From positions 55,905,249 to 55,969,248 of the forward strand of contig NC_088295.1 in assembly GCF_032854445.1 (NCBI RefSeq): a stretch of DNA of 64,000 bases, in the 5' to 3' direction. This DNA comes from Liolophura sinensis (taxonomy: Eukaryota; Mollusca; Polyplacophora; Chitonida; Chitonidae). The translations under genes were made by a program, and so were the position numbers. Below are positions 1 to 64,000 of the stretch, piece after piece; the first letter of the stretch is position 1, and each line of letters opens with the position of its first letter. The notes beneath the pieces were generated by a model that saw only the letters and a list, made by a program, of their open reading frames with translations, had not been told where the DNA came from and searched no databases.

Positions 1-2123
1 CCACACAATGCATTTCATTGTGCATGGACAACCTTATGCACAGCTTTATTACGATAAATTCACATATATACAAATACATATATTTCCATTCCTCCCAGAT
101 GATTCAACTCAATGTTGTTTTATACTCTGCCAGACTCAAAAGCCGAGTCTTTAACTCAGACTGTATACTTTGAGTGTACCACATTTGCAGTAAACCCTTG
201 GCTTGCAAGGGCGCATCAATTTTTACCGTATTTCATGTAGAGTTTGGAATGTGAAAATTCACTTTCAGAAGCACACAGACATCAAAAGGATGCTTTTGAT
301 ACCAACATGTAGGTTTTTCTGATAAGAAATTGTCAAACTTCACAAAAAACCCCCAAAGTTGCTCTATAAGGTGGATAATCAGAATCATGCAAAATGTGGC
401 GCTTGAAATATGCTTAACTTTAGATTGGTATACAGTATCCATTGTATATGTTGGACAAACACATATATATTTGTCATCCTTGAGGATGGGAAGAAAAAAG
501 AAATTAAGACCAGAAAAGCACAATTTGGACCACTAACAAAGAGACAAATGCACAATACAATTCACCATTTAGTCTCTATCAATTGCACTTCATTGCCAAT
601 GTGAAGGCCATACCCTAGCAGACATGAAACACGGCATCATAGATGGTAGAGATCGGATCTATGTTATAAGTGACATCTTCAGTCTAGAGCATTGTTTGCA
701 TACAATTCCCATCTTCAGTTATAGCCTAACAAAATAATATAGATTTTGTATTAAAACTGCTTTATGCTCAAAAGTCCACTTGTTATCTTTGAGTAATATA
801 CATGTCCATCATTTTAATGAGATCTTGACCTGAAAAGTCCCATTAATCTTGAAGGAAAAAGATTTACAATCATGGCAATGGAAAAACAATATAGGCAATA
901 TATACATGTAGTTTTGTCAAATGCATTGGCAAGAAATTTGTATTTATATGTAACTCCCCTTTTGAGTGATATTGCCTTAATCGTAAATTTTCCTTCTGTA
1001 CAATAGTATTTCTTCTTTGCACTTTGAAAAATTTAGCTTGAACTTCAAAACTTAAATCTGGTACTAAAACGCCACAGGGATAAGAGACAGAAGAAATAAC
1101 CTAGCATATACCTGACTCAAGATGGAGCAGTCGGAGACTGATGATCAAAATGATCAAAGAACTTAGGAGACAAATGATAGGTACATGTAGCATTAAGTAC
1201 CAAGTTCAGTCTATAAAACATTTCACAACACCTTGCTTAAAGCTGATAAAGCTGTCAAAAATGGCTTATTATCAGCTAAAATTTAGCCAAGATACTGCAG
1301 GACCGCCATCATGTATAAAAATGTGAAGAGAACCAAGGCGGAGGATCACGTAGCTTAGACTTAAGTCACTCTTCACTTGTGCTCTTAATCCTGAACTTTC
1401 AATTTAACATAAATACCATACTAATTTTCAATTCTGTCATGAAAGTTTTAGGACAACTCTAAGTAATAAATAATTCTCAGGTCAGATTCTCAAGTCTCAA
1501 CTTTATCTAACTTAAGTCTAAGACAACATTATGATCCTCAAGCCAGATATCTACCATTTTGTATACAAAAGAATAACAAATTATCAAATAATAAAACACA
1601 ACATCCCAGTATATTTTTAAAAGCTGAATTTGCAGAGTTATACCTGATGTAGGAAAAATTTTGAAGGACTGCGTGAATATTCAATGTTGTTCAGAGACAT
1701 ACAGTTTTGGTAAATTTAGCACAATTGATGTCACTTCCAAACACTTTTATATAGCACCATGATTCTCAAAATATGTGCCCCAAATATTCTCACACAGAAG
1801 GATTTTTATTTTCAACACACATGACAGGACACACTTCCCAGATCTGAATTTCTCTAAGAATTCTTCCCTTTAAGGTTTTCATGATTTCGTATGTGTAATT
1901 TGAAAACTTTGTGGCTTGGCACTGAATGGTTAGAGACAAGTCTACACTCAACTAAAAAGGGCCCCACACATACATGTTTGTTAAGGACATGTGGACACTT
2001 TATAAATAATAAGGATTAATTATACAACTACAAGTACCTGCACTACATCTGGCGCTTGAGTCTTCAGTACACTTCTGTTCAAGACTTACAGAACACTGTT
2101 ACCATTTCTGGATATGGCAATGG

Positions 2124-2181
2124 TATATATATATATATCTATATATATATATATATATCTATATATATATATCTATATATA
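2124..2181. repeat. (TA)n microsatellite with interspersed TC
   Basis: Runs of TATATATA broken by TATC units. A shorter (TA)n run is at 51062-51082 and a (CA)n run at about 24959-24975. Confidence 0.95.
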
Positions 2182-2717
2182 TTAATAGTAACTACACAAT
2201 GATTAAAATTGAACTACAAATAAGCATAGGTTAAAACTGAAAGACTACAGAAAAGCACACAGAATATACTAGATGTAACTTATAACATATGCTTAAATAG
2301 CAGTTACTAACATTCTGTGCATGGAGATTCTAAATAGATGCATAAAACAAGGGTGATAACTCAGTTTACAACAAATCTTGACAGGAAAAGTTCTGGGCTC
2401 GGTTTCATGAAGCATGCTATAAAGCTAAAGTAAGCCCTTAATACCCTGACAACATACCTCGTAGAGAAATGAAGTGCACTTAGATAAGGGCAACTTAACA
2501 CTAAGTACTCCTCATGAAACCGACTCCAGGTAATACATATTGTACGCATTAATTTTAGGCCCAATTACATCTATTTCTTACATTTGATATACTGTCAAGC
2601 TGTAATATAATAATCTGGCTAGATAACTTTTAAACTGAAAAACAAAAGAGTACACCATTGCATAGAATATTGACTATATGATACTACAGTGGAAGACAGT
2701 GACACCCAAACAATTTT

Positions 2718-3031
2718 GATCTTCAGCATCATGGTTCCAGTTGGCTCAAGCTGGGGGTTACACTTCAGATAAATGAACAGACACTTAATAGCCTTGTTAA
2801 CAGAAGAGGTGTAAGAGACTGGAGCATCCTGTCCTTTGGGTAAGTTTAGATGACAGAATGATACATTTGTTAAGATCTTCAGCATCATGGTTCCAGTTGG
2901 CTCAAGCTGGGGGTTACACTTCAGATAAATGAACAGACACTTAATAGCCTTGTCAACAGACAAGAGGTGTAAGAGACTGGAGCATCATGTCCTTTGGGTA
3001 AGTTTAGATGACAGAATGATACATTTGTTAA
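2718..3031. repeat. Tandem duplication, ~156-bp unit, two copies
   Basis: The unit begins GATCTTCAGCATCATGGTTC at 2718 and again at 2874. The copies differ by a few substitutions and a short indel (CAGAAGAGG versus CAGACAAGAGG). Downstream of the CIN85/CD2AP gene. Confidence 0.9.
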
Positions 3032-3106
3032 GATGTCCAGCTTTTGCTCTCATTTTTCATTCATACAAAGAGCAGTTAGGTTTTGAGGCTTGGAGAAGGA
3101 AAACTG

Positions 3107-4099
3107 TTTATTAAAACAGATAGACTTTACCACAGAAGGATTAAAGTGTATATTACCGTAATGAATAGATATGAATACTGAAAGGTTGAGAGATTACCTA
3201 CTGCAAGCTTGTACTCCAACTACATCATCATATAAATGTACTACTACTATGGTTAACTACATCGATCTATTCTGCAAGATAACTGTGTGCACCTTTTGAT
3301 TTCATGAACAGTAATACTATTGACAGTCAAGTGGTGTTCATTCTTCAGGAACGTTTTCTTCTTGTAACAGTTACATATGTAGTGCAGAAGTTTTCTGAGA
3401 AAAAGGACACATGCATGTTTTTTTCACAACACAAACAGGACAAATACAGACAAATGCAGGAAGCCCTTACAAAGAAAACATCTTCAAAATCATTAAATGG
3501 TTAACATCATTAACAAAACACAGTTCATACAACATAAAATAAATATGCACAAAATCAATGAAAACATAACATAAAGTAAAAGGTGTATTATCCTGCAAAA
3601 CTATGGCCAATACTCTAATTAAAACAGTTTTCTTAACAAAATTATAACTTATGTTAAAAAAACAAATAATGTTGACAGTAGCAAATTAATTAGAAACAAG
3701 AACCATCATGTCTTGAGAAAGAAAGCACTGATATCAGTCTCTTGGGCTTCTTCAAACACAGGGCTGTTTTATTGTGTCCAAATAGATGTGTCTATCAGAT
3801 GTACAGACAAGGAGAGAGGAGAATTAAGGGGAATTCATCCTAATATGAAAGCTGTGGCCAGTCGTAAGGGCAAAGAAATCACACAGGTGATCCCAACACA
3901 ACATGGTCTTTCCGAGAAGACCCCTGATAGTTAGATATGCATACATTACATGATACACAGATGATATGAGCTTCATGTTAGCGGACATGAAATGCAATAC
4001 ACTTAGGCTTGGCAGACTGATGAACAAACAATTGGAGGTTTCCTTTTTCTTACCCAACGGACACATTCCGATAAAAGATTTTTTACTCAATGGACATGT
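3107..4099 (-). other. SH3KBP1/CD2AP: 3' untranslated region of CIN85/CD2AP
   Basis: No coding signal is seen after the stop at 4100. AATAAA occurs on the minus strand at 3768-3773 (UTR ~330 nt) and again at 3107-3112 (~990 nt). Which is used cannot be decided here. Confidence 0.5.
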
Positions 4100-7000
4100 T
4101 CAGATAGAAGAGTCTGCAACGAGGCGTTTGATCCGATCGATTTCAACCTGAGTGTTTAACCTAGTTTTCTTCTCTTCATCCACTTCATTCATCAAATCTA
4201 CGAACTTCTTCCCAAAGGCAGATTTCATCGCCTCCATGTCCTTGCGCAGTTTATCAAGTTCTGATTTCAGGTCATTATAGGCTGCCTTGCTGACGGTATT
4301 GGCTTTAAGATCACGGATTTCCTTTCGAAGCTCGTCCACTACAGCAGAGCTGGCACCCGAATGGCTGACACTGGCTGAGCTCGAACTGGCAATGGAATGG
4401 CTGGAGCCGGAATGTGTCCCGGAATGTGCAGCGCTTGATGACAGCTTGCCTGTAATAATAGAGACAACAGAATATTAAGCTGGAAATATTATCCTGCAGC
4501 ACAGTGGATACGCTACGTTCCTTCTCTCTTCTACCCGTTGTACTTAATAGCCATGCAGCTCCCATCACTGATGCAAAGGGGATTAAATCTGACTGGTTTA
4601 ATAGCCAGTCTACTTGATGAGTGACATAACAGAGACTAAACTCACTGCTCTGCAGCCTAGCAAAGTACCAATATGAGACATACATACATGGGGGAAAACA
4701 AGTGGTCCTCAATGAATGTATTCATGCATGAGTCAAGGACAGTGTGAGCGTCATCAACTGGTCACTATGGTCACTATGGTCACCATGGGCACTACACGTA
4801 GTAAGATTTATGTGTAATTTCTGGAATGAAGTGGCTCTACTCTCTGCTTGTCTAGTATTCAATAGTCAAATTTCACACTCACCTGGCAGCTTACTAGGAG
4901 AGTCTTCCTGCTTAACAGCATTTGCTAAGTAACTATTCCGTTTCGAAGATGTGGACATCATACTTGGTCCATGTGTTGAATTGATGGTGGGAAGGCGTTT
5001 CTTTGCATCATCTTTCACGTTCTGCAGGAAAAAATACAGTTATACAGAAATACAGAAAGTGCAGTGAACGACAAACATGTGAGCTAAGCAGTCTTGAATG
5101 TGCAAGATGCATCATAAGGGAGACACAGTTGATCTATGCCTATGATACAACATGGCTGATTTTGCTGACAGCCCATGATTCAGTTCAGTCCTAGGCTTTT
5201 GTGTGTATATCGACTTGAACTCGTATATAGTTTCAGGTCCCCACAACGACTCTAGTGTTTTTGCACAGTCACTTTCCACTGCAATGTACAGCAGAGTGTA
5301 TACATTATACAGCCGAATTCAGAGCCAGGATTGAGGCAGTCATCTTATTCTCCAGATCTCTGCACTATAGGTATGACATTATATTACAAACACAAACCAA
5401 AAAATCTGTCAAAAAGACTTTTGGTTAATAAAACTGAAGCAGGGAAAATTGGACACATGAAAAACGCTGGAATTACATCCCTGACATTTAACTACATGAT
5501 ACTATGTTTGGGTCTCTCAGGGCTGGCTTTTGTGTTTCTCACCAGGCTACTTCTCCTTACCCTCATGATTTACTTTCTTCACCTGTAGATCAAGTTGTAG
5601 ATTGCTGATACTGTGTTTTCAGAATAAGAACCATATACACATGCTGATAAGCAATGATTTCCTAAGGGAATATGACCACCACATAATCATCACAGACTAG
5701 GTTCTTTTGATACATAAATTCTAGAAAACCACTCTTTTGCACATGTTGTATATTAACTGAAATTAACATTTACGGCCAAGTGTTCCGCATCCTTTGTTGG
5801 GTATTACAGCAATTTCATAATCTTCTTTCACAACTTTTTTGAGGTTATAACACATGTAAGATGGCAGTCCAGTCTACATACGAAAATTAGCACAACTACT
5901 CGTTTTCCAGTACTTGTGTCTAAAATAAGGCGACACCCAACACCCATATACATGAAGATTAAAGACAAGTGCATCACACTAAGATCACAGACGGATTACC
6001 ACAGGGTATTTTTTCACTTACCAAAAGTCAGCAGGTAGAAATCTAATACAATAGATAATTCACTGCCAAGGAGGCTCGGATCTTTCACATAAGTATTTAT
6101 CATATCACAACTACAGACTACTGATCACTAACCTCGTCTTTCTTTTCTTCCTTCTCTTCTTTATGTATAATACTACTTTTGTGTTTATCGTGATCTTTTG
6201 ATTCAGTAGATTTCTCCTCCTCCTAAAAATAAGAAACGTAAATGGCAAATTCCATAATATGTTGTGTCATCATTATTTCATCAGTCAATATTAGTACAAC
6301 TGGAAAATTCCATGATTTCCATAAAATGTCTCATAACCTCTGGCTTCACTGACCCCTAAGTAACTCACATTTTAGGATTTTTGATGGAATTATTTCTACA
6401 GTTAAACCTTTCTTGGATTATTGCTAGCTCTGATTTCCAAGAAACATATATAGTTGGAGAACATCAACATCGTGAAGAACTTGGAAATTGCTGAGTGAAG
6501 ACAAGAGTAGTTTAAGGAAATATACAGAAATTAACTCACAGTATGAAGGAATACTTGAGATGGAGGCCGTCGATTAGGTAATTTAGCTCTGTTTGCAGTA
6601 GGGTGGGAAAGTTTCTCGGAGTTGGCTTCTAGTCCGTCAAAGTGATCTGTTGGAACAAATATTGTTAAGACACATGAAAGTGTACTTCATTACGCATGAC
6701 AAGAAGTCCATGCTATAGGTGCAATGGCCACTTACATAAGACACTGAAGAAAAATATCAATTATTATTGTGCAATACTATTGCATGCACCTGTAAATTTA
6801 GGGATGCATGACGAGTGTCCCAGATGTACATCTAATCGTAACGAAGACTGGCTTGTGAAAAACATACATACAACATGACATATCTTTAACTTGAAAATAG
6901 AGACCTTTTATAGCTTGAAGTTACAAGTTGTAACTTCTAACTTCTACCTTTAAACTAGATTCTAGTTTGAAGGTACAAGTAAAATGCTGAAATTGTAACT

Positions 7001-10000
7001 TCTAGCCAAGGTCTCTTTTAAATGAGCAAAATCTTTACGAAGAAATGAAGAATAATCCTAACACATGTACGTGGCCAAAACAAAAACTTTAAAATACATC
7101 TATCAAGCTGTACTCCAGCAAATGTGCATCAATATACACCCGCATATACATGTACTCTAACAGCACAACTCTACACCTGTAGTAAACGTACAGGTGTTTA
7201 TACACCGGATACACCTATGAGGCTAACAACACTGCAGTCAAACAATTTACACGACTTATGTACCTGTTTTGTGTAATCTGATCATGATGTTCAGAATGTA
7301 GATCGTGACGATGGCCTGTAAACTGAGTAACTACTTTTCCCTGATTCTTTGCTGATCATGCACCAAGACGCTTGAAACTTGACACTCACTTTTGAAGCCC
7401 CAAAGAAAGAAAAAAAACTAGTCAGGTATGTACTGTATATGTCGATGCACAGCGTAAGCAGAAATGCTTCTCATAAATGCCTTTGGTAACTGGCAATAGC
7501 TCATCTATAGGTTTCTGAAAGAATACATGGACCCTGTTCACTGCTTTGTCGTCACAGTGGGCAATTGAGCTCCTTCCTTCATTTATGTGACTGTAAGGCA
7601 GTTAAAGAAACTCCAGTTTAAGGGGAACACTGTGTAAAACACAAGAGCTAATCCAACTTGTACCGCAGTTACTTCTTCACACATATTAAGCATGTGTACA
7701 GCATGGTTTGTCAGCAGGTCACACTGAACATTACATGCCTCAGCAGCACTGAATTCTCTTGCTAAAAAATGTACATGTTCAGCTTCAGGCTTCATTAGCC
7801 GGATCTGACCACAGAGGGCTTGCCATTAGCAGCTGTGTTAAGCCTCGTGTTGATGACCCTTACTCCAAGAGTCCTGCACTCCAGCTGCATGGGCCTCACT
7901 GGTCAATAAATCTACTGCCACCTGATAAAACTCTGCACAGCACCCGAACCCATCTCTGTTCAATACTGGCACAGTGTGAATATTTACAACCAATGACCAC
8001 TTGCTGCCTCTCCCACGCTGAGGCTGGAGGCCGTGTATGGGATCTGGACCAAGGCAATTGGATTTAATGAATGAACAATTTCTGCAGCCCTGCCAACAGC
8101 ATTTGTTGGTCACTCACACACCATGTATAATTCAGCGTAATCTAATCAGGATAGTGGTCCATCACAGTAATGGTGGATGAAGTATTAGCACTCCCAACTA
8201 AAAAATCAGCCTGTTTCATGGGTGGAACTATGATACTCCTGCTAAAAAGACTTAGGAGACAAATCTCAGTGTAATTCTCTCCTCTCTGTTCATGTTAATA
8301 TAAGACTGTGTCTGCACGTGGCCATAATAATAGCATAGAAGAAGAGCAATTTGATTGCAATCTTCTGTGTTCAGTAATAGGTTTAATAAATCATATCAGC
8401 AATAATTCCACGAAGCTCACAATTGCTGTCAGTTTTAATGAAGCTCAGAGTTAGACTGATTTACAAATGTACAATGCTAGGATGTTCAGGATCAAATTGG
8501 TTGATGCTCTTTCTTGCATGAAAGTGTTGAAGATATGTTCCTGTGGACAATCTTTTAAATTAATAAAAGTGTTTTAATTTTTAAATACGTTGTGAAGACC
8601 ATACAGAAAGCTTTGAAAAAAAAATGAATCAAAGTTCTATTGGCATTTATGTATAAAATTAACTTATTTGGAACTCAAAATAGCCTTCTCTCTATAGTTG
8701 TTCACCCAGAACAAAAACCTCTAAGATCATAGAACAACTCTTTCCAAAAATGACTCAATCCTCACCGTACATAAATATGATAAAGATGCATAGCCATTTA
8801 ATGAATGATTATGGCTTAACGCCACATCGGCAATATTTCAGCCATACCGTGACGAGTATATAGCCATTTAAAGAAAATGTTTTTGAAGGACTTAATATCC
8901 TTCATTTTCCTGTCCTTTCGATGACAATTCACTTTAAGTATAAACCTTTCTGTGGTTTTGGTAGCTTATTTATTTGTACATTTTGAATATAATGCAAGAT
9001 AAAAATTAGACAATGAAAAATGGAATTTTTTCAAAGGCTTATCCCAAAACGAAAACTTTTTAAAGGACTTTCAAGCTCTTCAAAACCTTTCACAAAATTT
9101 AACAAAGATATTTCATGGACCAGTAGGACCTAATTGATGGTTTGTAAATAAAGGGCAGCATGAGATTCAGTGAGGTGCATCACCAATGAGCCTGCCAGAG
9201 GTCAGATGTTTGCAAGACCTTACAGCAAGGGGTCCTAGGGGAGAACCAGGGAGGCAGCATATGAGCTGAGGGTTAAGCGGTGCCCTGTCCCTGCAGGCAA
9301 AATTACAAACCATAAATCAAGGCAATCTGCTGCACTTCCATGAGCCTGGCCACAAATCAGGCAATAATGGAATATTGTAAAATCGTGCGCCTGAGACAAA
9401 CAACTCATCACTGCCACCATTTGGACACTAGAATAGAACACACCATTTCTCGTATAATAGTCGTTGTCCAAGGCAAAACTGTCTTATTAATCCATAAAAA
9501 TACTGATGTAATGGGGAAATAATGATAAATGATCTTCAGAAATGGTTGGTGTTACTCGAGAATGCAGGCTTTAACGGTTTGGATGCATGCATGTGAACAT
9601 AAAGGTACAATGATCAAAATCATATCCTAGATTGCCTGTAGATACTGGTACACAAGATTGGTAAACTGTGTCGACCAGAGCTGATATTGCAGTGTCACTT
9701 TGCAAAATGCTCTTGAATAATGGTTTCCATGCAATGTAATATCAACCCTTTCTTAGAGACGATATCTGCAGCGAGATGAACTGAGATGCCACTACTGTGA
9801 AAATTATTACAAAGTGAATTATAACAAGTCAGGCCACAGCATCACAGAAATCTAATCTACAATAAGAACATATGAAGCAGGACAATCTGAACACTTTACA
9901 ATAATGAACAAAAATAAAAACAAAACCCTCCACCTTACAGGTATCTCATCTGACAAGTAATAGTGTTTGAATTATTTAGAAAACAGTTAACAAGCTAGTG

Positions 10001-13000
10001 ATCATACTCGCTGCTTATACATATTTAGACATGTCTTAATGCACATTTAAACAATGTTGTTAAATTTGCTTTTTTAAATCCTTTTTTTAAAATCATTGTG
10101 TAATATATATCTATACCCAAGAATTTTTTCAGTAAAATATGGTGGTGGTCAGCATTTTGAGTACAGGAAATGAGAGTGCCCATGGTTAACTACCGTTATG
10201 GAAAGTTACTGATAAATTTTCCCCAGATGTGTACACCATATAGATATTGTTTGAAGTTGTCATCAAAAATTTTAAACTGCGTAAACGGCCACAAGAGCAT
10301 CCTTGACCACTTACATTTACTGTCACGAAGGCCTGACAAACAGTGAGAGCTCGAGACATCCAAAAATTATCTATCTTACACAGACTTTATTGTATTATTG
10401 GAAATAATGCATTTAAAACTGCATGTTTTATGCACATAAAAATTAGGACCAATGAAATAGGAAATACATTAAAGCAATAATACTTTCCCTGCTTTACGAT
10501 TTACAGTTTGAGGCTGAAAGGTGCTGAAATTCACTACTTGTATATATGTGAATAATTGGATAGCTGGATCCCGCTTGAGTTACAAATAGGAGTATCGCTT
10601 AAAATCAATAAAATGCTGGCATCCATGCACTACTAAAATATATCTCATTTCTGAACCGCCCACCCACTGGAACTGAGGAATGGAATTAATGATGATACAG
10701 AATGAGGAAAGTGTAAGGACTCGTCAGTTTTTGGCAATTGTATTACAAGGGTGCTATAGTAGGCAAGAACAGTGTAAACCACCTATCAGATAAATAAATA
10801 AACAGTAGGCAGGAGAAGTGAACATTCATAGAATTCACCTTATATCTCTTCCAATACATTTACAGGGTTCCCAAATCCTTCATGAAAAACATTTCTACAT
10901 TTGATGACTAAGTAACCCTATAACAGCATAGAAAAGGGCACCACTAGATGTGTATGACCCCCCTCTGTAAATTACACAGATGAAGTGCCTCCAACAGGGT
11001 CAAACAGCTGTTTCTATATACCTTTCAGATATTACACACCGAGCAATTTGACTTCAGAACAGAATTTTTAAGCATGGAATTAATCAAAGTATTAATATGA
11101 CAAGCCACTTCACCTCATCAGGCACTTGATAAAACTGCTGAAATAATGTTATAGCCGAATTAGCAAAAGCTGGATTTGAAGTGACTTAACATACTTGGAG
11201 GGAATTCTTATCCATTACTTATAAACAATAATATATCGTATCCTGTATATCTAAAAATTCAACCACATAATGTACATGTGCAAAATCTGTAATACCTGGT
11301 GAAAGTGAAAGTGAAAAAAAAAAAAAATATATGCAGCTATGTTCTTCGAAGTTCATAAGATTACTCCAAACACAACAGCAAATTTATGACTGAGCATGAT
11401 ATCCCTCCCACCTCCCCACTACCCCCTCTTGCATTCATTCACAAGGGGGCATAAACAAGTTTTGCGGACTTTCAGCCTTGTAAAGTGTACAGTGTTAATA
11501 TTTATTTATTCATTTGATTGGTGTTTTACACTGTACCCAAAAATATTTCACTTATACGACGGCGGCCAGCATTATGGTGGGAGGACACCGGGAAGAGCCC
11601 GGCGGAAACCCACGACCATCCGCAGGTTGCTGCCACATCTTCCCACATAAGGATGCTGGGCTTGAACTCACAGCAACCGCACCATTGAGTGGCTCCTGGG
11701 TCATTACGCTGCGTTAGCGCCTTAACCAACTGAGCCACGGAGGGCCCTACAGTGTGAATATAGTTCACCTCCATGTGTACGTGTTAACCTCTGTGTTATT
11801 TTACTTTTCTTGTCTATTATCAAGTTTACAGTGAATACACCTAAGAACAATATGGCCGAAAAGGAAAAGAGAAGCTTACTTGACTCTTTCTTGTCGTGGA
11901 ACACAAGCTTAGATTTGTGGTCTTCTGTATGTGGTTGTGACTTAGGGGCTGATTCAAACGGTCGAGCTGGAAGTGGCTTTTTACTCACTGGGGGCGGCTT
12001 CTTTGATGGAATAGCTGGAGGGGAACCAGACGGAGCATCTGTAAAATGAAATATTAAATAATTACACAGTGTTCATAATCTCTCTAGGAACAATCAATGT
12101 GTGTGCATGCAAGTTCAAACTGGCCAGGCTAATCGATGTACTGATAATCTCAGTTCGCTGTCATGAGTGTGGTGGTATCCTAGCAGATTCATGCTCAATT
12201 TTATACACTGTGAGTATGTTAACCACCACTGCCTCAGAGGTGGTAGATGTAACTCTTTCTCATCTGATTATCGTGAAACAAAAATGCATTTTGAGAGAAA
12301 GGACACTGAACTGCATTAACAAGGCAAATTTTTGGCTATTTCTGCACATTTAAAAAAAACTTCCGTTATCAGAAATTAACAGCAAAAAAAAATGACAAGC
12401 CCTTTGCCCTTTGTTGCTTTATGATAACTTGTATAACTTAACATGTACACCAAATCTTACCGTCTTTCTTTTTGGAGTTGTCTGTGTGTGTAGGCTCTGG
12501 TCTCTCTGGCTTGTTCTGTACTTTAGTACTTCCATAACTACTGCTTAATGAAGGAGGTGGTGGCTTCTTGGGCTTAGGCTGGAAAAAAAAGAACACCATA
12601 TACATATCTATATATATGAAAAACTGTATTCACTAGTGAGACGAGTCTGTAGAATTACAGATTTTAGGAAACCTACTGACACTCAACTTTACCATCACTT
12701 TAGCTCCAACCATGTTAGGCACACACACCAAAATATTCCATATTCACTAGTGAAACGAGTCTGTACCACAGTAGAAGACCCACTTGTTCTTGATGAACAG
12801 CTTTGTGAACTTACGTCAAGCCCCTAACTTTTTAAAATGTTAACTCGAGCTCATGAGCTCGCTTCTCTGACAATGTGTCATGCACAAGTCACTAAATGAA
12901 CAAACCTAGATGTGTTGCTTGTGACCATATTGTGGAGGACCCCAGCAATAGATTTAACACAAACTCTGTACTTGAAGTTGAATTTAACATGTGAATCGAA

Positions 13001-16000
13001 ATTTGTAATGTACTGTCTTATTTGTAAATAAATGGAAATCATTGTCCCAATTCACATTTAACATATGAAACTGTATATTAGACTTATCTTGACCCATTTG
13101 TCAGGCTTAGTGGCTGTCTTCGTATTGTATTATCCTAGACTTATATTCAAGTCAGTACTCGCCGCTTGATTTCGTGTTGTTAAAGGACCACTGTTGTCAA
13201 GTATACAGTGACCATATACTGTCTATAATCACAGGTTATCAAATTCTCAACAACGCTACCATCTCACGAAGCACCTTCCATTTAAGCTTCGAATGAATCT
13301 ACAGGATTCTCAACGGAATAAATTGTTCACCTTTGATATTTTTTTTATTTATTAGTTATTGTGACTTAAAATTGCGGCCCCCTAGTCTCAAACAGTGGAA
13401 CCTCTCGTCAAGGTGACTTGAGCATGGTTTTATTTCTTAAATATATCACATGAAAGCAAATCAAAACAATATTTTAGAACTGGGCTTGAGAATTACAGGG
13501 GTGAAAAATACATGTACTTGTACTCACAGTCTCTTGGGGTTGAATTTCCACAAAGTTATCTGGAAACACACCCACTTTCCCATTGACCTCGCCTTTCCAC
13601 CAACCACTGTCCTCTAACTCCTTATCCAATAGAGTGATCACATCTCCAACTTCTAAATTCAGTTCGTCGTCATTCTCAGCAGCATAGGAGAACCGTACAA
13701 TGGCTTTCTCTACTACAATAAAAGAAAAAAAGGCAAGTGTTATAAAGATGTGTATATGTGACAGAACAATGTCAGTGACAAAACCTTTAAAATTCAAGGC
13801 AAAGAAAACTCCGACGTTAGTTAGACAATGTCCACAAAAACAGTTGGATTTATTTTTTTTATAATTCTTTCAACCAAGTAAAATGCATTTGAAACTTCTT
13901 CTTTCTTAGCACATCGGGACCAGTGACAACAAATCAGGTTTAAAACCGCTACTTAACACACATGAACTGTTCGATATAAATGCATTTACATATAGATGCA
14001 TGAATGCACTCTCTGCATGGACCTTGACACAAATTATTTCACGCAAAAACATGGATTTGATGTCACTGATACCTGCTGGGTCACAACAGATCACCATAGA
14101 ATCTGATGTTTAAAACCATTTTACTCGTTCAGAAAAAATTCTAAAAAACATAAATCAAACTATTTTCTTTGGCAGTGTTCAATGGTCTTTAATCTGATAC
14201 ATACTTCATTTATGTTTTCTTTACCTTTCACTGAGGACTTATAACAGATTGACAATCTCAAGAAGGAAATTCAAGCATGACTTAATTTGATACAATTTAA
14301 TCCATGTAATTCATACTGGTGCTACTTGAATATCTGCATTTTCACCTTATAGCCACACATTAAACATGCATAAAATTTAACACAAAACAAATTAGGTGAA
14401 AGAAGGAAGTTAGAAACACACACCCCAGGCACCATTTTCACAACTGAAACATCATAAGCCTTTCAAATTTCATAGCTGGATTTCTTACACAACTTTTGGA
14501 ATTTTGAAACTGCAGAATTCTTGTTTTGAAACAAGAATTTAATCCCTTCATACAGCTTCAAAATAATGATTTTAAAGCAGTTTGTGAAATTGTGCCCAGT
14601 ATGATAACTTTCAATAAGAGCAAAGTATGAAAACAAAATCAATTTGAAGAAAACGTATCAATAATCTGATTCAAAACCATGAAGATGAAAAACAAATCTA
14701 AATTAACAGCAGCTTCATACATAAACAACAAACAAGAGCGTCAGAATAAAGCATGAGTTAATACTCCATGGCATACAAATACTGGAATGAATAAATTGTA
14801 ATAAAATTTAATTAAGGACAAACAACAAAAACTATCGAACATTTTCACAATTCTCATCACCTTGAGCTCAAATCCGCTTGCCCGATGTCTTGTTATGTTG
14901 AGAATTTATCCCAAATATTGACATATACTTCATAACTCTCTAGCATCTTGATCTTGCAGCTTACCCTAATTCCTCAACCCTTTCGCATATGAAAGAGCAA
15001 CTTTCAGTGCAATTTATGCACATTTTTAAATAGAATTTGGATATGAAATTAAATTAGTTGGATTGGCCAGTTTCAGAGCTTCACAAAAAGTAAAAATTTA
15101 TGAGTCAACACAGAAGAGTGTCTTCAGAATATGCTGGAATAAACACCTTGCAAACATGCGAAAAAGTTGAAGAATTACACAATATGTTGAACAGTTCCCA
15201 CAAGCAATGATGTACCAATAGTGACATGCTTGGCGTAAAAATCTTGTTAAACACCTCTGATTAAACCATTTCACAATCATTGTCTATGTGCTACTTAACT
15301 TGTCCTGTACAAATATTTCACATAACTGGCTGTGTAGCAATTTTTGGCTGCATCTGATCTGATCAGTGCTATAAATTATCATACAAATGGTGGAATTTGA
15401 CAGAATCATTTCATGAAAAACTGGCAGCATTTTCTGTGAAATGTGTCAGCCCTTTAGCAAACTTATCAGTAACCAGACAGAACACTGCGCACTGCACCTT
15501 GATGCATTCAGTCTCCATCGTCGGATATACATGCATGCCAGAAAAATCCACACAAAGGCTTCTGAATTAACATCTTAACACGAGAAAATATTTTATTTAA
15601 ATTCTGCTATTGGAGGGTTAACAGCATCTAACAAAGCAAACTAACTTATTTACATTTCACGAACTTGGAGAATAAACTTTCACAACACTTTAAGAATAAC
15701 AACATAATGGTGAAAATTTCCTAAAAATGATTAATGTATATGTGCGGGTATGTCCAGTTTAACAATGGTCAAGTCTGAAAGGAATGAATCAATAAACATA
15801 TTTTACATCAGCGGGTCACAACTTTTGAAAACAAGATATTCTCGGAGACCATCACGTGTAATTCACATATAAAGCAATTAGAAGTCATGTTGATAGCTGA
15901 CAGTGCATTGTATGTAAAGCAACACTGTGCTGGAATTTTATTACTTAAGACAAAGAAAGTACCGTAAGAATTATCTTTTCTTAAGTGTGATACACGTATG

Positions 16001-19000
16001 TTTATTTATTCATTTGTGTTTCCTCATCTGTGAAATTTTATCAGAAATACAGCTCATACAGCATAATGCTACAAGTAACAGAAATTGCCTTCGGCCTTGA
16101 TCACCACTCTCTCCGACGACTCAAGTTTCATTTTCACAGAGCATAATGTTGAAATGGTAAAAACATGAACCATTATAGTTTCTACTAACATCAGTTTTCT
16201 TTGATCTGTTCAATTCCTATTTCTTTTAACACAATTTTTCAAGATTGTCAACACAATGTAAAATTAAAACAGCATCACCATAATTTTTTCGCTTGCTCTT
16301 TTAAAAAAATGTAAAGATCATATTAAAATGAATGTGAATTAATAATGCAAACCATGAAAACCTTAGAAAGAAAAAAAAATCAATCTCAATGCTTTTCACA
16401 ACTAAGCTCAGTATAAAACAACACCATGGATAACAATTACAGCTCTAGTTATAAAAACATTTACCTTTAAACATTTGAGTACTTGCTTTAAAAAAAGTTT
16501 CACTAAAACCTTACTGCTGCACGTGTGTCCATTTATAAAATGTCAGTTCTTTATTTTCTCTCACTGAAGGGAGCTGTGTATAAGGTAATTACCATGATTA
16601 CAGAACACACAACATTGGAAATCTCAATGCTCTCAATGCAAGCTGGACAGAAAATTCTGAAGGAAAGGCACTTAGAATTGTAAAGTACCGTATCTACATG
16701 TTTATGATGTATGTCATGCAGCTGACATAGGCAGCACATCATTATGGCTGATATATGAAGGACTTTGAAGGATGATTTTTCTCAGAAGTACTTCCAATGG
16801 TTGATATGTTTGTGATCTTAAGTCATGTTTCTGTACTGCTGGAGGAAGGACTGGGTTGTATGTCTGTCAGGCTGTAGTAGAGAGCAGCTTTGCGCGACTT
16901 GTCTGCTACTAGATTCTCTATAGTACGGTCATTTGCGTCTTCGCTATCAGGTGAGATCACTGAACGGGCCGACTGGGGAACAGATGAAAAGAGGGAGCTC
17001 CCAGCAGTTCCTGATTCGGACAGACAGGTATCTGTACTGAGATCATCCAGGACATGGAGATAGGAGTCAAAGCAAGCTACAGGGGGCAGGTCCACTTCTG
17101 CAGGTAACATACTCAATCTGCTTTCGCTTTTGTCTGCTCCTTCCACCGAGGTAAAACCTCTAAGTTCGTCATGCTGTATGTCATCGTCATCCATACCAAA
17201 AGCCACACGGCACACTGCATTAAAGGAGATATCGGATTCTTCCCCATAGTGTGACAAGAAATCTGTGTATCCGTCCTTGGTGGTGTCCCGGAACAAACAT
17301 TTGCTATCAACATAATACGCTAGTTGATTTGCTAGCTCGGACCTAACAGCACTGTCCAGGATATTATCCACAAACTGGCCCACCTCAGTATCCATGTTGG
17401 ACTCCACGATGTGGCTGTCCAGGACACCTTGGCTGTGGTGCAAGTGATCAGGTGTAAGTGTATCATCCGCTCCATAGGCTTTGGACAAGAATGACACTGG
17501 TGTTAGGTCATCTGCGACACTTTCCAACTCCGCAAACTCCTCAACATCGGATAAGTTATTGGACACAGAGGACGTTGAGTTAAGAGAGGTTGTAGTGCTG
17601 TCAGTCAGCTCTTCCTGATGGCTGTCCCTGTCACCTGTCATATCCAAGTGATCCCTTTCCATCCTCTTCACTTCCTCGATTGGCATTCCAACATCTCCCA
17701 GCTCCAATCCAGGATGGTTATGGTTGATATTGTCAGCCAGGCATAATGAGTCACCGCCAGTCAGAGACCTATTCAGTAGTGGTACCATGTCATACATTGG
17801 TGTGCCTGGTTCATAGACTTTCTTGTATGAGATCAGTTCAACCGGCTTTACAATCTTTGGCTGATGGACTCTCTTCCACAGACGATGGTTCTTTCTTTTC
17901 TCACTGCTGCCCTTTACAAGTTTGGGGTCTCCATCTAGAACAGACTGCCTAGAGCAAAGCGAATCTCTCACTGAGTGGATGGAAGTCAAGGTGCTTGAAC
18001 TGTCTATAATCAAGTACCGGTTGCTTTGTTCTGCCTCAGGTACCCTGTTCAGAGATTTGGAAACAAGGTTAGAGGAACTGAGATCCAATTTAGAAATTTC
18101 TGGGTACATCCATGAAAGGGGTCTTTTCACTGAGTTAGTTTTCGCAGGAGATTGCCTCCTAAATCTACCAGGCAGACTTTCAAATGAAGACTCTAAGATT
18201 CTTGACGAAGGTCTTCGCCATGCTCCGCGGAAGCCTTTGGGTATAGTATAGTTGCTGCTACTTGAAACATCTAACTGTAAGCTACTTTGGAGATCTATTG
18301 AATTCGTGACATCTTCTTCATCTTCCATGCAAAATATGTCATCTGGGACCTGTATTGCTACAGTTACACTGTCTGACAGACTTGGTTTTTGGATGCTTTC
18401 AGAGAAGGATGCTTGAAAGTTTTCAGGTAAGTCACCTTCAATTAATTCTCTCTGGAGACTTGTGAACACTCGACTTCTGGTCAAACTTGCACGTGTCTCA
18501 CCATCAAAGAAATCCTTGGGGTCTATCTTCTTTGAGGCAGCCAAGTCTGTTTGTCCTTGGACAGTGCTAAGATGTACATGTGACTCTGAATCATCCCTGT
18601 GATGAGCAACTGATTGACTGAAACTGAAATTTGACCCTTTTCCCTTCTGGTTCCACATGTAGTGTTTCTTCACATCTTCTGCACATATTTCAAGAACTTC
18701 TGGCGACACTTCCACTATGCAATTTCCACTTTCCAAGTCTTTGTCTACTTCATCAAAACTGTCACGTGATACTGTTTGTGCTTGATTCTTAAAAGTTAAC
18801 CACTTGTAGTTAGGCTTCACCACTGGAGAGGTTGGCTGTTGTTGACCAATGGACTCCAACGAAGATTCTGCTGAAGCTTCAGGTGCAGTTATATCAGCGT
18901 CATCGCAACTCATACTGATAAAAGAAGGATACTTTTCTGGGGTAAGTGGGCGCTCCTCTTCAGCGAGAAAGGAGGACATCAATGATATGGAGTAATTGTG

Positions 19001-22000
19001 CTCACAACATGGTGAAGACTCTTCTGTATCTGGTGAAAAGCACTCCTGATACATTCTATCACCGCTGCAATCTGACTTGACTGGTGGTGTCAGTGGAATT
19101 TCTTCAAAGTTTGCTGAAGAAATTTTCCCAACACCTGTAAAGTAGCTGTCCAGAATTGGAGTGAACCTGTTGCTTACAGATCTAGTTTCTTTGCTTTCCA
19201 TTGGCAATGAGTGACGATGAGTACGGTACTTCTCAAAAGGGTCTACGTGTGGTTCCTCAACATCCTTCGTTGCAAAGAATTTCCTCCTTGCTTCAGAAAA
19301 AAGTGAGTTTCTACCGGGGACAGTTTTCGGCAAATCACATGCGGGAAGATTCTGTGCAACTGAAGTTGGTCCTTCTTTAAAATCAGGAGATGCCAAAGGT
19401 GCTCGCATTCCATCAAATTTGTCTTCTGGTGACTGAATAATGCTAAACAGCACAGCAGCTACAGCATTCTCGGCAGTATCCTCTACCTCTTTGGTTGATA
19501 ATTGTACGTCTTCAGCAGAAGCACCTTTCTCACAAGTTGTTCCAATGCTTTGGCTCATAGGTCTGCTTTGAGAGTAATACATAATGTATGGATCATTATC
19601 ATCACTGTTATCACGCTGTTCAAGGAAAGGGTTCTTGCTGTCATCAAAATAGTATTCCTTGATGGGAAGATGATCAAAACTGGAGTGAAGAACTTTCCTC
19701 TTGCCATCTAAGACATCCAGAAGGTTGTATCTCTTCGCAATGAGCTGAATGTAGGGTGGAAGTTTACCATGGTTGTTCAATGAAGCCAGGTACGTTTGCG
19801 GAGAAGTCTTCAGGGGAAATGAGAGGGGATCCCCAAGAAATTCATCTGTCTGGTAAACTGTGTTGCAAGTTTGTACCACGCAGCTATTGTTGGAGCTTGA
19901 ATCTTGTTCAATAAGATTGTCACAGGTACTCTGTTCAGGTCCCTTGCTCTTTTTGACATTTTCACATGATGCATCGGACGTCTTGGTAAGGGACATTGGT
20001 AAAGTCCATCTCCTTTTCTTGCCAAGTGGGAGGAGACTCTGAGTTTTCTTGACTTGCTCTGAGGGTTTACCATCGGATTCATCCAACCCATCGCTTTGTG
20101 TGGGAGATGTAAACATGTTTTTGACAAACGATCTAAACTTTGATAAAGAGGTGGAGGACTTCTTCAGCAGACTGTCTCCTTTGCCACTGGGAGGGGATGG
20201 CTCTGGATCAGTAGTCCAAAACTTCTTGGCGATGTGGTCCAGATGTGAATTTACACTTCTCACTGCTCCACTATCTCTCGGTGATGACAGTCTCCGCTTG
20301 TGAAGAATCATACTATCCGTCAAGCAAGCTGTGCTAAGGGAGCCATCACTGGGGACAAATTGGTCAATAGACTCTTGAGATTCGTCAAAAGGTGGGGACA
20401 CAAAACCTACATCTTGATCAAGCTCCTGTTGCTCGGGTGAAGCAAAGGACACAGTTTGTTCAATGATGCAGTCAGAGTTGCACCTAGGCCTAGCTACTTT
20501 TACATTAATATGTGGCTCAATTGAACTGATATCAAAGCTTACAGCAAATTGTTTATTTGACATAGAACCATGACCACTCGTTTTTGACAACGGTGTTTTC
20601 ACTATCTGAATCCTATGAGGAATGTCTTTCCCACTAGGTATGTTTGGAGTACTACATCTCACAGGTTTTAACCCTGTTTTAGTTTTTCTATCTGTATCTG
20701 CTAAACCTTTTGATCCATGAGATATATGTATATATGTGCTATCTGTGGCTTGACTGACCAGTACTTCTCTACTTCTTCCCTTCCTTCCTTTTCTTCCTTT
20801 GCCCTTGTGTCGTCCTACCAGGGGAAAAAATTTTAACCAGACACTCAAAAGGCATGCACCTCACACAAAACATGCAGGGGAAAATCTTATAGAAACAGAG
20901 AGTGAGAAGACATTAAACACAAATTCGTAGTGTTGAGGAAATTGTAGGGTGGGGGGTGGGTTGGTGGGGGGTGGGGGCAGGGGTGGGTGTGGTTAATGCA
21001 CGAAATGGAGGGGAGCAGTCCATAAAGTACTAACACTGGGATTCTTGACTACCTCACCAACTCACCACCATCTAGCCCTATACACATTTTGTATTACATT
21101 TGTTGACACCCCCTCCTTTCTCTACATATTTTATTCAATCACCAGGCCCACAAAATGACTAGGATCATCATTACAGAGGAATGCAGTAGACTGGGTCATT
21201 CAATAACAAAGGCTGACTGACATGGGTGAAGTAAAAATTACAAGTGAATTACACTCCGAAAATTATATGCTGCAATTTCACTGGCCTTTTTTTTTGTACA
21301 TATACATATATACACCTAATGATTAACATCCTCACACCTCTCCTCTCATATATCAGCCTTGTACATCATGAAGAGCCCTGCACCATGGGATTAAGTACTT
21401 TATAAACTGTACCTTACAAAGGGAATGAAACATGTTGTATTTTCATTGGGAATAAGAGTGAGTGAGTGAGTGCTTGGGGTTTAACGTCGTACTCAACAAT
21501 TTTTCAGTCATATGACGACGAAATTGGGAATAAGAAACAAGGCATACAATGTGCTGTAGTTTTTTGTGACAGATTGATTTCCTGTTGTCCAGTGCCTAAT
21601 TTGGAAGTTGTTATAAAAAAGCCAAAACAAACACTGAAGTCTAACTTGCTACATGTCTAAAGTCAAGTATTTATCTACAAACTTGCTGTAATAGCCAAAA
21701 ACACCTCTGTCAATTCCAACAATACTACAACACATTTCATTTCCTCAATATACGAGTACATTAGTGAGGGAAAAAGAAACGATAGATCTGATATATGTGC
21801 AGATTAAGGATTCCAATCACCTAAAATATCAGACTTGTACAATTTAATAAAACAAGACATACTAAATTGAATCACAATGTCAACAGCAACTTACCTGTTT
21901 TCTCTCTCATAGTTGGGCTTTCTGTCTTATCCTCTTTCTGGAGAACAAATCAAACAAAATGAGAGCAGGGCAAAATTGACTCACACGTCCTCTCACTAAC

Positions 22001-25000
22001 ACCTACTTTATTTCTTGTGACCGACTGGACCCGTTCTCTACTGATACAATAATCGGCCAAAGAGCAATGTCTAGACAGCTCATATCAAGAAAGTAGGAAG
22101 TTAATAACTTCTCTTATGCAGGTAACATAACTAATTTTTTAAATGTGTCAAATTAATCATGTATATACAGTTATCCAACTAGGGTGAATATGACTGCACT
22201 TCTGATAACCATTAATAGGCACAGAAATCATCATCTACTTCATACAAGTGTGTTCACAGTCATCTTTACATGTGTGTACCCATGTGAGAGGATTAAATAC
22301 ACAATTTATGAAGTTTCGACATCACAGTGATGTCCCTTTACACTGAAGCTTCATCGATTTTATAATGTTAAATTGCATTAATCTGACCCAAAGGCCGCAA
22401 AAGTGACAATGTCATAACTCTAAAGCCCAGTATGATAAGGTATATACTAAATAGAAGAAAAAATAAATAAATTGAATATGTTACAATTAAGACTGCATTA
22501 AAATTTCCTGTGCATTACATAAAGATGATTTAATACAGGCTCAAACAAATACTTCAACAGTTGGAAAGATATGGTAGCAAACATTGTGTAATTGAGTTTC
22601 TCATGTTTTGAATAAATCAAATAAGATGAGCCAGTATAGCCAAACCTTAATAATCAGCCTGAAAACTGAAAAATAGGGGCAAAAAAAAAAACAAAAAAAA
22701 CTAGAATGGATCTGCGAATAGCAGATCCTAGGCCGGGATCCCGGATCTGATCGATGACGTTTTCCCCTCCATGTTCTGTGTTCGAAGGACACATGTTCCA
22801 CATACACGGCTTTCAAAGTTTCCATGCGACCTCACACCGTTTGTCACTGAGGCAGTCGGCCGGTCATTTGCTATCCCTCGAATAGATCGGCGATCTTATT
22901 AATGCTACGCTATGCCCAGTGAGAAACGGTCGTTTCTTGGCAGACTTAGCCCGCTATTTGGAAGAAATAAGGCAAAAACACGACCAGTGTAACAGCAAGT
23001 TTGTACATTCACATCTCAATCCACGACCTGCCATGCACAGACTCACAGCTCCACTGATAGCTCGGCCATGGTTAGAAAGTCAGCACTTGGACCAGGGCAC
23101 ATGTCCATATGTGTCAATAACCCTGGCCTGTTTAACATATAGTAAAGAGGACGAGGTTTGCGCAAAACAAAGCTAACTTTTACAGGTCCACGTCGTTTGC
23201 TGTTGTAGTTAGATCTCTACGCCATCTAATAGAGTACTGGAGTTAGATGGGAACTGGATTCAATGTCATCCTACAACCGTTTCGGGAGATCACGGACAGT
23301 GTAGCCGAAAGCATCAGGTCAAATACTACAAACCCAGTTAAGTCCCCATCTAACCCCATGTTAAAGCAATGGGATTCCCATTTTTTTTTATTCAAAAAAC
23401 TGTGTTGTGATTTAAACGATTGTAGGGAAAAAACTATTGATCGGAGCTCAAATCTGTTGACGAATGCTCGAAAGAGCATGTCTTGGGCTACAATTTCGTG
23501 CAGGTTGCACATTTCTAGCTGTCATAGTTCTCGAGTTACAGGTCATTGAATTTATGTCACTTTTTTTACTTTTTTGCTGATATCTCAAAAAGTTACACAG
23601 ATATGCCAAAAACACAAGCAGATTCAGAATCAGCAGCTCAAGATACACCAGAATACGTTCAGAACAATTGAACTTTGAGAACTTTTTGTGACGTCACAAA
23701 TTCGACCAATGGCGAGCTTCCAGAATTTTGACCGGAAGTAAACCATTTTCGCAAACTTTAAAGAACTCGTGACTTACTAGCTGCATGTCAAGTTTGAAAC
23801 CGATCGGTTTAGTGGTTCTTGAGAAGAAGATTTTTAAAGATTTTACACAAAATCCAATATGGCGGCCGAACCACGTGACATAGCAAAAAAGTGGAGAATT
23901 TGTCCCGAGATATTCACCGCCAAATTATGTGTGCAAAATTTCAGACCTGTATGTTGAACGGTAAAAAAGTTTCCATGCGAACAAAGTCGGTGAAAAAAAA
24001 ATAATAATAATAATAATAAGAAAAAACAGAACGATTACAATAGGGATCCCGTTCGGGAGAACGGGATCCCTAAAAAACTGCCTTCATATGGCTCTCAGAT
24101 GACTGTTACTTGATAATAGCTTTACGTAAACACTGTTTTCGACTACCAGCTAACAAAATGTCTTTTCCTTCCAGTACTAAGTTTTCACAGTCTTCATGAC
24201 AAAATATATTTTTCGCAGTAGTAAATGAATAATAATAACATAAATACCTTTCGCTCAGCTGTTTCTGGAGGCCCCACTTTTTTCACCGATGCACCTTTGT
24301 TTTTCAACTTTATTGGTCCTCCACCGAAAATGTTCCCAAAACCAAACCCTTGAACTTTCTTTCCTTTGATTTCTTGGAAATCCCCGTCTTTTTTAGGCTC
24401 ATCTATTAAAAACAAAACAGAAAGGTGTTGACAAATATTCGAGTTCAAACCATGATAGTATTAATCTAACATGGTACAAGTGTCAACTGACAGCAATTAT
24501 ATGCATACATTTAAATCCAAAATTGAATGTAAATATTACTTTATATATAATAATTGGCTATATTGAGAAGAAAAAAACAAAGAAATGCGTATAACACTGA
24601 AGTATGAAACACCTACATGTAAGAGTAAGTTACTAAACATCATAACATACATGTGGACCTAGTCTGCAAATCAGAATTCACCAGATTAACTTTATACCTT
24701 AAATAGGATCCTATATCATGTGATACACACAGATCCATGGTTTTATACATGTGTAGAAGTAGCGTATTGAAATGTTTACAACTGAAATCATACCTGTTTT
24801 TTCTGCTTCCTCGCCGTTCTCATCTAGTAACTCCACAAAGTTAGAGGGGAACATTCCCACTTTACCATTCAGGTTTCCTTCCCACCAGCCTTCCTCCTCC
24901 TTTAATTAAGAAGCATAGTTGTAATTTGATCCATCACACAACAGGCTCAGAGTACACCAGCACACACACACACAAAAATCATGTCATCCTACCCAGGCAG

Positions 25001-28000
25001 AGTGCTACTAATAGAGATTCTGTTGTCCAACCTACTACTGTCTACAAGTTTGTAACTGTTCATGTATGTATATGATTTATGGTATGTCATGCAAATTTAG
25101 TACATACATCAACAGAATGATAATATTATACATAATAATGAACTAAGATACACATTTACATACACCCATTTCCATATTTACATATACATATACTGGCATA
25201 ACAAACAATAACTTTCCAAGTCATGAATCTGAATTTTTACAGTGCAGCCAGCCTTGCATATTACAAATTAATGCATGGGTATATGTAGGTGTATGCACAG
25301 AAAACAGCACAGAGACCTTAAAGAAAATTGTGGTGCTCCATGTATATGATGTCAAATTTATTCATAACAGTAACTCAAGATATACATGGATCTGTCTTGT
25401 AGCCTATCCTCTACAAGTAACTCTCCTGCTCTGGAATGTTCCCACTATATACAGTAACATGCACACATATAAAATATATGCAAGCATTGGCATTGCTTGA
25501 ATATTAATCAGAATCTTTCATGCACCTATTACTTCATGTAAATTTGCTAAACCTCCAGCATGTAGAACACATGATATAAGCATATGTGTACATGTAACAA
25601 AGTAGTATTTATTCCATAGTGAATGCTTTCATTGTAATCTCAAACAATGCTCTGAATAAAATGCTATGACACAACATTAGTGCAGCTATGATACAGCTTT
25701 CCTATCTTAGTGCATAAATCACAGATTACAAGCATGTGAATGGAAGATCTTGAAGAAATATATCAGAATTTCCTTGCAAATACATGCAGTTAAGACGTCA
25801 AGTATTCAAAGAGTGTAGGAATTATCTCTTAGCGAGTACCAAAACACGAGGCTGACCTGACGAAGGTCTTTTACATAAGCATTATTGCTCGCATACAACT
25901 CCTGGAAAGTAATGCAAATGTACATTGTATGTTGGCACAAGAAAACAACATATTAATACACAACTTAAAGAGCTACTCCAGCGTTGTATTGTATCACCAC
26001 TACTTAAAATTGTATTGTATTAAAACTCTTCCCAATTCATCTCCACATCAGGAATATGATCAAGTCACATCCAGTAAATTTTACGGAAACAGACAAAAAT
26101 TTTGTTTTGAAGTGTCATTACTCATAGGGTTAAACAGTGGTATTCATCGGACATCTCTGGTGTTAGATCTCTTCCATCTATACGGTATCCTTCACGTGAT
26201 TTTAATATCATACCCTGGTTTCTCTTGAGACTTATGTAGCACTTTTAGTATCACAATACTATTTTTAAACACTGGCCATTCTTTTCTGCTTTAGAATGTT
26301 ATAGACAACTGTTAACACAAATTGTCAGCATAAGTTTAAAACAGTGTGACTGTTTCAGACCTACACCCACACAGGCGTGTCACAGATCAGTTACTACATG
26401 TATATGAGGAACATCTAATTACTTCAGACACAGATTCACCCAATGAAGAGACAATAAGGCAGATGGTATAATATGCATATATTAATATACATGTATATTT
26501 TCATTCATAAACACCAGCTAATCATATTTGCGTATTTAATGAGTGTGCACAGCCACAGGCAATACTGGCGTGTCAACCTAAAGTGTCATCAAAGGCTTAT
26601 CACCACTACTTATAAGGCAGACTGTCTACATGCACTATTGTATGTGTACATAGAAGACACTCTTCATTTTATTTATTTGACTGTGTAACAATACTACACA
26701 AACAGTTAAGATTATTTTCATTTTATTTGACAAAGACCATGTTTATGGGTGGGAGAAACACAGGAGAACAGAAGAGAGGAAATTATGATATCAATTTGTT
26801 ACTTTTGCGTGTACTGGCTGAAAAATCACAGAACAGCTACTAATAACTACATATTTGTACATTACAAAAAGTTATACATTTAGACGACAAAATAACTATA
26901 GTAACATAATTCATTTTGAAAGATGACACAAGTGTCATGCTTGAGGACCACAGTTTTGTATACAAGTCATGAAGTTAATCACTCATCTCAGTTTCAGAAT
27001 ATCAATCATTTCTATATACATATATATACATATACCTCCTGCATAGTCAGGTAATTACACAGGAAGCGGACTGGGGTTAACTGGTCTTTTGTCTGGAGCA
27101 TGGTATCACAGGTAAAACATACTTGCGTCCAATATATAAAAAAAGGGCTATGAATACATGTACAATGATTGATTACTGGTAATAGTAAGTCTGTGGGTGG
27201 TTAGACGTTCAGAAGTTAAGACTGCACATCTCAGAAATACTGAAGCTGTCGCAGTTCCAGTCAATGTGAGATCTACCTTAAGTTTAATATCTCTTGGTAC
27301 CTGTACATCGCCAAAAATTCCAAAGAAAACAAAAATGCTGAACTGCAAACCATGCAATGTAGATTTTAAGGACGACACTGAAAGTTTGCTGTTTGCAAAA
27401 TCCCAATATACAGTGGGTAACAGTAAATACATGGAGAAGCTTGAACACCACAAGTAATGTACTGTATGTGTCAATGGTGGTGGACAACACATAAGACACA
27501 AAGCCCCATGGCAGCTTCCTTGAGACTAATATTTATAGTATTCAAACTACTTGCATCTTGTGCTATGTTACATTTTCATATTTATATTGTCTGATTTGTC
27601 TGAGTAAAATAAAATTTTAACATTCATTTTAACATTCATGAGCCATGTCATAACGGAGATGTGAACCTCACCTCACATATGGTAAATGACCTAAAGTTTT
27701 GCACTTGAGTTACTGTCATTTACTTCCGCATGATCTGAGTTGGCGACAAGATCACAGAAGACAGCGATTAGCCACCCCACTCATTTCATTAGCCTGCATG
27801 GCACTTAGTAGCTTATCCTCGCTGACAGTGAGGTGTGCAGGTCTCCCGACTAATAGGCCTACCTGTACTTCTCTAAATACAACCATTAATGATATCAAAG
27901 ACAGAATTAAGACAGGTGATTACAACTTTTATATTCCAAACACTGTCTGAAAGAATGACCACGCCAAACAGGGAATGTACATGCACAATGTACGCTGCAG

Positions 28001-31000
28001 ATGAACAAATTATTCGGGTTAGGCCTACATGGAAGTCACCTTACACCATTATCTGGGGAATGGTTGCCTGCTGAGAGCTCTCATTATACAACAAATAAGT
28101 GTACAACTGTACTTCAGCTAAAAACAAATTTCACTGAGAAATATCTGTCATCAGCATGTTCATGTAATTCCAATTTGGTACCTCTCTCTACACACATATT
28201 TTGGTTCCGTAACAGTAGGAACTGTCCTCCTACTGCACAAGAGTTCCATTTCCTGTGTTTTTATATCAGACACAGAAAACTACCACGATTTACTTTTACC
28301 CCTTTTTCGGTAGCACTCTGTGCGAGCCCAGCAAATAGGGAGACAGGACCTGTTTGAGCTGTTATCACATTAGGGGTTCGCACAGTACTGTCATTGGCTT
28401 TATGAACAAAATGTTATGATTTCCTGTATGCAGTTTTGCCCTGACATGATTTACACGTCGCCTTCGACAGATAACATTATTGTTTTGCTTTTTGCCAGAA
28501 AAAATGATGTGATCGATGGGTAGACACATGGAAATTTCGAGTCCTGTGATTCTAAGTGGCTTGTATCTACAAGTAGATAAAACCAATCTGTATGACTAAA
28601 ATTTCATGTGAGGGGACTTGATTAAGTATTAAGTAAATTAAGTATTTATGTTTGCGAAAAATGAGCAGAATTTGACAGTCTTTCAAATTACACCAAAATG
28701 AACAAGAAATGTTTAGCTGCAGCAGTGCAAACGCATGTATATAGGTGTCGCTTTGATCACAATTAGACATCTTCATCTCGTCTGCTGGTAGGCCTAGTTT
28801 GCATGCAGTGATTCACAGTGGGCTAAATTCTGCTATAGTTTTGTATACGGAGAGCCCTGCAGTTTAAAAGCGGATATTTGACATGTCACTACACAAGGGT
28901 AATGGTATTCCCAGTTTTCTCCCAAATTTCCATTTATCACAAAATAACGAAAACAAAGCAATCAATCAACAAACACTAAAATCAGTATGATCAAAACTGA
29001 GGAAAACATGAACTGCTGGTGGTAGGAGCATAGACTAACTGCTCAGTGAAGCGTGAGCTTGTTTATAACATTTTTGAACTGTCCATATAATCCCTTGACC
29101 GCCCCTGATGCTCTCCAGCGGCGCTCAGTCAGTAAGAACCACAATCAACTAAATGAATCATTGGATACACTTTCCTTGTCCCAGGGTGAAACTTTAGGTC
29201 ATTTAATGTACATGTACATTAATACAAAGTTTCAGATATTACATTTCTCTCTGAAGGAAATCCTGATATCTCATTTTCATATAAACAGTAAATGTCATTC
29301 TTACAGGTTTTTCTGGCATGCCTAAATGAAAGCTTTGTTGTATATGTACCTGTTTTAATATCTCTAGAACATCTCCGACTTCTAAAGCCAGTTCGTCATC
29401 ATTTTCAGGCGTGTATGCAAAGCTTGCCTTCGCTTTTAACTTCTTCTTGTTGAGAGATTCTGCAATTAGACAGCAACAGTTTGGTATGATTTCATTTATT
29501 TCAACTTTGATAGAAGATTTACTCTGAGCTGAACACTGACAATTGGCATACCAAGAACAATCAGGTTTATGGGTGGGGAGAAAACATGCTTAACAAAACC
29601 ACTCACCATTACCCAGAACCCTGGCAAATCCATCAAATAATACAGTATATTTGAAGATGTCTATCAGATACTAAACTGCTCAAGATGTGTTGGAATACAG
29701 CTAAGTGTAGGGGAGGTGGGTCTTCAGATGGTCCTAGGCTCCCAGTACATACATGCATGTTCTTTCCTTTCCCTAATTACTCAACCTTTTCGGATATAAA
29801 ACAGCAACTTTCTGTGCAGTTTGTGTACATTTTTAATTTGATCTTGGTGACAAAACAACACTGGTTGGCTGGGCCAAGTCCGGGGCTTCACTAAAATACA
29901 CTAGAATATTGCCCTCAGAATATGCTTAAATAAACACCTTGCAAACATGCCAAAAAGGTTGCAGAATTACAATACATCATTTCCAAAAATGTCCAGCCCC
30001 CGACAATGAATATTCATAAACTAGATTTTAAGAGAGATAAAATATGCCTCAAAAATGTATAAACCCTTAAAACCATAATCTTCGATTTAGAGTACATGTA
30101 TCCTTCAAGCTGAAAACTGTTCATACCTCGTTTTTTGGGTGGTCCTCCCCCAATGTGTACCCCATCTCTGAGTTTATTGGCTAGCTCTGCAACATGACCC
30201 TTTGTTGAGGACCTTTGTGCTGTGATGTCTGCACCATCCTTCTCCTTATCATGTTTGTCTCTGTCTTTGGACTTTTCTGGATTCTTTATTACCTGAAACG
30301 ATCATGCAAAGAAAGTCAGTCCAAAACAAATATTTTGTATTTAATAATCTCTTTACTTTTTTGTGATTTAATTTTCATTCAAAAAAAAGAGAAAAATTGC
30401 TGACCCAGATAGTCGAAAAACCCTTCTTTTTACTGAGAGAATGACCCACAAGCCTCTCACCAACGCGGTCACTGTAGGGTCAAGTCCAGCTCAGGCTGGC
30501 TTCCTCTCTGGCCTTACATGGGAAGGTCTGACAGCAACCTGTGGGTGGTTGTGGGTTTTCCCCGGGCTCTGCCTGGTTTCCTCCCACCACAATGCTGGCC
30601 ACTGTCTTATAAGTGAAATATTCTTGAGTGTGGCATAAAAACACCAATCAAATAAATAAATAAATAAATAGACTGCATATCTTTTGCAAATACACTTCAT
30701 CTTTGAATTGACTAACACTGACAAATGTGTTCAATTACAACCCAAGAAACAGATCAGTGCCACATAATAACTGAGTCATTAAAAAAAAAAGAAATATAAC
30801 ATATATCGCAAAGTACATATCTACCTTTTGACGAAACTGTACTCTACGATACACGATGAAAACAAAATAAATGTGCACAACATGTTTAGAGTGAGTGAGT
30901 GCGTGCGCAGGGTTTAATGTTGTACATAACAATTTTTCATCATATGACAACAAGGAGTCCTTAAGGTGTGTGATGCATTGTACCTTTGTTCATGAAGAGG

Positions 31001-34000
31001 TGCTCGTGCTGCTTACCGAAATGACTTGCCAATGGCAAGCAAGCACCAAGAGAGGGAGCTGCAACTACCTCTTTTCAAGTCTTAAGCTGGGGACACACTA
31101 GACAAATTTTTTTGCTTGCTGGGACGATTTTAATCACATGCGAAATACACTGACAACATTCCCAGCATAGCTGCAGAAACACTAAGCGGATTTTTCCGTG
31201 GATTGTGGTCAGTAAGTTATGTCATTGGACCTAGTAAACCATGTGACATAAACAACATTTCACAGTTCAACACAATTCCATGTTGTCTGATTGGTCTGCT
31301 TGATCATCTCGATCGCCGAAATTCTCTTGATCGATCAAATCGCCAGCATATTTCTTCACAAAAACCTGATAATTTGAATAAAAATGCAAACATCTATAAT
31401 TTGTAATCAAAATGAATAAATGTCCAAATCATTTTCATCATTCCCACCAAGTTTCATAACAGTGATGTGGAAACTGTGAGGCTACCAGACCCAAACATAA
31501 AACCTTACTAAACTGACCCAAAGAAAAATGCTTTCAAGAACACCAACACCACACTCTCCGCCCCACCCCCCACCCCCTCACGCTTACAATACCTCGCCTT
31601 ACTTTGTAACAGTGTGCTACAACATGAAAAGCAATTCTATAATGTAGCACATAATAATCTGGGTCAAAATGAGCTTCACCGATTAACAGAGTTTACTGGG
31701 TAATATTAACATAAACGTAATTAACGTTCCAACGTTTTCAAATATACATGTAGTATGCTTATACATGCGAGAGTCGAGATTAATAACTGCTAAATGTCAC
31801 TGGGTAGCCTTCAGTTCTGCTGAATAAGGAAATTAAAGCCCTGCTGTTATCTCAGGGCATTATTTTTCACCAGGCCAAATGAAAAGTCAAAATTGGTGGG
31901 CAGACGAACAAACAGAGCTACTTAAATTATAGACCTGCCATTCATCTTAAAAGTTTGTCATGTCTGTAAGTCTATACACAAATGTGACAGTGTGTACATG
32001 TACGCATGTAGCCGTGAGAGCAGATGATCATAGTAACAATATGAAATAGATGTAAATGTGCTGTTAAGTGCATGGAAGTCGATGAGTAGGAGATAAGATG
32101 GGCAGCCTGCAAGGTACAGTACAGCTGCACTACAACACTGCCACCCTGTACCATACACGACATTAAAACTACAAACTACCTATAGTCTATTCTTCTCCAT
32201 GACCCTCAAGACAACCCTGACACACAATGAATCATTACCCTACATGATCACCTACACATGTACCTGACTGTACTAATGACGTGTAAAGTCACACAGGAAA
32301 ACCAGATTCAACACAACTGAACAAACAGTGAGAGTTTTTACACCCTGAGTTTTTAATTGAGAGCGAAATGGGGTTACAAATGTGAGGGCCGACTAGAATG
32401 CTTGTGTAAACAAATGCTGCTGAGCTAGGCAAAACCCTCTTTTTATACAGACATAATGTACATGTGTGACTGGGCCCATAACGATACCTTGCAGCCTGCT
32501 TAAAAACATTGTCTTATTTGAACTGATTTGATTGAGGTTTAATGCCACAATCAAGAATTTTTAGAGGACTAGGAAACCAGTGCTCTCTCAGTAATCCAAT
32601 CTTAGCACCTAACCTATATGTAAGTGACAATCTTTCTCGTAAATGTACGACCTACAGAACTGCATGCTATACACATGCATGACAGAGGAAGTAGGCAAGT
32701 GGTCGTCAATGAATGTAACACTGTACACACCTCTCGACATGGACCATTGATCGCTTACTATCCCCAAGGGGAAGGTCTGCCAGCAACATGTGGATGTTCA
32801 TGGGTTTCCCCTGGGCTCTGCCAGGTTTCCTCCCACCATAATGCTGGCTGCTGTCGTATAACTGAAATATTCTTGAGTACGGTCTAAAACACCAATCAAA
32901 TACTATCCCCAAGGCTCCAACTGCAATACTACTGAACATGTACACATCTATTATCTTCATGATCAGATGTATTTCATGTCCACAGGCAGGCCTGTATGTA
33001 TACATGTACGATAAAACAACAGTCAATCTGAACCGTTACATATATATACATTAACAGCTATAAATGTAGTTGTGGACACTATGAATAATCCAGACACTGA
33101 CAAATCCCCTCTAATTTCTTTGATCAATTACATTAACTCCCCCTGGAAGCGTAGTTTGTTCTGTCCCCAGATTATCTGGACAAAGGATATTATCACAATT
33201 ATGCTGACATGATGGACACAGGGAATTTCATCAGAGCTTCCATCGGCTTAAACCAATACAGAAATCAATATGCAGGCGCACCCTTGGCCCCCGAATAACA
33301 CGTACATAACCCAAATTCAAGTCCTGTCTGCAGTTCACCAAAATTCACACAGGTACAGTATAAGCCTCCACACATAAAATGGCGCACAGTTAATACACAT
33401 ACATTTCCACACATGGTCACCTTTAATCTTAAGCACACATTCATATATCCAATATTTTTATCCAAAGTCAGTCTAAATTACAACGTACATGACTTACATG
33501 TAGGCCACTCTACACACCAATTAGCTCATAATATATCCTTATTAAGAGCCTCAGAAAAAATAATAACAGCCACAGGTACCAAGAAAAATAATCACATAAC
33601 AAGGCAGTGTTTGTTTTTTAATAAATTTTGCCAGAATCCAAACAGATTCTTGTAAGTTTGTCTCATGGGAATAAATGGGCATCTGACTTCCCAGATTCAA
33701 ATTGTTCCTTAAACCTTTTTCTCAATACAAAATGTAAAACTTTTTCAATATGTAACGTTTTGTATATAAACATATTTGACCTCAGATTGTGGTCCATTTT
33801 CATTACCTTCCACTTTGTTGTACATTTCCATTCCACCCCGGGTACAGTATAGACAGCACCAACCACCATTCTCAGATCAGGTATAAAAGCTACGATGTTT
33901 TTCCACTCGAACTACATGTGAAAACTACAGTTATGCTCTCAGAAAAGACTGCATAAAATGCCACTTTGACACAACAGCTGATCACCCCACAACTTTCCTC

Positions 34001-37000
34001 ATAGCGAAGGGATGTGTGCCAGACAAAAATGCACTGCTTCTTGCAAAGAGAAGGACTGCAAATGCTGTTGCGTAGTTGCTCCTCCAAACAGGTGAATAGC
34101 TGTTCAGCAGAAGACCCCCGCTTGCGTTCATGTACAAGTATTTTGAAATTCCAGCGAAGGAAGTTAATAATTGGGATCCCTAAATACACACAGTTCTGTC
34201 TGTGGGCACATCCTGCATTGCCCCCAACCCCCCCTCCAACCCAGGCTACAGCAACAGGGCTTGTGTACATTAAACAGACAGGAGATTTCCTGAGAAGACA
34301 AGCCAGCCCTGTTGTCTGGCACAGCCTTACAACCTTCAACTTAAGCTCCACCTTGCTTAGCCAACAAAACATAAGTAAACACATATCCCTCAAATTCCCT
34401 ATAACTTCCGAAAATTCAACTGCTCTATCAGTTTTTCAAAGAGATTCCCATTTAAATGGTCCTGAATGAAAAGAATACTGAAGAATCGAAGAAGACTACA
34501 CCAGGTACGTGGAGCAAACTTTATAACATATAAACTGTACATGTTTAGCTTTGAAACAAGATATATGTTCAAATTCAGCACGATGAAGGTGCAGTGTACA
34601 CATGTATTACATAAATCCAAATACACACTGTATCTTGTGCAACGAAATCAGCCCAATGCTGGTGATACAAGCCCATGAAGAGAAAAATATTTTCTCAAAC
34701 ACAACCAGTGGTCATAAAAAAATCTCCTACAACAAAGCTTTAGATCTACATGCACATAAACATACAGGCAACATTGCTAAAGGAGAAGGACAATGTATAC
34801 ATATACATACATATCTGTACATATCCATTAAAAACAAAATGACCATTATACTGACAGATTGTTGCTTAAATAGAATAATTAATGAGTTTTTGTGACACTT
34901 GGCATCTACATGTACATGTTATGATGTTTGTGTGAAGCTGCTGATTAGGCATTACACTCTTCTAACAACTGTTACTGTCTAGTAATGACAGACTGCGAAC
35001 ATGTGCATGAAGTGAACTGGCTGTATACAGGTACACTATAATAAAGTGAGCAAGATTATGCAACTAGTAAGAAATTCAACAGGTCTAGTCTGTAAGCTTA
35101 TGTTTTCTTTAAGACCTCGAAAACGAAATTAATGTTCAGTTTGTACACCGTTGTAGCTTGACAAATTATACTGGCATGAATGAATATGTGTAACAACACA
35201 GATTTTTGAAATGAAATCTGATTGTTTCAACTACTGATGGTCAACCGCCAGTATATCTACATGTATCAGAGTGCCTCTAAATTACTCCACAGTAGATTAG
35301 GCAGGAGGTCTCATTTCCTAATTTCCCTATGTCTCCCATGTTAATTTTGTCAGATTAGGTCCTCTCAACAACAGTGCGACACTCTCCACTGTCCCTGGCT
35401 CAACCCATGTTTTACCCATTTAACCAGGTTGACTTACCTCTACGAAGTTATCTGGAAACAATCCCTTCTTGCCGTTCAGTTCTCCTTCCCACCAACCTCC
35501 CTCGGGGGTGGAGACATTTTTTATGATATCACCAACTCGAATTGTCAGTTCGTCATGTTGTTCAGCATCATAATCAAAATTTACTTTCACTTCAACTGAA
35601 AATATAAAACAAGAATGACATGACAGAGCAAGTTATTATAATCAGATAATCAATTGGTTTTCTTTCTAATTTTTGGTGCAATAAACTATGTAACAGCACA
35701 GTGTAACAGTGTATGTATAACAGTTCACCACTCTCCGCCTCATTATAAAACTCAGCAGAGGACATATTCATATACGGTTATACCTGTGCGCATAAAAAAA
35801 ATATTTTAATAGCAAACAGCAGATCACTCGCCTCAATTTGACTGCAGGCAAGAAGAACTTGTCAGTGTGTCAGAGTAATGCACGATTCTCTGCCCTATTT
35901 TAAATTTTATACTTTCTCTTCTTTCAAGCGTACTTAGGGGGCATAAAGTACTTTTGAAGGATAATACTTTTCTGATGTTTTTTTTGTTTGTTTGTTTGTT
36001 TGGGCATAAAGGGGTTTGATTCATTTATTTCATTGGTGTTTTATGCCGTACTCAAGAATATTTCACTTATATGATGGCGGCCAGCATTATGACGGGAGGA
36101 AACTGGGCAAAGCCCTGAGAAAACCCACCACCATCCACAGGTTGCTCGCAGACCTAAATGGGTTTGATTGTCACATGATAAACATCTGGCTGCCTCCACA
36201 TACATGGATGCTTAAATAGCGTACAGCTTCACAGGACCATTGAACTTCAGCTCCATAATTTTTTGTAATCAAATCTACCATGGGTGCAGATTCTTAAAGC
36301 ACATTGATAGCATTGTGACAGAGTTATTTCCCTTGTCAATGTATGGATTGATCTGATGATAAAACTTTGCCTGAGGTCATGTTATCTTAACGCATTATCA
36401 TCCTTCAGAAATATTAAACAAAAATATTAATGCACCCGGAAGTTGAACATTCAAGGAAGCTCACTTATGTTAGAAATAGCTATATGTGCTATTCAGGTTC
36501 ATTTATACACATTCCCTTTCAGTTATTGCTCCACACTATGTTATAAAAACCTAGTTTTCTCTAGCCTCTTCCCCGGAAGTACAACGCATGAAAGACATAT
36601 ATACCATACATGCAAGACAGATATAGAGAATCGCATAGTGATTATATATACATGTACATACTCCACATGGACCTGACTGTGACTGAACATAATTTTTAGT
36701 CATTATTCCAAAATGGGGATTCATATATATTTCTGCACATCCATATCTGTCCAGTAATACAATGTTAAAATAAAAATAGCAAATTATGTCTTTGGTTTTA
36801 CAGGTACTCTGCCTTAACAACAGCATCAATATCTATGCAGGAGGTTCAATAGAACATGGTTACCACAGAGATTTATGCCACCTGAAATGTTCGTCCGGTG
36901 ACGTAAAAAGAACAAACCAGTCATATGAAACGTGATGTTGTTTTCGCTGACAAAAGTGAACGGATAGATATCACACACCAGGTGTAACAGAACAACGTCT

Positions 37001-40000
37001 CGCGACATTGTTAATTTCATTCCATCCTTGGCGAAAGCTATATCATAAGGTCACAAATACTGGCAGACGATATGTAAATAACCACCTAGCAGCAATGTTC
37101 ATTTCACGGTGAGAAATGCATCATTTTCAAAGATTACAAGCAGAAGGGTACCAACGAATGTTTCACGATTCAAAACACATCACGGTTTGATACTCGTTCA
37201 AACTGAAATCAGTGACTATATAAACTGGTACCCCATTTGCCAATGTTTTGTCTACTGTTTATATTCTATTTAGAATAACTTTGTTGCGATCTTCCAATGC
37301 TACCTCATATGGGTATGAAAATGTTCACATGACTGGAGTTTTTCATAAATGATTAGATTAACATCATTAAACGTTTTGGGGAGGGTTATAGAATTGAAAT
37401 AATTTTTCCTTCTATGGGTGTCTAGTGGAAGTTTTATAGTCAATAAGGTGGGCGAGGTTACACCTCAGGCTATGCCTTCGACCTAAAATAATAACATCCA
37501 ACTTTTTGACTATATTACTGCCCCTAGAAAAACACAGCAGGAAAATTATTTCTTAATTTAATGTAACTTAATTCTCTGTCAGGTAGATGGCTACTTTTGT
37601 AGTCTAATCAAAAAGATGATGAAAGCCCTGTATTTGGGAGATTGCATGTCCAACACAACTGAAAGGGATGGTCATCTCACATCATAAGATTTCTTTTAAT
37701 ATGAAGGCCTTGATTTCCAAACAACATTAGAAATACACATAAAATGTGTAGTTTTGATTTGCATTTTTGAAATTAAATAAGTACAATTTTATGTATACAT
37801 CTATATACGTGTATGCATGTTGGCGAAATATGGCATATGGTCGAGTGATACCTTTCAGAACAATAGCATGCTTTGCTTTTCTAAATAAACCTGTACATGT
37901 TTGTGCCCAATATATGAAATATTTTAATGCATAAGAAACAATGTAGTTCATGGCAACAACATAAACCTACATGGTACCAATTACACAATTATCACCTGAC
38001 TAAAATTTAAGTAATTAAACATATGTATTTAGAAAGTTACATGCACGTATATGCGCCTAAGTACATGTACATACATGTGGCTTCTCTTACACACTGATCT
38101 CCCAAAAAGTATATTTTAACCAACTTTACAATCTAAAGGTCACGCAAAGTGTAGGTTAGCAATTTTAACTTGTCATTAATATTTATATAAACATAATTAT
38201 TCGTGTGTCCTGCATTCTGACAGCCATAACCTGTACTATGGAGTGCAGATTTTCATGCTGATTTGGACAGCTCTGTGACACCGTGCTCCCTACAACCACT
38301 GGTGACCACCATGTGTTCTGCAGTGCATATATGGTTTTGAAAGTCCTACATTTACTAATTTCATCCTCAACACCAGGTTATATTTGTAGCAGGGTTAAGT
38401 GTCCTGTAAAACATGCTACAAAGCCATATACACATATATGCACATACATATTAAAAGTAAAAATGAATGTACATGTACGCAGGTTGTTATAGCCATCACA
38501 TGCAGCCTGAAATCTGTATGACTTTTTGAAGAATAAAGCCTAAAAACTGTTGACCCTAATACCAATTCTTCATGTACATGTATTAACTCTATATTTTTTT
38601 TTTCCAGAATAATACACAGTTACTGTTAAGTACAATAAAACAAGCCCTAAAATTTCGTCCATAACTAAGATTTTTCCAGATTCTGGTAGTTTTATTGATT
38701 TGAGAAAGGTGCTTTGAGTGGGGTTTGGAAGGCTGGATGATATCCTCCTGAGACAATGTAAATTTTAGCACCAGATGTAATATTTCATGGCATTTATTTG
38801 CCTCCAAAAATGATCCTTTGTTATCACATTTTTAGGTCATTTTGGGTATCTACACAGTTGGTACACTGAAGAAAGAACAGTTTAAAAAATGTATGTAAAT
38901 GTTAATAAATTTTAAACATATATCTACATGCACATGTATTCAAGAAGAAGGAAGGTGCTTTTCTCCTGACACATGCCTTTGTGTTTAAATTTACATGCAA
39001 ATTAATACATATGTGTACATAGGTTACAAATTGTTATAATTAGAACACCCACTTCTGAATCATTTTACTGTTGTGTGTATCAGTTGACAGATCTGTGCAT
39101 GCTGGAATGTTGTGAAGATTTTATAAAATGGGAAACAAAATGCATTTATACCAAAGCTTTCCATGGGATAAGTATAACTACTGCCCAGTTAGTAGTTTGA
39201 ACAACCCAGTTAGATTAAATTCTAAAATAACTTGACACCGTAACCCTACATGGTCCAGGTCCTGTTTAGCAGAATAATGTGTGGTGAATGTACATGTACT
39301 GATATCATGGGACAATGCACCACATGTTCTAATTGCATACATGGACAAATAAATGTTGCGTTCTGCATATAAATATACACATCTTTTCACAGCTCAACTG
39401 CAATAAGACCCTGTTCTGCCGGCTAATGCATCTCTGCTATCTATCTATATGCAAATACACTCTGGCACAGGTATACATTACACTGTACATGTACACTATC
39501 ACCAGCATTTACTATGTACATGCCAGTCATAAAAACCTGACCCAATTCCAGTGTCAGAGGCAAAGTCAAGGAGCTAGCTAACAAATAGGAAACATGTAGG
39601 TGTGTAAGCTAAATGGCTAATACAACTGCTCCTAGCACTGTTTGCACCATGTGCTATGTCAATGCCAAACACATGTGACTGACTGTACATGGAAGCAATC
39701 TGGTCACATCGAAACCAATGGAGCACACTCTCAGGACTGGAGGGCTGTGGACAAGCTTTTAAGTTTAGTGTGTAGGATTTGTACTCATCAGTTCATGGTA
39801 GTCTATGATTAAAAGATTAGATACACCCGAAGAAAACTTGCTTTGGCAGGAATGTGATAAATTAATTATATGCCTCCAGATGCAACATCAAGCATCAAAT
39901 TTGGTTTGAATCTCAATTCAATAAACACGCATTTGTATGAAAGTAATACTAGCAATTTTAAGTATACATTGTGACTGCATGTATAAACATATGCAACACT

Positions 40001-43000
40001 CATCAGGTTATAAGGTGAAAGACTTTTAGTGAAGTGGTCTCCAAGATAAGCCATGTACATGCATTCATATGAATAGTATATTTCTTTCACTATAAACGTT
40101 AATGCATTAATTTCACATAAGCAGGTTGTCCTGTGAATGTGTGATGTATTGGGGCTTCAAGTAAGGAGTGCCCTCAATACAAGAACAGAAACCAGTTCTC
40201 ACAAAAAATTATTCAAATACATTAGTACCAGGACAAATTATCAGATGCACTGATTTCTACTTACTCATCCCAAATTACACAACATAATATAAGCCTCATT
40301 ACTTTAAATAGTATTCAGCTGGTACTAGCTCATGGGTTGGTTGTCCACTTGTTTTTTCTTTTTTCAGTCAAAAAGTATCAGTGCATGTATATGTATATAT
40401 ATTAAAAACATTAAATCAGGTTATTCATCAAGATGCAAGCAAGCACAAGTCATGTCTTTGACATCTGTAAGAAGACGGCTATTCATATAAGAAAATATGT
40501 TCATTTAAACAATAACCTGTTATGTCAGCGGGAATTGCCTCATCAACTTTGTTGCCATACATGTATCAAGTATAACAAGTTGATGAGACATTACTGATTG
40601 TTGCCAGTCTGAATCTAATGACATGCATTAGGTACAACCACAGGATGTATATGTAAATACTTTACACATGTATCATTACACTAATTAAATTTCATGTGCA
40701 CAAAAGGGAATTATATAGCTGTGTATTAACCCAGAATGAGTTTTGAACACTGTGTACACTGTTTCATTGCAAATATAAACTGGAAAAGAAAACTAAAGAT
40801 GAGGAGATACAAGTAATCACAAGCGCCAAGATAAACCATATCTCAAAATATATTCACCGATTTTTGAATACCTCTTCTCACCAAGAAAATTGTGGTTAAA
40901 TCCTCAGAAATTTTGGTCAGCTTTATGGGCCGGGCTTCAGTACAAGAATGTGCAGGTATTGCTTTACCCACATTCCCTTTTTGTTAAAGATATTCATGTA
41001 ATACTGTAAAAACCCACAAAAATGGTACTGATACCATACACAGATAACGATGAAAAAACAAAACAAAACAAAAACAAGCATGTTGTAAAAAAGAAATGGC
41101 AAGAAAAATCCTTACACTGCATATTGTCCATAAAGCCCAACATAAAAACCAAACAATCAAGTTTTTTCACTTCAAATTTTTTCCAAATTAGTACATATTT
41201 TTCAATACAGTTTTTGTGGCCATTTCAGTGATGATTTTTACTTAAGTTCACTTTTTCTGCTTTCCTCTGTTTTAACAATGCAGCACTATTAGTTCCACAA
41301 CAAAGAAATATGATTTCACTATCAACATGAACCACAAAATTTCACTGGCCAACAGGACGAGTGAGCTTTGAGATCTTAATGTTAGCTGCTACATGTACTT
41401 TAGATGAATACATGTATGTAAAGAACAATGAGTCATGACCAAACCAATTTATTTATATTATTATCTTATTCTAAATGTATAGCATCTAGTAGAAGCAGGG
41501 TTGTTTGTTTGTAAATGTAGATATGGTCACCGATAACTCAAATAAATGTTGATAAATCTAAGGCCAATTGGACCTGTGCTTGTTTAACTTGACCGGTCCT
41601 ACCAAAATTCCAAAGGCCGCAGACTACCAGACCAGTGTTGGGCCCTGAATTTTTATTTTTAATGCACTGTAACGAGAGGTTAGGTAGGGATAATAATATA
41701 CTTGTAGATATTGCACTACAGGGGCTATTTCTTGAACTAGTGTATACTAATAATGAAGTCAAGGTGTCACCACATAAATGTAAAAAGGTTTCACAAGCTT
41801 TCGATCTTGATATGATGCCAGAATGTGGACTGAAGGCTTGTGAAATTTTTTAGATATACGTGGTGATGCCTTGACTTCATTATTATTTACTGAATGCACG
41901 TACAACTATGAGTCTTAAGCAGCATACAATTTATACTATTTGAGCTTTTCATCATTTGTTCATTTTGGGATCTGTCTACTTAAAGTTCTAGCATGTTGTG
42001 TGAGGTGAATAAGGGTCACTGACAGGTGATACACTGTAACATACATGTAACATAAGAATAAATACTGTGAGTGTGAAACTTGGTGTTCATTGATGATTAT
42101 GTGCAACATCTATTATATGTATATATTACCAAAAGTAAGACTGCACAATTTATATAACATAAGCCTCATGGCAGATCATGGCAGAAAATATGGGTGACCT
42201 GTACATGTAATGATGAATGTGTGTACTCCAATGAAATCCTACATTTAGCAACGATGTGCAGATGATACCAGACTGGTCAAATCTATGTCATAGCATGTGT
42301 AGAAGCAGCAGAAGCAATATCAAGCACATACTTCATTTCTTTTGTGAAATTTTACTGTTCATGTACTTTAATAAGACAAGATTTTGTTCATATTTCACAT
42401 TAATGTCCTTAACTGTTGTTTCCAATATACTAGTGGACAAAACAAATGATATCATTTTTGTATGTGAAATTCTTATAAGCATTTTAAACATATTTTAAAA
42501 GGGATGTTACGATATAACAAAATAGAAGACAAAAAATATGTACCTTTCATGTTTAATATGGTAAAATTACTGCTCTCAAAGGAAATGAAAAACACCTCTG
42601 ACATACATGTATCAATTTACACCGGTCAATTACACAGAATGTATCAGGTACAATCCAACTTTATCATACAACTCAGAGTTCAGTTTTACTCCCATCTGCT
42701 CACTGTAATATATGCTAAATCCCACACCCCTGTCATACATATTGTACATGTACATGAGGTTGAAAATTATAAATGTGTAAAATTATTATCAAAGGAAGTC
42801 ACCATAATTTGCACAGTGGCCATGTATAGTTTCAAGCCACAAATGTATGGATATAGGAAATGTATATTATTCCTTTCCTACATGTAAATCTTCCTCATAT
42901 TGTATACAATATGACTGATCAGTAGTCACACCACTACTATTATGTTTATCATGTTACTTCTGAGATGAAACTTTGTAAGAGTGTTAAAGAACAAACAAGG

Positions 43001-44110
43001 CATTCTGATATAATACTAACAAGTATCAATGACAAGATTGAATTTGGACTACAACCTTACCAAAGACTAGTCCTGTGTAAAGTCCATGGGACTAAACAGG
43101 TACCTCACACTTCCAGGTGTGGCTATTATTTGTTCTGCACAACTAAATGCTAAAGTACAACCAACTAATTAGTGTACGTATGTATGTCTATGTCATAACC
43201 AAATTTCAACACATTTCAATCCAACTGATTGAAAACTCCACAGCAAGGGCCTCTGTGGCCTAGCGGCTCCAATAACCCAGGAGCCTCCTACCAATACAGT
43301 CGCTACAAGTTAAAATTCAGTTCATGCCTGCTTTCTCTCTGGTCATACATGGGACGTTACATTTATTTATACATGTACATTTACATTTATGTTAAGTACA
43401 TGTATGTATCTACTGGCCAGTCAGAAGTTTTACCTACAACACACACCTACATGACATAATCATATTTTTCATGTGTACTGAACATATCAATATTTTTAAA
43501 AGGTGTTTTCAGTTCCATCAGCTCGAGTTATTACAGAATTTTAACACCGGTAACTTGTTGTGTTGTATCTTGTATACAGAAACATATTTCATCACTAAGA
43601 GCTTGTTTCTACTAGTGGACACAGTTCTACCAAATGAAAACATGTGGATAATGTCATTGTAACTTCCGACTCATGTCACAAGGTGGATGTTGAACATGCC
43701 CAGCTGCTATTTTTTGTTAGCAGTTCGTTTCACCGCCTGTGATCAGAGTGAGCACATCGAGACATCAACCCCGTGCTTTAAAACACTGTCTACAAAATTA
43801 CTTTGTAAAATTAAGCACAAGAAAGAAATCCAAACAGGCTGTCAAAAAGCCGGTAGGTCAAAATAAATGATATCACTATCAGGAAATTGCAACTACAACC
43901 TCTGCCGTTGCTAACTTGCAACCTTCACGCTTATCCACAATGTAGATTCTTTGTCGCACTCAGAATAAGAATTATCGTACGTGTATAAATCAATAAAACC
44001 CTTACCCATCCTACAAATATTTTCCTCTTTGATGTTTCTGTCAAATATTTCGCGAGAATCTTCACCCACCACTTGCTGATACATAGGCTGTGCTATACAC
44101 TACTTCCTGT
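3768..44110 (-). CDS. SH3KBP1/CD2AP: CIN85/CD2AP-family endocytic adaptor, whole gene (14 coding exons, 629 aa)
   Basis: Seen: joining 44006-44009, 35438-35595, 30127-30292, 29350-29459, 24794-24899, 24248-24402, 21895-21937, 13528-13712, 12461-12578, 11880-12038, 6540-6646, 6133-6222, 4883-5021 and 4100-4449 on the minus strand gives 1890 nt in one frame, with GT/AG sites throughout. Layout: SH3-1 (residues ~2-58), SH3-2 (~118-172), SH3-3 (~250-308), proline-rich region (~310-380), capping-protein-interaction motif (~412-429), Ser-rich linker, coiled coil (~552-625). The 629-aa length is close to human CD2AP (639) and CIN85 (665). Known: the family links ubiquitin-ligase CBL and receptors to endocytosis and binds capping protein, and the coiled coil oligomerises it. 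The linker before SH3-2 ([10 protein letters not shown]...GGGPPK) resembles CD2AP, while the FGFGNIF..PIKL and EKLSHPT blocks resemble CIN85. I infer a pre-duplication single orthologue. An alternative terminal exon is described separately. The 3' end is a guess from AATAAA signals. Confidence 0.95.
4100..4449 (-). CDS. SH3KBP1/CD2AP: CIN85/CD2AP exon 14: Ser-rich spacer and C-terminal coiled coil
   Basis: Residues 514-629 and the stop. A Ser/His/Gly-rich repeat-like spacer ([16 protein letters not shown]) leads into heptads starting [13 protein letters not shown] and ending [20 protein letters not shown]. These match the ELRTQVRELR and LSELDEEKKIRLRLQ blocks of CIN85, which form the oligomerising coiled coil. 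Confidence 0.95.
4883..5021 (-). CDS. SH3KBP1/CD2AP: CIN85/CD2AP exon 13: Ser-rich linker
   Basis: Residues 468-513. It contains [17 protein letters not shown] and ends EDSPSKLP plus one base before GTGAGT. No domain is visible; it connects the CPI segment to the coiled coil. Confidence 0.87.
6133..6222 (-). CDS. SH3KBP1/CD2AP: CIN85/CD2AP exon 12: charged linker
   Basis: Residues 438-467, 30 codons, phase 0 at both ends, so it could be skipped without a frameshift. Composition is Glu/Lys-rich ([15 protein letters not shown]...). Acceptor TTTTTAG, donor GTTAGT (weaker than consensus). Confidence 0.82.
6540..6646 (-). CDS. SH3KBP1/CD2AP: CIN85/CD2AP exon 11: capping-protein-interaction motif
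   Basis: Residues 402-437. [20 protein letters not shown] then LPNRRPPSQ aligns with the FDSV..STEKLSHPTTSRPK segment of CIN85. The published CPI consensus is LxHxTxxRPKx6P. All positions fit here except the Pro of RPK, which is Ala. Confidence 0.92.
6897..7017. repeat. Long imperfect hairpin (MITE-like), centre near 6960
   Basis: Arms pair across AAACTAGATTCTAGTTT. The left end GAGACCTT...TTGAAGTTACAA pairs with the right end TTGTAACTTCTAGCCAAGGT. About 55-nt arms with indels. In intron 10 of CIN85/CD2AP. Confidence 0.7.
8811..8861 (+). repeat. Same interspersed repeat, diverged fragment
   Basis: GGCTTAACGCCACATCGGCA, then ATATTTCAGCCATACCGTGA; no GAGTG head. In intron 10 of CIN85/CD2AP. 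Confidence 0.5.
11501..11747 (-). mobile_element. SINE copy 1, full length, with target-site duplication
   Basis: tRNA-like head at the high end (minus strand reads GGGCCCTCCGTGGCTCAGTT...), conserved centre (...CCACCATAATGCTGGCCGCC on the minus strand) and an AAATAAAT-type tail. It is flanked by TACAGTGTTAATA (11488-11500) and TACAGTGTGAATA (11748-11760), a 13-bp duplication with one mismatch. In intron 10 of CIN85/CD2AP. Confidence 0.9.
11880..12038 (-). CDS. SH3KBP1/CD2AP: CIN85/CD2AP exon 10: proline-rich region
   Basis: Residues 349-401. [20 protein letters not shown] is a typical SH3-ligand stretch. It is followed by a His/Lys-rich part ending KKES and a GTAAGC donor in phase 1. A SINE ends about 130 bp downstream of the donor. 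Confidence 0.88.
12461..12578 (-). CDS. SH3KBP1/CD2AP: CIN85/CD2AP exon 9: start of proline-rich region
   Basis: Residues 310-348. It begins [14 protein letters not shown], like the [11 protein letters not shown] segment right after SH3-3 in CIN85. It continues with [12 protein letters not shown] and a Lys-rich end. Phase 0 in, phase 1 out. Confidence 0.9.
13528..13712 (-). CDS. SH3KBP1/CD2AP: CIN85/CD2AP exon 8: SH3 domain 3
   Basis: Residues 248-309, entered in phase 1 after a TTGTAG acceptor and left in phase 0 at [23 protein letters not shown], the [10 protein letters not shown] core and [10 protein letters not shown] are diagnostic. It matches the third SH3 of CIN85, including the DxGWW spacing. 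Confidence 0.95.
13713..16549 (-). other. Sequence between SH3-3 and the giant exon
   Basis: AT-rich. Contains repeat copy 1 (14963-15183). The part nearest 16549 may be UTR of the giant-exon transcript. No other coding signal seen. Confidence 0.6.
14963..15183 (+). repeat. Dispersed ~215-bp repeat, copy 1
   Basis: Starts ACCCTAATTCCTCAACCCTT, continues TTTCGCATATGAAAGAGCAA, and ends TTCAGAATATGCTGGAATAA plus ACACCTTGCAAACATGC. No ORF and no obvious tail. In the intron between the giant exon and SH3-3. Confidence 0.75.
16550..16555 (-). terminator. Candidate poly(A) signal for the giant-exon isoform
   Basis: AATAAA on the minus strand about 270 nt past the stop of the giant exon and before the SH3-3 exon. 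It would allow 3'-end formation for the alternative terminal exon. Other AATAAA hexamers lie further down, near 16000 and 15590. Confidence 0.45.
16823..20814 (-). CDS. Giant alternative 3'-terminal exon of the CIN85/CD2AP gene (about 1330 aa tail)
   Basis: Seen: an uninterrupted 3992-nt frame ending in a stop, preceded by the acceptor TTTTTTCCCCTGGTAG. It starts in phase 1, so exon 7 joins in frame; the predicted isoform has 1577 aa and two SH3 domains. The open frame reaches upstream of the acceptor without an ATG, and the first in-frame ATG is at 20561-20563, so the basic first ~83 residues ([11 protein letters not shown]) need an upstream exon. The tail is Ser/Asp/Glu-rich and looks mostly disordered. 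It has NPF (residues 642-644), DPF (772-774), RRWTLP (14-3-3-like) and an AKAP-like helix (1392-1408). I recognise no family. Opposite-strand ORFs here are shadows. Alternatives: a separate nested gene whose 5' exons I cannot see, or a retained-intron product. Coding is near certain; membership of this gene is inferred. Confidence 0.75.
20947..20991 (+). promoter_or_regulatory. G-rich tract (C-rich in the transcript) before the giant exon
   Basis: Six or more runs of 3-6 G separated by 1-4 nt on the plus strand, a G-quadruplex pattern. On the gene's own strand it is C-rich and lies 130-180 nt upstream of the giant-exon 3' splice site, so poly-C-binding splicing factors could use it. The effect is inferred; the composition is directly visible. 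Confidence 0.55.
21458..21523 (+). repeat. GAGTGAGTGAGTG-headed interspersed repeat
   Basis: GAGTGAGTGAGTG, then GGGGTTTAACGTCGTACTCA and TTTTTCAGTCATATGACGAC. It resembles a repeat start common in mollusc DNA. Further copies or pieces: 8811-8861 (+), 30892-31085 (+, the longest) and 62341-62402 (-). In the intron between exon 7 and the giant exon. Confidence 0.65.
21895..21937 (-). CDS. SH3KBP1/CD2AP: CIN85/CD2AP exon 7: 43-nt linker exon, the switch point
   Basis: Residues 234-247 ([14 protein letters not shown]) plus one base. It sits between a CAG acceptor and a GTAAGT donor. The phase-1 end fits both the SH3-3 exon (giving Val248) and the giant exon (giving Gly248), so alternative 3' choices would diverge here. 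It is short and charged; support comes from splice sites and phase. Confidence 0.78.
22708..24070. mobile_element. Non-autonomous element with a hairpin at each end
   Basis: Left end: hairpin GGATCTGC-GAATA-GCAGATCC (22708-22728) followed by the palindrome CCGGGATCCCGG (22733-22744). Right end: an (AAT)n run, then a perfect 12-bp stem with a 4-nt loop, GGGATCCCGTTC/GAACGGGATCCC (24043-24070). The interior is richer in GC and CpG than the flanking intron and has no long ORF. In intron 6 of CIN85/CD2AP. Class unknown; the limits are taken from the hairpins. Confidence 0.6.
24248..24402 (-). CDS. SH3KBP1/CD2AP: CIN85/CD2AP exon 6: FGFGNIF linker
   Basis: Residues 182-233, phase 1 in and phase 0 out. 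[19 protein letters not shown] aligns with the KVKGVGFGDIF..KPIKL block after SH3-2 in CIN85. Donor is GTATTT. Confidence 0.9.
24794..24899 (-). CDS. SH3KBP1/CD2AP: CIN85/CD2AP exon 5: second half of SH3 domain 2
   Basis: Residues 147-181. [20 protein letters not shown] closely matches the EVEEGWWEGxLNGKxGMFPSN block of SH3-2 in vertebrate CIN85. It ends in phase 1 at a GTATGA donor. Confidence 0.93.
24900..29349 (-). other. CIN85/CD2AP intron 4
   Basis: 4.45 kb separating the halves of SH3-2. Apart from a (CA)n run near 24960 I see no repeat, exon or RNA gene. Confidence 0.6.
29350..29459 (-). CDS. SH3KBP1/CD2AP: CIN85/CD2AP exon 4: first half of SH3 domain 2
   Basis: Residues 110-146. The basic run NKKKLKAKA leads into [20 protein letters not shown], the RT-loop half of SH3-2. 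The exon ends in phase 0 after LKQ. A 4.45-kb intron then splits the domain. Confidence 0.92.
29769..29973 (+). repeat. Dispersed ~215-bp repeat, copy 2
   Basis: Same family: CCCTAATTACTCAACCTTTT at the start; TCAGAATATGCTTAAATAAA and CACCTTGCAAACATGCC at the end. In intron 3 of CIN85/CD2AP. Confidence 0.75.
30127..30292 (-). CDS. SH3KBP1/CD2AP: CIN85/CD2AP exon 3: linker between SH3-1 and SH3-2
   Basis: Residues 55-109. It starts V-I-K after a CAG acceptor and ends in phase 1. The exon is a charged Lys/Asp-rich linker followed by [19 protein letters not shown], which resembles the linker of human CD2AP before its second SH3 domain. Confidence 0.9.
30436..30670 (+). mobile_element. SINE copy 2, head truncated
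   Basis: Same family, missing most of the tRNA-like A-box. It runs from AATGACCCACAAGCCTCTCA to the CACCAATCAAATAAATAAAT tail. In intron 2 of CIN85/CD2AP, about 140 bp upstream of exon 3. Confidence 0.85.
30892..31085 (+). repeat. GAGTGAGTGAGTG-headed interspersed repeat, long copy
   Basis: GAGTGAGTGAGTGCGTGCGC, GGGTTTAATGTTGTACATAA, then a ~130-bp body ending near CTACCTCTTTTCAAG. In intron 2 of CIN85/CD2AP. Confidence 0.6.
32762..32902 (+). mobile_element. SINE copy 3, 5'-truncated
   Basis: Only the central domain and tail region remain (GGTTTCCTCCCACCATAATG; CACCAATCAAAT). In intron 2 of CIN85/CD2AP. Confidence 0.82.
35438..35595 (-). CDS. SH3KBP1/CD2AP: CIN85/CD2AP exon 2: SH3 domain 1
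   Basis: Residues 2-54, phase 1 in and phase 0 out, with donor GTAAGTC. The whole SH3-1 fold is here: [17 protein letters not shown] (RT loop), [10 protein letters not shown] (the WW pair) and GLFPDNFVE (C-terminal strand). This domain binds PxxxPR-type ligands in the family. Confidence 0.95.
36018..36155 (-). mobile_element. SINE copy 4, 5'-truncated
   Basis: Reverse orientation: tail at the low end, then GCCGTACTCAAGAATATTTC and GGCGGCCAGCATTATG. The tRNA-like head is absent. In intron 1 of CIN85/CD2AP. Confidence 0.82.
41748..41888. repeat. Long imperfect hairpin with ~50-nt arms
   Basis: Left arm AATAATGAAGTCAAGGTGTC ... GGTTTCACAAGC. Right arm GGCTTGTGAAATTTTTT ... GGTGATGCCTTGACTTCATT. 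The loop is about 35 nt. In intron 1 of CIN85/CD2AP. Confidence 0.75.
43243..43355 (+). mobile_element. SINE copy 5, 3'-truncated and diverged
   Basis: Only the head and start of the body remain: GGGCCTCTGTGGCCTAGCGG, then AACCCAGGAGCCTCCTACCA. It is more diverged than the other copies. In intron 1 of CIN85/CD2AP. Confidence 0.72.
44006..44100 (-). CDS. SH3KBP1/CD2AP: CIN85/CD2AP exon 1: 5'UTR plus ATGG
   Basis: The start codon lies at 44007-44009 and only one further coding base (44006) precedes a GTAAGG donor. The G completes a Val codon with exon 2, giving the N-terminus M-V-E-V-K-V, which matches the MVxxxVxxDY start of CIN85 and CD2AP. Only 44006-44009 is coding; the upstream edge of the UTR is estimated. 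Confidence 0.8.
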
Positions 44111-44143
44111 GGGAACACCTTCTATGGCGTCAAGTCACGTGAT
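44103..44143. promoter_or_regulatory. Promoter-proximal ETS and E-box motifs upstream of CIN85/CD2AP
   Basis: CTTCCTG (ETS type) at 44103-44109 and GTCACGTGAT (palindromic CACGTG E-box, close to the USF/TFEB type) at 44134-44143 lie about 100-135 bp upstream of the start codon. The transcription start is not known, so this is a motif match in the right place only. Confidence 0.4.
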
Positions 44144-44249
44144 CACACAATCCACGGGAATGGCCGAAGGATGACGAATGCACGAGAGACAACTGAGTCA
44201 AGCGTTAAAATACAAGCCGAAGTGAGGTCACGCTCCACGGATATACACA

Positions 44250-46824
44250 AATTTTGTTAAACCAGTCACAATCAGAGCATTGTCTTGGACAAGTGGTAAA
44301 CCATTGCTGAATGGGAGATCTCATTGATGAGCATCAATATATAGATCGGGATGTAATGTGAACATACCTACAGGTAGATGCATAGGCCTACAGGTCAAAG
44401 CATGTGAGGACGGACCGCTGGATCTTCCGTTCATTTGGTCATGTACACTATCCAAAATCTGGACCAAAACATTCAACTGATCAGTAAAAGTCAAAAAAAA
44501 AAAAAACGTGGCTTCAGTCTAAACAATTGATCTGATATCATATACATGTATGTACGCATTTAATCAACTAACCTTATTATTCAAAATATTTCTCTTAATT
44601 TACATAATTATTTCAGCTTTTCACAAGTGCTTTCGTTCAAATTTATTTTTCACCTATAACTCATGTAGGCATTTTTTATGTATAAAGAGGTAACATCTAA
44701 TCTGATGAAATGCGTTTTATAATTAATTAAAACTTACAAACCGTAGGGGGCCTCCCCGTCGTACAAGTGAAAATATTCTTCTTCCATATTCTGATAAGTT
44801 GTTCTTTATTATGGATATTAAAAACAGATGCTTTCACTGTATTATCTAATGAACAGCGATTGTAGCATGCCTATATATGTAGTAGGCCATTATAATTTGT
44901 GTGCATCAGAGCGAGACCACTGCCATCTATATAATGGACAAAGTTGCATACAGTGTACATTTTGCCGGCACATTAAGATTTGTTATATAGGCCTGCTATA
45001 TTCATAAACCAGGATATCACTGATTTATCAACGCACCATGTTAGTATATCTTTACTAATCTGAGAAATAATGGTATCAATGTGGGTCTAACTTATTTCTG
45101 CCCTCAACAACAAGAAATTAGACTCTTATATAAATTTGGAATTCCATGCATGATTCTAGTTTCAAGTGAAGAAGTACAAGTAATTTGAAGTTTATAGTAT
45201 ATCTCATGTAGTTAATAAATAAGGAGGGCCTCCGTGGCTCATTTGGTTAGCGCGCTAGCACAGCATACTGACCCAGAAGCCTCTCACCAATGCGGTCGCT
45301 GCGAGTTCAAGTCCAGCTGATTCTGGCTTCACCTCCGGACGTTAGTGGGAAGGTCTTTCAGCAACCTGCGGATGGTCGTGAGTTTCCCCCGCCATAATGC
45401 TTGCCGCTGTGGTATGAGTGAAATATTCTTGAGTGCGGCGTGAAACACCAATCAAATAAATAAATAAATAATAAGTAATAATAACATGTGAGTTATGTAT
45501 TTGCACGCAATGCATGTATGGTTCATGACAAGTTATACGCGTCGTCAAATATAAGGTATTTACATATAATTAGAATTCCTTACCGAGTACACGAGTAAAA
45601 AGATAAAGAAATGTGGAGAATCAAAATATGAAAATAGAAATGGCAAAAGTTCTTCCCCTGATGTCTCAACAGTGTACTGCAATGATGGTTATACGTGGTA
45701 CAAGCACAGGCTCACAGCAGCGACAGAACGTTATAAGGCTGAGGCAGCGGAAGTAGTATCTCAGCTCATCAGGCGAGCGTTCAGGGTTTCACCATCTATA
45801 TCGCTGGAGATGCAATTTAGGTGATTTCCGGTGAAAAAAATTGTGATAAATCCAGGATAAACCCAACGTTGTCATTTATTTAATAAGCATTTCTATTCAA
45901 ACCCCTCAGCCGATAGCCATGGCCGCTTTAATTAATAGCCCTATACCTATTTATTTGTAAGATGTCAAGTAATTTGCTGAAATCTGTTGAAATCAAAATT
46001 TTTGGGATTGCAAAACATCATCAGTGAAGAACTTGAGGTGGTGAATTTCGATCATTACTGCAATGATGTGATTATCCATGATATTTTGTTTCTGGTCCAC
46101 TGGAAAAAAAAATGTGGAATTTGATGTGGAAAACATGTTTCTTGAATATTTTTTTCTTCTGTGTAATAAAATTAAAGGGTGACCCCATAACCCTCACTAT
46201 AAGTTCCTCATTCAGTGTTAATTAACTGACTTCCGCAGGGTAATTAATTTGCTTATAATTAGCAAGACCTTTGATCTCTTCCCGACTGTGGCGAGATAAG
46301 GAAGGAAAAAGCTAGGGATACGACCCTCAGCCGTAGGCCCACATGCAGACAGATATACCTGGGGACACGCAAAAGTTATGAAATTGTAGCAAGATCCAAA
46401 AATACTGAAAAATCACAAATGAATTTATTGTTTTAAAGTTGGTCAAATTAAGTGCATTTCATTATTGTTCCAGAATATTGTGATTGTAAACAAAAAAAAA
46501 ACTTTCGCCAAACATTCTGGTTTACTCCTGTCTACTCATGAAAAATAAATTCTGGATATTATAAGAGCAGACGTGAAAAAAGTATTGTTTCTTCTCAATA
46601 GCTTTTCGGCTTTCGGGACTACATACTAAGGCTACATACAGGGGAGGTAATTTCACTGGTCAGGTAAAGAGTTATCTCCACTGTAATTCAACTTTGCTGT
46701 CCGCCCGTTTTCAAACGGAGTGGTAGATCTTCATTCTCCTAGGCCAATATCACAAGCCAGGTTAGAACAACTTCTGGCATAAGTCTGTATGCTGAATAAA
46801 TATTTATAAAACATGTAAACAAGC
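44250..46824. other. Intergenic DNA between CIN85/CD2AP and CCDC81
   Basis: About 2.6 kb, with the full-length SINE copy 6. No other gene signal. Confidence 0.6.
45224..45472 (+). mobile_element. SINE copy 6, full length, tRNA-derived
   Basis: A-box-like GTGGCTCATTTGGTTAGC (45234-45251), B-box-like GAGTTCAAGTCC (45303-45314), then the family centre and an (AAAT)n tail. Between CIN85/CD2AP and CCDC81. Such boxes form an internal RNA polymerase III promoter. Confidence 0.9.
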
Positions 46825-47784
46825 CTTTACAAGTATCATATTTATTGACCAGCAAAAGAACTGGATGTTCACACTTTGTAGGCCTACACAGATACAGATA
46901 ATTCTCCAGGTAACAGTGATTTGGTTGTATATTCTAGAGTGCATATGAACAATATAGATTACAGGCTAAAAATGGGCATGCTACAATGTTCTTGAAATTA
47001 ACATGAATATACAGCGAAAGTTATACAATATATAATTCTAAGATATTGTACACGAAATTACAGGCTATATTACAGATATCTAGTTCAAACACACACATTT
47101 CTTTAGGAAATACTGGTCACACTTTAATACATTAATACATAACACCAACCTGCAAGCAAATACTGAAGTTGCTTTGAATAAATCATCTATGAACAATGTT
47201 CATTGTTCAGTAATAATCAAAATACATACTAATGTAAAGAAAAAATAGTTTTCCACAAGAGGAAAATGGGAATGAAAAAATATTGTTGATCACAAGCAAA
47301 CACCTCGTGTACAAAAATAAACCAATCTTTTAAACTGTAACATTTGCAGACTCTAATGACAAATAGCAGCAAAATGAATACCCTATTTCACAGGCAAATA
47401 CTGACAAATTCAATACTGGTGTACAAAAAGATTATCTAATATGAAAATAATTATTATAATCCTGCAGCAACTCTCACTTCTAAACATTAAGGTGACATAT
47501 CCAAAAAAATAAACTTTACCTCGTATTAACTATGTTTTCATATCATTTCATTACCAGCAGCCAGAGACAAAGACTTGGATACTTCTTTAATTCCTCTTTG
47601 ACAAGTCTCTTAATCCTAGAGGATGAAGCTTGAAGTTAAATTTGTATACCAAGAACCATAATACTGATTAGAACTAAAAATATCACATAAAACTGGTGTA
47701 ATTAAGGGGTCTACCAACTCATCTTCCAAAAAATCTCAGCCAGTTTCAGTTATCAAAAAAAAAAACACAGTTGATATTACAAGT
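46825..47784 (-). other. CCDC81: 3' untranslated region of CCDC81
   Basis: AT-rich, no coding signal. An AATAAA on the minus strand at 46841-46846 is the best candidate poly(A) signal, which would make the UTR about 960 nt. Confidence 0.5.
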
Positions 47785-50700
47785 CTAAACCATGAGTCGA
47801 GATCCTGGGATGTAGCGGCTCTCTCGCCAGATGTTGGACTCTCCACAGTTGATCAGTTTTCTCAGACATTGTTTGCATCTCTTGTGTTGGTCAACAGTGT
47901 CGTGAAGTAATAAACCAGGATTAAGTCCTCTCAATTTCTCCTCTAAGTCACGCGCCCGCTTACATTCTGCAGCCTGACACCAGTCAGATTCTAGTTTCTT
48001 CCGTGTGTCGAACCGTCGTTTGAAACGGTCTGCTCTGTCCTCAAGTATCCTACAAGGAAATGTTTCAGTGTTAACAGTGATGCACAGTTAAAATTTTCGA
48101 CCACAGCTTACTTACTCGTACCACAAAAACCTATTCCAGTTTTTCACTCCTGGGTTGTACAGTTGAAGTAGTTATACTGCTGAAATATTTGTTTCTTTAA
48201 AGAGTGTATTTCACCAAATACTTAGCTTTTTTCAAGTGACACATTTTTTTGATTCTAAATGATTAATCCACCTTATAAGGCCGCTTAAAATATATTTTAT
48301 TAATTTTCTATGAGAAAAACTTAAGGGTTTGCGTTGGTCTTGAAGTATCATTTCAAGGCCTTCACATGAAACTGAAAGTGCATTCTTACATCTCAAACTT
48401 AAGGTGAAGGACAATTGTTGCAACAGACCTCCAAGATGAATCATAAACATACTAAATAAAATTTGTATTTCAGTGAATGCAACAATGAGACTCAGTTTTC
48501 TTCCGGCTAAATCAAGTTAGTACCACTTAAGCTCTGTAGAACATCAGAAGATGTTGTTAAACTGCACTGTGTATGTATGACATCGTTGCTTCGTGAGTAT
48601 GACATCACTGCTTCGTGAGTACATGCACATACGAGCAAAACCATAACAACATAGTAGAGAAAAGGACATTCTGTGTATGTTGACTTACTCTCGCTTAGTT
48701 CGTTGAAGGACAGCTTCCTCCTCTCGCTGCTCCGCCAAACGTTTGAGAATTGCCTCTCTTTTCCTCTGTGCTACAAGGTCCTGTTGCTCTCTGAACAAAC
48801 TGTGTGCCAACTGTCGTCGTTCAGCCATCTTCTCATTGTTCATGTCGTTCTTACCAAATATCTCCTTGTCAGCTTCTTTAGCTGGGATTGGCAATGGTTT
48901 ATGGCACACCTGTGAAATGAACAGACGATCAGCGTCATGATAAATGATAAGTGTTTTGCTTTGAACAGATGTATACAAAATATCACACAAACAAAGGTAC
49001 AATTTAATTAAGATGTTATCTGAGAACCTGAATATTAACAATCACTAAAATAAAGAAATAATAATTTAGCTTTTACATAATGAAAACAAGGCAAGTCTGG
49101 AACCACATTTAATTCCACAATAACTTTTTGTAATAAGAGAATACGAGGGGCATTATAAAGATTTAAATAAATGTATATATGTACTATTAGAAGCAGTGTT
49201 ACACCTGGACAATTAATTTCTTACCTATTAAGGGTAACATGCATACAATGTGGCTGTGTCAGTACGATATTTGACAAATATGTTTAGTGAAAGCCCAATA
49301 ATATTCCCAGAAAAAAAAGAAGCATGTATTTCTTAAAAAGGGCAATAATACACCACAAATTTAAATGGACAATGACAGTTATTAACTACAAAACATGATA
49401 GGTAATAGTGATATGTTACACATATATACATATATAAAATCAAGCAGAAGAACTAGGCACAAAGGCACATGCGTGCACCTGAATATTTTCTGTATAAATA
49501 CATGTGCAGTGCTCACCAGAACTGTTTACGCCTGGACCAATAGCCTTGGCTTACCCTGGACAATGTTATGAAGTGAATATTCAGTTAAAAATACAAGTGC
49601 TTAGTCTCTGAGGGTAACAAGTGACTGAGGGAACTGTGCCTGTCAGCCAGCCTGTCAAAACTGGATTAACTACTGGCATTATTTAATGCTCCTTAACTCA
49701 TAGATTAACTGAGCGTGTACATGCACATGTATTTCACGGCCTGTAACCCTAAACTTCTTATGTGCTTATGTACTTTAAATTTGTCACAGTTCACCCAGGC
49801 TTATCCCGTGCTTACCAGTCTCTAAGGTCGTTGTCATTGGTTACATGTAAACACAGTCTAACCAGAGAGGTGGGAATTGTGTCAAAGGTCATATGCTTAC
49901 TACTGTAATTCTTCAACATGTTGCAAGGTACATATTCAAACATATTCTGAAGGCATTATTCTTTGTAAGCGGATAGTTATTCTTTCGGTTGAGGAATTAT
50001 TGTGGTATCGAGGGTAGTAATAAAGCTGGACAAAATCCATGCAATGCTGTCATTGATTTACATGAAAAGTTGTATGAAATCCTTTAAAAGTTCACTTATC
50101 ACAATCTAAATATACCTTTGTTATGTCATAGGACTGTTTAAGATGTGACTTGAACAGAAGTGTCTTATATGGTGTATTAATACCCTTGAATTAAACCTAT
50201 TTTATGGTTTCAAAATTGCACTGAAAATTACTGAAACCATCAGCCAAGCATTCCATCATGGAAAGTATGATAATGCTGACAATTCTGGAAAAAGAAATCT
50301 GTAAACAGTGCTTCAGAATGGCCATTAAAATGCCAAGATGGGCTTTAAACCAGAACCTGTTGAAAGATGACTGAGCACATGATCAGATGATAGTCCAAAG
50401 ACCCAATGAGCTGAAAGACAGGACCCCTAATAAACGCATTGCTCAGAAAACATCAGGTGTTGACATAAATGTATTGACTGATATTGATACCTTTCTTTCA
50501 TGGCATTGTGAGGCCAATCTCTCCCTTATGCGGGCCACATGAGCCTCTGAGAAAGGCTGAAACCAGTTGGGTCTAGGGATTGACACAGGGTACGGGGTTA
50601 GCACCTGGCCATCTTGTTTTCGCAACAGCTTACGTGCAGAGTTCTGAAGGGAGGTGAGTGTGCAGTGCATAGAAGGCAGTGAGTAGGTGAAACAAAGAAA

Positions 50701-53700
50701 CAACCAAAACTATGAAAATACACATAGAGAGAGAAAAAAAAATAAAAAACAGAAAAACACATGTGAAAATCCATCCTGAATTCTAAAAATCTACATATAA
50801 CATCAAACTGCCCCACAGAAAACAGGATTTTGATTCAGTTACAGTAACAGTTTTCTGTTCAATTTCAAAAAGAGAAAATTCATACTGAATTACATGTATG
50901 AGAATTACTGAGGGATTTCCACGTGTATTTATCATAAAAGTGTTATTATACTGATAAAAGCTTTCAAAAAGTGTCAAATACAAAGAAAACCTCACCTAGC
51001 TCATAAAACTAAAATGAAAGGCAATAATTTTGCAATATTCTTAAAATAACATTATTAAAAGATATATATATATATATATATATGTAACACTAGCCCGCTC
51101 CACTGTCATCAAACTTTCGGAATCAGTCTTTATTATGTCTTTCTTTTTGACTTACCAATTCAAAATTGGTCCATCATCTATAAATCTTTATATTATGTCC
51201 ATAATTATATTGCATATCAGTAAAAATCAGTCTTGCATAGGAGGCGAGGGGGTGGAGCCACAGTATTTTATACATGGCACAAAATCCCCTTTCCTGAGTA
51301 TTAGACACTTTTCAAGTTTGAAGTAACATTCCATTGTTATTAGCATTTCTTTATTATTAACATCAAATTCCACAACACAGTGAAACAGAAAGTCGAGAGA
51401 AAGTTCAGAAAGAATTTAGGACCAACTAAATTGTGCAAAAGTAAGACAGGACAGCAGATGTTAGCAACTACCAGCATCACAAATACTGAACAACAAAAAC
51501 AGAGGCTTGGAACACTAAAGGGGGGTAACTCTACCTAAGCATATTCCTAAACTTCAATAGGATGGACAATTGGGTTGAGCATACTCAGAGTTTAAAAATT
51601 ATGTCCATTTGCTCAGTAAAAACTGACTTAAAACTTGATTAATAGTTATCCCCCTTTTAGGGCTAACCCTGTATCATGTTAAACATTGGGATAAATGTGC
51701 TGAGCATCACAAAAGGCTAGCAAATAGCAGTGACAACATGAGCTGTAAATATACATATACATGTACCTGGGCATCCAGAGCTTTCCTGTACATATCCTGA
51801 TGTTCATACTTCTCCACTAAGTACTGCTCTCTCTGGGCAGCCAGACTGAATATGAAAACAAATACATTCTGAAATTCATGTACCAAAACATGTAATGAAA
51901 ACAATAATGCCATTATATTTACATACTGCACATAGCTACCTGTCCTCATTTTCATAAAGCCTTGTAAATCATGCACCATTTGGCAGACTGATTTTATGCA
52001 AAGTAAACAAATATGAAGTTTACTGGACCTTACCTGCAACTGTTGTTCTGAATCATTTGATTTCTTTTGTACAAAATACTTTTCAATAAAATTCAAATTC
52101 ATAAAACACAAAAGATGTAAAAATAGACGATGCCAGTTTTCTTAGATGTGAAAGTTTTGGACCAACTATTCAGTTCATAATAAGAACTACACATTTGCAT
52201 CAACTCACTCTTCAGCCAGCTGAACTTGCTCCAGCCTTTCTAAAAACTCTTCATCACTTCTACATTTCTTTTTTGTCTGTTCCTTGCTTTCAACCTAGAA
52301 AGGAAAATTAAAAATACACTCGGTTTGATCATACATGTACTTAGAAGCTTAGTCTTCTAATAACAAATATTTCAAGCAACTGGATTCTAGCTTGCAATTT
52401 TCCAACACCATATTTAAATGCTAGTCAGGTGTATGATATTTAATTTCTGCATTGGGCATTGTTATTTTGCAATATTTGATACTCTGACATGCTGTTATCA
52501 AACAGACTGCACTCAGAATAACCTTTTTTTTTTTTGCCTTGATGGTTTAACATCACATTAACCATATTTTTGGACTTTGGTCATTTTTAGGTGTGACCCA
52601 TTAAACTCAGCAGGTGAACATCTTATGGCTAACATTCAGCATATCAAAGTTCATTGCTCACTCATTTGGAAATACACTGAATACTGCATTGCAGTCATTT
52701 TTTTCCCTTCCTTTTTTCATAAGGCCATTAACATTATGAGAAATATGCATAACTATAAAGGTCCAAACACATTTTAAAAATAAAAATAATGCTAATTACC
52801 ATTTCACTCACAAGTCTTACCTGTTTAGCAAGATCTCTGCAATACTCTTCCTGTTTGAAAAACCTAGGGGGCGTAAGAGGTCGCTTTTGGAATACGTAAG
52901 ATTTCTGAAAAAAAAAATAGATAGCTACTTAAGAAATTAGTTTAGACTTAAGACTTTGCTCTGAAGAATAAATATTTGTAATGTATTTATCATACCTGCA
53001 TACATGCACCATAATTCAAGCTACCACTCCATGATGGAAAACAGACCACCAGTAGAGAGATGACCAACTCTAGCCATAATGATTTAAACTGATTTTCCAT
53101 CTTTGAATTGAATCCCCCCTCTCCATCTTCAAAACATTAACCAGTCAATCAGTTTAGCATACTTCATAAAATTAGCATCTTGAAACGGATCAACTAGTCT
53201 TGGCTGGAGTGTCTATACTTGTATACTTGTAAACCTGTGCCTAGAGACTTACATGGAATTCAGTGTCTCTTTCATTTTTTTTCTGTTTGATAGCGTCAGC
53301 TACTCCGAGGTTAAAGGCAGACATTTTCTGCAGGTCATGCCGTCTGACCAGCACTTTATCCTGTAAGAGATAGAAAAATTAATGTGTATGGAGATATTAG
53401 ATTGGCTGGATCTTGGTAATACATTAACAAGACTTAACTGTCAATGAAAACACTGCACTTCAAAACTTTGCAGCGAAATTCAACACAGATATAAAAAAAC
53501 AGCATAATATACCACATATACCTTAAGCATCGACCTTTACATAAAACAGACCTATTTCTAATTAGATTACCTTGTATTTCAGCAAAAACTTTCAGCTAAA
53601 CTAAAAACAAACAAATGAAAAACAAATTTTATGCAAACTTTTGGATCCCTTAAGTAAATTTTCCAAAAGTGATCACTGGATATTCACCTGTTCTTTCAAA

Positions 53701-56700
53701 AACTCCTCTGCATCTTTCATTGACTGATACTGCAGTAGCAAACGGTCATCTTCCTCCTCACGGGCCTTGATCTCCTCCTTGAACGACACAGGTATGTTTC
53801 TGCGTGCTCGCTGATGACACAGGTAACACAGTTCCTGACCGGCATTGGAATGACCACACGCTGAGGACGGGGCTTTAAACTGCACCGTCTTCTCACCCGC
53901 ATCCAACAATGGCTCAGTCCTGGACCTTGACAGAGGTTCTAATTTTGGAGGGGTTATAGGTTTTGGTAGACGTGACCCATGTCTGCAAGAATTATTTTCA
54001 TAAATCATGACATGACCTGTTGCTAATTGGTGCAAAGTCTACAAAGAGAATATATTAGTGTGAGTATTGTTGTCAAAAATTGTCTTTTTTGAAAATACTA
54101 CTTGAGATAGGCATGCATAGCCTAAAAAATTCCAAAAACTCCAGAATACTCTGGTGTAACATATCTTACCCGTTAATTGGGCTTTGTAGTGGGTTAGGAG
54201 AAGAGCGTGACAGGTGGGCACTCCGTGAAGAGGGTTTTGGTACATGGTGTTGAAAGAGGTCCTCAGTGAGACTGACTCCTGTGGCTTGGGCCAGAGGGAT
54301 AGCTGTACGGGAGCCAGAGCGACTTGGTAACTGGGAATGGCGAACATCTAAGGGGCCAAAAAAAAAAAAAAATGAATAGTAGCATGAATAGTGATTCAAT
54401 CTATGTATACAGTGTTAAAACCCATAAATTTATCAGCAATGCTCAGAAAACTGTAATAATCAGCACAGCTAAGGGATAAGAAACAACAGTAATACTGCTC
54501 TTCACCTGAAGTTTGGCCTCTAATATTGCACTTTCAAATTAAATGCACACAACTGTCTTAAAGTTATACTTCTGGTGCCAACACTCTGATAAGAAGTTGA
54601 TCAACCTTCACAACCAAAAACTCTCAAGTTTTTGAGAAAGTGGATGCAGCATGACAGAATCAAGCAAAATGAGTGACTAGAAAAAATAGGTTAACCTAAA
54701 CTGATACATATTCCAGCTCATATATACAAGGGTATGGGGACCATACAACGTCACATACATTTTCTTGTGCACTAGTCACAATTTAAGAACACTGTGCCAC
54801 ATTTGACCATATACATTGCTCAAGTTTTATTCATTGTTTATGTCAGATAAAATAAAAAACATGAAATTTATTCATTTATTTGATTGGTACTTAAGAATAT
54901 TTCGCTTATAGGATGTCGACCACATTATGGTGGGAGGAAACCGGGCCGAGCCCAGGGAATCCCAACGACCATCTGCAGGTTGCTGGCAGACCTTCCAACT
55001 ACAGCTGGAGAGGAAGCCAACATGAGCTGGACTTATACTCATAGTGAACGCATTGGTGAGCGGCTCCTTGGTGATTGCGCCGCATTGGCATGCTAACCAC
55101 CTCGGCCATGGAAGCCCCCAAACACATGAAATAATAGTAAGCTTATACTACAAGCAGATATACGTAACAGATCAAGGGCTTTCTAAACCATGCTGCACCT
55201 TCAAATGTAACCTTATTCTAAGTGATAGTGTCCTGGAAGGCAAAAAGAAACATGTACGTGTACATGTATAAGCCTCACTATACTAACTCTACAATAGTTT
55301 CAAATCACGCAAACTACCCATACATGGATTTGAAGAGCACCCAGGACAAGACTTACATGTACATGTAGTTTAAATGCTTACTAACCTTGACAAATGTCCG
55401 GGAAATGGTAACATTTGCCTCTATTACTGAGTATAACATCAGGCAAATTTGTCGGCAAAAGAAACCTCAAAGGCATGATGTTATGCCACTCACAGTATCT
55501 AACAACTGTCACTTCACCACACGCACAGATGAAATAAGCCTGTTCTACTGTACCTACATGTAACTTAGAATAAGACCTTGATGGAACAGGCATGAAAGAT
55601 GCTTCCATATGCTGGTTTAGTCCACTCTAGGGGTATTCATGTATTTACCACTAACCTTCTCTATCAGTCAGTGATTAAAATTTCTGCTCCGCAGAGAAGA
55701 AGTCCCTGCCAACCACCATGAATATTTCAAAGACGCTTAATTAGCAAAAGTTGTTTTCACCAGAAGATCCCAAACGACAGTGAATTATTAATAAAACAAT
55801 CTGAGTGTTGTTGAGTGGGTGGGGTTAAGTCATAGAGTAAGTTGGAGGTACAGTCTCCATAGAGACGACTTCCAGGAAGAAAACGGTTTAACAGGTTTTT
55901 GCAACCAAAGGGAAAAGAGTTAGTCTGTTCATTATAAGATTTAAGTCTATAGTCAGCCAGCAAAGTGTATTCTCACCTAAAATACATGCATATCTGCAAA
56001 AGTACACTTCATTTCTTCACAGATTTAAGGTTCATGTTAGATTTAAAAAGTTTTAAAATGTAGAACCTCATGGTATCTCATTACCAGCTGGACATGAATT
56101 TCAATAATCATTTTTGTGAATGGTCAAATGGACAGGCGCACTGTGAGGGAGCAAAATAGTAAGTGACAAGACTCTTCAGTGGTGTGCCTTACAGACTGAC
56201 TTCATATATCTGTACATTGAGTGGCAAGCTGTATTTATCTGAGTTATCTTACAACACCAAATTCAATAACTTGCATACTGTGATCTGATTTTAACTTCTG
56301 AATGCATGTTACTGCCAACAACGCCCCTAAATCAGTTACAACTATTTGGACTTGATTTTTCATCATTCTTTTCCAGCTGAAACTTACATTTGAACACAAG
56401 GATATCCTTCTACTTTCTAAATAATCGCCACAATATGGCTGAAAGCTTGCTGATATAGCATTAAATCATAATCATTCATTCATTCCTTCATTTACTTTCT
56501 AAACAACTCTCAAGACAACTTTCTATGATCAACAGAACCCTGAGAATCAGGCAAAATGAGTAAATTAGTCATGGACAAAATTTTAGTAGGCCAAATACAG
56601 AAAGTATACAGCCATTACCTTCCATTGCTCTTGTATCTTCATACAACTCATGATCTGACCTGGGGAGTTGTAACCTGCCCTCCAGATCTCCATCATCTGT

Positions 56701-59700
56701 GGGTTTGTACACCTCATACTTCTGCACTAGTACTGGCTCTCTCAGGATGTTGTCTATGGCAGCAGCTGTGGCAGGGTCGTCTGTGTCGGGAACAGCATGA
56801 TCTTCCTGAATTTGTTTGTAAATATCTGCAGCTACTGGCTCCTCAGTCACAAAATCTGATTTATTGTCAAACTGAAGCTCCTGCGGAACCACGCATGTAT
56901 CTAGTGTGGCTGTGCCCTCTCCCATGCCCCCCGTCAGGACTCTGGTCGGGTCAGTAGGTGGAGTAGGCTCCCTCTCCATTGGCAGTGGGTCTTCTGACAT
57001 TTCAGGTAATGGGGCTAGACTCTGACCAACTGCACTGGGTGGATGACTTGGATTCAGTCTGCAAGACACATGTTCATGTTACTCAGTCATAACATTACTT
57101 TATTTCAATGACCTTTATTATTCAAAAACCAAATCAGATTCTGGATCAAAATGAGGACACAAGAGTTGTACCACATGGTACAAGTCTATAGACCAGGTAT
57201 GATATGTTAACTCATAAAGCTTTGCCATATCCAACATATCTTCACAACCTCTACTTAATGCCACTAAAACAAATTGAGCTTTTAGACAGCTTAAAATATA
57301 TTAATGCAAAGTTCACATTACTATGAGAAAACAATTCACACCCTACTTATAAGATTGTTTCACTTCAATGTCTACTGTAAGCATGAAAAGTTAGTCAGCC
57401 ATCAGGTGAAATCCTACCTTGGTAAAAGGAGTGTGTTAGTGGAATGAGGACGCGATGAGGGTCGGTCTGACATGACAGAGTCCATTGTCCCGGGGCGCTG
57501 AAACAATCATAGCTGGTTTACAAAACCCTCAATAAAATCCTTCTAAATGGTGAAATGTCTGCACGTATTTACATGTAACTTACATGTACAAGCTGAAGCA
57601 CATGGTTCTTTTTGATTGACACATCTTGTAAGGGTTCACATCTTGGGATCATGCACTTATAGATCCAAGGTAATAATAAAAACTAATTTCTTAATAATTG
57701 AACCAAACATAGTTCAAACTTGGCATATCAAAACAACGAAAATTACGTACAACCTAAAACTCAGTGAAAAATATAGACTGGTATAAAATAAACTCAGTAG
57801 AAATGTTACAGCATATGTAAGAAGATATTAATAATCTATAATAATATGTCTATAACAATACTAATAACTTGATATAGGCATAACAATTCTTTAATAGGTC
57901 AATTTCAGTTTTAAGAAAAAAACTCTTATTACAAATGAGAAAATTACTCACGTTCTGCATGCTACTGATCAACTTGCCACTTCCATCCATCTGTGTGATA
58001 AATTCCTTATAAAACCTCATTTTAACTTTTGACTCCCTTATACTGAGCTTCCCCACCCCTGCAAACGTCAGCTCTACATTTCTCTTATTACCCACTGCCC
58101 TTGAAACTGCCCCCAAGACTTCCTTGACACAAGATTCTACAGTGTCACGGTCAAAAGGGCTTTCAAATGCTAAGGCGGCAAAGTTGAGGGGCACAACTGG
58201 AATCTGGCCTGAAATTAGAACAAGGGGAATAAGTCTATTGGTACTGAAAATTAATTGTCTGGATTATGGAAGGCAATATAAAATGTTGTCAGTCAGAGAT
58301 ATGTCAAACCATAGCACTGAGCACAGACATACATTGAAAACTTCTTAACTGTAGCCATTACAGACCAGTAAAAAGGTCCTTAAAATATGACAAATGCATG
58401 GAGCTACAGGCACAATGTGTACGTATATATATATACACAAGGAAACAAATTTCTATTTAAGGTTTCATGTAAATGGCTTAGTGGTTAGCCTGACATCAAA
58501 TACCAAAGCTTAAATATGAAATGCAGACAGTTTGAGGTTTAAGCATTTTTGCACAGTGATGACTGCAAGATAAGCATTTTTGCACAGTGATGACTGCAAG
58601 ATAGTCATTGTTTTTCAGGAGTTGTGTGCAACTCATAGCTTATAAGTTACCAGAAGTGGTAAGCATCTGGACAGTCAACAGTTTGTTTACAGCACTACAG
58701 ACTTGTCTCCCTTTGATATTAGAACATCTTTATGCTAACTTCGAGAAAGTGGCCTCACTCAGGGATTTTCTGAAAAGTTGAAAGGCTTGTAATTTCACCA
58801 TCGAGGTAAGTTAATACAGTTTTAAATGATCATACCGGGAACGTGATACTTTGAACTTTGAAGGCCCTGACTATAAGCCAGTTTTTCAGAGATCTGGAAT
58901 ACAGGGCGCTGAATGAGGATAAACTTGTTATTTCCGATGTCCAGCTTTTTTTGCATGAAGGTGAATGTTCCAAGACCTGTGATAGTGACGCCCTGTAAAA
59001 ATAAAATTAAATTCATTTTAAACCAAAAATCAAACAGATTTCATGTGAGAATGATTTAAGCGTGTTATAGTAGCAACACAACTAGAGTACAGTCACTTTT
59101 CCGTGGCTTTTTGATGTCGAAAATTTTTAAGTAGTTTACTTACCATGGCAACAATACATGTATCCTAATTCACATGAACTAATCTGTTTACCTTTCATAA
59201 TAATAATATTCCACGACCATTCCTTATAATATTTCACAATAAGGAAATGATCAACTAAATTGATAAAACTAACATATGTTCTAATAAATACATACATGAT
59301 TTTTTCACCTCTACTGAACTTAAGACATACCTTTTGATTGGACATTTGCTTTTCAATAAATCCTGACACATTATCCCACACGCTGGCAACATCTGTAAAA
59401 GAAATCCGGAAGTATAATATATTATCTGTCAACATGACAACATACAAAATGCATATTTTCATTTTTCACATCACACAGTGTGTTACATTACAGGAAACAA
59501 TACGCTAGTACAAGGAAATTTCACTTCCAACAACAGTGTAGAGAGAAGTTTAGCATGCAGGCTACACTGGAAAAATCAAACAATGCACAGCTTACGTTCT
59601 CAAAAACTGAAATCAGCAATGGATAAAATTTGGCAGTTGTGTAATTGAGCTGTCATCAGGGTTTTGTTCAGGCAGGAAACAAATTCTAAATACAAATACT

Positions 59701-60590
59701 GATCTAATACCACAAGCATAATGATTTGAAAATGTCATAAAACCTAGACGGTGATTATGTTTAAAGTGTATTAATTTTAAAGTCATTATGAAAACTGAAT
59801 TTAATTGAAAAGTGAACTTCAATGGTTTTTGAGGAATAGTTATAAAAACAAAGGCGATGAACACTCATTGTCAGTACAATGATTGGGATTTATAAGGATA
59901 AGGCTGCTGGAAGGGTGACGTCCATCCATTGCAGAATCTGCCTTTCACAGGGAACATGCAACAAGCTGGTTGGCAAACAACAAAAACAGCAGCCTTATCT
60001 TAACAACATGCAGCCCTAGGTTACATAAATAAATATCAGATAAGCCTAAAAATTTATATTAGAAATACTTAATGACTTATTTTCAAAACGATAAAAGCTT
60101 CTACAATCATATGTAATAACCGAAAAAGCACGTTGACGAAAATTCAACGTGCCGTTGTTTACCATTAACAGTTTAAATGTTATAAATCATAAACGTAATT
60201 TGATTCGAACTACTTTGCATCCATGACCTGCATAATTCTTTTTCAACAAGTCTATCGTTTTTACTTGTGTGTGATAGCTTGAAATGTGCACAACTTTACA
60301 GATCTGACAAATTCAAGCAAACTGTGAGCAATTAAGTTGTTAAAACTTCGCCAACTTTCTAAGCAACATCTTTGACCTCGGAAGGTCTGCGCTCACCCTC
60401 GTCCGATAATGCGGGGTTTATCGTACAAAATCTGTTTTTCCTGGCCTCAGCCAGTATTCCCTGTATGGCCTCTGTCATTCTCCTTTGCGTTAAAGTCGAT
60501 TACTCTACAAAATAAACAAATCTATCACATCATTTCTCAATTTTGTCGTGTTCCATCGGCCCGTCAGCTAATTTCGCCGCCATAGGTTAC
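46841..60590 (-). CDS. CCDC81: CCDC81, whole gene (15 coding exons, 848 aa)
   Basis: Seen: joining 60397-60478, 59331-59392, 58836-58992, 57952-58208, 57418-57497, 56619-57058, 54170-54347, 53688-53982, 53253-53360, 52821-52904, 52209-52294, 51767-51845, 50491-50643, 48689-48909 and 47785-48049 gives 2547 nt in one frame with GT/AG sites. Residues ~25-100 and ~100-187 are the two HU-like domains (GLGTFTFMQKKLDIGNNKF; GVGKLSIRESKVKMRFYKEF). Residues ~213-417 look disordered. A Cys motif (CGHSNAGQELCYLC) lies near 450, Glu/Arg-rich helices fill ~480-780, and the C-terminus has CKQCL and GESNIWRESRYIPGSRLMV, as in vertebrate CCDC81. Known: a centrosome/cilium-associated protein whose N-terminus is related to bacterial HU/IHF folds. 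It is longer than human CCDC81 (~650 aa), mainly in the middle. Confidence 0.95.
47785..48049 (-). CDS. CCDC81: CCDC81 exon 15: C-terminus
   Basis: Residues 761-848 and a TAG stop at 47785-47787. HKRCKQCLRKLINCGESNIW leads into RESRYIPGSRLMV. This last segment is the hallmark C-terminus of the family as I recall it. Confidence 0.95.
48689..48909 (-). CDS. CCDC81: CCDC81 exon 14: coiled coil
   Basis: Residues 688-760. Starts VCHKPLPIP, then FGKNDMNNEKMAERRQLAHS and a long Arg/Glu/Gln helix. Ends in phase 2 at GTAAGT. Confidence 0.92.
49905..50012 (-). repeat. Dispersed ~215-bp repeat, copy 4 (internally deleted)
   Basis: On the minus strand it reads ...CTTCAGAATATGTTTGAATA, then ACCTTGCAACATGTTGAAGA, with the other end (GGTTGAGGAATTA on plus) nearby. 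The middle is missing. In intron 13 of CCDC81. Confidence 0.6.
50491..50643 (-). CDS. CCDC81: CCDC81 exon 13
   Basis: Residues 637-687. It carries PRPNWFQPFSEAHVARIRER. Phase 0 at both ends. Confidence 0.88.
51767..51845 (-). CDS. CCDC81: CCDC81 exon 12
   Basis: Residues 610-636 (REQYLVEKYEHQDMYRKALD), helical, ending AQ before GTACAT. Phase 2 in, phase 0 out. Confidence 0.88.
52209..52294 (-). CDS. CCDC81: CCDC81 exon 11
   Basis: Residues 582-609 (CRSDEEFLERLEQVQLAE), amphipathic helix. Acceptor TTTCTAG, donor GTGAGT, ends in phase 2. Confidence 0.87.
52821..52904 (-). CDS. CCDC81: CCDC81 exon 10
   Basis: Residues 554-581 (SYVFQKRPLTPPRFFKQEEY). It matches the F.KRPLSP...KQEEY segment of vertebrate CCDC81. 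Phase 0 at both ends. Confidence 0.9.
53253..53360 (-). CDS. CCDC81: CCDC81 exon 9
   Basis: Residues 518-553 (MSAFNLGVADAIKQKKNERD), aligning with AAFNLGVAEA..KKNQRDT of the vertebrate protein. Phase 0 at both ends. Confidence 0.92.
53688..53982 (-). CDS. CCDC81: CCDC81 exon 8: Cys motif and start of helical region
   Basis: Residues 419-517. ACGHSNAGQELCYLCHQRAR has C-x9-C-x2-C-H spacing that could bind a metal, and a similar LCYLC..RA block occurs in vertebrate CCDC81. A charged helix follows (FKEEIKAREEEDDRLLLQYQ). Confidence 0.9.
54170..54347 (-). CDS. CCDC81: CCDC81 exon 7
   Basis: Residues 360-418, Ser/Arg-rich (SQLPSRSGSRTAIPLAQATG; SSRSAHLSRSSPNPLQ). Likely disordered. Acceptor CCCTTAG, donor GTAAGA, phases 1 to 2. 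Confidence 0.85.
54868..55123 (-). mobile_element. SINE copy 7, near full length, with target-site duplication
   Basis: Reverse orientation with tail at the low end. Flanked by ACATGAAAT at 54859-54867 and 55124-55132. In intron 6 of CCDC81. Confidence 0.85.
56619..57058 (-). CDS. CCDC81: CCDC81 exon 6: long disordered segment
   Basis: Residues 213-359, acidic and Pro/Thr-rich (PLPMEREPTPPTDPTR). No fold is visible. The frame is open for all 440 nt and both phases fit. This exon accounts for much of the extra length over human CCDC81. Confidence 0.87.
57418..57497 (-). CDS. CCDC81: CCDC81 exon 5
   Basis: Residues 187-212 (RPGTMDSVMSDRPSSRP...), matching the RPDTVDSVLS segment of the vertebrate protein. 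It ends in phase 2. Confidence 0.9.
57952..58208 (-). CDS. CCDC81: CCDC81 exon 4: HU-like domain 2
   Basis: Residues 101-186: IPVVPLNFAALAFESPFDRD, then NVELTFAGVGKLSIRESKVK and MRFYKEFITQMDGSG. It matches the second HU-like domain of CCDC81. Donor is GTGAGT. Confidence 0.95.
58540..58601. repeat. Perfect 31-bp direct duplication
   Basis: TAAGCATTTTTGCACAGTGA plus TGACTGCAAGA occurs twice without a mismatch or spacer. In intron 3 of CCDC81. Confidence 0.95.
58836..58992 (-). CDS. CCDC81: CCDC81 exon 3: HU-like domain 1
   Basis: Residues 49-100: GVTITGLGTFTFMQKKLDIG, then NNKFILIQRPVFQISEKLA. This is nearly identical in pattern to the vertebrate block (FGTFTF..KLEVGNNKFILIQRPVF). It ends in phase 1. 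Confidence 0.95.
59331..59392 (-). CDS. CCDC81: CCDC81 exon 2: start of HU-like domain 1
   Basis: Residues 28-48 (DVASVWDNVSGFIEKQMSNQ). It aligns with the IWGNVSEFVRRQL region of vertebrate CCDC81. Phase 1 in, phase 0 out, donor GTATGT. Confidence 0.9.
60397..60478 (-). CDS. CCDC81: CCDC81 exon 1 (start codon)
   Basis: ATG at 60476-60478, residues 1-27 (MTEAIQGILAEARKNRF...), ending in phase 1 at GTGAGC. The start is chosen because the exon joins the HU-domain exon in frame. The N-terminus itself is not strongly conserved. Confidence 0.8.
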
Positions 60591-61609
60591 CACAGCACGC
60601 TTATGCCGTTGCCAGGGAATAGATCGATGTTGATTGGCTGAAGGCCCAATGACGTTTCATAATACTTTTGCCCCTCCAAAACAATAAATGACACTGGTGT
60701 AAACGTTCCATTTTCATTAATATGGTTTGTATCTTTAATAGAACCTAAAGAATACAAAGAGTCGATTATAACAAAACATATAAAAATCATATTACCAAGA
60801 ACAAATCGTTTTGAAATGTACTTTTGTAGAAATTATCCAAAAAGAAGAGCTTGTGAAGGTAGACAACTCTAAATCACCTCAGCGCGTCCACTATGCTGTA
60901 CACGTGGGAAATGTACTGCGGCATTTCTGTTTTTCTGCTAATTGTTTAATATAAGAATGGTGTTACAGCGCATTGTGTAAGTATTATTCGGGTGTGGACG
61001 CACAACGAACGACTCCGTACGTTGTGAAAATTCTTGCTACGAGAGCCTGGCTCACGAGACAGTGACAAATAGGGCGATCCTGTGTAGTACGTTGTCCTTT
61101 TATTGGGGACCCAGTTTTCGTAGCCTTTTCTGTAAGTTTTGCTGAAGGCTGTCTGGTAAAGACATGAGTGAACAGACATGGGGCGTTAGTTTGTTGTGTG
61201 GAGGGCAGATGCCTGCAAAGCGCTTCACAAATGGATCTGTGACTGGTGCTTGTAGGAGTTCATTTAAATTAAACGTTGAGACCTGTTATCAGCACTTCTT
61301 TGTATTTACTTATCTCAGTTTTGAATGATTGGATTAAAAAATTAGCACAAAATCCGCAAAAGCACTTTGGGGCCTTTAAAGCCATTCTAAAACATCAGCA
61401 CACAGCGATTTCTTGTGTGAATTGAAGAGGATAGAACCTGTTTTTCTACACCTGCATGTATAAACTCATTCGAAGTTCTGTTGAAAGTGACAGAAGTATT
61501 TTCTTCTCTTGTCAGGATAACTTTATGCTGTCATTGTGACTGCACACAGTGATTTAGAACAGAGAAAAGTCAGCAGTTGTTCAGATTTTCTACATGTAGC
61601 TAGTCCAAA
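60479..61609. promoter_or_regulatory. Divergent CCDC81-RPF2 intergenic region
   Basis: 1.1 kb between the two start codons. It must hold both 5'UTRs and promoters. The CCDC81 side is more CpG-rich (around 60540-60620, with GCCGCCAT and the X-box candidate). The RPF2 transcription start is not evident. Confidence 0.5.
60608..60620. promoter_or_regulatory. Possible RFX X-box upstream of CCDC81
   Basis: GTTGCCAGGGAAT fits the X-box pattern GTNRCC - spacer - RGNAAC except for the last base. It lies about 130 bp upstream of the CCDC81 start codon. RFX factors drive ciliary genes through such sites, which fits CCDC81. One mismatch in a short motif means chance is not excluded. Confidence 0.35.
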
Positions 61610-61632
61610 ATGGATTTAAAATTAGAACATGC
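61610..61632 (+). CDS. RPF2: RPF2 exon 1 (proposed start)
   Basis: ATGGATTTAAAATTAGAACA reads MDLKLEH and stops in phase 2 at a strong GTGAGT donor. Joined to exon 2 it gives MDLKLEHAKAKTQAGKRY, the same length and layout as human RPF2 (MDTLDRVVKPKTKRAKRF). The exon is short, so the start is inferred from phase and spacing. Confidence 0.65.
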
Positions 61633-64000
61633 GTGAGTGATGTACTGACTAAGTATTTCAGTTGAATGATTAAACGTTGAATGAGGCAGGTAAAGATCAG
61701 AATTTGTTGACAATAGATCTTGATGTTTAAATTATTTGAACCACCCTAATTCCTCAACCTTTTCGCATATGAAAGAGCAACTTTGAGTGCAATTTAGACA
61801 CATTTTTAATTCAATTTTTAATTTGATTTCCTGGACAAAACTACTTTGATGGCATTCCATTTTCAGGGTTTCAAAATAGTATAATTTTAGCAGCCCACAC
61901 AGAATAACGTGTTCAGAATATGCTTAAATAAACAGTCTGCAAACCTGGGAAAATTAGTGCTTGTATTTGACACCGTCAGTGTCTCACTCAGTGACAACAT
62001 AAATTTATGAATAAAGGCACTGATCTCCTTACTCCGGGATATTTGAAGTACGCTGGTTGTTGGTTGAGGAATATTTGGATACACCGTATTCATGGCTATT
62101 CAACCTATAGTCAGAGACAAGCATCCATGTTTACTGTACATTCATCATAATTTCAGGCACATTTGTAGAAAGTGTATACCATGATGCCTTGAAGAAGCTT
62201 TTGTCTTAAGTCGTACATGCTCTGTGGGGAGTAGGGGATTTCTGGTAGTCGATCAGTGACAGTAGTTCATATCTCCATCACACCTCAGTGAGCCTCACCA
62301 GCTTGGCAGGGAGAGGTTCTCTGCTGGGTTTAGTTCAAAACACAATTGTTAAGTACGACATTGAACCCCACTCACTCACTCACTCACTCACTCACTCACT
62401 CAAAACAGATTTTTAAGATCAGTAGGATTTTTAGAATCTGTCAGCATGAGTTGCCTAAGCCATGGACGAAATTTTAGGTCCAATACAGCAAATGGTAAAT
62501 GAGTCTGTATGCGTAATCATATTTATACATCTGTTTTATATGCAGTTTTTAGCTCACCTTATGAAGTAGGGGGAGGTACTGTGAGAGGATGATCAGATGC
62601 TGTCGATGTCATTGTCCACTTTGCCTAAAATTTTTGGCCAATCATAGGGTTGCAGTGGCCACCCATAGTTCACAGATAGGCAATCATCGATAGCAGTTTG
62701 CATACCAAAGACAAAGGAAGTTTTTACCTCATAGCTCAACATTTCGCTCAGCTGTTCACAGGGTTGCATTTGCCTCCCACAGTACGTGGATTGCCAAATG
62801 CAGTTTGCGGTTTGCATGTCAAAGACTTGCGTTGTGAAGTTGTGCACTTACTGCCCACGGTATCTTTTTACCACCACAATGATTTACAACTTCTTAACTT
62901 ATGAAGTCACTGCTGTACAATCCTTAGGCGTACAATAAACAGTGATAGTTGTGACAGTATCATAATTCTGGTATTTCTTGTTGAGTTAATGGAAGATCTT
63001 AGCACTATATAATTAGAGGATAATATCTATGTATGACAATGTCAATCATTCTACTTTTTGGGATTTTAGAGGTCAATATTTGAATGTATCACATTGCTTT
63101 AACATTATTCTGTTCTACAAATTGCTCAATCAGGTGAGCTACTGATATGCTCTGAGTGCCTCATTTTTTATTGTACTTCTCTAGGCTAATAATTAGAGAA
63201 GTGACATTCTGTGAATCGGAAGGTAAATGTGTGATTCTGGGAAAATTTGTTGTCTTTTGCTTTAATAGCAGTTATGACATTCATATGGCTTTATTATTTT
63301 GCTGTTCCAGGAAAGCCAAAACACAGGCAGGGAAGCGTTACTTACAGCGAAGAGAAGCCAAAATCCATGAAAATGTGAAGTCTGCCATGCTGATTCGTGG
63401 GGGCAACACTAGTCAGACAGTGACTCAAGCCATGAAAGAGATTGTAAGAACTTTATGAAGTGTTCTGGAAGTTTCAACCTGTTAAGCCTAATAAAACCAC
63501 AGAATTTATGTGTAATGGTGTTAAGTCTGCAGCAACTTCAACAAGCTGTCAGTAAGCATTTGATACAAGTAATATATGTTAACATGTGCAAGTTTATGAC
63601 AAAACGTTTAATCTCATTTTACGAGAAATATTTATGTCCTTGTCAAAATTTAAGCGTACGATGTCAAAACGTACAGTGCCAGTTCTTGATTATAGTCGAG
63701 TGTTGAGCATTCTTCTTTTTTCTTTCCAGCATTTACTGAAAAAGCCATATGCCTCCTTGTTTAAAAGGTAAATATTCTGGAGATTTACCAATAAAGCAAT
63801 GAAACAGAGAAATTTCCTTAGCTTGGCTGTCTGAGTCGCATTTAAATTCCAAAGTCAGAACTGGAGGAGATGGAACTACAAGAATTTCACATGTCTGATT
63901 TAATATGTACTTTCAGTTCATAAACCTTTTTTTGTATTAATTTTATTAAATAAGATTGCTAGTTAGTCACTTCTTGTGGTCATACAGCATTGTTTACAAG
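61610..64000 (+). CDS. RPF2: RPF2, ribosome production factor 2 (5' part; gene continues past the window)
   Basis: Seen: exons 61610-61632, 63311-63443 and 63730-63767 join in frame and encode about 65 residues. Middle exon: KAKTQAGKRYLQRREAKIHE, then NVKSAMLIRGGNTSQTV. Last: HLLKKPYASLFKR. These align with the N-terminus of human RPF2 (KRAKRFLEKREPKLNENIKN; AMLIKGGNANATVT; LKKPYGVLYKK). Known: a nucleolar Brix-domain protein that works with RRS1 to load the 5S RNP (5S rRNA, RPL5, RPL11) onto pre-60S ribosomes. The Brix domain itself is outside the window. Confidence 0.93.
61743..61957 (+). repeat. Dispersed ~215-bp repeat, copy 3
   Basis: Starts ACCCTAATTCCTCAACCTTT, then CGCATATGAAAGAGCAACTT, and ends CAGAATATGCTTAAATAAAC. 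In intron 1 of RPF2, about 110 bp past its first exon. Confidence 0.75.
62341..62402 (-). repeat. Same interspersed repeat, reverse copy ending in (ACTC)n
   Basis: GTTAAGTACGACATTGAACC followed by eight ACTC-type units (62370-62402). In intron 1 of RPF2. Confidence 0.6.
63311..63443 (+). CDS. RPF2: RPF2 exon 2
   Basis: 44 codons between a TTCCAG acceptor and a GTAAGA donor. AMLIRGGNTSQTVTQAMKEI is the recognisable RPF2 signature. Confidence 0.95.
63730..63767 (+). CDS. RPF2: RPF2 exon 3
   Basis: 38 nt between TTTCCAG and GTAAAT, encoding HLLKKPYASLFK and two bases of the next codon. It corresponds to ALKKPYGVLYK of human RPF2, so the phase is right. Confidence 0.92.

Follow-up and report, generated by a model that had tools for sequence, protein, structure and literature searches.

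A giant open reading frame in an intron of a chiton CIN85/CD2AP gene, a probable alternative last exon

The canonical CIN85/CD2AP gene

We analysed a 64,000-nt stretch of DNA from the chiton Liolophura sinensis (the window), in which two open reading paths and their phases can be read directly on the minus strand. The first is that of a gene which, by its sequence, is a CIN85/CD2AP orthologue. Its canonical path predicts a product of 629 aa with three SH3 domains, a proline-rich part, a capping-protein-like motif and a probable coiled coil.

All features described here lie on the minus strand. The coding part of the putative exon 1 is ATGG, followed by gtaagg (44006-44009), and adds MV before EVKVNFDY. 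The sole match to ATGGGT[AG]NG upstream of exon 2 (35595) lies at 44009, and when this exon is included the protein aligns with CIN85 SH3A from residue 1. Exon 2 (35438-35595) encodes SH3-1, exon 3 (30127-30292) a linker, and exons 4 (29350-29459) and 5 (24794-24899) the first and second parts of SH3-2. Exons 3 and 5 end in phase 1, and an in-frame join to the giant exon described below would also be possible from either. Exon 6 (24248-24402) encodes a linker with a 14-residue segment and ends in phase 0. It is followed by the 43-nt exon 7 (21895-21937), which encodes 14 residues, ends in phase 1 and would be the last exon common to both ends. The canonical path then continues with exon 8 (SH3-3, 13528-13712), whose acceptor at 13712 takes phase 1, and with two proline-rich exons (12461-12578 and 11880-12038, the latter with a 21-residue segment). 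These are followed by an exon with a 17-residue motif resembling the capping-protein-interaction motif (6540-6646), a charged exon (6133-6222), a further exon (4883-5021) and the last coding exon (4101-4449), which encodes the probable coiled coil and ends in VADSSI and a stop.

Three stretches of the canonical path match SH3 families in Pfam. The best solved relatives are CIN85 SH3A (2bz8) for domain 1 and CIN85 SH3B (2o2o) for domain 2, while for domain 3 three GRB2 chains slightly outscore CIN85 SH3C (2k9g). These matches point to SH3 domains of the A, B and C types in that order, and they bear out a preliminary description of the locus as encoding a three-SH3 CIN85/CD2AP adaptor. The 17-residue capping-protein-interaction motif at 6611 matches the motif of the family, save for RAK in place of RPK. 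With a more stringent form of it, [RK]P[KRQ]..[RK]RPP, no hit was obtained, and the loose pattern was also matched elsewhere in the window. Judged by eye, the last canonical exon looks like a charged helix with a heptad-like pattern and is a candidate coiled coil. We also considered a coding-like exon at 57058-56619, which has a phase-1 end and could join exon 2, and rejected it as an alternative first exon. Because same-strand coding-like segments surround it (59392, 58208, 54347, 53982, 53360, 52904 and 48909), it was assigned to an upstream neighbour; the peptide of 57078-56572 gave no Pfam match.

A giant coding frame ahead of SH3-3

The second path runs through the intron between SH3-2 and SH3-3, on the same strand as the adaptor gene. 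Here an open frame extends for 1,345 codons (20860-16826) and closes with a TGA at 16825-16823. We delimit the giant exon, probably an alternative last coding exon, as 16823-20814, comprising 1,330 codons, the first of them shared with exon 7, and the stop; alternative in-frame starts lie at 20859 and 20425. Joined to exons 1-7, with the putative exon 1 included, it would give a protein of 1,577 aa (247 + 1,330), the length proposed earlier. When each block was left out of training in turn, the giant frame was best in 14 of 14 blocks, and it also won all 14 under a model trained on the canonical exons only. From ~20490 onward the codon signal gains clearly in strength, and it remains strong up to the stop, with scores of 0.25 and 0.28 in the last two blocks. 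The giant frame is thus coding sequence.

The first in-frame ATG (20563) lies 84 codons past the acceptor at 20814, in agreement with the earlier remark that the first ~83 codons lack one, and is preceded by 99 open codons. Followed upstream from the acceptor, the frame stays open for a further 15 codons and then closes, which is what a start of coding near 20814 would predict. At noncoding positions, at least 83 open upstream codons were found in 1,290 of 108,680 cases (~1%), at least 98 in 656 of 107,330, at least 130 in 154 of 104,596, and 145 in 69 of 103,454. Together with the block results, this puts the frame well outside the reach of chance.

For the stretch before the ATG, the codon tests gave mixed results. 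The giant frame was best in the first block (codons 0-94, 84 of them before the ATG), the position asymmetry measured ahead of the ATG was reached in 2 of 3,007 overlapping noncoding windows, and the frame score of 20755-20426 (110 codons) was attained by 0.18% of 3,315 noncoding windows. The frame score of 20755-20564 was attained by 6.7% of 3,519 such windows, the pre-ATG score was equalled by 8.7% of 1,207 stop-free noncoding windows, and a frame test on composition alone came out neutral (-0.26 bits), which we count as evidence against. When the tail was part of the model, the stretch scored below every tail window examined. A model trained on canonical exons scored it as coding, at a level matched by 0.04% of noncoding windows; we set this score aside as proof of coding, since against intron composition the three frames were alike (0.038, 0.037 and 0.037). 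Within the purine tract described below, a different frame outscores the giant one. Because this tract scores well in every frame, we put weight on the frame-specific tests and on openness.

The giant end has its own stop and, 268 nt after it, an AATAAA (16550-16555) that could serve as a poly(A) signal. Both elements stand as first described, at about the distance given. The AATAAA says little in itself, because the hexamer occurs on this strand at 0.86 per kb, which is near chance.

The proposed junction with exon 7 and competing readings

Exon 7 ends in phase 1, and the acceptors of the giant exon (20814) and of SH3-3 (13712) both take phase 1, which confirms the matching phases reported previously. 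The chance of such agreement is 1 in 3, and phase cannot single out exon 7, because phase-1 ends also occur at 30127 and 24794. The preliminary description had called the 3' splice site of the giant exon pyrimidine-rich. This did not hold up: with 11 pyrimidines in 17 positions, compared to 9-15 at 13 known sites, it is not especially rich, and it scores poorly. In a first scoring it reached -1.25, compared to 3.31-13.6 for 14 others. By position weights its score of 1.2 lies below all 13 known sites (3.0-13.0), and with pooled pyrimidine weights its score of 3.5 lies below 12 of the 13 (-1.5 to 12.4). Among 1,805 AGs, 326 score at least as high by position weights and 160 by pooled weights. 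The poor score is due in part to GG at -5/-4. Just past the acceptor lies a purine-rich tract (20764-20806, 41 of 43 purines) that resembles an exonic splicing enhancer and may act as one; the best 40-mer past the acceptor holds 38 purines, a count matched by none of the noncoding 40-mers on the minus strand of the window.

The reading that we consider probable is that the giant open frame serves the chiton CIN85/CD2AP gene as an alternative last exon. The open codons before the first ATG and the purine tract speak for it, the weak acceptor and the mixed codon tests of the pre-ATG stretch against it. The main rival, which we regard as rather unlikely, is a nested gene, independent of the adaptor gene. 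It would be driven from a promoter within the intron, would start either with a small first exon further upstream or at an internal ATG (20563, 20311 or 20116), and its expression and function would be unrelated to CIN85. The weak acceptor, the stronger codon signal past ~20490, the A at -3 of the ATGs at 20311 and 20116, and the lack of homology between tail and adaptor would all fit such a gene. A start at 20563 or later, however, would leave the 99 upstream open codons to chance, at the frequency given above for at least 98, and the giant frame is best in the first block too. A nested gene with a separate upstream first exon would escape this objection. Less likely again is an alternative end of the adaptor gene with a different join, from exon 6 (phase 0) to 20425 or from exon 7 to 20859, a site of the same phase as 20814, resulting in a tail of 1,200 or 1,345 aa. 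The frame is kept with these donors, the codon signal rises near 20490, and position weights favour 20425 (5.5) and 20859 (3.8) over 20814. Pooled pyrimidine weights instead rank 20814 first, ahead of 20859 (1.3) and 20425 (1.2), and a join at 20425 would require at least 130 upstream codons to be open by chance, at the low frequency noted above.

The remaining readings concern the end and the expression of the frame. We regard it as improbable that the giant exon is internal, a cassette from which a donor within the frame leads on to SH3-3, in the manner of the giant exon of ankyrin. Phase-1 donors at 18436, 17755 and 17635 score 6.3-6.7, within the 4.0-12.0 of 12 known donors, but the coding signal persists to the stop, and even 17635, the phase-1 donor nearest the stop among the best 14 donors listed, would omit ~270 coding codons. 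An unexpressed, decaying or accidental open frame would be in keeping with the lack of tail relatives in Pfam, the PDB and the chiton's own genome. We judge it highly improbable, as 1,345 stop-free codons, with a codon use that favours this frame in all 14 blocks, imply selection until recently.

The tail and the predicted second product

The tail matched no Pfam family and no PDB sequence at E values up to 10. Searched against the chiton's own genome by DNA and by protein (E up to 1) it found only itself and is single copy, and no match among viral and prokaryote contigs was confirmed, as expected. It had been described as long and disordered. FoldIndex was negative in 64% of its 51-aa windows, partly in line with this; the final 260 aa, modelled with AlphaFold without an alignment, gave an uninformative structure (pLDDT 34.2). 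We scanned the tail for 22 patterns, with 300 shuffles each and P values uncorrected for the number tried. Neither PxxxPR nor the capping-like motif occurs in it, and with no PxxxPR we rejected binding of the tail by the protein's own SH3 domains through that motif. One NPF (shuffle P 0.09) and one DPF (P 0.26) were found. S/T-P sites (23 compared to 16.9 in shuffles, P 0.04) and LIR-like sites (27 compared to 17.0, P 0.03) are in excess at levels that fail correction for 22 patterns. Residues 1145-1161 match a strict R-subunit-helix pattern that was written after the site was seen (one match, where 300 shuffles averaged 0.01, post hoc); a looser pattern gave three matches compared to 1.05 (P 0.10), and the AlphaFold helix at the site sits in blocks with pLDDT below 40. 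The spacing of this site resembles that of the R-subunit-binding amphipathic helix of A-kinase anchoring proteins. That an amphipathic 13-residue segment of the tail docks PKA is a guess.

For the alternative last exon, we infer the splice from exon 7, the choice between the ends and every functional step that follows. Use of the weak acceptor near 20814, with RNA cleavage downstream, would join exons 1-7 (SH3-1, SH3-2 and linker) to the 1,330-residue tail. If the acceptor were skipped, exon 7 would join SH3-3 8.2 kb further on and the transcript would run to its normal end. Use of one end would rule out use of the other, as the preliminary description had proposed. A shared strand and intron, compatible phase and a coding frame agree with an alternative last exon, and the join of exon 7 to 20814 is the inferred part. 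The giant frame stops at 16823, ahead of the SH3-3, proline-rich, capping-motif and coiled-coil exons, and the long form would be without all four, as had been foreseen. It would therefore not trimerise via that coil or recruit capping protein via that motif. It would keep two SH3 domains, predicted to bind PxxxPR-type ligands, and its tail may dock other partners instead.

The canonical path resembles CIN85 (SH3KBP1, Ruk), CD2AP (CMS) and Drosophila cindr in its three SH3 domains, PIKL linker, proline-rich part, capping-protein-like motif and probable C-terminal coiled coil, whereas the giant end would drop everything from SH3-3 onward. Known vertebrate CIN85/CD2AP isoforms vary on the N-terminal side and have the C-terminus in common. 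The giant exon would be comparable to skipped (alternative) terminal exons in that it lies in an upstream intron and has a candidate acceptor, a stop and an AATAAA to itself; it differs in its coding part of 1,330 codons, a length unusual for such exons. The ankyrin giant exon, which gives rise to giant forms in nervous tissue, is internal, whereas that of the chiton would form the end of the transcript and take the place of existing domains. Both systems would nevertheless place a very large exon-encoded part on a scaffold in some isoforms; in ankyrin-G (ANK3, 270/480 kDa forms) this part is serine-rich and is reported to help confine the scaffold to a site (PMC12202978). The chiton linker reads PIKLKNK where the human self-binding motif reads PIKLRPR (PMC10786037).

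CIN85/CD2AP proteins connect membrane receptors with actin capping (PMC9986712), and human CD2AP has been linked with both kidney injury and Alzheimer's disease (PMC12135550). Among the matches listed from the open-access literature on the family, the titles and abstract openings described no two-SH3 giant-tail isoform. We tentatively propose that in the chiton, and perhaps in other molluscs, one CIN85/CD2AP gene yields two opposite proteins: a trimerising, capping-protein-binding adaptor, and a two-SH3 form of 1,577 residues whose tail connects the same SH3 ligands with wholly different partners, PKA perhaps among them. If true, this would be a natural separation of functions, in which two SH3 domains are kept and SH3-3, the connection to capping protein and the coiled coil are lost, and an example of a large tail added to an old adaptor through the choice of a 3' end. 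A mollusc would, moreover, be shown to have the complete scaffold architecture that one survey limits to vertebrates and, as CINDR, arthropods (PMC8294545).

Architecture of the host adaptor gene

We observed that the canonical path on the minus strand joins without stops through 35595-35438, 30292-30127, 29459-29350, 24899-24794, 24402-24248, exon 7 (21937-21895), the SH3-3 exon (13712-13528), 12578-12461, 12038-11880, 6646-6540, 6222-6133, 5021-4883 and a heptad-like last coding exon (4449-4101). Together with a probable first coding exon, whose ATGG at 44009 would start the adaptor protein, it encodes 629 residues with three SH3 domains. The best solved relatives of residues 1-57 and 113-177 are CIN85 SH3A and SH3B, respectively; the third domain is matched slightly better by three GRB2 chains than by CIN85 SH3C. 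A capping-protein-like motif shows one departure from the established motif and is missed by a stricter pattern. Based on the SH3 matches, the PIKL linker, this motif and the heptad-like last exon, the host gene is, judged by sequence, a CIN85/CD2AP orthologue. In PMC8294545, CD2AP relatives outside vertebrates were found only in arthropods, unlike this mollusc orthologue with apparently full architecture (35595-4101, minus).

By eye, an intron contains a SINE-like element at about 11740-11500 (minus), with a tRNA-like start and then a short repeat tail. An imperfect ~155-nt tandem duplication is likewise visible 3' of the canonical stop (about 3030-2720, minus), and Tandem Repeats Finder listed nothing within 2500-3200. 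The upstream neighbour gene (59392-48689) is also on the minus strand; its peptides, such as LCYLCHQRAR and QQDLVAQRKREAILKRLAE, may resemble CCDC81, and Pfam gave no match for the peptide of 57078-56572.

Coding status of the giant frame

The stretch separating exon 7 from the SH3-3 exon holds, on the adaptor's strand, a giant frame of 1,345 open codons (20860-16826, minus). Leave-one-block-out scoring with a frame-specific codon model favoured it in 14 of 14 blocks, as did a model trained solely on the canonical exons, and the codon signal vanishes 3' of the stop. The frame was found once in its own genome, by DNA and by protein, and searches of its protein matched no Pfam family and no PDB relative. 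Taken together, these data identify the giant frame as real coding sequence. An AATAAA 268 nt 3' of its stop is weak evidence for a 3' end (0.86 AATAAA per kb on the minus strand). Elsewhere in the genome, eight haemocyanin beta-sandwich matches in a single 11-kb run (G000:C8:37880506-37891931, +) resemble an eight-unit mollusc haemocyanin gene, as expected of a mollusc.

Probable connection of the giant exon to the adaptor

As proposed in the preliminary description, the phase-1 end of exon 7 and acceptor 20814 keep the frame, giving 247 + 1,330 = 1,577 residues. Such agreement is expected by chance one time in three, and phase 1 also closes two other exons, those with ends at 30127 and 24794. 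Alternative acceptors lie at 20859, in the phase of 20814, and at 20425 (phase 0, compatible with exon 6).

That description was accurate except for the strength of acceptor 20814, which is weak: -1.25 compared to 3.31-13.6 for 14 other acceptors, each left out in turn; 1.2 compared to 3.0-13.0 for 13 acceptors after smoothing; and, with pooled pyrimidine weights, 3.5 compared to -1.5 to 12.4, exceeding one of 13. Within 44000-14000, 326 or 160 of 1,805 AGs score at least as high, depending on the scoring. The strongest intron-7 acceptor by pooled weights, 21685 (minus; 8.3), belongs to no exon described. Purines occupy 41 of 43 positions at 20806-20764, 3' of acceptor 20814, and the best 40-mer there (38 purines) is matched by no noncoding minus-strand 40-mer in the window. 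In regulated exons, a purine-rich enhancer commonly accompanies a weak acceptor, and we infer such a make-up here.

The main argument for a link to the adaptor is the stretch before the first in-frame ATG, at 20563. Counted from the acceptor, 84 open codons precede this ATG; counted from the upstream stop, 99 do. At least 83 upstream open codons occur at 1,290 of 108,680 noncoding positions in the window, and at least 98 at 656 of 107,330. In the first block the giant frame scores best among the three frames, and the position asymmetry of the pre-ATG stretch is matched by 2 of 3,007 (overlapping) noncoding windows. Other results on this stretch lend no support: against intron composition, its three frames score nearly equally (0.038, 0.037, 0.037), a composition-only frame test is neutral, and a different frame outscores the giant frame in the purine tract. 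The giant-frame score of 20755-20564 is reached in 6.7% of 3,519 noncoding windows; the pre-ATG score is equalled in 8.7% of 1,207 stop-free ones and, in models that include the tail (the 1,330 residues), falls under every tail window examined. On balance, coding likely extends 5' of 20563. The start codon would then have to come from an exon further 5', most obviously one of the CIN85 exons.

We consider the giant exon probably an alternative last exon of the CIN85/CD2AP gene. The alternative 3' ends proposed earlier stand as the best reading, tempered by the weak acceptor and the one-in-three phase match. The main rival is a gene nested inside the intron, which we hold to be less likely. Because one of the rivals is itself a version of the preferred reading, the confidences overlap.

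Predicted properties of the long form

As an alternative product of the adaptor gene, the long form (exons 1-7 plus the giant exon) would retain SH3-1, SH3-2 and the PIKL linker and lose everything else. PMC10786037 describes human CIN85 as trimerising via its coiled coil, with SH3C binding, and being held off by, a linker motif around PIKLRPR; according to PMC9986712, CAPZ is bound via the capping-protein interaction motif. Given these human roles of the lost parts, the long form would lose the capping-motif route to capping protein, would not trimerise through the C-terminal coil and would escape the SH3C loop. Since the chiton linker reads PIKLKNK, this loop may be weaker in chiton anyway.

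The tail is rich in serine (193 of its 1,330 residues) and acidic overall (net charge -54), with a basic start (+14 over the first 83 residues). A motif scan of all 1,330 residues found no PxxxPR sites, and the single NPF and single DPF are not beyond chance. Its most eye-catching element is a 13-residue segment, a candidate amphipathic helix whose spacing resembles that of PKA-anchoring helices; the shuffle mean of 0.01 for the strict pattern overstates the case, as the pattern was composed after the site was seen.

Giant-exon parts on scaffold proteins are already known from ankyrin-G (PMC12202978). The proposed chiton CIN85/CD2AP form would, like ankyrin-G, carry such a part on a scaffold, and the chiton giant end would be a variant of this known phenomenon.
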